Origin: a virus
IMG/VR virus record: IMGVR_UViG_3300030333_008051
Span: 72,440-107,994 of that record
Reading direction: 5' to 3' (one strand)
DNA length: 35,555 bases
The translations under genes were made by a program, and so were the position numbers. Shown here piece by piece: positions 1-35,555 of this stretch. The notes below the pieces were generated by a model. That model searched no databases. It saw only the letters and a list, made by a program, of their open reading frames with translations, and was not told the DNA's origin. The stretch's first letter is position 1. The number at the start of each line of letters is the position of its first letter.

Positions 1-974
1 GTTTTGAATTTTCTTTGATCGTTTCTTCTAAGCTTCTTGTTGCCAGCAGGTACCGGGTAATAGAAGTCGGTAGGATTATGCCACCCTCTTCCAACTCTTC
101 TTCTGTCGGGATCTTTTTTACCCTTGCTTGCAACTTCAGGTGCAAAGCCTTGTCCTGGAACAATACTTCCACCAGCGTTAACAACTCTCCACCATTCTTT
201 TCTTTGTTCTTTTATTTCATCTATGATTGAAGTAGCACTACTATCATAAGAAATCATCAGGTCTCCCAAAGTCTTCTTCTTGCCACCAACACTTGCTGGC
301 AACATAAGAAGTCTAAGTGCTGCATCAAAAACTACGAACTTTGTTCTTGCGTAACTATATGTTCTTCCACGAGGACCATAAGCTATACTATCAACTTCAA
401 GCGAAGACCAATGAATCATGAGACTTATAGTGTCATCTGGAATAGTTTCCAGCCAACTGCCACACTCTAATCTTAGTAAATCTGGAGAAGCATAGTATGG
501 CTCGTATTGTGTAGAAAATGTAAGAGTTTGATCTGTGCCTAAATCGTTGCCACTTGTTCCGGCAATCTCATCATCAAGCATAACTACTATTAAAGTATTC
601 TTTCCTATGTCTTGCTGTTCAATAACAGGTGGGCCATTTACATTATATTGTAATATTGCGTAAACAGTATTTCCGTTAACGGTTGCCACCCACACATCTA
701 AGTAAGCTCCATCGGCTGTTCCCGATGGTACAGTGTAGGTTGCTTCATAAAAGCCCGTAGATCCTGCAGCAGCTACAGTTGAGCTTATATCTGAAGTAGC
801 AGTAGAGAAACTATCAGCGGCAACTTCTGCAGCTATTGTATCGGCCGATGTTCCTGCCGGATATATATAACATTTGGGTGCAGCATCTGCTGCAGTTTCC
901 GTCCCACATGCATCTTTTAAAGTCATTCTAAGGGTTATACTGTCCCCTGGATTTACACATGATCTATTAGCCAT
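1..974 (-). CDS. Virion-type protein with N-terminal Ig-like domain (C-terminus outside window)
   Basis: Open frame from ATG at 974 to the left edge, so the C-terminus is missing; about 324 residues are visible. The first ~110 residues are beta-rich with the pattern GFYEATYTVP...GAYLDVWV, which resembles Ig-like/macroglobulin-type beta-sandwich domains used on phage surfaces and baseplates. The following part is mixed and ends in a basic stretch (GKKDPDRRRVGRG). It is the last visible gene of the leftward structural block, 11 nt after the stop of the Ig-like gene upstream. The virion role is inferred from position and domain style; the exact function is unknown. Confidence 0.7.
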   Translation of the reverse strand, partial: MANRSCVNPGDSITLRMTLKDACGTETAADAAPKCYIYPAGTSADTIAAEVAADSFSTATSDISSTVAAAGSTGFYEATYTVPSGTADGAYLDVWVATVNGNTVYAILQYNVNGPPVIEQQDIGKNTLIVVMLDDEIAGTSGNDLGTDQTLTFSTQYEPYYASPDLLRLECGSWLETIPDDTISLMIHWSSLEVDSIAYGPRGRTYSYARTKFVVFDAALRLLMLPASVGGKKKTLGDLMISYDSSATSIIDEIKEQRKEWWRVVNAGGSIVPGQGFAPEVASKGKKDPDRRRVGRGWHNPTDFYYPVPAGNKKLRRNDQRKFK

Positions 975-985
975 TTCTACACCTA

Positions 986-2098
986 CTACAATTCAATCTT
1001 TATTGTTTTGCCAGATACTGTTAATTTTTTACCAAGCTCAATTGGCTCTCCAGTTGATGGGGCTAGAGTCCCATCGTCAAACTTGCCAGATACTGGGTAA
1101 GCAAGTACTGTTACTCTTGCATCGGTTACCGTTGCGTCATCCAACTCTTCTGAAAATGTAAGAGTAATCGTTTTGTTGTTAAATTTTTGATGTGTTGCGC
1201 CATCATCAGGATCCATATCTACGACCGTCATTACGGTCTCATCACTTGTTATTGCAGTAGTACTTCCAATAACGGAGGTTGATGCTGTAGATGGAACGCT
1301 TGTTATTGCTCCACTTCCAGCTGTAAAGCTAAAGCTGTAAGAAGTAGCTAAAAGTGCTTTCGCCTCTACACCAATAGTCCATTTGTCATCTACAACAAAA
1401 TTAGAGCCAGAGAATCTAATTTGAACTCCACTGTCTTCGTCAACACGCCTAAATCTTCTTGAAGTTATTCTTCCAGCTACTGCTTCTCCTTCACCGTCAC
1501 TAGTCCACCAGTACTTGTATTGTGCAGTACCGATTGCACCACCAACTGTAACTTTTACATTTAAAGTATCTGAAGAGGTGCCCGTATAGGCACCGGCACT
1601 ATGAGCAAATGCTGTTGCAGAAGTTACAGCAGAAGCGTCTGGGTCCCAAACAGTTCTGTGAGAAACACCTCTTGAAGTTCCATCCGAACTGTCACCAATT
1701 ATATATACAGTGTATTTTGTATCTGGCTTTAAAAGTGACTTAGGAGTTACTACAAGTTTATGAAGATTTGTACCAACACCAGCAGAACTAGTATAGCTAG
1801 GCTGGGGGCTTATTGCTGCGCCTGCAGAAGTTACGTACTGCAAATCCATAGTTGTGGCTACAGTACCAGTAAATCCGGGCGACTTTAAAAAGTAGGGGTT
1901 GCTCCCAGTGTCATCATCAATCCATAGCGACGAATCGGGGCCAGAAGTTTGATCAAAATCTGGACCATATACAACTACGCAATCTTTAACAGATGAAAGA
2001 TCTACGCTCTCACTGAAAGTAATCTGAATATTTGCACCAACCGGTATTCCAGTTGCTGTATCATTCGGATATATCGCTGATATCGTCGGTGCTGACAT
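986..2098 (-). CDS. Ig-like (SbsA/Big_5-type) virion protein
   Basis: 370 residues starting at MSAPT (2098), chosen because AAGGA lies about 8 nt upstream; an in-frame TTG at 2116 would add six residues. Two Ig-like domains of the SbsA/Big_5 kind are visible. One is at the N-terminus (pattern ISAIYPNDTATGIPVGANI...ITFSESVD), the other at the C-terminus (MDPDDGATHQKFNNKTITLTFSEELD). The middle is Thr/Ser/Ala-rich and beta-prone. Such domains decorate capsids, tails or fibres and bind surfaces weakly. The start lies inside the end of the upstream 74-residue gene (overlap 38 nt), suggesting coupled translation. Precise role unknown. Confidence 0.8.
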   Translation of the reverse strand: MSAPTISAIYPNDTATGIPVGANIQITFSESVDLSSVKDCVVVYGPDFDQTSGPDSSLWIDDDTGSNPYFLKSPGFTGTVATTMDLQYVTSAGAAISPQPSYTSSAGVGTNLHKLVVTPKSLLKPDTKYTVYIIGDSSDGTSRGVSHRTVWDPDASAVTSATAFAHSAGAYTGTSSDTLNVKVTVGGAIGTAQYKYWWTSDGEGEAVAGRITSRRFRRVDEDSGVQIRFSGSNFVVDDKWTIGVEAKALLATSYSFSFTAGSGAITSVPSTASTSVIGSTTAITSDETVMTVVDMDPDDGATHQKFNNKTITLTFSEELDDATVTDARVTVLAYPVSGKFDDGTLAPSTGEPIELGKKLTVSGKTIKIEL

Positions 2099-2285
2099 CT
2101 TCCTCTTCCTTACCAATCTGCTGGTCTGTAAAAGTTACTTGGGGCATTAATTTTTCATCTAAGGCTATCGTGACCATTTCGCCTTCCTCTTCTATTTTAC
2201 TAACAGAGCCTGGCGTTTTGATAGCTTTTCTTGTTTTTATATCTATGATATTTGTTTCTTCTGTTTCTGTTCGAAACCAACCCAT
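2061..2285 (-). CDS. Small acidic protein of unknown function
   Basis: 74 residues, rich in Glu/Asp and Thr, ending in the acidic tail TDDISDISE. It is the first gene after the capsid terminator, 20 nt beyond the T-tract, and its 3' end overlaps the next gene. No good Shine-Dalgarno precedes ATG 2285, so the start is uncertain. I recognise no family. Position suggests a minor virion or assembly protein. Confidence 0.5.
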   Translation of the reverse strand: MGWFRTETEETNIIDIKTRKAIKTPGSVSKIEEEGEMVTIALDEKLMPQVTFTDQQIGKEEEDVSTDDISDISE

Positions 2286-2305
2286 TTATAAATCCATTAA
2301 TTGTT

Positions 2306-2340
2306 AAAAAAAGAGGAGGGTGGGAGAACCCACCCCCCTC
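2306..2340 (-). terminator. Intrinsic terminator after the major capsid gene
   Basis: On the minus strand GAGGGGGGTGGG pairs with CCCACCCTCCTC around a TTCT loop (2313-2340) and is followed by seven T (2306-2312). It is the only strong terminator seen within the leftward block. It probably ends most capsid-operon transcripts and sets lower expression for the Ig-like genes that follow. Confidence 0.88.
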
Positions 2341-2371
2341 AAGTTTAGAGGCTAATAAGCTTAGCTTAATA

Positions 2372-3694
2372 TTACAGAAGCGGAGGCTTAGTACCAGGTG
2401 CAATCGGCAAGACCGAAGGACCAGTAACATCAGCATGGAGGTTTCCATCCCAGTAGTTTCTGCTCGCCTTGACGCCCTTGAATACGCCAACGCCTTGACC
2501 CTCGTGAGCTACAGCAAAGCCGTACCGTTCGCGAATCTTAACTTTGACAGCATCAACTGCTTCTTGTCTCCACTCAACAGTCTGAGGATCCTCATCTACC
2601 ATGTAGAAACCAACGTTTCCGCCAGAAAGCAAGTAAACGTCACCGGTTTCGTTAACGGTGTCAAAAGGAACAAGTGGAGAAGCAACTACTCTGAAGTTGA
2701 ATGGGAAGTACCCAGGAACATTCGGAACAGAAGTTGCGTTTTGACTGTAAGCTGATTCTCCTGAAACAGTGTTGCCGGAAGGAGTAGTGCTAGGTACAAG
2801 AGTACGTCCAGCACTTGGACCCATCGCACCCATCGCACCGTTACCCCAAGGAGCACGAGGACCAGGATCGCCTTGATACATGTTGAAGAATGAACCACCA
2901 CCATGTGCCAACATCATAGTTCTCATGACAGGATCTTGCAACCATGTGTAGAACTGAAGTGGGTGACAGAGGAGGATATTAGGTGTGAAACCCTCTTGAC
3001 TCATGTGGGCAAAGCCTCTCATGAGATCGTCCATTGTCATGGTACCATTTCCTTGCAATGTGGCAGTTGCACCGAGACCCATACCACTAGTTACACCATA
3101 AAGTGAGTTAGCGGGAACTCTGTTGTCGAATAAGGTTGTGCCAAGTGCCTGGAGGAAAGAAGCTGCCTTCTGTTCCTTGTGGCGTACAAGAGCTTGTCCC
3201 ATAAGACGCAAGTTCATTGCCATGATATCCCAGGTAGAATAGCGCAGTGCTTCATCGGTGAAGGATGCGGCAATACCGCACTTCCCGATCCAAGCAGTGC
3301 TTACAGCACCACCGATCTGGAAGTTCACTTCTGGATACTGACCATGCTCTTGAATGTCTTGAGCATAGACTGCACCCATAGCACCTGCAAGAACCTGAGT
3401 GTTCAGGCCCTGAGACTGAACTCTATTGTAGAGGCCAGTAATGACAATGTTGGGCTCAACAGGCTCACGGATAATGATTTCCGTAGCCTTCTGGAGAAGA
3501 GGAGTGATCTCGGAAGATCTTACCAAGTCTCGGTTTTTGGGTGAAATGGTCTCCGCAAAAGTAGACCATTCTATTCTTTCGTCGCTGTCGGGTAGATGAC
3601 CTCTATTGCGAATGATGTCCGCTATATAACAAGCAGCTGCATCCTCATTAGAAGGAAGATCTAAGACACGACCATCTGATAATTTGAAACTCAT
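2372..3694 (-). CDS. Major capsid protein (HK97-fold type)
   Basis: 440 residues; the shell-forming protein of the head. The middle resembles phage major head proteins: a ~45-residue stretch with IGKCGIAASFTDEALRYSTWD followed by a long helix (MAMNLRLMGQALVRHKEQKA) matches the spine-helix region. Length fits the family. ATG 3694 has AGGAGA 7-8 nt upstream. The gene lies directly after the 484-residue virion gene and upstream of a strong terminator, the usual placement for the most highly expressed virion gene. The fold is inferred from pattern and context, not computed. Confidence 0.85.
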   Translation of the reverse strand: MSFKLSDGRVLDLPSNEDAAACYIADIIRNRGHLPDSDERIEWSTFAETISPKNRDLVRSSEITPLLQKATEIIIREPVEPNIVITGLYNRVQSQGLNTQVLAGAMGAVYAQDIQEHGQYPEVNFQIGGAVSTAWIGKCGIAASFTDEALRYSTWDIMAMNLRLMGQALVRHKEQKAASFLQALGTTLFDNRVPANSLYGVTSGMGLGATATLQGNGTMTMDDLMRGFAHMSQEGFTPNILLCHPLQFYTWLQDPVMRTMMLAHGGGSFFNMYQGDPGPRAPWGNGAMGAMGPSAGRTLVPSTTPSGNTVSGESAYSQNATSVPNVPGYFPFNFRVVASPLVPFDTVNETGDVYLLSGGNVGFYMVDEDPQTVEWRQEAVDAVKVKIRERYGFAVAHEGQGVGVFKGVKASRNYWDGNLHADVTGPSVLPIAPGTKPPLL

Positions 3695-3703
3695 TTTTAT
3701 CTC

Positions 3704-5158
3704 CTATACAAAGCTAACGTTGATGATAGCAACTTTGTTGCTTACTGTTTCATTACTAAGCGTCAACAGATCGGTGTAACCACTTGTGGCGCTACCAGGC
3801 ATCTGCATACTTGCTCCAAAGCTAGTACCATCAAACGCGGTACGAACTCTTTCTAAAAGGCCAAGAGGCTCTTCTTTCACTGCGATACATCTACCAATAG
3901 TCCGTGTTGTTTCGGTCACATCGGTGGGAAGAGCATCACTTGCACGGAAGGTAGTAGAACCTCCGTCCCATGGAATGAAGTTTGAATACTCGTCAAACGT
4001 AACGTAGTCTCCAGGCTCAATAGGTCCAATTGCAGCAACTTGTTGCCAAGAGCTAGAAGCACCGCTTACTCCATCATAGTAGTAGTAGCTGACATCAGTT
4101 GCACTCATTGATGCAATAGAAGCACCAGCACTACCGCCAGACCAGCCAGAATACACAAGCACCATGTTGGCGTTGTGATCAAAGAAGAAATCACCACTTT
4201 GAGTAAGGTCAGCAACGCTATCTTTTCTAGCAGAAAGAACACTGTTTCCATCAACAAACTTTGTTCTTGAAGTATGAGCAGCAAGTCTACCGCCTTCACC
4301 ATCGCCTTGTAGAGCAAAGCCTACAATTGCAGAACCAGCAGCAACATAAAAAGTCGGCTTGCTAGAATCGTCATAACGCTCTAAAGCGTTAAGCTGAGTA
4401 GAGGTGAGCCAAAGGATTGTTCCAGACGCAGCTACTGGGAAAGCAGTACCGTGTGCTGCTGAAGCAGTGTAAGCGGTAGCGCCAGACAAATCCTTGCTAG
4501 TGCGTTGTGAAATACCACCAACGGGCATTTGCATTTGAGCTTGAGTGAAAAATTGCACAAGATGCTGTTTCTGGTAGTTAACAAAGTTAAGTCCACCTTC
4601 TGCATCGTATGCATCTCCAGCCCAGTGATACACGTCGTAACCAGCAACACCTACAGGGTCAGAAATGTATGCACCTACTACAGCTCTAACATCTGCAACC
4701 GTTGTACGAACATAATCACCAGTGTCAGAGAGTGATCTAGCGGTACCCGCAGTAATAAGTCCACGCTCAATGATGCCATCTGAAACTGCTTGCAAACTTC
4801 TAGTACCAGCAGCAGTTACTGCCTCACCAGTTACAATATCAATAGTTTTAGCAGTTACATCGTTTGCAGTGTAAGTGATCAGTGTATCAGTAAGACCCAA
4901 ACCCTCTGCTTTTAATTTATAACCTGAAGGAACAATTTCCCCCTGTGAAGTCAAACTAACTACCTTCCCAGATGAGATTACAAAGTAATCCTGGGAGGCA
5001 GTCCCTTGCCAAGCAACAGGTAACCAGTTGGCGGGCTTAAATTCCCCTGCAGGAACAGCAATACCGCCACTTGGAGTTACAACTATGTTATTCGGCGTGA
5101 TGTTATCGAAAACATCGTTTCTAGTCTTAAAAGTTCCAGAAAATCTTTTAACAGCCAT
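3704..5158 (-). CDS. Virion structural protein next to the capsid gene (decoration/head accessory candidate)
   Basis: 484 residues, rich in Ala, Gly, Ser and Thr, with no cysteine-rich or membrane segments. Composition and repeated short beta-like stretches (for example SYYYYDGVSGASSSW) suggest a secreted-style or virion-surface beta protein. It sits 9 nt upstream of the major capsid gene and directly after the protease/scaffold gene, the usual place of head decoration or capsid-stabilising proteins. ATG 5158 has AGGAGA upstream. No family recognised; the role is inferred from position. Confidence 0.7.
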   Translation of the reverse strand: MAVKRFSGTFKTRNDVFDNITPNNIVVTPSGGIAVPAGEFKPANWLPVAWQGTASQDYFVISSGKVVSLTSQGEIVPSGYKLKAEGLGLTDTLITYTANDVTAKTIDIVTGEAVTAAGTRSLQAVSDGIIERGLITAGTARSLSDTGDYVRTTVADVRAVVGAYISDPVGVAGYDVYHWAGDAYDAEGGLNFVNYQKQHLVQFFTQAQMQMPVGGISQRTSKDLSGATAYTASAAHGTAFPVAASGTILWLTSTQLNALERYDDSSKPTFYVAAGSAIVGFALQGDGEGGRLAAHTSRTKFVDGNSVLSARKDSVADLTQSGDFFFDHNANMVLVYSGWSGGSAGASIASMSATDVSYYYYDGVSGASSSWQQVAAIGPIEPGDYVTFDEYSNFIPWDGGSTTFRASDALPTDVTETTRTIGRCIAVKEEPLGLLERVRTAFDGTSFGASMQMPGSATSGYTDLLTLSNETVSNKVAIINVSFV

Positions 5159-5159
5159 T

Positions 5160-7124
5160 TTATTCTCCTAATTGGATGTAATTTTTGGGATGAAAACCAC
5201 GCCGTAAATAGCGTCTCTTTGATCTGAGATAATTCTCAGCAAAATTTAGTCCATCTTTCTCTAACAATTGCATATACTCTTTACATACCTTCTTTTCGAA
5301 GGTACCAAGCTTTTTAGACCCAGAGTTTTCTCTGGGTGAATTAGTATTATCGGTACTAGCTATTGAGGGGTTCTCAACTACTACTGAAGCGGATTGCTCT
5401 ACTTCAGCTGTATCACCAGTACTGTCTGACACGGTCACCTCAGATTCAGTATCTGAGACTTCTTTTTCCAAAGAAAGTTCTTTATCTACATTTGCGTTAA
5501 GGCTGGAGAGAGCATCTTCGAGTTGCTTCTCAAGCTTCTCAATTCTACTTAATGCATTAGCATAGTCTAATTTCAATTCTTGATCTGCGTTACCTTCGGA
5601 TGTATCCCAACCCATAATAAGCGACTCTTTTTCAAGAGCTTCTTTAGTTAACTCTGGTCCCCAGTTCATATCTGTAGTACAGGATGGTAGGTCCCAGCCG
5701 TTCTTGTCTGACTTTCTACAAACACAAGCTTTTATCTTCTTGTAGAGATCAGATGAAGCATGCTGCTTAGCTCTAGAGAGTGCAGCAACTGCATGCGACT
5801 TGTCGGGTACAGGATAGCTTCTTTCAGGTCCGCAAAAGGTTGATTCTTTCAATCTGTTGCGTTGCTCGGTAGTTAGTGGCTTATCAAAATTTACCACTTC
5901 TTCGAGTACCCGTTCCGCTTCGGTCCCTTCTTCCGTTTTGTCGTTTTCGATTTGGTCGATGTTGTGCGTTTCTTCTTTTTCTTCTTTTTCGTCGCTGGCA
6001 TCGACCTTGTTTTCCACTGTGCCATTTGAAACCTCATTTAGATTTAGTTCTTTTCTTACTACTTCGAGAACAAGATCCGCTAAAGCCTTGATTGAGTCTG
6101 CATCAAAACCACCAATAGGTGCTTCAGCATCCTCCGAGACTTTCTCGGCTTCTACCTCGTCGGAAGCAATAACTTCCTCAGAAGCATCAACAGAAGCAAT
6201 AGCTTCTGTTTCTTCTACTTTATTCTCTTCAGAAGAAAGAACTTCAGAATCTTCAACTGAGACTTCATCTTGCGCAGTATTATCAAGTTGTTCTGACATA
6301 TTCTTCTCCGAAATATTATATTTAGAATCAGTTAAATAAACTGTATGCTTATCTACCTTGATAGATGTAACATCTTCAATACGTACTGAATCTGCTAATT
6401 CCATAGACAGCACTTGGGAAAGATCATCTGCAGGCATATTTACCACTGAACCTTCCAAAACTTCAAACTTTCCAGTGACAAACACACAGATATCATCGTC
6501 ATATATCTTGCCGTGACGATGTTCACAAATTTCACCCTGTGCCCAGTCTTCTTGGCAAACGCTACAAACGTGTCTGTCTGTTGTACTTCCTGCAGAAAAA
6601 GTTATGTATCTTCCGTCCAAGAACTTTTCAATTGAATCTTGATCCGAAATTTTTGCAGTAACTCTCATTCTGCCAAGACCTGGCCACTTCTTTCTTGTAA
6701 GAAGACCATATCTTTTCATTTCATCATAAATTCTCTTTGGATCGTCAGCATCGAATGCTGCCTGTACTTCCATGTAATCGTTTACATCGTCGAAGAACCC
6801 AAGAGCTTCTGAAGAAGTGTCATCCCATTCGCCACCAACAAATCTGCCAATGGGATCATCATGATCATCATGGTTCTTAATGATTGGTTTCGGGTAGGGT
6901 GAGAGTAAGGAATCAATTCCTCTTTGTTGGCCAGCTACAGTATAAATTCTATTATTTATTCTTCTTCCAGAATGACTAAGGTCGTAAGTTACATACAGAC
7001 CTCTTTTTTCTTCATTTCTGTTTAACAAAGAATCGACAATCCCGATCTTCTCTCTTTTTGATAAATCGGAGAAAGAAGGATCAGGATTGATCTTTATATA
7101 GTCTACTAATTTAAGTTTACTCAT
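5160..7124 (-). CDS. Prohead protease fused to scaffold-like region
   Basis: 654 residues. Residues 1-240 look like a herpesvirus-assemblin-type prohead protease: a conserved His region (KNHDDHDDPIGRF, His85/His88) and GRYITFSAGS with Ser177 as the candidate nucleophile. An inserted CxxC...CxH cluster (Cys187, Cys190, Cys200, His202/204) looks zinc-binding. The rest is a long Glu/Asp/Ser-rich linker, then a conserved module beginning STFCGPERSYPVPDKSHA (DUF6582-like), then a predicted coiled coil (KLDYANALSRIEKLEKQLED) and a basic C-terminus. That is how scaffold/core proteins look. The gene overlaps the portal gene by 8 nt. Protease assignment is by motif and context; catalytic residues are inferred. 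Confidence 0.75.
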   Translation of the reverse strand: MSKLKLVDYIKINPDPSFSDLSKREKIGIVDSLLNRNEEKRGLYVTYDLSHSGRRINNRIYTVAGQQRGIDSLLSPYPKPIIKNHDDHDDPIGRFVGGEWDDTSSEALGFFDDVNDYMEVQAAFDADDPKRIYDEMKRYGLLTRKKWPGLGRMRVTAKISDQDSIEKFLDGRYITFSAGSTTDRHVCSVCQEDWAQGEICEHRHGKIYDDDICVFVTGKFEVLEGSVVNMPADDLSQVLSMELADSVRIEDVTSIKVDKHTVYLTDSKYNISEKNMSEQLDNTAQDEVSVEDSEVLSSEENKVEETEAIASVDASEEVIASDEVEAEKVSEDAEAPIGGFDADSIKALADLVLEVVRKELNLNEVSNGTVENKVDASDEKEEKEETHNIDQIENDKTEEGTEAERVLEEVVNFDKPLTTEQRNRLKESTFCGPERSYPVPDKSHAVAALSRAKQHASSDLYKKIKACVCRKSDKNGWDLPSCTTDMNWGPELTKEALEKESLIMGWDTSEGNADQELKLDYANALSRIEKLEKQLEDALSSLNANVDKELSLEKEVSDTESEVTVSDSTGDTAEVEQSASVVVENPSIASTDNTNSPRENSGSKKLGTFEKKVCKEYMQLLEKDGLNFAENYLRSKRRYLRRGFHPKNYIQLGE

Positions 7125-9009
7125 TTTTACCTCTCGGCAGAGAGTTGACTAATGGAGGAATGCTATCTAAATTAACATCAAACATATTTATACTACTATC
7201 CAATATTTCCATACAAGCTTCATGCCCTGTAGTTATTGCTTCTTCAAGGCCTATTAAATTCTCTAAATCTGAATTTAATCCACTTTCCTTTGCCGAAACT
7301 ATAACACCATAGTTGTAAGCTTTACAACTGTACCTATGCAATAAAGAGTCAAATCTCCACTTAATATTATTAAAAACCGAAGTTTTCTTTATATCTGTTT
7401 CTTTTAGTAAGTCAAGTCTGTCTGTTAAGTGTTTATGAACTTTTAAGTATTCTGTCTTAAAGTCGTTGCTTATTCTATTTTTCAATGACAATAGCTCGTC
7501 AGTACTCAAGTTGGTATCACCAAGACCCTCAAGTAATTTCGATTCTACCAAATTTAAACTCTCGGTATAGTGTTTTTCAAGTTTTTCATCAAAATTTGGA
7601 CCACTTTTTTTACCGAATTGATTTTCCGGCATTGCTTGGTTTTCAGACTCTCCGCCACCAAAGATTGAAGACTTAAGTTCTGCTAGTGGCTTCTCAAAAA
7701 GCTCGAAGTAAGTATCGTCCATTTGACCTTCCTCTAGGGGAGGTTCTCCGATTCTCTTTCTTGCTTCTGTTAGCGTAATGAGTTTGTTGGAGAACAGTTG
7801 TATAGCTTGGTTCTCCAATTTCACTTTTACTTCTTTATCAACTGCACCAAACTTAATTGAAACTCGTTTCATTGGGTCGAATGGATCAAACTCGAAACCA
7901 CCTTCAAGCAGAAGCTCATTAAACACTGAGTGCTCGACAAAGATTCTTATAATTTCTTGTAGCGCTTCTACATCTTGAATTGCGCTTTTAGAAAGAACGT
8001 TTGCAGTAGCTCTATTTGCTGTGTCACCTTCACCCATGTCGACGCTTGATACACCTAAGCCAGCAAAGACTCTTTTCTTAAAGTATTCAAGGTATCCATC
8101 TATTCTTAGTGCACGACCTTCAGAGCCAACAGCTTGAATCTTGTGTCTATGATCAGAAACATAGACACCGCCAGCAGGCATATAATCAATTGCATCTCTT
8201 ACAACTTCAGTCTCCTTTTTTCCATCTGGACCATATCTTTCTGGAAAGTCATCAGAACCTACTGTGTAATGAAACAGCGGAAAGAGATTAGACTCGACTA
8301 ACTCTTCTACATTCTCTTCTAGTCTTCTAAGGAGAGCAATGTCGTCGAGTACGGGAAGAAGCTCTGGCGTGCCCATAGCAAAGCCTGGCTTCTTGTTGTC
8401 ATAAAAATGTATTACGTCGTGAGGAAAGAACTCTTTACTTTCTCCAGTTGGAGTTTCTTGAAGTATCTTTTTAATCTCACCATTATTTTTGGTTTTAAAA
8501 TAAAGGGTTTCAAATGGCAGGATAAAATATCCTGCTACAGGATCAACTTCTCTACCTGTTGTAAGAAATCTTCTTTTTCCAGAAGATGCCTTGAAGTTTC
8601 TTGATTTAACCCACATGCAGTTTGAGAAACGAATTAAATCGTAAGCAGTTTCCGCAAGCATAATTGCGAACGGTTTACTAGTTGCAGATTCTATTTCTGC
8701 AATTCTTTGTTTAATATAACTTACATAGGTTTCATTAAGTCCAACAATTTCAAAACCTGAAACTAAAAATCTATTTGCTTTCTTTTTTATAGCTCTGAAC
8801 AAATATCCATCAGTATCTTGAGCAACAGATATTTCTTCAAGATCGTACTCTGGCTTAAACCAGTTACCTCGATGACGCTCTGCATAAGCTAAACTTCTGT
8901 TAGCGACCTTAATTAATCCCGGTTTAGATGGAGATCTTGACTTAGCATCAAAATTCATTTCTTTATCGTAAACTACGTCTAAAGCTATTTTAAACAAATC
9001 TGATTTCAT
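7117..9009 (-). CDS. Portal protein
   Basis: 630 residues, usual length for a phage portal, the dodecameric ring at the unique vertex through which DNA is packaged. Portal-like features include the N-terminal LFRAIKKKANRFLVSGFEIV, PFETLYFKTKNNG, HDVIHFYDNKKPG, the YFKKRVFAGLGVSSVDMG region and the C-terminal LTEARKRIGEPPLEEGQ, which is typical of portals. ATG 9009 has AGGAAT upstream. Location between terminase and protease supports the call. Confidence 0.9.
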   Translation of the reverse strand: MKSDLFKIALDVVYDKEMNFDAKSRSPSKPGLIKVANRSLAYAERHRGNWFKPEYDLEEISVAQDTDGYLFRAIKKKANRFLVSGFEIVGLNETYVSYIKQRIAEIESATSKPFAIMLAETAYDLIRFSNCMWVKSRNFKASSGKRRFLTTGREVDPVAGYFILPFETLYFKTKNNGEIKKILQETPTGESKEFFPHDVIHFYDNKKPGFAMGTPELLPVLDDIALLRRLEENVEELVESNLFPLFHYTVGSDDFPERYGPDGKKETEVVRDAIDYMPAGGVYVSDHRHKIQAVGSEGRALRIDGYLEYFKKRVFAGLGVSSVDMGEGDTANRATANVLSKSAIQDVEALQEIIRIFVEHSVFNELLLEGGFEFDPFDPMKRVSIKFGAVDKEVKVKLENQAIQLFSNKLITLTEARKRIGEPPLEEGQMDDTYFELFEKPLAELKSSIFGGGESENQAMPENQFGKKSGPNFDEKLEKHYTESLNLVESKLLEGLGDTNLSTDELLSLKNRISNDFKTEYLKVHKHLTDRLDLLKETDIKKTSVFNNIKWRFDSLLHRYSCKAYNYGVIVSAKESGLNSDLENLIGLEEAITTGHEACMEILDSSINMFDVNLDSIPPLVNSLPRGKNE

Positions 9010-9027
9010 TCTATTATTCCTGCAATA

Positions 9028-10794
9028 TTAGAAACTTGTAACATGAGCGACTCTGGCTCTAATTCTGTCTCTGTCTTCTTGTGTTAAATCTGATGAGCAC
9101 TCTGGCAGAACTAGTTCCCCTTGATATAAGCCCGAGCTATCACTAATGCCAATTGTAACTTCGCCGCCTTCTCCTTCTCCTGCTCCGTTTAGCTTCAATA
9201 CCCGATCTGGACAAACTATTGATATGGCATCCATTACTTTTTCTGGATTATCTCTTAGTTCGTCACAGTTTTCAAGTCCACCTTTTTTCAAAGCTATAAT
9301 AATTTGTATCAATTTTATCAAATCGGTTATCAGCATAATAATACCCATCGCTTCGACATTTAATGCTAATTTTCCACCAAACAGCGCATTTAGACTTTTA
9401 ACAACGAAAAGTATTTGGCTGAAAAAATCGACAATCATTTGTTTAAAATCTTGAAGAGCTAAAATAGCTCTCTTGAAGGTTTTAATATCTCCAATAGCAG
9501 GTATCTTATTTGTCCCGTCTGCTTTGGCTTGCCTTCTTTTATCAAAAAATGTTTGAAAAGTATCATTTACTCCAACGGTAAAACCTGTGGGGATGGTGCG
9601 TTCGGCAGCTTTTTCTGACGCAGTGCCTCCAGAATCTTTATCTATCTTAAGCCAACCGCCCGTTCCTTTTGAGATGCCGCTAGCCATGTTTCCAGTAACA
9701 TCTCTTGCTAAAGAAAATCCGCTTTCTTTGCCAGCAATATTTGGAGCAGTAGTTGAAGTTATACCTGGGGTTGGGCGAGCAGATGCGTCTATTCCGCCAA
9801 GATCTGTCATGCCCAGTGTAGCTTGTCCTGCAAGTGCTTGTCCTGCAGCCATCATAGTATCTTGCAACTCATCTGCAGCATCAATTACTTCTTGAACACT
9901 TTGGAAAATTCCAATTGCGCAATCAATTGGTGCAATAACAATTTGCATTATCTGCTGTATTAATGCAGCAATAGCATCTACAATCCATTTTATGATTGGA
10001 CCAATTATCATTGTCCAATCAAAACTGAAACTAATTGCAAGCATTACATATTTCTTTATCAGCATTGCTAATGCTAAAAGAAGCATAATTAAATCTGGTA
10101 TACAAATAAAACTAAAGCCATCAAAGAAATCGCAAAGATCCAGTAGCATGTCATTTGGATTTAACATTGCTAATATTTCATCTATTATTTCTTCTATATC
10201 CCTTAAGAAATCTTCAAAACCCAGCATTAAGTTTAGTGGTTGAAGTTGCCAGCTAAACTCCATTTTCAAATCACAATCTAAACATTTGTCAAAATAATCT
10301 AACAATTCATCCGCCGTCACTACGGCTGGATTGATGCCCATAGCATCAAAAGTTGTTTGAAGTGCATTTTCAAAAGTTGCTGTAACTTCTATACTTGGGC
10401 CTACTTCTACATTGAGATTTGTTCTTCTGCTTGGGTCAAAAAGATTTATATCTACATCAGCACCACCAGCCTCAACCTCGCAAGCATCTTTTCCGCCTGC
10501 AGATGAAGGATCTCCAGTATGTGTTCCACGATGAGACATCATTGTAGGAGTCTTTTCTTTTTCAGCGTCTGCAGCCCGACGAGCAATTTCTGCTAATTGG
10601 TCGTTTGCCAATCCAAAACGATCTATAGAAACCTTTGTACTTTCAACTCCCATTTCGCATGCTGCTACACTATGGTACATGGCTGCAACGCAGCCTTCTC
10701 TCGTACCGCTGCGCTTAGCTGCCTTTTCGTACCTTTCGCAAAGTAAAGACAGGTATACGTATCTATAGTGTTCTTCGAGTTCTTCTTTGCTCAT
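9028..10794 (-). CDS. Large hydrophobic virion-associated protein, unknown
   Basis: 588 residues. The N-terminus is helical and charged. Roughly residues 185-330 hold several strongly hydrophobic segments (DLIMLLLALAMLIKKYVML, WTMIIGPIIKWIVDAIAALI), and a second hydrophobic stretch lies near 480-510 (IIMLITDLIKLIQIIIALKK). Cysteines appear in pairs around the hydrophobic core. The gene is inside the head cluster just upstream of the portal gene. A membrane-penetrating internal or ejection protein is one possibility; a neck component is another. No family recognised; the Shine-Dalgarno is weak. Confidence 0.6.
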   Translation of the reverse strand: MSKEELEEHYRYVYLSLLCERYEKAAKRSGTREGCVAAMYHSVAACEMGVESTKVSIDRFGLANDQLAEIARRAADAEKEKTPTMMSHRGTHTGDPSSAGGKDACEVEAGGADVDINLFDPSRRTNLNVEVGPSIEVTATFENALQTTFDAMGINPAVVTADELLDYFDKCLDCDLKMEFSWQLQPLNLMLGFEDFLRDIEEIIDEILAMLNPNDMLLDLCDFFDGFSFICIPDLIMLLLALAMLIKKYVMLAISFSFDWTMIIGPIIKWIVDAIAALIQQIMQIVIAPIDCAIGIFQSVQEVIDAADELQDTMMAAGQALAGQATLGMTDLGGIDASARPTPGITSTTAPNIAGKESGFSLARDVTGNMASGISKGTGGWLKIDKDSGGTASEKAAERTIPTGFTVGVNDTFQTFFDKRRQAKADGTNKIPAIGDIKTFKRAILALQDFKQMIVDFFSQILFVVKSLNALFGGKLALNVEAMGIIMLITDLIKLIQIIIALKKGGLENCDELRDNPEKVMDAISIVCPDRVLKLNGAGEGEGGEVTIGISDSSGLYQGELVLPECSSDLTQEDRDRIRARVAHVTSF

Positions 10795-10812
10795 TTTATT
10801 CGTCTAGGTCCG

Positions 10813-11151
10813 TTACTTCATCGCTGGATTGGCAACCATTTCATTTTCCTGTTCATCTAAGTTGATTAAATCATGAATTACCATATCAGAAGTAGTGCCT
10901 TCGTCCAACATTTCTTTGTAAATACTTGCCCAAGTCATAGCATTTGATCTTTGCCTTGGGTAAATTCTATGTTCGTTATCAGGATCTACGATATCCAGTA
11001 TTGCTTCTATAACTGAAACAAAATCATCTTTATGCACAAAGTCTCTACCTATTTTCATAAAGAGTCGTTGATAAGTTTTTTCAAGAGATTTAGCATCACC
11101 TTCTTCCTCATCTGGCTCTTTGTCTTCCATGGTATCTTTTAGAAAACCCAT
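10813..11151 (-). CDS. Small acidic helical protein, head cluster
   Basis: 112 residues, Glu/Asp-rich N-terminus followed by helices; pattern FVSVIEAILDIVDPDNEHRIYPRQ. AAGGAG lies upstream of ATG 11151. The start shares its first base region with the end of the upstream gene, so translation is likely coupled. Position between small head proteins and portal suggests a connector or chaperone role; function unknown. Confidence 0.6.
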   Translation of the reverse strand: MGFLKDTMEDKEPDEEEGDAKSLEKTYQRLFMKIGRDFVHKDDFVSVIEAILDIVDPDNEHRIYPRQRSNAMTWASIYKEMLDEGTTSDMVIHDLINLDEQENEMVANPAMK

Positions 11152-11702
11152 TATAAATACTCCTTTAAAGTGTTCATTACAGAATTTGGAGACGCAGCAC
11201 CATCTTCTTCAAACATGCTGTCTGTATCTGCTTTTTCTAAAGCTGCTTTTTCTTCCAACATTACTCTGTACATAGGGAATGTTATTTCGTTTGCTTTAAA
11301 ACCTAAAACTATTTTAGAAGCTTTTCTAAGTTTTGGCTTGTCTCTGATGTCCATAGTGAAGGTTGGAGAATCTTCGTTTCCTTCCAGCTGGGCTATGATG
11401 CTTTTTTTTGCACTTGCAATTTTTGCATTTATTCTTTCTATATTACCCCTCATGGCATCTATTCTTTCTTTTACTACTTCTGCTTCTTCTAAAGTTAGTG
11501 GTCGGTTAGCATTACTTGTATTTGTTGCCTGCCCCCTGTTGGGCCCCTCTCTAACTGTTGTCTCCTTGAATTTTACGCTTGCTTCTGCTTCTTCTCTTGC
11601 TTCTCGAGCTCTGTTATCTATATTGCGCGGCAAGTCTTCATCGGCTACGCGAAGCTCACTTTCATATATTTTTTTAAAGATTTCATCTAAAGATTTAGAC
11701 AT
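11151..11702 (-). CDS. Charged helical protein, head cluster
   Basis: 183 residues, Lys/Glu/Ala-rich and mostly helical with a likely coiled coil around residues 75-115 (EEAEVVKERIDAMRGNIERI). Its ATG overlaps the stop codon of the upstream gene (TAATG), a sign of translational coupling. No family recognised. It sits in the cluster of small proteins between terminase and portal, where head-tail connector and minor capsid proteins are common. Confidence 0.6.
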   Translation of the reverse strand: MSKSLDEIFKKIYESELRVADEDLPRNIDNRAREAREEAEASVKFKETTVREGPNRGQATNTSNANRPLTLEEAEVVKERIDAMRGNIERINAKIASAKKSIIAQLEGNEDSPTFTMDIRDKPKLRKASKIVLGFKANEITFPMYRVMLEEKAALEKADTDSMFEEDGAASPNSVMNTLKEYL

Positions 11703-12145
11703 TAAGCGCCCACCTTCCTAACAAAATAAGTTACTTTGAGTTGCATGTTTTCTCTTATCTGAGCTTCTTCATTTCCCGGACAATAAATTCTAACCCATAC
11801 TGGGTGATTAGTAAATGTATCTGCTGCTTCAGTAGTTCCAATATCGGGTATTTTGATTGCATCGCCAGATCGAACTAAATCCCACTCTGCTTCAGTTGGT
11901 CTTCTTTTCCCATACATGAGCTTTATACCCCAACCAGTTAAGCCAAACTCACCTGTATCTGTATAACCACCAACCATTTCTGGTAAAAGTTCTACATTTG
12001 TATAATACACGGAAGGATCTCTATTTCTTAAATAGAGAATTTGCTCGTGAGAATCTCCTAAGTGTCCGTTATGAAAAGATCTTAACGGATTTGCGTCAAA
12101 AGCTTCATAGTTTTCATTGTAAAAAATCAATCTTTGGACTGCCAT
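11702..12145 (-). CDS. Small beta-rich virion protein
   Basis: 147 residues with beta-type patterns (QILYLRNRDPSVYYTNVELLP; HPVWVRIYCPGNEEAQI) resembling small Ig-like or neck proteins of phages. AGGAGA lies upstream of ATG 12145. It is followed directly by a coupled gene. I take it as a virion component by composition and place in the operon; no firm family assignment. Confidence 0.6.
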   Translation of the reverse strand: MAVQRLIFYNENYEAFDANPLRSFHNGHLGDSHEQILYLRNRDPSVYYTNVELLPEMVGGYTDTGEFGLTGWGIKLMYGKRRPTEAEWDLVRSGDAIKIPDIGTTEAADTFTNHPVWVRIYCPGNEEAQIRENMQLKVTYFVRKVGA

Positions 12146-12153
12146 CTTGTCTC

Positions 12154-13083
12154 CTAGAACCTGTTTCCTCGGCTTTGATTAAAGCCTCTTGAGTGAGAGC
12201 TTCTGTCTCCCCCAAACATTACACCACCTAAAGCAGCACCACCCATCATTGCGGTTCGAGTTTTTGCTGTTTGTAAAGATGTTGCTGCACCGTTCAATGC
12301 ACTTGCTGCTGTAGCTTTAGCACCACCTTCTGATGCAAATTTCTTGGTCATTGTCAAACCGCCGCCTGCTGCCATATTGTTTAGTGCTGCTCTTTTTAAC
12401 GCCTTTCCAGCAAATGCACCACCAACACCAGCAACAAAACCTGTTCCAAATTCTCCACCAGTAATATAGGACGCTGTACCTCCGATCATTCCGCCAGCTA
12501 ATGCGCCACCGACATTCAACATGCCAGCTCCTCCATGCATCATTCTTGGGGTAAATTGACTTTGACTTTGTGCAGATTTATTGGCTAGCGTCGGTTGATG
12601 AACTGGTCCCATCGCAGCAGCTCCAGGAGTGGCAGGAGTATTTGCCCGAACCATAGCGCCAACTCTTCCAGCGTGTGCTTGTTGCTGTGAATGTGCTTGG
12701 CTTCTTAGTCTGCCGTGCGGATCCATCATCTGTTGCAAAGGTGTACTGTCTCTCCTCTCCATTCTTCTCAAAGCTGCATGAAGTGGACTATGATCGGCAC
12801 GAAGGTTGTATGCTTCAGTAGCTCCTCGCGCCATACCACCAGTAGGATCATTCCTTATACGTCCTGCCAACCCCGCCATCACTCCAGGGCTACGGCCCTC
12901 CATTCCTCCGAGATGATCTATAACGCGTTGCCTGCTACCCATATAACCACCTGCTCTCATGCTTGTCGGAAGATCGCCACGACCAAGCGATATGCTTATG
13001 TCGTCAAACATTCCTACCCTTCTTGTTCCATGTCTTGCAGCTGCGCCGGCTCTAAACATTCTACTTACTAAATTTGCTGGCAT
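12154..13083 (-). CDS. Gly/Ala/Met-rich protein with glycine-zipper segment
   Basis: 309 residues. The first half is Arg/Gly/Met/His-rich and probably disordered. Residues ~185-230 form a glycine-zipper-like hydrophobic segment (GGALAGGMIGGTASYITGG then GFVAGVGGAFAG), of the kind that inserts in membranes. The C-terminus is Arg/Ser/Gly-rich. It resembles in style the 318-residue product on the other side of the terminase gene, though I see no clear alignment. AGGAG precedes ATG 13083. A membrane-active internal virion protein is a reasonable guess, not shown. Confidence 0.55.
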   Translation of the reverse strand: MPANLVSRMFRAGAAARHGTRRVGMFDDISISLGRGDLPTSMRAGGYMGSRQRVIDHLGGMEGRSPGVMAGLAGRIRNDPTGGMARGATEAYNLRADHSPLHAALRRMERRDSTPLQQMMDPHGRLRSQAHSQQQAHAGRVGAMVRANTPATPGAAAMGPVHQPTLANKSAQSQSQFTPRMMHGGAGMLNVGGALAGGMIGGTASYITGGEFGTGFVAGVGGAFAGKALKRAALNNMAAGGGLTMTKKFASEGGAKATAASALNGAATSLQTAKTRTAMMGGAALGGVMFGGDRSSHSRGFNQSRGNRF

Positions 13084-13092
13084 TTTAAACTC

Positions 13093-15297
13093 CTATTTCT
13101 TTTTCCAACTTCTGGTACCCCTTTTACCTCTCCGTGGACCGGAGCGTTGAGGGGCACTAAATTGGTTTGTTTGATTACTTATAGACTCCAATATACTTGG
13201 AGTTTCCTTTTCTTTACGTACTATATCACCACGTCTTCTTCTTTCTCTACTTCCGCCTTTTAGTAAGCCTTGCTTCCTGTATTTTTCTTTTACTTCTCTG
13301 TCTGACTCAATACTTCCATCACCTCTCATAATTCTCATTATGTCTAAAGTTCCTGGAAATCCTGCCTTTCTTAGAGCTTCGGCATTGGCCTCAACATCAT
13401 CATCTGGCGATCTATACCAACCGGTGTCTTGCCTTTTTCTTCTTTCTACCAGTCCTGGCTGAGAATAAGGTATCTTGTTCTTACTATATACCGATTCTTC
13501 TAAAGAAAGTCCAGCTAAAGCTAACATCATAGCATCAAGTCTGTGATCACCTATGCTGTTTTTTTCCATTCCAAATACTGGTTTATTATTTGTTGGATGT
13601 CTTCTGAGAACAACATAGTTCATTAATTGTTTTGTTAATATATCGTCTGAATGAGGGTAGACGAAACGGCCGTCTTCAATAATTCTTACTGCATTTTCAA
13701 CAAGATAGTGCTTTCCTGATTTTACTATATCTTGCCCACTAATTGGATCTTTCAGCTCAATATTTCTTGAGAAATTAAAAGATACTAACTTATCTCCAAG
13801 CTTTGCAGTTTCCTCATCCATAGCAGTTTTATTTTTCTTAGACCGCATCCTATGTGAAAGCAATCTTAAATCTTCTATAATAGTATGCCCGTAGCCTTCA
13901 TCAGCATATATGTAATCTGGTTTCCACTTGTAGTTTAATCTTATTACTTCTTCAACCCACTTTTTTGCAGAATATTCGGAAGCTCCAACATTGTGAGCTT
14001 CTAAAGCAATCCACTTTCCTTGTGATGCTGAATAGCCGGCAACAAAAAACTCTGTGCCTGCGTTCTTGTTCCAGTCGATCCCTATGCACTTAATTAGGTT
14101 TAGTGAATCTGGTATTCCAACTTTAGTTCTTATGTAGGTAGAATCAACCATTCCTCCGTATTCATAGTCACCTCTAGCTTGGTGTATCCAGTCCATTTTG
14201 AATACACCGCTTCCACTATCAACAAACTGAGCCATATACTCTGCAGTAAAACCTTCTGAAGTACTTTCCGCTTCAAGCTCTGCCTTAATTTCGTTCCAGT
14301 GGGGCAATACAGTAGATGGGTAATAATCTTCTTTATAGTCTGGTCTTTCGCTACACCATTCGAAGAACTTACCCTTTTTTCCAATTGGGGTAGAAGTCGC
14401 CACCATGATGGTGTCTGATCTGGTAAGAAGAATTGGTGTAACAACCTTCTCTAAGATTTCTTCAGGTATCATGTCCATTTCGTCGAGATAGATGATGTCT
14501 GCACTTTGACCACGAATTGTACCACCACCAGAACCATCTGCTTTTACGCCAAGGCCAGAAACAAAGCCAGATATCTTAGCTTTGCAATTATCATTTAGTG
14601 TGAACTCCATTCTAAAGTATGGACTCTTTACATAGAGTCCATTTGAAGATGCAGTTGTAATAAAAGAAGACAGCTCTTCGTTTCTTTTAAGAAGCTTTTC
14701 CATTTCGTTAAAAATGTTTGTAAGCTGAGCTTGGTATGGAGTAACAATCATAATCTCAGGGCCAGCATGTATGTCTTGACCGTCTGAGTTCCTACCCTTC
14801 TTTAATCTTAGGTTGTATATGTAATATATAAGTTTAAGCGCAATAATAAAGGTTTTTCCAGAACGTCTACCTTCTCGAACTACAGTTCTTTTAGAAGTGC
14901 ATCTCATTTGCTCTTTTTGGTAGTTCCTAATGTGCCAGTTATCATCTTCATCGTCAAAACCAAACATAAGTTCTGCCCATGCGACAGGATCTATAGTTGA
15001 GAGAAGAATTTTTATCGCACGATCTACCGGTATATCTGATTGTACTGCAATTTCTTTTGCTTTTTTACTGGAACCTTTTGGTAAGCCACGCTTAATAAAA
15101 TCACAGTTTACGTTGAACTCTCCGTATTTTTGAACTTGTCTTATTTGACAATTTATACAAGTTCTATGTACGTCTGTTCTGAGTTGGTATTTTTCGGCAA
15201 ACTCTTCTATTACGCTTTCTTCTAAAACAGCGTCTGGGTCTTGATGTGTATAGCCGTACTGATTTATTTTATATAAAGGCTTTAATCTACTATCCAT
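13093..15297 (-). CDS. terL: Terminase large subunit
   Basis: 734 residues; the ATP-driven packaging motor and nuclease. Visible motifs: Walker A REGRRSGKT (141-149), Walker B IIYLDE (Asp272, Glu273), coupling motif TSTP (301-304). The RNase-H-like nuclease has Asp408 in CIGIDWN, Asp466 in YIYADEG and Asp584/Asp588 in SIGDHRLDAM. An N-terminal extension carries CxxC plus a third Cys (47, 50, 65), possibly a metal site. The C-terminal ~90 residues are very basic. ATG overlaps the stop of the upstream gene (TAATG). Confidence 0.95.
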   Translation of the reverse strand: MDSRLKPLYKINQYGYTHQDPDAVLEESVIEEFAEKYQLRTDVHRTCINCQIRQVQKYGEFNVNCDFIKRGLPKGSSKKAKEIAVQSDIPVDRAIKILLSTIDPVAWAELMFGFDDEDDNWHIRNYQKEQMRCTSKRTVVREGRRSGKTFIIALKLIYYIYNLRLKKGRNSDGQDIHAGPEIMIVTPYQAQLTNIFNEMEKLLKRNEELSSFITTASSNGLYVKSPYFRMEFTLNDNCKAKISGFVSGLGVKADGSGGGTIRGQSADIIYLDEMDMIPEEILEKVVTPILLTRSDTIMVATSTPIGKKGKFFEWCSERPDYKEDYYPSTVLPHWNEIKAELEAESTSEGFTAEYMAQFVDSGSGVFKMDWIHQARGDYEYGGMVDSTYIRTKVGIPDSLNLIKCIGIDWNKNAGTEFFVAGYSASQGKWIALEAHNVGASEYSAKKWVEEVIRLNYKWKPDYIYADEGYGHTIIEDLRLLSHRMRSKKNKTAMDEETAKLGDKLVSFNFSRNIELKDPISGQDIVKSGKHYLVENAVRIIEDGRFVYPHSDDILTKQLMNYVVLRRHPTNNKPVFGMEKNSIGDHRLDAMMLALAGLSLEESVYSKNKIPYSQPGLVERRKRQDTGWYRSPDDDVEANAEALRKAGFPGTLDIMRIMRGDGSIESDREVKEKYRKQGLLKGGSRERRRRGDIVRKEKETPSILESISNQTNQFSAPQRSGPRRGKRGTRSWKKK

Positions 15298-16253
15298 TAC
15301 ATTCTTCTATATTGTGAAAAATAATCACGATTCATATGCATGTAGGTCGCTTCCATACCCATTGCGCTTCTTGCATTTAGATGTGAATTTTGCATTGCAG
15401 ACACAGCTCTCTGTCTGGAAGTAAATGCGTTTTGTGTCATAAATGAAGCCATCCCACCAGCAGTATCTATTCTTCTTCTATTGCGTTCTTTTCTATAACC
15501 AGCCTTAAGGAAGTTGATGCCTGCTTTGGCTGTCATATTTGTAGCTGCACCAGCTAATATTGTTGCACCAGTTAGATAAGGTGTTCTTGCCATTTGACCC
15601 ATAGTGTAGGCTCCAAGGAAGCTTCCTGGCATACCGCCCATTTCCATTCCAAATGTTGCACCTATACCAGCACCTAACATAACGCGCATATTTCTCATAT
15701 TACCTGCAACGCCAAGAAGTCTTGATTTAGTTCTGCCGTTGATGTGACCACCTGGAGCTGCTCCATACTTTGTAGCACTTCTTTGAATTCCTAACCTATT
15801 GATTCCACTACCAATTATTCCATGCCTTGCAGCTGATTCTACAACGCCTCCTGGAGTTGTTCTGAATAGTGCAGAGCTTGTAGCAGACATCGTAGCAACA
15901 TCAACCCATGCTGCGCTCATAGCACCTTGCATGCCGCCTTCTGAAAACCCACTTGCAACAAAATATGTACTCGCACCAAGGCCCACTATAGGGGTTGACC
16001 AAGTTGCAGCCTTACCTAACAGGCTCATATTTGCGTAACCTGCCTGAGTGCCTACATGGGTAGGTACCTTAAACCTATTTGAGGCAGAACCAGAAACATC
16101 GCTTTTGAAAACATGTGGACCGTATGATTCAAATCTCATACCTTTGCCAGGCGCTGCTGCATTGACTTGCATTCTTGAAAGTTCGTCTGCAGTAACAGGC
16201 CAGAAACCTGCGCTTAATCTTGCTCCGTGTTCTATATAGTTAAATAAAGACAT
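15297..16253 (-). CDS. Gly/Ala/Met-rich hydrophobic protein, unknown
   Basis: 318 residues with several Gly-rich hydrophobic segments (MRVMLGAGIGATFGMEMGGM; LTGATILAGAATNMTAKAG) and a basic C-terminus. AGGAT lies 6 nt upstream of ATG 16253. It lies between the nuclease-bearing 1133-residue gene and terL, with 2-nt and 1-nt junctions, so all three are probably made together. Composition resembles internal virion or membrane-interacting proteins. No family recognised. Confidence 0.55.
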   Translation of the reverse strand: MSLFNYIEHGARLSAGFWPVTADELSRMQVNAAAPGKGMRFESYGPHVFKSDVSGSASNRFKVPTHVGTQAGYANMSLLGKAATWSTPIVGLGASTYFVASGFSEGGMQGAMSAAWVDVATMSATSSALFRTTPGGVVESAARHGIIGSGINRLGIQRSATKYGAAPGGHINGRTKSRLLGVAGNMRNMRVMLGAGIGATFGMEMGGMPGSFLGAYTMGQMARTPYLTGATILAGAATNMTAKAGINFLKAGYRKERNRRRIDTAGGMASFMTQNAFTSRQRAVSAMQNSHLNARSAMGMEATYMHMNRDYFSQYRRM

Positions 16254-16255
16254 AA

Positions 16256-19200
16256 TTACATCCTATGGTGGTTTGTATGGCTAGCAAACATTTGTCTATT
16301 TTGATAGCGCTGCAGTCTTGCCATATCTTGTTTTCTGCGACGAAATGCATCCGCATTGTACGCCTCGTAAGAAGAAAGTCTTCTTTTATTCCAGATAGAT
16401 GTGGTAGTACCCAAAGTATCAATTGCCATTGACTTATCTAGACTACCATAACCCATCCTGTGTGATAATTGATATCTTTCGTAACCACCCTTCGTGGCCA
16501 TCAAATCTCCAGACTCATATAATAGTTGATCAATATATGATTTGTGTGGGGTATTCTTCCAGTTGAAAATTTGAGGAGTCTTATAATCTGATGCAAAGTT
16601 AGTTTCGTCAATCCTGCTACCAATCCATGCAGCTTCAGTTTGCATGGCAGTGCTATACATACCCATCTCGTTAGCACTGTACATTAGTGATCTTGCAGAC
16701 ATCATTGCTGCGTTTTTGGCAACTTTTTCTGGGTTTACCAATGTGTTGAAAGTAATTCTCGAACCCGAAGCAGCTACGATGTCCTTGTATGCCTTATACA
16801 TGGGCATACCCCACATATTCTTATCTGCACCTTGAGCAAGCTTCTCAGTTCTAGAAAAGATTGTGGGGTTGTACATTTCCTTACTGCCTTTCTTTCGGAA
16901 AGGCAGGTATGCTGCACTACCTCTTCTTAACATTTCTAAGTTGAGGTTTGTGTCATCTCCGAACAAGAAGCCAACTGTACGGCCATAAGTCATATTCTTT
17001 GGATCAATCAATAACTCTAAGTTGTTGGCACCACTCATCATTGCTTGCAATGCTACAGTTGCATTATCTGCAAAAGGCATAGCCGCTCTACCTGCATGTG
17101 CAGTTTCTGGAGCATCAATACCTGCCATACGAACCTTTAGAGGTTCGTTGAATCCAAAGAACTCTCCAAGTCTTCCAGCAACACCTTTCTGCTGCAAAAG
17201 AATAGTATCTGCATCCTCTGCACTGATTTTGTAATTATCCAGGTTTACCCTTAATAAATTGCCCTTTGCCAAACCCTCATAACCCGCTGTATCAACATAT
17301 GAAGTTCCAGATGGTGTTTGGTATTTTGTATAATGTGTTCTTTGACTTCTTATTAGATTTCTAATACTCAGCCCAAGACTCTGTGAGTCTCCGCCTGGAG
17401 ATAGATTGAACTTATCCCAATACTGACCAATAGCACTTGCTGGATCATAGTGAGATGCATTGTAAATTTCGCGAATATATTTTTCTCTAGCTCTCAACTG
17501 TTCTTGTTGTTCAAAAACAAAAGCAGAAGCTATTGGCCCTTGATAAGGAGATCCAAAGTCAGTGTTTTTGGATCTATTAGAAGCTGCAAGTCCTAATTCT
17601 GTGAATCCGTATTGAGCGTGAGACTTGTAGAGTAAATCTTGTCTAAAATGCTCACCTGCAAGCTGAGCCTCCACGAGAGGCTGAACTTTTTCCATATTGT
17701 AGAAGCTGCCTTGAGTTTCTAACCATCTCTGGTAGTTCATAGTTCTTAAAGTTTCGGGACCCTCTCGTTGCCTTCTAACATCATGCCTCTGGCCGAGTAA
17801 TGCTCCAGTAATACCTACACCAGCTGCAAAAAGCGCACTTGATCTAAATACTCTACCTGCATTTACATCCATAGCTTTCCATCCAGCCCACTTCTTTGGA
17901 TTTCCTGCTATAATTCTGCCACTTGTACCTGATGCTTGCTCAATACCTCTTATGTAGGCCATAGCCCCATCTGGTTCCATTGATGATGCTACTCTATTAA
18001 AGTGATCGTCTATATACTCACTTCCAACATTCATTAGCTTTCTTAAAGTGATTTGGAAGTCGTTCTTTCTACCAGCTATCACTTGTTTGCTATTTTGATC
18101 TAAGAATCCTTTATCAACAAATTCTTTTTCTAATTTTGAATATACTGCAGCTTCATCTACCAGCTTGTAGCTACCTTGATTTCTAACGTGAGCAATAACA
18201 TCCTCAATAGATGTCATTTGCGCTCTGGGCATTGGTATCGCTTGTGGAACACTGTGAGGTATGCCGAAGTAATTATCAATTCGCTTTACAGAGCCCATTC
18301 TGTAGCCGTTACTTTGGTGGGTAACTCCAGCTTCTGTAATTTCTAGCCAAGCTTGTGAAAAACGCCTTCTAAGATTGCTTTCTTGAGTTACTTTTCCAAC
18401 TTCTTCGGCTGCTGCTGCATATCGTAATGCTTCGTGGAAAGCACCGCGACCTTCAGCAGCTTCTTTAATTAATCTGTGTCCCTCTGCGGTACCTTCTACA
18501 ACTTCTCTCAATGCTGCAGTTTGTCTAAGCGATTGCTTAAGTACCAAGTTCTCTGTAATACCAGCATCTGCCCAAGCAGCATGTAACTCTTTGGATGTTA
18601 ATGCGTTCCAAGCTTTTTCTTTGGTTTTTGCTATTGAGAAACCATAAAGTCTCTGTTGGACATCCATACTCAAAGAGTGTGGAGACTTACCCTTCATTAT
18701 TCCGAGAGTTTGTAAATAAGACTGTTGTGCTCTTACAACATCAATAATATCTCGAACGTCGCCGGCGCCGGTATGCTTAACATACGCTTCGAAGACTTGT
18801 CCCCATTTACCGGTAATCAGCGCGTTTGCTCGCGCTCGATTTACTTCTACACCAGTGACAGCTAGTACATCGGATGTTGCTAAGGATGTTTCCGCTATTA
18901 CTTTTCTTAATCCAGATGCGCTTCTTATCTTTGCAAGATATTCGTTTCGCGAGATTTTTCGGCTAAAAAATTCTTCTCTGGCGCCTGATTCTATTGCTGC
19001 GAGTTTCGCGCCGATTTGTTTAGATTCAAAATTCGCGTTGGCGATCCATACAGCATGACCGTCTAGCTTTCTACTTAATGCACCTCCTGGCCTGAACAGC
19101 TCGTCTATGGTTACGTTTTGTGCGGTCGCGATACGTACATCGCTCCCCTCTTCTGTCAACCTTCTTCGTAAAGCAGCTGAGTTCCAAGAGGTTTCGCGCG

Positions 19201-19657
19201 TTTTACCTTCCAGGTCTGCTAGCCAGGGGTACTTACCCTCTTGTAACCATTTTGATATTATCGGTTCTCTGGCTGCTAATACTGCCTGAAGTTTATGTAG
19301 GGGCATCTCCCGTATTTCTTTTACTGAAAGCCCCAGGGCTTCGCCTGTCTCAGTACCCTTAGCCATGAGTACCTGAGCTACTAAAGCGTCCTTCCAGGTG
19401 GCTTCACCACGCGCTATTAGCTTTTGTAAAGCGGGATGTGCTTGATGCACATCCATTGACGATGTAGCAAGCTTTAATATGTCTTGCTCAGACTTTCCAG
19501 GCTTTACAACTGTGAGGTTGGGGCTAAGCAGGAACTGCGTTAGCTCTTTGTCTCCGGTATTATATAAAGCAATTTCATGAATACCAACACCACGGCCAAG
19601 GCCCATGGTCTCAATATCCATAATTACTGCTTGTCTATATAGGTCTTGCCACCCCAA
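16256..19657 (-). CDS. Large protein with DEDDh exonuclease-like and SNase-like nuclease domains
   Basis: 1133 residues, translated from TTG at 19657 with TGAGGTG just upstream. Residues ~10-385 carry a DEDDh exonuclease signature: VIMDIET (Asp14, Glu16), WIANANFES with Glu211 in place of the usual Asp, and HAAWADAGIT (His359, Asp364). Residues ~820-930 form a staphylococcal-nuclease-like domain with the full catalytic set: Arg843 and Glu851 in VRMAGIDAPE, and Arg893 in YGRTVGFL. A hydrophobic stretch near 600 (SSALFAAGVGITGALLG) may be a membrane segment. The C-terminus is Tyr/Met/Arg-rich. The context is the head/packaging operon. Processing or degradation of DNA is the likely role; whether it is packaged in the virion is unknown. 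Confidence 0.8.
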   Translation of the reverse strand: MGWQDLYRQAVIMDIETMGLGRGVGIHEIALYNTGDKELTQFLLSPNLTVVKPGKSEQDILKLATSSMDVHQAHPALQKLIARGEATWKDALVAQVLMAKGTETGEALGLSVKEIREMPLHKLQAVLAAREPIISKWLQEGKYPWLADLEGKTRETSWNSAALRRRLTEEGSDVRIATAQNVTIDELFRPGGALSRKLDGHAVWIANANFESKQIGAKLAAIESGAREEFFSRKISRNEYLAKIRSASGLRKVIAETSLATSDVLAVTGVEVNRARANALITGKWGQVFEAYVKHTGAGDVRDIIDVVRAQQSYLQTLGIMKGKSPHSLSMDVQQRLYGFSIAKTKEKAWNALTSKELHAAWADAGITENLVLKQSLRQTAALREVVEGTAEGHRLIKEAAEGRGAFHEALRYAAAAEEVGKVTQESNLRRRFSQAWLEITEAGVTHQSNGYRMGSVKRIDNYFGIPHSVPQAIPMPRAQMTSIEDVIAHVRNQGSYKLVDEAAVYSKLEKEFVDKGFLDQNSKQVIAGRKNDFQITLRKLMNVGSEYIDDHFNRVASSMEPDGAMAYIRGIEQASGTSGRIIAGNPKKWAGWKAMDVNAGRVFRSSALFAAGVGITGALLGQRHDVRRQREGPETLRTMNYQRWLETQGSFYNMEKVQPLVEAQLAGEHFRQDLLYKSHAQYGFTELGLAASNRSKNTDFGSPYQGPIASAFVFEQQEQLRAREKYIREIYNASHYDPASAIGQYWDKFNLSPGGDSQSLGLSIRNLIRSQRTHYTKYQTPSGTSYVDTAGYEGLAKGNLLRVNLDNYKISAEDADTILLQQKGVAGRLGEFFGFNEPLKVRMAGIDAPETAHAGRAAMPFADNATVALQAMMSGANNLELLIDPKNMTYGRTVGFLFGDDTNLNLEMLRRGSAAYLPFRKKGSKEMYNPTIFSRTEKLAQGADKNMWGMPMYKAYKDIVAASGSRITFNTLVNPEKVAKNAAMMSARSLMYSANEMGMYSTAMQTEAAWIGSRIDETNFASDYKTPQIFNWKNTPHKSYIDQLLYESGDLMATKGGYERYQLSHRMGYGSLDKSMAIDTLGTTTSIWNKRRLSSYEAYNADAFRRRKQDMARLQRYQNRQMFASHTNHHRM

Positions 19658-19665
19658 AATGCACC

Positions 19666-20463
19666 TCAGTCAATTAAGATTTCATCGTCATCATCTTCTT
19701 CAATAAGTTGAGGTGCTTCAACACCCTCAAGCTGAGATAGAGCCTCACGTAGTTTTGTAATCTCTGAGAGAATCTTACTCTCATTACCGCCACCGCCAAC
19801 TTTAACCATCCAGTCTGCCTTAGATTTGCGAGTTTCCATTAACTTTTCAAGCCATTTTTCTCTACGCCTTTCTAATCTGTCGAGCATATCGACAGCTGGG
19901 TGGAGTTTTGCCTGTTCAGCTTTATCGCCAGATTCGCTAAATCCTAGCACATCCACCCTCATAAAGTCTCTTCCCTGACCAGCTTTATCACCTACTGCCA
20001 TAATCATAAGAGTTCTATTCTTATAGAGGTCAATAAGGGCTAATTCATTAACTATTGACATTTCTACAGGATTACCTGGATCTACATTAAGGTGGGAGAC
20101 ATACTCTACTAACTTCTGCTGCATGTAAAACTTCTCTAGGATACACTCTCTACCCATAGGGTAATTGGCGTCGGGTCCATACTCAAGTTTATTATTGGAG
20201 TCCCTCTCTGGAATTGGACAACGATCTATAAATGGGCACTTATTTGGGCCTAAACACATTATTGGGGCTACTGCATGTAGCCCTGTCTGGATTCTATTTA
20301 TAGAGTTGACTATTTTCTTTTGTTTCTCTGGGGCTAAATTGTCAAAATACTGCATGTATTCTGGCTCTACCTCAGTAATATTGGCAATAGCCTGCTCTTG
20401 AGAAGCAACTAAGTCTAATCCTACCACTTTAATTTCGTTTTTCTTATCGTCGCTATCGCTCAT
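19666..20463 (-). CDS. Cys-cluster protein, candidate terminase small subunit
   Basis: 265 residues. A cysteine cluster (CLGPNKCPFIDRC, then GREC) suggests a zinc or iron-sulfur site at about 80-120. The following helices include a region ending KLHPAVDMLDRLERRREKWL and MET-RKSKAD. That resembles small terminase subunits, where a conserved His-Pro-containing helix precedes basic helices. The C-terminus is strongly acidic. It is upstream of terL by two genes, as expected for terS. The assignment rests on pattern and context only. GAGAA is the likely ribosome site; the start overlaps the preceding gene by 11 nt. Confidence 0.5.
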   Translation of the reverse strand: MSDSDDKKNEIKVVGLDLVASQEQAIANITEVEPEYMQYFDNLAPEKQKKIVNSINRIQTGLHAVAPIMCLGPNKCPFIDRCPIPERDSNNKLEYGPDANYPMGRECILEKFYMQQKLVEYVSHLNVDPGNPVEMSIVNELALIDLYKNRTLMIMAVGDKAGQGRDFMRVDVLGFSESGDKAEQAKLHPAVDMLDRLERRREKWLEKLMETRKSKADWMVKVGGGGNESKILSEITKLREALSQLEGVEAPQLIEEDDDDEILID

Positions 20464-20746
20464 CTAATGTTCTCTTAGTATATTGGGATATATGTATCAC
20501 ATTGGTATCATCTGGGCAGGGAAGCGGGGGATTGGGGTCGGGATCTTCAATAATTGCTTTAACATCACCAACAACCTCTGCTCTGCAACCGACAAGGATA
20601 ATTTCGGCGGCGGCAGCTTTAGCGTCTGAACCAACTGTAAAAGTACAGGAAGCGACCTCTGCGAGGAATTCGCCTGTCTCTGCATGTACTAAATAGGTAC
20701 CAAATGAGGTTCCGTCAGAGACTATCTTTATCTTGCTGTCTATCAT
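20453..20746 (-). CDS. Small beta-type protein of unknown function
   Basis: 97 residues. The first ~70 look like a compact beta-domain (SDGTSFGTYLVHAETGEFL ... AEVVGDVKAI), a pattern common in small phage proteins of unknown role. It ends in a Pro-rich linker. It overlaps the upstream gene by 32 nt and the downstream gene by 11 nt, so it is embedded in the operon. A GAGGA motif lies about 14 nt before ATG 20746, far for a Shine-Dalgarno. Confidence 0.6.
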   Translation of the reverse strand: MIDSKIKIVSDGTSFGTYLVHAETGEFLAEVASCTFTVGSDAKAAAAEIILVGCRAEVVGDVKAIIEDPDPNPPLPCPDDTNVIHISQYTKRTLDER

Positions 20747-21005
20747 TGTTGTTTTGTATTTCCTCTAGGGTAGAGATAAGTACTTCTGGGACAAGATCTG
20801 CGTTAGCTTTGAGCAATTCTATGAATCCTGGCTCAAATTTGTTTGCAAATTCTAGCGTTTTCTTAGCATAAGGGCAATCTAAGCCACGATCGGAGCTATC
20901 TACGATAATACTATGCCTAAAATGGTGAGTGCCAGCAACTTTCTTTGCAAACTCAACATAGGCTCTAAGTAGTTTGGAATATTTGTAAAAATCTTCATCT
21001 GTCAT
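20715..21005 (-). CDS. First gene of the leftward operon, small helical protein
   Basis: 96 residues from MTDEDFYKY. ATG 21005 is chosen because AGGAG lies 5-6 nt upstream; the frame is open 54 nt further back but without a ribosome site. The protein is helical with Lys/Glu patches; no family recognised. Being first after the divergent region, it would be controlled by the leftward promoter. Confidence 0.65.
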   Translation of the reverse strand: MTDEDFYKYSKLLRAYVEFAKKVAGTHHFRHSIIVDSSDRGLDCPYAKKTLEFANKFEPGFIELLKANADLVPEVLISTLEEIQNNNDRQQDKDSL

Positions 21006-21290
21006 TTTAACTCCTAAAAGAGAATATACCACAATATTAGGTAACACTAAAGTCGGCATATATAAAGTGAAAATATATAATTTTATATTTCAGGCAAAAA
21101 GTTGTTTGTGGCCCGAAAAAAAGCCCAAAAAGTAATCGCAAATTAGGAAAATAAAAATATAATCTCTAGTTTGACCTGGTTATTATATTACTTTTTAGTG
21201 AAGTAGTAGTTTCGAGCCCACCCCGGTTCGAAGATGCTGCTTTATTAACGGCAATAATGCCATACAACACTAATGTCCAAGGAGGACATA
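21006..21290. promoter_or_regulatory. Divergent intergenic region between leftward and rightward blocks
   Basis: No gene. The part 21055-21200 is very AT-rich with runs such as AAATATATAATTTTATATTT (21070s-21090s). Leftward, TATATT about 15-20 nt before the Shine-Dalgarno of the 96-residue gene, with TTTAGT 17 nt further back, is a weak sigma70-like match. Rightward, TTGACC near 21171 is a -35-like hexamer with only a poor -10 at 17 nt. From 21246 a leader repeat (TTAACGGCAATAATGCC) resembles the one at 22498. Both main operons must be started from here or from outside the window; exact start sites cannot be read off. Confidence 0.5.
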
Positions 21291-21293
21291 ATG
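21270..21293 (+). promoter_or_regulatory. Shine-Dalgarno hairpin before the first rightward gene
   Basis: ATGTCC and GGACAT pair around AAGGA (21273-21289), placing most of the AGGAGG ribosome site in loop and upper stem just before ATG 21291. The same GTCC-AGGA-GGAC arrangement recurs before the internal start at 23673. Confidence 0.55.
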
Positions 21294-21698
21294 ACTAAAA
21301 CAGTCAACAACACGGAAGCTAAAACCCCTAACCCCAACTTCATCATGTCACTGCTTCTGATACTGAAGTGGATGCTGTTCGATTGGACAAGAACAATCAA
21401 CATGATCAACATATATGCAGAGGCATTGGTTGATCTACTGAAGTGGATCTTCCTTGAGAAGAGCAACAAGGCTTGGAATGGAAGGATTATCCCTGGCCAA
21501 CATGAGAGGCGGTGGAGAAGAGGAAAGGGAGTTAGAGGCGTATGGAAGCTTGTATCGATATTCGCAGTTGTATTCTGTGGACTGCCGCTTATCGTCATCC
21601 ACAATGATTATAGATGGTGGTGCACAGGCCCTGTCATTGTAGTTGCATACGTGCTGTACAAGGGAGTACTGCACTATGGAGCAAAGCTTAGCTCATAA
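21291..21698 (+). CDS. Small membrane protein, unknown
   Basis: 135 residues from ATG 21291, which follows AGGAGG; an ATG at 21273 lies before the ribosome site and is not used. Two likely membrane segments are at about 88-104 (LVSIFAVVFCGLPLIVI) and 112-128 (TGPVIVVAYVLYKGVL). Another hydrophobic amphipathic region is at 18-58. A basic patch (HERRWRRGKG) lies between. First gene of the rightward block, ended by its own terminator. No family recognised. Confidence 0.7.
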   Translation: MTKTVNNTEAKTPNPNFIMSLLLILKWMLFDWTRTINMINIYAEALVDLLKWIFLEKSNKAWNGRIIPGQHERRWRRGKGVRGVWKLVSIFAVVFCGLPLIVIHNDYRWWCTGPVIVVAYVLYKGVLHYGAKLSS

Positions 21699-21727
21699 GG
21701 CACGATATAGAAGCAACTCAGGAGAGG

Positions 21728-21759
21728 AGAGCCCTAATGCAGGGCTCTTCTCTTTTTTT
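21728..21759 (+). terminator. Intrinsic terminator followed by TTTTTAATGG
   Basis: AGAGCCCT / AGGGCTCT pair 8 bp around AATGC, followed by a T-rich tract with seven T. AATGG follows at once. Confidence 0.9.
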
Positions 21760-21783
21760 AATGGTCATCATAAGGTGGCTGTA
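21758..21783 (+). repeat. Leader repeat B, copy 1
   Basis: AATGGTCATCATAAGGTGGC and the following TGTAAC recur at 24533-24558 with only two adjacent changes (AA to TT). Each copy directly follows a terminator T-tract and leads into a gene. Read from the ATG, both encode seven codons (MVIIRWL, MVIIWWL) then TAA, but no ribosome site precedes them. Confidence 0.75.
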
Positions 21784-21811
21784 ACTGATAGCAACATACA
21801 GGAGTACTGCT

Positions 21812-22135
21812 ATGCAAGTAAATAACGTAATCCAGCTTCCTCGCGTTCCCAATGCCGAAAGTGTCGATGGTTTCTGGCTCAAGGTCTACATGGTTCTTAC
21901 CAAGATGGCCAATGATCCAGAGACTGTCATCACAATCGGCTCTAGCGAGATCAAGTTCTTCCTTAACGGCCTTAGAGTCGACTTGAGGAAGTTCAGTATC
22001 TACGTAAAGAACGGGGGCGAGGAGATGGTGTCTGTGAAGAACCCTCGCTTCATACAGAAGCAGATCGAGCAGGCCATCCAAGAGGCTAACAAGGATAGCA
22101 TCGAAAGCATTTTCGATGGCTTCCTTGGTCTCTAG
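21812..22135 (+). CDS. Small protein of unknown function
   Basis: 107 residues from ATG 21812 with AGGAG 7 nt upstream. The ribosome site lies in the loop of an ATAGCA / TGCTAT hairpin overlapping the start codon. Mixed alpha/beta pattern with FLNGLRVDLRKFSIYVKNGG and a helical acidic C-terminus. No motif recognised. It forms a single-gene unit between two terminators. Confidence 0.7.
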   Translation: MQVNNVIQLPRVPNAESVDGFWLKVYMVLTKMANDPETVITIGSSEIKFFLNGLRVDLRKFSIYVKNGGEEMVSVKNPRFIQKQIEQAIQEANKDSIESIFDGFLGL

Positions 22136-22154
22136 AAGGGAGCTAGTAGGATTA

Positions 22155-22189
22155 GATGCTCACTGTATAGTGGGCATCTTTTTCTTTTT
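22155..22189 (+). terminator. Intrinsic terminator followed by TTTTTAATGG
   Basis: GATGCTCACT / AGTGGGCATC, 10 bp with one G-U pair around GTAT, then TTTTTCTTTTT and AATGG. Confidence 0.9.
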
Positions 22190-22217
22190 AATGGTAACTA
22201 ACATAGGAGGTGTTACC

Positions 22218-22445
22218 ATGAACCAAGACATGAAGATCATAATGGCTATGTGTGTGCTTGCAATTGCAGTTGTAGGTGTAAAGATACATAACGATGGATT
22301 GCCGCAAGACGGTCTAGTCGACTGCAAGCGAGCAGAAGCTTGGGTTGCTGACTGGAACGGCAACAAAGCAGACGACATTGAGGAGATAGAACTCAGTGAG
22401 TACTGCAATGCTCTGTTGCAGAATCACCAAGACATGGAAAAGTAG
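22218..22445 (+). CDS. Small single-pass membrane or exported protein
   Basis: 75 residues. One N-terminal hydrophobic segment (IIMAMCVLAIAVVGVKI) after a short start; it could be a membrane anchor or a signal peptide. The rest is acidic. AGGAGG precedes ATG 22218 and lies in the loop of a GGTAAC / GTTACC hairpin ending at the start codon. No family recognised. Confidence 0.7.
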   Translation: MNQDMKIIMAMCVLAIAVVGVKIHNDGLPQDGLVDCKRAEAWVADWNGNKADDIEEIELSEYCNALLQNHQDMEK

Positions 22446-22473
22446 CAGAGGTGAAGAGTAGCAGAGGTAAAGG

Positions 22474-22498
22474 GAGGGGCTTCGGCCCCTCTCTTTTT
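22474..22498 (+). terminator. Intrinsic terminator (TTCG loop) followed by TTTTTAATGG
   Basis: GAGGGGC / GCCCCTC around the stable TTCG loop, then TCTTTTT and AATGG. The stem and loop are almost identical to those of the next terminator at 22951. Confidence 0.9.
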
Positions 22499-22522
22499 AA
22501 TGGCAATTAAGCCATACAACAT
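22494..22522 (+). repeat. Leader repeat A, copy 2 (copy 1 at 21246-21272)
   Basis: TTAATGGCAATTAAGCC followed by ATACAACATT matches TTAACGGCAATAATGCC-ATACAACACT at 21246-21272. Both can fold a small GGC...GCC hairpin and both lead into a Shine-Dalgarno hairpin. Copy 1 does not follow a terminator in this window. Confidence 0.7.
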
Positions 22523-22538
22523 TCACTGGGAGGTGAAT

Positions 22539-22925
22539 ATGTCAGAAACAGTAATAGCGTCATTGTTGATGCAACTTGTTCTCAGCTTTGGTGGGCTCGA
22601 CGAGCTCATTGTGAAAGCTGGTGTGAAAGCTGGTAGTAGTCAAGGAACCGACTACTACTGCATTGAGGCAAGCAACTCTGAAGAGATTCGCAAGGTTCTC
22701 AAGCAGGGAGCTGTTGAGTTCGATCTGGTCTATGAGGAAACGGGACCACAGCGTACCTGCCTCAGAGGTGAGGTCTGGAAGGAAGTCTCAATAGAGTTGA
22801 GTGAAAAGGAAGAGCGCATGGTGAGGAACGAGATGGACTTTCGGAAAGGTCTTTGGATCGTTTACTTGCCTCAGAGAACATTCTCTGGAACGCCTATCAC
22901 GGGGTGGGATCTCTTTCGGGAGTGA
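22539..22925 (+). CDS. Small acidic protein of unknown function
   Basis: 128 residues from ATG 22539. The ribosome site GGGAGG is in the loop of a perfect 6-bp hairpin (ATTCAC / GTGAAT) ending at the start codon. A hydrophobic N-terminus (VIASLLMQLVLSFGGL) is followed by an alpha/beta region with SNSEEIRKVLKQGAVEFD. No family recognised. Followed by a terminator. Confidence 0.7.
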   Translation: MSETVIASLLMQLVLSFGGLDELIVKAGVKAGSSQGTDYYCIEASNSEEIRKVLKQGAVEFDLVYEETGPQRTCLRGEVWKEVSIELSEKEERMVRNEMDFRKGLWIVYLPQRTFSGTPITGWDLFRE

Positions 22926-22950
22926 AGCCCTTGTGGTACGACAGTAAAAG

Positions 22951-22976
22951 AGAGGGGCTTCGGCCCCTCTTTTTTT
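22951..22976 (+). terminator. Intrinsic terminator (TTCG loop) followed by TTTTTAATGG
   Basis: AGAGGGGC / GCCCCTCT around TTCG, seven or more T, then AATGG. Confidence 0.92.
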
Positions 22977-22981
22977 AATGG

Positions 22982-23440
22982 CTCTATTAATGGTTCTTAT
23001 TAGAGCAAGTTAGATCCTACCATGTGGTGATGGGGACGAGAGCGGCCAGTAATCTGCAGGTCGCGTTATATGAGGTTGAACCTCTCATATGACGTGATGA
23101 TTACTGGTGTAGGGGGTAGTGTACCTGCCATGTTCCCCCTGGCTATCTCAGGCTTATGTCTGAGTCTTGTCAACTCCTGTTGTCGAGATGCTACCTCGTG
23201 CATGTAGAATGCGTATCAGAGTTAATCCTTTACCAAGGGTTAGTTCTGCCAAGGTAGATGTTCCAGTACTGATAATTAGTGTAAAAACTGGTGAGGGTAT
23301 GTCACTCCCAAGAGCATAAAGTGATCCCTTAGGGGATTGCAGTGGCATTTGACAATAACTGCAGTAATACGGGCCCTGCTTTCGCACAATAAGTAGGGAG
23401 ATACAAGTAGATACTGTTCCGAGTGCAACAACACAAAAAA
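22982..23440 (+). ncRNA. Gene-less, hairpin-rich region; candidate structured RNA
   Basis: About 460 nt without a convincing gene on either strand, between a terminator and the next coding unit. Hairpins seen include: CCAGTAATC / GATTACTGG (23046-23054 with 23099-23107), enclosing ATATGAGG / CCTCTCATAT; AGGGGG / CCCCCT near 23111-23143; CTCAG / CTGAG near 23147-23164; CGAG / CTCG; ATCCC / GGGGAT near 23320-23336; and TGCAGT / ACTGCA near 23338-23368. Such density suggests a folded RNA or a long leader of the 341-residue gene. No known RNA class recognised. Confidence 0.45.
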
Positions 23441-23450
23441 GGAGTATGTG

Positions 23451-24476
23451 ATGTTCTACATTCACATTGAAGATGTAGGTAAGTTCTGGTCTGACCTGAA
23501 CGCCAACCTGCAACCGACTAGCTCTCTGATCGATGTTTTCATCGTGATGATGGCTATCTCCGTAGTAGCTACAATCTGTATTCAGATTGGGCTCATGGTG
23601 GTAGAAGCAAAGCAACGCAAGTTGTGGGAATCTATCACAAACAACACACAAAGCAACGTCCAGGAGGACACAATGGTTGATAATAACCAAAACATGGCAA
23701 ACGATAAGTCCAACCACGATAGCAAAACTAAACGCGAACGATTCGAAAGCTGGATTGCTCGTCGCGAAGAGAAAGCAAAACGCAATCTCAGAAAGCGATC
23801 GAGAGATGAGATGAACGAAATCGACACTCAATCCAATGAAAAGATCGCCAAGATCGACAGCATGATTGCGGAATTCAAAGCTGAAATCGAGAGTCTTGAG
23901 GCTGAAAAGCAGCAAGAACCTCGGAATCGCACAGAGCTCCTCAAGGATGTCAGAGGTCGGCATGATATCGAGCTCGAGAAGATTGTTGAAGCAAACAACA
24001 TCCTTCGGAGATTCGGTACATCCGTCTTCGACAGGATTGATCGAGTCAAATTGGCTGTTCGCAACAAGGCACTTGAAGTCTTGGGTGTTAAATCCGAGAT
24101 TTCAGAGCTCAAGGAGAGAATTGCTCAACTTGAACTGGCTGTTGATCCAACCAAGGTTCCTGAACCTCAGGCTGCTACTCAAGCAGATGAAGAACAGGAA
24201 ACCGAAGTGGTGAAAGAGCCAATGATTGTTCTGCCTCCAAGAGAAAATCTGTTCTTCGTACCAGAAGAGCCGGTTGTCTCAGTTGAAGCAACAGAAGATC
24301 TCGAATTCAGAAAAGCTGTTGAAGAACTGCTCGAAGAAGCTGATGCTTTGCGGGAGAAAGAACCCGTCAATGCTCTCGAGATGCTTCGGAATCATCCGAT
24401 TGCAAAGAAGTACTCCATTCCTGCAAAAGAGCGGTATGATCGAACCAGAAAGGCTTACTTGCGATTGATTTCGTAA
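23451..24476 (+). CDS. Membrane-anchored coiled-coil protein with possible internal start
   Basis: 341 residues from ATG 23451 (GGAG six nt upstream; a nearer ATG at 23446 is followed at once by a stop). A membrane segment covers about 26-51. From ~80 to ~235 the chain is Lys/Glu/Arg-rich coiled coil (KIAKIDSMIAEFKAEIESLE), followed by a Pro/Glu-rich linker and a helical C-terminus. A strong AGGAGG (23663-23667) stands before in-frame Met75 (23673) in the same hairpin form as at 21273. Two products, a membrane-bound and a soluble 267-residue form, are therefore likely. Scaffold or tether role is only a guess. Confidence 0.7.
   Translation: MFYIHIEDVGKFWSDLNANLQPTSSLIDVFIVMMAISVVATICIQIGLMVVEAKQRKLWESITNNTQSNVQEDTMVDNNQNMANDKSNHDSKTKRERFESWIARREEKAKRNLRKRSRDEMNEIDTQSNEKIAKIDSMIAEFKAEIESLEAEKQQEPRNRTELLKDVRGRHDIELEKIVEANNILRRFGTSVFDRIDRVKLAVRNKALEVLGVKSEISELKERIAQLELAVDPTKVPEPQAATQADEEQETEVVKEPMIVLPPRENLFFVPEEPVVSVEATEDLEFRKAVEELLEEADALREKEPVNALEMLRNHPIAKKYSIPAKERYDRTRKAYLRLIS
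23657..23675 (+). promoter_or_regulatory. Internal ribosome site inside the 341-residue gene
   Basis: GTCC-AGGA-GGAC hairpin with full AGGAGG, 5-6 nt before in-frame ATG 23673. The stretch GTCCAGGAGGACACAATG closely repeats GTCCAAGGAGGACATAATG before the gene at 21291. Confidence 0.6.
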
Positions 24477-24495
24477 GTGGCTGACAGCTGAGATA

Positions 24496-24534
24496 GGGCC
24501 TCTCACCTTCGGGTGGGGGGCCCTTCTCTTTTTT
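24496..24534 (+). terminator. Intrinsic terminator (TTCG loop) followed by TTTTTAATGG
   Basis: GGGCCTCTCACC / GGTGGGGGGCCC around TTCG with G-U pairs, then TTCTCTTTTTT and AATGG. Confidence 0.9.
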
Positions 24535-24558
24535 AATGGTCATCATTTGGTGGCTGTA
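24533..24558 (+). repeat. Leader repeat B, copy 2
   Basis: Matches 21758-21783 except for two adjacent bases. See copy 1. It ends about 18 nt before the start of the zinc-ribbon gene. Confidence 0.75.
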
Positions 24559-24576
24559 ACAACACAAGGAGAAAAC

Positions 24577-24912
24577 ATGTCAAGATTTATTCAACACATC
24601 TGCAGGAATCCTTCCTGCGGGGGTACAGAAGCAAAATGGTGTGGACCAGCACTGTTCTGCACAAGCTGCGATGCGTGGCAGAGGGATAAGGTCAGTCTTG
24701 CAAAGAAGAGCGACCCTACACCTCGGATCACAAGAAAGCGCATTTGGACTGACATCAAAAACCCTAGAAGGGTTGCGACTGTTGAGTTCGAGTGTGGTGC
24801 TTGTGGAGAGATGAACGTGACTCCCAACTTCAAGAAGATTGAAGAAGATGAGCGCGTGAAGTACCAGGTTCAATGCTTTGAATGTTCAACCAAGGGCTAT
24901 GTCAGCCCTTAA
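24577..24912 (+). CDS. Zinc-ribbon protein
   Basis: 111 residues from ATG 24577 (AAGGAG upstream). Two metal-binding modules: Cys9 and Cys14 with Cys28 and Cys31, and Cys73/Cys76 with Cys100/Cys103 (FECGACGE ... VQCFEC). A basic linker (RITRKRIW) lies between. Zinc ribbons of this size are common in transcription and nucleic-acid binding factors. Because a phage RNA polymerase gene lies 1.2 kb downstream, an accessory transcription role is possible, but nothing in the sequence proves it. Confidence 0.75.
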   Translation: MSRFIQHICRNPSCGGTEAKWCGPALFCTSCDAWQRDKVSLAKKSDPTPRITRKRIWTDIKNPRRVATVEFECGACGEMNVTPNFKKIEEDERVKYQVQCFECSTKGYVSP

Positions 24913-24923
24913 AGGAGGATTCG

Positions 24924-25115
24924 ATGAACAGATGGATCAGATTCTGGTCAATATCAGATGAGTGCGGTTATGTGTACGGCACTCCAGACATGATTGAAGA
25001 TTCAGCTGAAGAGCTGGGTTTTGATGAGCTGGATGGTTGGGAGTATGCTAGTCCCGCAGAGATTTCTAAGCTGAAAGGCTTTGAACGCTCGAAAGAGTGG
25101 GTAGTTCAGTTGTAA
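24924..25115 (+). CDS. Small acidic protein, unknown
   Basis: 63 residues from ATG 24924 with AGGAGG upstream, 11 nt after the zinc-ribbon gene and without a terminator between, so the two form a pair. Aromatic N-terminus (MNRWIRFWSISDECGYVYG), then acidic helices. No family recognised. Confidence 0.65.
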   Translation: MNRWIRFWSISDECGYVYGTPDMIEDSAEELGFDELDGWEYASPAEISKLKGFERSKEWVVQL

Positions 25116-25135
25116 CCAAGAACAGCTGCAGTCAA

Positions 25136-25175
25136 GAGGAGGGACCTTACGGGGTCCCTCCTCTCTTTTCTTTTT
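25136..25175 (+). terminator. Intrinsic terminator followed by TTTTTAATGG
   Basis: GAGGAGGGACC / GGTCCCTCCTC, 11 bp around TTACGG, then TCTTTTCTTTTT and AATGG. Confidence 0.92.
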
Positions 25176-25204
25176 AATGGCAACAACAACAAAAGGAGTA
25201 TGCC

Positions 25205-25462
25205 ATGTCAACAAAAGTAGATAGACCAGAAAACTTCACGAAAGAGCAGTTGATTTCAATAGCTAAAGAGAACATTGAACTCTACACCATGATGGCGGGT
25301 TGTGGTCACCCGCATGTTAATGCTTCAGAGTGTAAGGATTTGGTCCGAACATGGAAGCTTGTCTTGCAGGCAGCTCAAGCTGGACTGCTGTACCAAGACA
25401 TGAAGGAGGGCAGCAACATGAAGTACGAAGTTTGGTGTGCTTGGGCTGAACAACACGCATAG
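25205..25462 (+). CDS. Small helical protein, unknown
   Basis: 85 residues from ATG 25205; AAGGAG upstream lies in the loop of a TGGCA / TGCCA hairpin that reaches the start codon. Helical, with GCGHPHVNASECKD, a Cys/His set that could bind a metal. No family recognised. Confidence 0.65.
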   Translation: MSTKVDRPENFTKEQLISIAKENIELYTMMAGCGHPHVNASECKDLVRTWKLVLQAAQAGLLYQDMKEGSNMKYEVWCAWAEQHA

Positions 25463-25472
25463 TTTGGCTTCA

Positions 25473-25511
25473 GGGGTAGGGACTTAGGTCCCTGCCCCAC
25501 CTCTCTTTTTT
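25473..25511 (+). terminator. Intrinsic terminator followed by TTTTTAATGG
   Basis: GGGGTAGGGAC / GTCCCTGCCCC around TTAG with one G-U pair, then ACCTCTCTTTTTT and AATGG. Confidence 0.92.
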
Positions 25512-25560
25512 AATGGCGAAAGCAATACTGCCTAGCCAAACAACAACACAGGAGAATACC

Positions 25561-25968
25561 ATGAACGGTATCTTAACACACATGTCAGGAATCGGTTACA
25601 TTCAAGCAAGCAGGAAGGATGGTGAACAACCGTGCACCGTCAGAAACTTCAAGAATGGAGGGTCAATTGCACAGATGCGTATCAGCAGTGGCGGCTGGTA
25701 CTTCACTGTGAAGTTTGATCCCTCTCTGATCGGGAATGACACCATGGCTCTGATTGCTGGAGAGCGAGTCTACTTTGAAGGCTTTCTCAAGACAGACCGG
25801 TACACCAAGAAGGACGAAACAAAGTTCTCGTACTTCAACTATGTGAAAGTTACTCGACTTGTGTATGGTGAAGAAGTTTCTTCAATAGTGCTTGATCTGA
25901 AAGAAAAGGCACTTCAGGAAGAGATGGATGCACTGAAAGCAAAGAAAGAAGCACTTTCGGCTAAGTAA
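25561..25968 (+). CDS. OB-fold-like protein, candidate single-stranded nucleic-acid-binding protein
   Basis: 135 residues from ATG 25561 (AGGAG upstream; the start codon lies in the loop of an ATACC / GGTAT hairpin). The central part alternates beta strands as in OB-folds: GWYFTVKFDP, then GERVYFEGFLKTDRYTKKDE, then FSYFNYVKVTRLV. That is close in style to SSB proteins. A Lys/Glu/Ala-rich helix forms the C-terminus. It immediately precedes the RNA polymerase gene, separated by a terminator. Nucleic-acid binding is inferred from pattern only. Confidence 0.6.
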   Translation: MNGILTHMSGIGYIQASRKDGEQPCTVRNFKNGGSIAQMRISSGGWYFTVKFDPSLIGNDTMALIAGERVYFEGFLKTDRYTKKDETKFSYFNYVKVTRLVYGEEVSSIVLDLKEKALQEEMDALKAKKEALSAK

Positions 25969-25983
25969 TCCGAAGAGACCAAA

Positions 25984-26039
25984 GGTAGCCCTCAGTATGG
26001 AAACATGCTGGGGGCTACCCCTCTTTTCTTTTTCTTTTT
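25984..26039 (+). terminator. Long intrinsic terminator before the RNA polymerase gene
   Basis: A 16-bp stem with a few G-U pairs (GGTAGCCCTCAGTATG with CATGCTGGGGGCTACC) closed by a GAAA tetraloop, followed by three T-rich runs to 26039. The downstream base pattern is CGGCG instead of AATGG. Confidence 0.9.
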
Positions 26040-26125
26040 CGGCGTATCGCAACGACGCGCTACTGGTACGACCTATGGTGGTAAGTCGACCAGGTTTATC
26101 CATACCACTAACACAGGAGGTAACC
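26040..26125 (+). promoter_or_regulatory. 5' leader of the RNA polymerase gene with competing hairpins
   Basis: TGGTACGAC (26064-26072) can pair with GTCGACCA (26085-26092) over 8 bp with one bulged A. Alternatively GTGGTA (26078-26083) can pair with TACCAC (26103-26108), ending just before AGGAGG (26115-26120). The two helices overlap in space and would compete. An attenuator-like or autoregulatory leader is possible; this is inference from pairing only. Confidence 0.4.
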
Positions 26126-29038
26126 ATGGAACCTAACAACACCATGGATACTCGGCATCCAATCACGGATGCCATTGGAAGACTCAGGCAGTGGTCACTG
26201 TCTGTTGCTACTGCAGCGGCAGCTTATGTTGTCGTGCCTTGCTTTATGCTTTATCGCACTAAGCAGGGTAAATACAGGGTGAGGCCACATTCCGACATCA
26301 AGGAACGTGGTCTCTTCGAGCAGGTACATCCGGATCTTCATCCGGCACCTGTAGTTGGACTCAGGAATTGCCTTGCGCCTAATAAGCGTGGGTCTCGTCC
26401 TGATATCCCTGAGTGTGTCTTGGACGCATTCGTTCAGGCTGGTGCTGTTGCCTTTCGAGGCAAGCATCTAGTCTGGACTGGGGGATATGGAGACAATCCG
26501 TCTCCGTTCAATGTGATCGCGCAAACCTTCACTAGCTTCAAAGCTGGTGTTGGCTATGTTCCATCACTGTTCTCTGCATATCATGCAGGTATGGTGTGGA
26601 GTGGGGTTCCCTATGCTGTGGACTATGTTCGCGGTGCTGATGGGGAGCCTGCGGGATCAGATGGTGGTGGTGTGTACATCTGTGACGAGAACAGTCCCGT
26701 CTGGCAAGCCCTTCGTGGTAAGTCAGGTCAGGTTCGTATCTACGATCCTGAGAAGGGGATATTCGCAAAGGGGATGCTCTCTCCTGCGGATAAGTCGTGC
26801 TTGCCTCCAGGCGTCAATGCATGGATCGTTATTGATCCATCGATGTTCAAGGCAGGTGCACCTGTTACCGTTCCAGAAGAGTCTGGACTATTGAGTCGAG
26901 GGATGAAGGAGTTCTATCCTACAAGGAAAGACTTCTTCGTTGATGCGTGTGATCTGGGTATCAGGGACCTATATGGTACCTGTGCACTCGGAGTAATGCG
27001 TGTCAAGAAGGCTGGTCGTACCAGTCTGACCCCAGGCGCATTGGTTCGTCTCAATCCGGAAGCAGGACCTCTTGCTAAAGAGTTGCTAGAGAAGAATTTC
27101 TCCAAGTGGCTCAATGGTGGAGGTATTGCCAATACTGTTGGCAACCTGATCGAGCAGGAACGTCAAAACGGACTAGCTGAACTGCGGAATGTCTCTGCTA
27201 TCTATGCGATGGCAAATAAGATGTTCGAAGAAAAGGGACTTGACCTTCGGGTTGATCCCTTGGCAGTGAAGCTGGTTCGTGACCAGGTTCTGGACAATGT
27301 GGGACGTAAGTTCTACAGGTTTGCAACCGGGTGCGGCGTCAAGGGTTCTAACCTTGTGGGTAGGATTGACAATTCCGTTCCTTACGGAGTTGTGATTCTC
27401 CCTCCTGGCCCGTGGCGACATGGCGAAGAAGTAGTGGTGTGGCGTCAGCCCATCGTTACTTCAACTGGTGTGGGAAACCTCACAGCTTGGGTACTGTCTG
27501 ATCCTAACTGTCCCAGTGACATTAAGGAGAGGTACGGTTACCTTGATGGCTGTGATGAGTTCATCGCCAATGAACTGGTCATTACTGTTCAGTTCGTAGG
27601 TGATAATGATGGAGACGACTTCGGCGTCTCTGGAGATCCACTCCTGGTGAAGATGTTCAAAGAGCATGCTCGTTACATCTTCGAGCCTGGTGAGCTGTTC
27701 ATGATTGAAGGGTTGCAAGAGCGTGGTATACGCTCCAAGACCAAGATTCATGACAGCAAAGTTGGATTGGGTCAGGACAAACGTGGTCCTATTGGTATCC
27801 AAACCAACATCAGCCTTGCAGGTTGGGCTCTTTCGCGTGAGCGTGTCATCCGTTCGATGATGCGTGCAATGCAAACCAGTGTCGATCAACAGAAGAAGGA
27901 TTTACCAAATCCCGATTATACTGTCGATGCTGATAGAAAGACCTGGCACAAGGTTGAAATCCCAGGACATCCAGGACAGTTCGCCTGGAAACCAAGTGAT
28001 GCTATACTTGCTGAGGATATGGAAGATGGAGGGGGTTACCCTGACATCGGAAAGCTCCTCAAGTGGGTAAAAGGTGAACTTGGTTCTACGCTGAAAGATG
28101 CACTGCCGTGGAACAAGCGAGGCAAAAAGCTGTCTCCCCAAGATCTCAAGCGTGAACCTATCACGCCAGAGGTCAGTTTGGTGGATATAGTCTACAACCA
28201 CTTCCTCACCTTGGTGAAGGAGTCGGGAGTAGACTTGTCTGACACTGGGGAGATGCTGGAGGGAAGTGATTTGCTGGAAATCCTTGAATGGAAGACTGGC
28301 AAGAACTTCAGCATTTCAACAGCTGACCCAGCAAGTTCTTGGTATCGAGCACTGATCGCTACTTCTGGTCTACAGAAGTATGAGAGCAGTAAAAAGCAGA
28401 TTCTGGAGATGTACAAGTCTCCAGCGTCTTCAGATGCTCGTGACAGGAACTACCAGCTTGCCGCTGCAAAGGAGCAGCTCATCTCTTCGTTGAGTGAGTT
28501 GACTGTGGAGGAGCGGCTTACGATCTGGATCACTGAGTGTGAAGTGGGAAACCACGAACGGGCTTATCGTACCGTTCTGCTCGGTGACAATGAGATCACT
28601 AAGCTGTTGGGTCTTGAAGACCTTGGCGGTTGCACCTTTATGGATGACAACTCTGCTGAGTTCCTCAAGAGAGTAGCTGAGGCAATGGAGGCTCCTCACG
28701 AGGAGCTTCTGCTGCATCGCTTCGGTGATGCAGGTGCCGCAGTACTTTCCGGCTATGAGTACATACGAGAAGGAGATCAGATCAGTCGGCGTCACGATGC
28801 TGAAACGCTGAACTCTCGGCATACAGAGCTTTGCGGAGCTCCGTTGCTAGAGTGTGATACGTGTAAGAAGCGTGCTCGCAAACTGCTGATCAACCGGTAT
28901 CGTTGGACTCCTCCTGGGTCTATGGGTGACTTTGTCATCTCTAAGACCTCGGAGATCAACGGCATCCTCGGAACTAGTGAGATGCAGGAAAAGATTCGTC
29001 GGATCCTTGCTCCTCACTATGAAGAGAAGAAGTGGTAA
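26126..29038 (+). CDS. Single-chain two-barrel (double-psi beta-barrel) RNA polymerase
   Basis: 970 residues from ATG 26126 after AGGAGG; the frame is open 129 nt upstream but across the terminator, so that part is not used. Key motifs: WRQPIV (Arg440-Pro442), the RxP motif ahead of the active site; FVGDNDGDDFGV with Asp493, Asp495 and Asp497, the DxDGD metal site; GPIGIQTN (554-561); and MRAMQTSVDQQKKD with Asp587 and Lys590. The order and spacing match QDE-1/YonO/crAss gp66-type polymerases, where G-x-I-x-x-x-H/N and AVDxxK follow DxDGD. A Cys cluster near the C-terminus (LCGAPLLECDTCKK) may bind zinc. An archaeal PolD-like polymerase is the main alternative, but PolD has only two of the Asp. 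It should transcribe phage genes. Confidence 0.85.
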   Translation: MEPNNTMDTRHPITDAIGRLRQWSLSVATAAAAYVVVPCFMLYRTKQGKYRVRPHSDIKERGLFEQVHPDLHPAPVVGLRNCLAPNKRGSRPDIPECVLDAFVQAGAVAFRGKHLVWTGGYGDNPSPFNVIAQTFTSFKAGVGYVPSLFSAYHAGMVWSGVPYAVDYVRGADGEPAGSDGGGVYICDENSPVWQALRGKSGQVRIYDPEKGIFAKGMLSPADKSCLPPGVNAWIVIDPSMFKAGAPVTVPEESGLLSRGMKEFYPTRKDFFVDACDLGIRDLYGTCALGVMRVKKAGRTSLTPGALVRLNPEAGPLAKELLEKNFSKWLNGGGIANTVGNLIEQERQNGLAELRNVSAIYAMANKMFEEKGLDLRVDPLAVKLVRDQVLDNVGRKFYRFATGCGVKGSNLVGRIDNSVPYGVVILPPGPWRHGEEVVVWRQPIVTSTGVGNLTAWVLSDPNCPSDIKERYGYLDGCDEFIANELVITVQFVGDNDGDDFGVSGDPLLVKMFKEHARYIFEPGELFMIEGLQERGIRSKTKIHDSKVGLGQDKRGPIGIQTNISLAGWALSRERVIRSMMRAMQTSVDQQKKDLPNPDYTVDADRKTWHKVEIPGHPGQFAWKPSDAILAEDMEDGGGYPDIGKLLKWVKGELGSTLKDALPWNKRGKKLSPQDLKREPITPEVSLVDIVYNHFLTLVKESGVDLSDTGEMLEGSDLLEILEWKTGKNFSISTADPASSWYRALIATSGLQKYESSKKQILEMYKSPASSDARDRNYQLAAAKEQLISSLSELTVEERLTIWITECEVGNHERAYRTVLLGDNEITKLLGLEDLGGCTFMDDNSAEFLKRVAEAMEAPHEELLLHRFGDAGAAVLSGYEYIREGDQISRRHDAETLNSRHTELCGAPLLECDTCKKRARKLLINRYRWTPPGSMGDFVISKTSEINGILGTSEMQEKIRRILAPHYEEKKW

Positions 29039-29053
29039 CCACTGCCTGATGTT

Positions 29054-29097
29054 GAGGAGGCCCCGTTTCGGCGGGGCCTCCTCTCCTTTCTTTTTTA
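29054..29097 (+). terminator. Strong intrinsic terminator after the RNA polymerase gene
   Basis: GAGGAGGCCCCG / CGGGGCCTCCTC, 12 bp around TTTCGG, followed by T-rich tract with six T and ATTGG. Confidence 0.95.
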
Positions 29098-29177
29098 TTG
29101 GTGAAGTTGGTACGACTCCGCGATGGCGGACAAAACTAGCGAACCACGACAATAAACTTACCAGGGGGGGAGTATAC

Positions 29178-29210
29178 ATGACCCCTTTTAATTTGAACGA
29201 ACAAAACTAA
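29178..29210 (+). CDS. Possible 10-residue leader peptide
   Basis: ATG 29178 follows a GGGGGGG-AG run placed as a Shine-Dalgarno and opens a 10-codon frame (MTPFNLNEQN). The 190 nt between the terminator and the next gene hold nothing else convincing apart from a TCCGC / GCGGA hairpin (29117-29130) next to TGGTACGAC. The peptide may be chance. Confidence 0.25.
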   Translation: MTPFNLNEQN

Positions 29211-29287
29211 CCCTAATACCTACCAACAACTAACTAACAGACCCTACAAAAGGGTGCTGGCGCACCCACTATTTGGTGGAGGTGAAG

Positions 29288-29473
29288 ATGAATAACCCGT
29301 CTAGAAAAATCGAATCCTTCTTTGTTAGATTGGCACTCTTCTGCATGCTTACTATATGCTTTGCAGTGGGAAGTGTAGCTTACACAATACAATGGATCTG
29401 GGATGCGGGGACTCCGCTACCGCTACCTTGTGGTAGTCAGAACATTCATGGGGAGTATGGGAACTGTGATTGA
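29288..29473 (+). CDS. Small single-pass membrane protein
   Basis: 61 residues from ATG 29288 (GGAGGTG upstream), preceded by a GGGTGC-TGGC-GCACCC hairpin without T-tract. One strong hydrophobic segment at about 12-36 (VRLALFCMLTICFAVGSVAY), then a short hydrophilic tail with two Cys. The end overlaps the next gene by 17 nt. The layout (small membrane protein overlapping a second one) recalls phage spanin or holin pairs, but no lysis gene is adjacent. Confidence 0.65.
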   Translation: MNNPSRKIESFFVRLALFCMLTICFAVGSVAYTIQWIWDAGTPLPLPCGSQNIHGEYGNCD

Positions 29474-29621
29474 AATCATCGGTGGATCTACTTTGTTTGT
29501 GTTGGCTTTGAGCTTGATCTATGTGGGGCCACCAATACTTGCGTTCATAATAGCATTTCCAATAATGTTTGTGTGCGATTGTATCGGGGGGATAATCAAG
29601 CCTTCTTCAGAGAACGATTAG
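29457..29621 (+). CDS. Small hydrophobic membrane protein
   Basis: 54 residues from ATG 29457; GGGGAG lies immediately before it, too close for an ideal ribosome site. ATG 29448 is an alternative adding three residues. Almost entirely hydrophobic, two likely membrane segments (STLFVLALSLIYVGPPILAF, then IIAFPIMFVCDCIGGII). Overlap with the upstream gene suggests coupled translation. Function unknown. Confidence 0.5.
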   Translation: MGTVIEIIGGSTLFVLALSLIYVGPPILAFIIAFPIMFVCDCIGGIIKPSSEND

Positions 29622-29645
29622 GGGCGCTGACGCGCCCCCTTTTTT
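29621..29645 (+). terminator. Intrinsic terminator (TGAC loop)
   Basis: GGGGCGC / GCGCCCC around TGAC, then six T and CTGGCTGG. The stop codon of the preceding gene lies at its foot. Confidence 0.92.
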
Positions 29646-29676
29646 CTGGCTGGTAACTGTATCAGTCACTCTCCTG

Positions 29677-29726
29677 TGTTGTTGCAAGGGGAGGGTCTCA
29701 TCGTGGGGCCCTCTCCACAACGACAA
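29677..29726 (+). promoter_or_regulatory. Structured leader before the 90-residue membrane gene
   Basis: GGGGAGGG (29690s) pairs with CCCTCTCC around 13 nt, extended outward by GTTGT / ACAAC. No T-tract follows, so it is not a terminator. It may stabilise the message or regulate translation of the gene at 29749, which lacks a clear ribosome site. Confidence 0.4.
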
Positions 29727-29748
29727 ACTTTTACCTGGACTTCAGCAC

Positions 29749-30021
29749 ATGGCTACTAAAAAGATGGAAGCAGCACCTACTCCCTTGCCGGATTGGGTAC
29801 TCGCCGTAGTTGGGCTGGGTGTAGTAGCATGGCTGCTCTATACTCTCCCTATCCTTGACATTCTCTCAGTCTTCTTCACTTTCTTTGTGATCCCAGTACT
29901 TTTCATTTCTTGTCTGTGTATTGGTTCCTTGGGAACGTTCAAAGCCATTTCTAGTGGATGGAATGGTGGACTGGACCAGATTCGCAATAGAGTTGCACAA
30001 AAGATGGCTGTTGCGAGCTAA
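29749..30021 (+). CDS. Small membrane protein
   Basis: 90 residues from ATG 29749. Two hydrophobic segments at about 16-35 (WVLAVVGLGVVAWLLYTLP) and 37-60 (ILDILSVFFTFFVIPVLFIS), then an amphipathic C-terminus. No clear Shine-Dalgarno. No family recognised. It stands alone between two TGAC-loop terminators. Confidence 0.6.
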   Translation: MATKKMEAAPTPLPDWVLAVVGLGVVAWLLYTLPILDILSVFFTFFVIPVLFISCLCIGSLGTFKAISSGWNGGLDQIRNRVAQKMAVAS

Positions 30022-30028
30022 ACCTAGA

Positions 30029-30053
30029 GGGGCCCTGACGGGCCCCCTTTTTT
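30029..30053 (+). terminator. Intrinsic terminator (TGAC loop)
   Basis: GGGGCCC / GGGCCCC around TGAC, then six T and CCGGCTGG, a downstream sequence shared with the terminator at 29621 (CTGGCTGG). Confidence 0.92.
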
Positions 30054-30104
30054 CCGGCTGGATAGCCATACTTGTAAAACCTTCCGTTCTGGAGAACTTG
30101 TAAT

Positions 30105-30605
30105 ATGCTCGATGATATTAAAGCAGCGATTGCTGCCGCAACCGATGACCAGGTGAAAGCATTTGGTCTTACCTCTGAGCGTTTCAAAGAAGCGTTCAAT
30201 CCTCAAACTCGTCGTGATGGCAGTGTGCAGATTAACATTGCCAACCTGAAGAGCGACGACATGAATGACACTCTGAAGACTCAGCTTCTGTTGGGACTTC
30301 ACACTGTGTTGACTGCTGCTGAGATTGAATGCAGTATTTCTCACGCTTCTCGCCGTACTCTTATGGTGAAGAATGATGCTGGGAACATTGAAGAACAAAC
30401 TCACTGGGTCGCTTGGCCTTGTGTGTGGGTGAACTCCAACTCTACTGCAGCTGCTGAGTCTAAGAAGACTCAAGCTGAAGTTGCTGAACTCCGTGATCAG
30501 GTGACTAACCTTACCTCGAACATGGCAGAAATGCTGAGCCTCATGAAGGCTCAAGCAGAAGGCACTAAGACTTCTTCCAAGAAGTCTGGAACTCCTGTGC
30601 CTTAA
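30105..30605 (+). CDS. Protein of unknown function with C-terminal coiled coil
   Basis: 166 residues from ATG 30105, with GGAG about 12 nt upstream. An Ala-rich helical N-terminus (MLDDIKAAIAAATDDQVKAF) is followed by a globular alpha/beta part (QINIANLKSDD..., HWVAWPCVWVNSNS) and a coiled coil at ~120-155 (AEVAELRDQVTNLTSNMAEM) with a Lys/Ser/Thr-rich end. No family recognised. Confidence 0.7.
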   Translation: MLDDIKAAIAAATDDQVKAFGLTSERFKEAFNPQTRRDGSVQINIANLKSDDMNDTLKTQLLLGLHTVLTAAEIECSISHASRRTLMVKNDAGNIEEQTHWVAWPCVWVNSNSTAAAESKKTQAEVAELRDQVTNLTSNMAEMLSLMKAQAEGTKTSSKKSGTPVP

Positions 30606-30617
30606 ACTGAATGAACT

Positions 30618-30657
30618 AGTCCTCTTGTAGATGAAAATCTATGAGAGGACTTATTTT
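30618..30657 (+). terminator. Intrinsic terminator with double stem
   Basis: AGTCCTCT / AGAGGACT with an inner TAGAT / ATCTA, followed by TATTTT. Located just after the 166-residue gene. Confidence 0.85.
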
Positions 30658-30679
30658 CCCTTCCACTATAGGAATACCT

Positions 30680-30760
30680 ATGACAATACCTGCTCTAATC
30701 ATATGGGTGATACTATGGGGTGCCGCTACTATGATAAATAGTTGGGTAAACTATAGGTAA
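30680..30760 (+). CDS. Possible 26-residue membrane peptide
   Basis: ATG 30680 with AGGAAT upstream, coding a hydrophobic peptide (IPALIIWVILWGAATMINSW) that would form a single membrane helix, ending in a basic NYR. Small membrane peptides are common in phages. No homologue recalled. Confidence 0.45.
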   Translation: MTIPALIIWVILWGAATMINSWVNYR

Positions 30761-30773
30761 GAGAACGACTCTC

Positions 30774-30866
30774 CCCCCGACAGGGGGAAGTCTCTCAAGA
30801 ATGAGAGAGTGCAGAGAGTTGAAGGAAGTCGAAGACTGGGAATAAATCTTTACCCCCGACAGGGGG
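30774..30866 (+). repeat. Two copies of a CCCCC-GACA-GGGGG hairpin
   Basis: Identical 14-nt hairpin core at 30774-30787 and 30853-30866 within ~80 nt. The first sits in a longer GACT...AGTC stem followed by CTCTC / GAGAG; the second forms a terminator. Confidence 0.8.
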
Positions 30867-30876
30867 TACCTTTTTT
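30851..30876 (+). terminator. Intrinsic terminator (GACA loop)
   Basis: TACCCCC / GGGGGTA around GACA, then CCTTTTTT. Confidence 0.85.
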
Positions 30877-31005
30877 AGAAAACTGAAGGTTTTGTACAAA
30901 AAAAGTTCTATCTAAGGAAAAAGATAGAAAAAACCCTTCAATAAAAGTCTCCACCGGAGCAAAAAACAGTCTTTTCGGTCAAAAACCGGAAATACGTGAA
31001 CCTAA

Positions 31006-31029
31006 AATCCGCTTGCGCGGATTATTTTT
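31006..31029 (+). terminator. Intrinsic terminator
   Basis: AATCCGC / GCGGATT around TTGC, followed by ATTTTT and GGAGG. Confidence 0.8.
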
Positions 31030-31209
31030 GGAGGTAGGCATTAGTAGGTAGGGTCTAACTGACCTCTTTTGAGTAAGTGACCGCTAATAAAGCTTGCCAT
31101 TACGTAAACAGGGGTTGCTTTACACCTCTCCACAATAAGCCAAGGGATAGTCACACTTGGCAGAAGTAAAGTAACGTGATCTATTCAATGGAATGATTGA
31201 AAGTGTCGT

Positions 31210-31265
31210 GGGGCTGAGAGTCAGGATAACTGACGACACAGTCTGGCTCTCAGTCCCTTTTCCTT
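31210..31265 (+). terminator. Intrinsic terminator with inner hairpin
   Basis: GGGGCTGAGAG pairs with CTCTCAG-TCCC; inside is TCAG / CTGA. TTTT-CC-TTTT follows. It would end an RNA starting near 31030-31110. Confidence 0.75.
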
Positions 31266-31441
31266 TTGCAAAAAATAACTTGATACGTGTCGAAAGTCAT
31301 GGTAAAGTCCCTCACTGTAAGCTTCTACCCCAGAAGGCTGTACAATAGGACGAAACAGTTGGTGTTGACTCACCTAAGCCATCGAGACTGTGTTATATCA
31401 AGGAAAATATAGGAAAACAGCGTTCTAAGGATAGATCATCA

Positions 31442-31487
31442 GAGGAGGTTCATAGTTTGACCAGCACCTTTAAGTTCACCTCCTTTT
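31442..31487 (+). terminator. Probable intrinsic terminator
   Basis: AGGAGGT / ACCTCCT around a 28-nt loop, followed by TTTTCTCC. The loop is long, so this is less certain than the others. Confidence 0.6.
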
Positions 31488-31569
31488 CTCCCCAAAACTT
31501 GCTAAACTGGCGGGTATAGCCAACCTTAACGGCTATAAATGTTCGATATAACTAGACTTTCGAACAGTC

Positions 31570-31616
31570 GAAGCACCTGTTGTCTCTTGACTAGAGCTGA
31601 CAGGTGCTTCTTTTTT
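31570..31616 (+). terminator. Strong intrinsic terminator
   Basis: An 11-bp perfect stem (GAAGCACCTGT / ACAGGTGCTTC) around 19 nt, followed by six T. Confidence 0.92.
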
Positions 31617-31663
31617 ACTTAACCCCATAAAAAATCAAAATGCATCCCCCAGGAGCTGAAACT

Positions 31664-31972
31664 GTGCCAACAGAAGCAGAAACAAAACCAAAACTAACTA
31701 CTGAAGCTCTAATAAGATTGCATAACGCAATCCATCACGGAGCTAATAGTCAAGTTGAACTAAATGGAAACATATATCCTATCCACACTAGTACAATGAG
31801 TGATTGTAAGTACATCTGGGTACATGGTTATAAGTTTCTTGAACAAAACCCCAACAAGCATTCTTTCTATGCACATAAGGCTAAAGCAGGTAGTAAGATT
31901 ACCTGGATTGTTTATCCTAATAGGGAAAGAAGGTGGGGGTTGATAGAAAACGGCGCGGTACTTCGCTTTTAA
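31664..31972 (+). CDS. Small protein of unknown function
   Basis: 102 residues from GTG 31664, chosen because AGGAG lies 9 nt upstream. ATG 31640 in the same frame would add eight residues but has no ribosome site. Pattern: a disordered Thr/Glu/Lys N-terminus, then an alpha/beta domain with KYIWVHGYKFLEQNPNKHSF and SKITWIVYPNRERRWGLI. No family recognised. Confidence 0.65.
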   Translation: MPTEAETKPKLTTEALIRLHNAIHHGANSQVELNGNIYPIHTSTMSDCKYIWVHGYKFLEQNPNKHSFYAHKAKAGSKITWIVYPNRERRWGLIENGAVLRF

Positions 31973-32034
31973 TATAGAAGTGGACATAGCTGGTGGGGTA
32001 CCTGCCCCCCTCAGCTTCACTTGGAGATAATAAA

Positions 32035-32751
32035 ATGCGAGACGATATGAAGAAGGTCCTAGTGACCAGACCAAGACATGGTTCTACTATGAAGAACCAG
32101 CAGGTCTCTAACCTGCGTCGGGAAAAGATTACCCAAGACTATGACGGACCAAAGCGAACTAGTATGAAGCCCAATGCGGCTCGTTATACTGATCGTAAAC
32201 AACTGAATGAGAACCTGAACCCCTTGCTCAGGTATCTTGAGAAGAACTGTGGTAGACCTTGGGATAGAATCTATAGTGAGATAAGGAATAAGAATCCTTT
32301 AGGTAATGCAGTAACAGAACATATCTACGAACATCTGTTTTTCTTTGTTGAACTAAACCCTGTTATGAAAGGTAAGATACCTTATGAAAAGAATGGTAAC
32401 TACCGTATCTATAAGGGTGGTTGGCCGGGGTTCTATGTTAATAAGGCTGGCATACTTATACAGCCTAGGCAAAATCCCCCGAAATACAAAGCCCCAAAGA
32501 ATCCGAGAATCAAAAAAATCGACGACGATTCTTACCTAGTTCAGCGACAAACAGACAAAGTATGGTTTATGATTCGTTACTCCGAACCGGTGAAGACCAC
32601 CGTCACGTATAGTGGCGGTGAGACATACACGTTTCATAAGAAGCCTAACCAAGTAAAAATCAAGGGACTAGAGTTACCTCGTGTTCCTGGTAAATACGCA
32701 AATTTTTCGAAAACCCTTTCGAGAAGAGAGAAGAAAACCTACAACCTTTAG
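32035..32751 (+). CDS. Basic protein of unknown, apparently conserved family
   Basis: 238 residues from ATG 32035 (GGAG upstream), strongly basic. The N-terminal half (LVTRPRHGS, TDRKQLNENLNPLLRYLEKN, GRPWDRIYSEI) looks like a conserved family of uncharacterised proteins that I recall from bacteria and phages, with the core ENL-PL-RYL and GRPWD. The C-terminal half has beta-like WFMIRYSEPVKTTVTYSGG and a KRR-rich end (SRREKKTYNL). Nucleic-acid contact is plausible from the charge. Function unknown. Confidence 0.7.
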   Translation: MRDDMKKVLVTRPRHGSTMKNQQVSNLRREKITQDYDGPKRTSMKPNAARYTDRKQLNENLNPLLRYLEKNCGRPWDRIYSEIRNKNPLGNAVTEHIYEHLFFFVELNPVMKGKIPYEKNGNYRIYKGGWPGFYVNKAGILIQPRQNPPKYKAPKNPRIKKIDDDSYLVQRQTDKVWFMIRYSEPVKTTVTYSGGETYTFHKKPNQVKIKGLELPRVPGKYANFSKTLSRREKKTYNL

Positions 32752-32764
32752 ATAGGAGGAAGCC

Positions 32765-33085
32765 GTGAGAAATATTCTTATGGTGATGAGAGAAATGCCG
32801 GCAGTAATCTCTGCAATCCTTAAAGGAATGTTCAGAGATGTGCTCAAGCACTGGTGGAGATACATCTTTACATTCTTGGCTGCACTGTGCATCATTAGCA
32901 CAACAACTCCAGTTGGACTTCCACTGATTCTTGAGATCCCTTGGGGGATCGCAGTAATGGTAGTCACTGTAAGTGCAGTACTTGTACCTGCTTGGAGAGC
33001 CGAGCATGCGGAAACTATGTATGAGGAACTGACAGAAGTTGTTGGTGGTGAAATAATACCAGCAGTACTAGGTCAAGAAACTTGA
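32765..33085 (+). CDS. Small two-pass membrane protein
   Basis: 106 residues from GTG 32765, chosen because AGGAGG lies 6 nt upstream. Two hydrophobic segments at about 33-50 (YIFTFLAALCIISTTTPV) and 57-76 (IPWGIAVMVVTVSAVLVPAW), with a basic amphipathic N-terminus and acidic C-terminus. It follows the basic gene by 13 nt and has its own terminator. No family recognised. Confidence 0.65.
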   Translation: MRNILMVMREMPAVISAILKGMFRDVLKHWWRYIFTFLAALCIISTTTPVGLPLILEIPWGIAVMVVTVSAVLVPAWRAEHAETMYEELTEVVGGEIIPAVLGQET

Positions 33086-33106
33086 ACAAGTAGACTATCC
33101 ATCTAT

Positions 33107-33134
33107 GAGGGGCCTTACGGCCCCTCACTTTTTT
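33107..33134 (+). terminator. Intrinsic terminator (TTAC loop)
   Basis: GAGGGGCC / GGCCCCTC around TTAC, then ACTTTTTT. Confidence 0.92.
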
Positions 33135-33169
33135 GCCAGCACACTCACAACTTGCAAAAAGGATATGTC

Positions 33170-33667
33170 ATGGCCCCACCGATTAGTTTAGGTAAAAAGA
33201 AAAAGAATGTAGTATATACAGCTGCATTCCTTGATCTCTCTGGAGAAGAAGGTAGAAAGATCAAAGATCTAGTCTCTACTCTCTTCAACAAGAAACTCGA
33301 GAAAGAATACTTTCACCACTTGACCTTCAAGTTCAAGCCTACTCAGGAAGATATTGATATCACTCCTTTCGGGAAGAAAGTGATGCTTTATGTCACTGCA
33401 CTTGCTGAAGATGATCGCGCTCAAGCTCTCAAGGTAAACTATGCCACTGAGCCTGATGCTAAAAATGCCACAGTACTGCCTCTAGCTGAGAGTCATATCT
33501 GTGACAATAAGATCCCACACATTACCGTTGCCACCGATGGCACCACCCCGCCTAAATACAGTAATGAACTTCTTCAGTTAAAGACCCTCCCTCTTTCTGA
33601 AGCTATTTCAATACCCGCTACTGTAGGTTGGTGGAACGGTAAGGAAGCTGTTTATACAGCTCCGTGA
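33170..33667 (+). CDS. 2H-phosphoesterase-like protein (candidate cyclic nucleotide or RNA end phosphodiesterase)
   Basis: 165 residues from ATG 33170 (AAAGGA upstream; a TTG at 33152 is less likely). Two HxT motifs with the spacing of the 2H superfamily: FHHLTFKF (His50, Thr52) and IPHITVAT (His117, Thr119). Between them is FGKKVMLYVTALAEDDRAQAL, also typical. Members hydrolyse 2',3'-cyclic or 2'-5' phosphates: LigT, tRNA-ligase CPDase domains and the anti-CBASS protein Acb1. In a phage, an anti-CBASS or RNA-repair role would make sense; the sequence cannot separate them. Confidence 0.7.
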   Translation: MAPPISLGKKKKNVVYTAAFLDLSGEEGRKIKDLVSTLFNKKLEKEYFHHLTFKFKPTQEDIDITPFGKKVMLYVTALAEDDRAQALKVNYATEPDAKNATVLPLAESHICDNKIPHITVATDGTTPPKYSNELLQLKTLPLSEAISIPATVGWWNGKEAVYTAP

Positions 33668-33679
33668 TTGATGAAAATC

Positions 33680-33817
33680 AATCAAAAAGTAGTATACTCT
33701 GACTACTATAACAAGAGTGCGCCCTGGACCTTTAAGGATTGAAGACAGTGGCAGTAGAAATCCTAGCCCCGTGCGATGCGGGGCACCTTTTATCAACTAC
33801 TACCCTAGAGAAAAACT
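33680..33817 (+). promoter_or_regulatory. Structured intergenic segment with TATACT box and terminator
   Basis: Hairpins TGATTG / CAATCA and AGTAG / CTACT follow the 2H gene. TATACT near 33694 with TTGATG about 19 nt upstream is a modest sigma70-like match. The terminator is listed separately. Pairing of GTGC-CCC near 33717 with GGGGCAC before the T-run would make the whole a small folded RNA of about 75 nt. Confidence 0.35.
33766..33791 (+). terminator. Intrinsic terminator
   Basis: GCCCCG / CGGGGC around TGCGATG, then ACCTTTT. Confidence 0.8.
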
Positions 33818-33982
33818 ATGAAGTGTGAACTTTGTGGACAAAAAACCCTTTGTGATAGATGTAAAGGTATTCAACCTAAAAGAAAAACAAAAATCACAAT
33901 TGATTCAATATATGAAGCTATGAAAAAAGATATAAAATGGACTTCAAAAGATTATGAAGAGTTTGTGAGGAAGTATGTGTGA
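33818..33982 (+). CDS. Small zinc-finger protein
   Basis: 54 residues from ATG 33818. CxxC...CxxC at the N-terminus (Cys3, Cys6, Cys12, Cys15), then a Lys-rich helical part. No good Shine-Dalgarno. It overlaps the next gene by 8 nt in another frame (ATGTGTGA). Metal binding is inferred from spacing. Confidence 0.5.
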   Translation: MKCELCGQKTLCDRCKGIQPKRKTKITIDSIYEAMKKDIKWTSKDYEEFVRKYV

Positions 33983-34100
33983 TAAATGCAAAGGATGTGG
34001 AATAACTATTTCTGCCATGTATTGGTACTGCATCAAATGCCATCCCAATAGAAAGAAAAGATTCTACTTCAAATCCCCCAACAACGAGAAACAAGAATAA
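33975..34100 (+). CDS. Small Cys-rich protein
   Basis: 41 residues from ATG 33975 with GAGGA a few bases upstream. Starts MCDKCKGCG and has a second CxxC (YCIKC), so a zinc ribbon is likely. Rich in Lys/Arg toward the end. It directly precedes the next ORF (1-nt gap), so three small genes form a mini-operon. Confidence 0.5.
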   Translation: MCDKCKGCGITISAMYWYCIKCHPNRKKRFYFKSPNNEKQE

Positions 34101-34101
34101 T

Positions 34102-34329
34102 ATGTTTTCCCCCAGATACATACCAAAAGCCTTACCAGTTCCCAACTGGATTGAAAAAGATCCCCATCCACCTCAAGTTCTTAAAAGTGCTGCCGGGTGG
34201 TACATAGGTACATTGACCTCAGACGGAATGCCTTATGCTAGGTGGACTGATTACATAGCTACCGAAGAGCTTGCAAAAGAACTTCTTAGAAATGGTGATT
34301 GGAAAAAGTTTGCACGGATGAATCCATAA
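34102..34329 (+). CDS. Small protein, unknown
   Basis: 75 residues from ATG 34102, one base after the previous stop. Pattern: Pro-rich N-terminus (FSPRYIPKALPVPNWIEKDP) then AAGWYIGTLTSDGMPYARWTD, a phage-like motif, and a helical end. Weak ribosome site; translation is probably coupled. Function unknown. Confidence 0.55.
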   Translation: MFSPRYIPKALPVPNWIEKDPHPPQVLKSAAGWYIGTLTSDGMPYARWTDYIATEELAKELLRNGDWKKFARMNP

Positions 34330-34346
34330 ACTTTTATAGTCCTCCT

Positions 34347-34374
34347 AAGAGCCCTAACGGGCTCTTATTTTTTT
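34347..34374 (+). terminator. Intrinsic terminator (TAAC loop)
   Basis: AAGAGCCC / GGGCTCTT around TAAC, then ATTTTTTT and GGAGG, the ribosome site of the next gene. Confidence 0.92.
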
Positions 34375-34385
34375 GGAGGTATACT

Positions 34386-34646
34386 ATGCGTGCTTACTAT
34401 GTTATCAACAACTCTGGTAACTTTTCCAAATCCGAAACCATTCACCTTCCACTCGGATTGAACATGGCTGAAATGATCATTTATGTTCAAGGATACATGT
34501 TTCAATCTGGCTGGTCTTCCAAAACACCTCATACTATCTACATCAACAAAGGCAATGGCTACGAGTTTGTCTCTGGATGTGAAGATAGCTGGGTAAAAGA
34601 TTATGATTCCATCATGACTGATGTTGATAATATCTTTTCTCGATAA
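34386..34646 (+). CDS. Small protein, unknown
   Basis: 86 residues from ATG 34386, with GGAGGT upstream directly after the terminator T-run. Alpha/beta pattern (AYYVINNSGNFSKSETIHLP, HTIYINKGNGYEFVSG). No family recognised. Followed by its own terminator. Confidence 0.65.
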   Translation: MRAYYVINNSGNFSKSETIHLPLGLNMAEMIIYVQGYMFQSGWSSKTPHTIYINKGNGYEFVSGCEDSWVKDYDSIMTDVDNIFSR

Positions 34647-34651
34647 TACTC

Positions 34652-34682
34652 AATAAGGGGGTCTGGCGACCCCCTTATTTTT
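34652..34682 (+). terminator. Intrinsic terminator (TGGC loop)
   Basis: AATAAGGGGGTC / GACCCCCTTATT, 12 bp around TGGC, then TTT and CGGAG. Confidence 0.92.
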
Positions 34683-34713
34683 CGGAGTGTCTATAGCGCT
34701 CTAGGAGTAAGAG

Positions 34714-34821
34714 ATAACAAAAACCCAACAGGAAACGCACCTCGAAGAGCAGGTGGCTAGCCAAGTCCTGATGGAACACCAAGCGATGACGGGAACGTAC
34801 ATACCTATGAGCTTAAACTGA
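34714..34821 (+). CDS. Possible 35-residue product lacking ATG/GTG start
   Basis: After AGGAG (34703-34707) a 35-codon frame begins at ATA 34714 and reads ITKTQQETHLEEQVASQVLM then EHQAMTGTYIPMSLN before TGA. The composition looks protein-like and the spacing to AGGAG is right, but ATA is a very rare start; GTG 34753 and ATG 34771 are alternatives without ribosome sites. May be part of the RNA region instead. Confidence 0.3.
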   Translation: MTKTQQETHLEEQVASQVLMEHQAMTGTYIPMSLN

Positions 34822-34874
34822 GAAGTTGCCGTGACTCTGAAGCACTTCGTAACTCACTCCTTTCATTTTATTAT

Positions 34875-35026
34875 GGGAATGGACCAGGGTTGGTCAACCT
34901 GGCTATGTTTTGAACTAGTCATTCAACGATACCAAGCGACTTGAGGTATTGAAAAAAGCATAGAGTTAACTTTAGTTGAAATTACACTATCAAACTGTGC
35001 AGGTTCGATTCCTGTCATTCCTACCA
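34875..35026 (+). tRNA. tRNA-like element, 152 nt, with large insertion; anticodon unclear
   Basis: The 5' end GGGAATG (34875-34881) pairs with CATTCCT (35016-35022), followed by A and encoded CCA (35024-35026). CCAGG-GTTGGTCAA-CCTGG (34884-34902) is D-arm-like. GCAGG-TTCGATT-CCTGT (34999-35015) is a canonical T-arm. The middle, about 95 nt, is too long for an anticodon and variable arm. CTATG-TTTTGAA could be a Gln (UUG) anticodon loop, but its stem pairs poorly nearby and pairs fully with CATAG at 34959-34963. It could hold a small intron or be a tRNA-like small RNA. Confidence 0.55.
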
Positions 35027-35077
35027 TCTTTGATTTCGGATAGTCTGAAATCAATTAATCCCCGTGGATTAGACCTA

Positions 35078-35117
35078 GCCCCACTTGAGTGTCACGACTT
35101 GAGTGGGGCATTTATTT
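35078..35117 (+). terminator. Hairpin with T-rich tail after the tRNA-like element
   Basis: GCCCCACT / AGTGGGGC around 16 nt, then ATTTATTTT. Two more hairpins lie between it and the tRNA-like element (GATTTC / GAAATC near 35032-35052; TAATCC / GGATTA near 35056-35071). Confidence 0.7.
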
Positions 35118-35118
35118 T

Positions 35119-35239
35119 GGGATGGACTTGTGGTGCAAGTCAAAGCTTCAGGAAGAAATGGTTAGCTTCTTGCTCTTCATTACCAAAAGAGTGTGAAAAT
35201 GCGGTTTTAGTGAAGGTTAGAATCCTTTGCCATCCCCCC
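35119..35239 (+). ncRNA. Second tRNA-like element, about 120 nt, no CCA
   Basis: GGGATGG (35119-35125) pairs perfectly with CCATCCC (35230-35236). Just inside are a D-arm-like hairpin (GACTTG-TGGTG-CAAGTC) and a T-arm-like hairpin GAAGG-TTAGAAT-CCTTT, whose loop departs from the usual TTCRANY at one base and leaves one extra G before the acceptor strand. The centre again is too long. Similar plan to the element at 34875. Could be a decayed or unusual tRNA. Confidence 0.4.
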
Positions 35240-35243
35240 TTTT

Positions 35244-35338
35244 ACTGTGTTTTCTACTACCTAGAGGTTCAAATCCTCTATCAGGGAGTATTCCCTAATT
35301 GATTCAAGCTATGGATAGAGGTAGTAGAGATACACAGT
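35244..35338 (+). ncRNA. 95-nt structured RNA with T-arm-like hairpin
   Basis: ACTGTGT (35244-35250) pairs with ACACAGT (35332-35338) and TCTACTACC (35253-35261) with GGTAGTAGA (35320-35328), giving 16 bp with a small internal loop. Inside are a canonical T-arm TAGAGG-TTCAAAT-CCTCTA (35262-35280) and AGGGA-GTAT-TCCCT (35283-35296). The arms occur in a non-tRNA order. Followed 10 nt later by a terminator. Confidence 0.5.
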
Positions 35339-35348
35339 ACCTTTTAGA

Positions 35349-35373
35349 AGCTGCCCTGACGGGCAGCTTTTTT
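35349..35373 (+). terminator. Intrinsic terminator (TGAC loop)
   Basis: AGCTGCCC / GGGCAGCT around TGAC, then TTTTT and ATTGGAGG. Confidence 0.92.
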
Positions 35374-35386
35374 ATTGGAGGTAGTA

Positions 35387-35555
35387 ATGAAAGTAATGAT
35401 TACTGGTCATAGGCCCACTAAACTCGGTGGGTATGGTGACAATCCAACAAAACAATCTGTCTGCGAGTGGATGAAATCTACTCTTCTTAAATGTAAAAAC
35501 AAATGGCCCGATGTAGAGATTATTTCTGGTATGGCACTTGGTGTCGATCAATGGT
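35387..35555 (+). CDS. SLOG-superfamily-like protein (C-terminus outside window)
   Basis: 56 residues visible from ATG 35387 (GGAGGT upstream). It begins KVMITGHRPTKLGGYGDNP and reaches IISGMALGVDQW, the Rossmann-like signature of SLOG/DprA-type or DUF1273-type nucleotide-binding proteins, common in phages. Ligand and role are unknown. Cut by the right edge. Confidence 0.65.
   Translation, partial: MKVMITGHRPTKLGGYGDNPTKQSVCEWMKSTLLKCKNKWPDVEIISGMALGVDQW

Follow-up and report, generated by a model that had tools for sequence, protein, structure and literature searches.

A single-polypeptide two-barrel RNA polymerase predicted in the early gene block of a tailed phage

Introduction

The structurally closest phage enzymes to the protein described here are gp64 of P23-45 and gp62 of P74-26 (8f72, 8f5m), single-chain two-barrel non-virion RNA polymerases (nvRNAPs) encoded in an early gene block. 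On an RNA-DNA scaffold, gp64 elongates RNA; it is missing from virions, and the genes it transcribes are the early ones and part of the middle ones (PMC10770324). P23-45 also carries a virion RNA polymerase fused to the tape measure, and a passage of the same paper states that many viruses encode two two-barrel RNA polymerases (PMC10770324), so that the pairing of a virion with a non-virion enzyme has precedent. A 2007 study of phage 0305phi8-36 placed orf99 in PF05183, assumed its activity to be DNA-directed, and put it on a monocistronic transcript of the early arm (PMC2147016). YonO of SPbeta is a single-chain DNA-directed phage RNA polymerase of about 100 kDa with a catalytic Asp triad (PMC5467207); it acts on late prophage genes. 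Gp66 of crAss-like phages is likewise a single-chain two-barrel phage RNA polymerase and represents a virion enzyme (PMC10770324). The polymerases of phiKZ and AR9 also possess a catalytic core of double-psi beta-barrels (DPBBs) but are composed of several polypeptides. In QDE-1 and the eukaryotic RDR enzymes (PF05183), which belong to the context of RNAi, barrel B precedes barrel A. In the QDE-1 family, a VDxxK-type helix follows barrel A.

Here we analysed a stretch of 35,555 nucleotides, referred to as the window, which comprises positions 72,440-107,994 and makes up the final third of a 107,994-bp IMG/VR virus record. By enzyme identity, a 970-aa protein encoded in the window is almost certainly a two-barrel RNA polymerase, and its closest precedents are QDE-1, P23-45 gp64 and 0305phi8-36 orf99 rather than crAss gp66. 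It is an already known kind of polymerase, mainly because of the precedent of orf99. 0305phi8-36 shares the structural lineage of the window phage, and both orf99 and YonO are likened to the window protein by their published descriptions.

Results

The polymerase gene and its genomic context

The polymerase gene and its immediate flanks comprise the following features:
26126..29038, + strand: coding sequence of the predicted single-chain two-barrel RNA polymerase (970 aa), identified from open frame, Shine-Dalgarno sequence, homologs, AlphaFold2 model and Foldseek
26115..26120, + strand: Shine-Dalgarno sequence AGGAGG, read from the sequence; most homologs are preceded by an equally strong one
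25984..26019, + strand: intrinsic terminator hairpin upstream of the polymerase gene
29054..29083, + strand: intrinsic terminator hairpin downstream of the gene, delimiting a monocistronic unit

Translation of 26126-29038 yields 970 amino acids without an internal stop. Mechanical ORF calling places the start further upstream at 25997. However, the start at 26126, as given in the preliminary description, is the correct one, because a perfect AGGAGG lies just 5' of this ATG and the longer frame would begin within the terminator hairpin, which covers its extra stretch. Within window positions 20000-35555, 45 terminator-like hairpins were counted where 13 were expected, which gives the impression that most early genes of this region are transcribed singly and end in a terminator of their own.

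The same description had spoken of a tailed phage bearing structural genes, and terminase large subunit (terL), portal and tail sheath genes were all found. Two of them serve as landmarks here:
13093..15297, - strand: terminase large subunit, in the divergent late operon (PF03237, 6e-13; phrog_2, 3e-31)
7117..9009, - strand: portal protein (phrog_9232, 7e-52)

The polymerase gene is divergent from the late operon and belongs to the early gene block, outside the structural operon. Every one of the 13 records with a homolog has this arrangement: terL is on the other strand and the polymerase gene is found 10-20 kb upstream of it, with the distance measured across the contig ends in two cases. 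The separation is 10.8 kb in the window phage and 10-11 kb for two distant forms. By terminase, the isolated relatives include Moorella phage MTATph1, Acinetobacter phage ME3 and Bacillus phage KLEB27-3; ME3 owes its terminase, portal, capsid and sheath annotations to homology with 0305phi8-36. Two other genes of the window were observed in passing. A 1133-aa protein adjoining terL (16256-19657, - strand) has a staphylococcal-nuclease domain at aa 841-949 and, by eye, a DnaQ-like DIET start at its N-terminus. A 171-aa protein (33152-33667, + strand) matches the fungal tRNA ligase phosphodiesterase domain (PF08302, 5e-8), and a role in RNA repair is possible from this similarity.

Homologs of the polymerase

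Searches with the window protein against Pfam, NCBIfam, PHROGs, PDB sequences, 50,697 phage records and a peptide scan of viral contigs returned chance-level matches only. In Pfam there was no match at E values up to 10, so the protein falls below the PF05183 cut-off. A degenerate DNA pattern for GDNDGDDF likewise found nothing in viral contigs. Homologs were reachable only via phage relatives that had first been found by terL: the terminase search gave 51 relatives, and the window protein detected homologs in 13 of 45 terL-related records. Among relatives without a homolog, several contigs end short of the expected position, although this does not hold for all (e.g. G028). Profile searches of viral contigs added four new contig names, two of which represent the same gene, and two contigs binned in marine metagenome-assembled genomes (MAGs) carry homologs. 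The homologs of the 13 records and of these two contigs show about 20-25% identity. The MAGs holding these phage contigs (L125, L126) are labelled Gemmatimonadetes and Gammaproteobacteria; the binning may be a hint at the host or may be an error.

One homolog (L085/L093) matched the Pfam RdRP family PF05183 with an E value of 5.4e-12 and 45.6 bits, compared to a cut-off of 23.8. The match spans aa 290-609 and ends just beyond DDDGD; the other homologs gave weak matches to this family. A PDB search with the matching homolog as a single sequence yielded chance matches only. A profile match (A1/A3) to 5ey5 (LBCATS-a) was rejected as a chance match that falls outside the active site. The more distant forms are a clear one in G026 (2161-aa frame, L158:1972-8331), with DSDGD, GPTG and IQxSIDRQKK, and a doubtful one in G014 (2179-aa frame with DNDGD, L157:3975-10502). 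Both ORFs are giant (about 2120-2175 aa), occupy the same genomic position and show altered DxDGD contexts, and the motif array of G014 looks eroded.

Conservation of the catalytic motifs

The four motifs named in the preliminary description were located by translation at exactly the residues it had given, namely R440-Q-P442, D493-N-D-G-D497, GPIGIQTN at 554-561 and V586-D-Q-Q-K590. The list held for barrel A and the bridge helix, to which all four belong, but it had missed a second barrel with the lysines K215 and K242, which is present as well. The catalytic region is thus laid out as follows:
26594..27022, + strand: barrel B (beta-like DPBB) region, aa 157-299, with Q202-V-R, K215 (FAKG) and K242; model strands from E157-165 to E297-299, K215 and K242 invariant; the DPBB-B assignment is a likely one by analogy with gp64 and QDE-1
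27344..27631, + strand: barrel A (beta'-like DPBB) region, aa 407-502, from alignment and model, pLDDT mostly 80-92
27443..27451, + strand: RxP motif R440-Q-P442, R and P invariant in 14 sequences
27602..27616, + strand: metal-binding DxDGD, D493-D497, three Asp and the Gly invariant in 14 sequences
27785..27895, + strand: bridge-helix-like segment GPIGIQTN...VDQQK, aa 554-590, with G554, P555, G557, Q583, D587 and K590 invariant; aligns to IQxAVDRQKRD of gp64

A DxDGD string alone is weak evidence, because six ORFs of more than 300 aa in this phage record carry one; conservation was therefore tested and carries the weight. The alignment comprised 14 sequences with 18-25% identity to the window protein, and about 36 of the 970 columns were invariant. 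Six residues that had been named beforehand (K215, K242, R440, D493, D495 and D497) all fall in invariant columns, for which the chance probability is about 2e-9. Also invariant are Q202, G216, P442, G496, G554, P555, G557, Q583, D587 and K590. The invariant set consequently consists of the barrel-B lysines, which precede DxDGD by about 250-280 residues, the RxP motif, the metal triad and the bridge helix, in the order found in single-chain two-barrel RNA polymerases. Near the C-terminus, a CxxC pair (C910-C913, window 28853-28864) is invariant and is preceded by a mostly conserved His; a small zinc site is possible at this position.

Gp64 has the same QVR...WKG, RxP, DYDGD and IQxAVDxQKRD blocks as the window protein when the sequences are read side by side, while it differs in length (616 versus 970 aa), host and lineage. 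In four separate comparisons, the bridge-helix block of the family profile aligned to gp64 residues 406-433; outside the bridge helix, the pairwise score of the profile against gp64 was not significant. The profile also touches QDE-1 at DxDGD.

Predicted fold

AlphaFold2 run on the single window sequence gave a useless model (pLDDT 36), so the 14-sequence alignment was needed; with its 14 rows the model reached a pLDDT of 72.1 and a pTM of 0.70. The barrels were assigned from the strand list of this model together with the Foldseek match, and the bridge helix corresponds to H572-588, C-terminal to barrel A. A structure search had been proposed in the preliminary description as the check on its family assignment. 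Run with Foldseek against the PDB, it returned QDE-1 (2j7n) as the best match (E 3.6e-10, probability 1.00), rather than PolD or an unrelated enzyme, followed by the P74-26 and P23-45 nvRNAPs (8f5m, 8f72; E 4e-7). Among the 50 matches listed, all 11 with E <0.001 were QDE-1 or a P74-26/P23-45 nvRNAP, the large subunits of multisubunit RNA polymerases were weak and placed lower, and PolD was absent. Among viral models, Foldseek matched A7XX94 (P23-45 gp64), an 'RNA dependent RNA polymerase' of Podoviridae sp. ctxqo3 and several unnamed proteins. The top PDB matches had global TM-scores of 0.24-0.46 and an rmsd of about 12-19 A; because this global agreement is loose, it is the core that is established, and not the clamp or the termini.

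The structural match to QDE-1 and the homolog above the PF05183 cut-off together support the link to the two-barrel RNA polymerase family. Of the relatives that had been suggested (YonO, QDE-1 and crAss gp66), QDE-1 was borne out, whereas crAss gp66 was not among the 50 PDB matches listed. QDE-1 itself is only about 12% identical to the window protein, and its N- and C-terminal parts differ. Translation and model place both barrels in one open frame, in agreement with the single-chain form that had been set against the phiKZ-type enzymes; a single chain of about 1000 aa is not unusual for the clade of this polymerase.

Discussion

Nature of the enzyme

Our overall reading, which we consider very probable, is that of a phage-specific single-polypeptide two-barrel RNA polymerase that is produced early and would transcribe later genes. 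The chain would run from barrel B with its two catalytic lysines through barrel A, which holds the DxDGD metal site and RxP, to the bridge helix. Expression of the enzyme would fall early in infection, with its gene forming a separate monocistronic unit in the block that is divergent from the late operon. Most likely it would be a DNA-directed, non-virion polymerase that uses phage-specific promoters to transcribe later phage genes, in the manner of P23-45 gp64. Taken by itself, DNA-directed non-virion transcription is a likely function.

The main alternative is that the enzyme has the activity of the eukaryotic RDRs and copies phage or host RNA instead of phage DNA. PF05183, the nearest named sequence family and the sole curated one that was reached, comprises RNA-templated enzymes, and QDE-1 is the best structural match. 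However, QDE-1 itself is described as an RNA/DNA-dependent RNA polymerase and the structurally closest phage enzymes, gp64 and gp62, transcribe DNA (PMC10770324); the related phage enzyme YonO is DNA-directed (PMC5467207), and Hardies et al. judged an RNA-templated role in a DNA phage to be unprecedented (PMC2147016). We therefore regard RNA-templated synthesis as unlikely. A different job for the same fold, as a primase or a PolD-like DNA polymerase, is conceivable in that both barrels occur in PolD too (PMC10770324), but the bridge-helix block and the RxP pattern fit RNA polymerases and PolD does not appear among the 50 PDB matches listed, which leaves this function very improbable.

The six large ORFs with DxDGD might suggest that the motifs arose by chance, or that they belong to a calcium-binding loop of the EF-hand type in some unrelated early protein. 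The invariance of six catalytic residues in 14 homologs and the strong fold match render such an origin extremely improbable. The EF-hand reading was also rejected on the motif itself, as the glycine at loop position 6 is missing in the window protein and most homologs. Finally, an inactive, degenerate polymerase could have been retained for DNA binding or regulation. Every known catalytic position is identical even among deeply diverged homologs, in contrast to most of the protein, and we consider a loss of activity highly unlikely.

A hairpin-associated element between early genes

A candidate site for the RNA polymerase was found upstream of its gene, where TTTTTAATGG follows a hairpin at seven positions:
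21755..21764, + strand: TTTTTAATGG, copy 1 of 7, after hairpin
22185..22194, + strand: TTTTTAATGG, copy 2
22494..22503, + strand: TTTTTAATGG, copy 3
22972..22981, + strand: TTTTTAATGG, copy 4
24530..24539, + strand: TTTTTAATGG, copy 5
25171..25180, + strand: TTTTTAATGG, copy 6
25507..25516, + strand: TTTTTAATGG, copy 7

These copies lie within 4 kb on the early strand, with a hairpin immediately 5' of each; the rest of the 108-kb record contains one. Several divergent relatives, with no more than about 25% identity between the polymerases, likewise have the element between early genes on the polymerase strand. Across seven genomes or contigs, 24 copies were found on the polymerase strand versus 1 on the opposite strand, and shuffled sequences gave 0-0.5 per sequence. 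The 45 nt upstream of the element had a mean folding energy of -22 kcal/mol, compared to -8 kcal/mol for random stretches, and a start codon with a Shine-Dalgarno sequence lies downstream in 19 of the 24 cases (median 44 nt). Hairpin and element also occur together at L125, L126, L093, L096, L097, L188, L008 and L018. The element is not universal, since neither G039 nor the searched stretches of G041, G040 and others contain it; the upstream region of the polymerase gene of the window phage has no exact copy.

From its sequence context, we read the combination of hairpin and TTTTTAATGG as a putative terminator plus start site. It may also be a terminator alone, or be used by the host RNA polymerase. 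TGGTACGAC was considered as a promoter and rejected; there are four exact copies in the record, one of them within the polymerase gene on the other strand.

A possible second polymerase at the tape-measure position

Outside the window, the record encodes a 1796-aa protein (G000 54740-60130, - strand; L004:14740-20000 and L005:1-130) directly before a hub-like M23-peptidase protein of 3388 aa. In 0305phi8-36 the tape measure occupies this place, and gene order suggests that the 1796-aa protein is the tape measure. The family is present in 11 of 28 related records, and the three Asp of a DxDxD triad are invariant across 11 aligned homologs, among few invariant residues. The positional equivalent in ME3, ME3_36, has GGDHDQDQ. 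That of KLEB27-3, gp034 (L162:35003-42307), which was deposited as a structural protein, has NRYPTINQSTIQ and then LKADYDGDFLST, with NRYPT...ADYDGD; its sole Pfam match, RNA_pol_Rpb1_2, is sub-threshold (E 0.015) and falls exactly over the NRYPTINQSTIQ-LKADYDGDFLST stretch. By these motifs, gp034 looks like an unrecognised RNA polymerase domain in an isolated phage.

No DxDxD was found in the three large tail proteins of MTATph1, and no convincing barrel-B lysine block was seen in the 1796-aa protein. A PDB profile search with its C-terminal 667 aa found nothing, and HHalign gave no significant score for the family against gp96, gp64, ME3_36 or KLEB27-3 gp034; the best alignments against gp96 and KLEB27-3 gp034, not significant as such, place DxDGD on DxDGD. 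We regard the 1796-aa protein as a candidate virion RNA polymerase of the P23-45 gp96 type, an identification that is about as likely as not. A joint scheme, in which a tail-borne polymerase, a non-virion polymerase and a shared hairpin-TTTTTAATGG element serving as terminator and as start site for one of them act together, is tentative, with the balance tilting slightly against it.

Implications

The polymerase adds a deep branch to the group that links phage RNA polymerases with the polymerases of eukaryotic RNAi, a branch with strict conservation of the catalytic residues and hardly any other similarity, and its aligned sequences can be used to ask what a two-barrel RNA polymerase cannot do without. 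None of the isolated-phage proteins P23-45 gp64, ME3_36 and KLEB27-3 gp034 is named a polymerase in its deposited record, and the annotation gap for such polymerases is real. In the hairpin-TTTTTAATGG element there is a specific candidate site for the enzyme. If the protein at the tape-measure position were a polymerase as well, fusion to the tape measure, as reported from phages of the P23-45 type, would extend to contractile-tailed phages, which would suggest that an RNA polymerase carried in the tail is a broader strategy.
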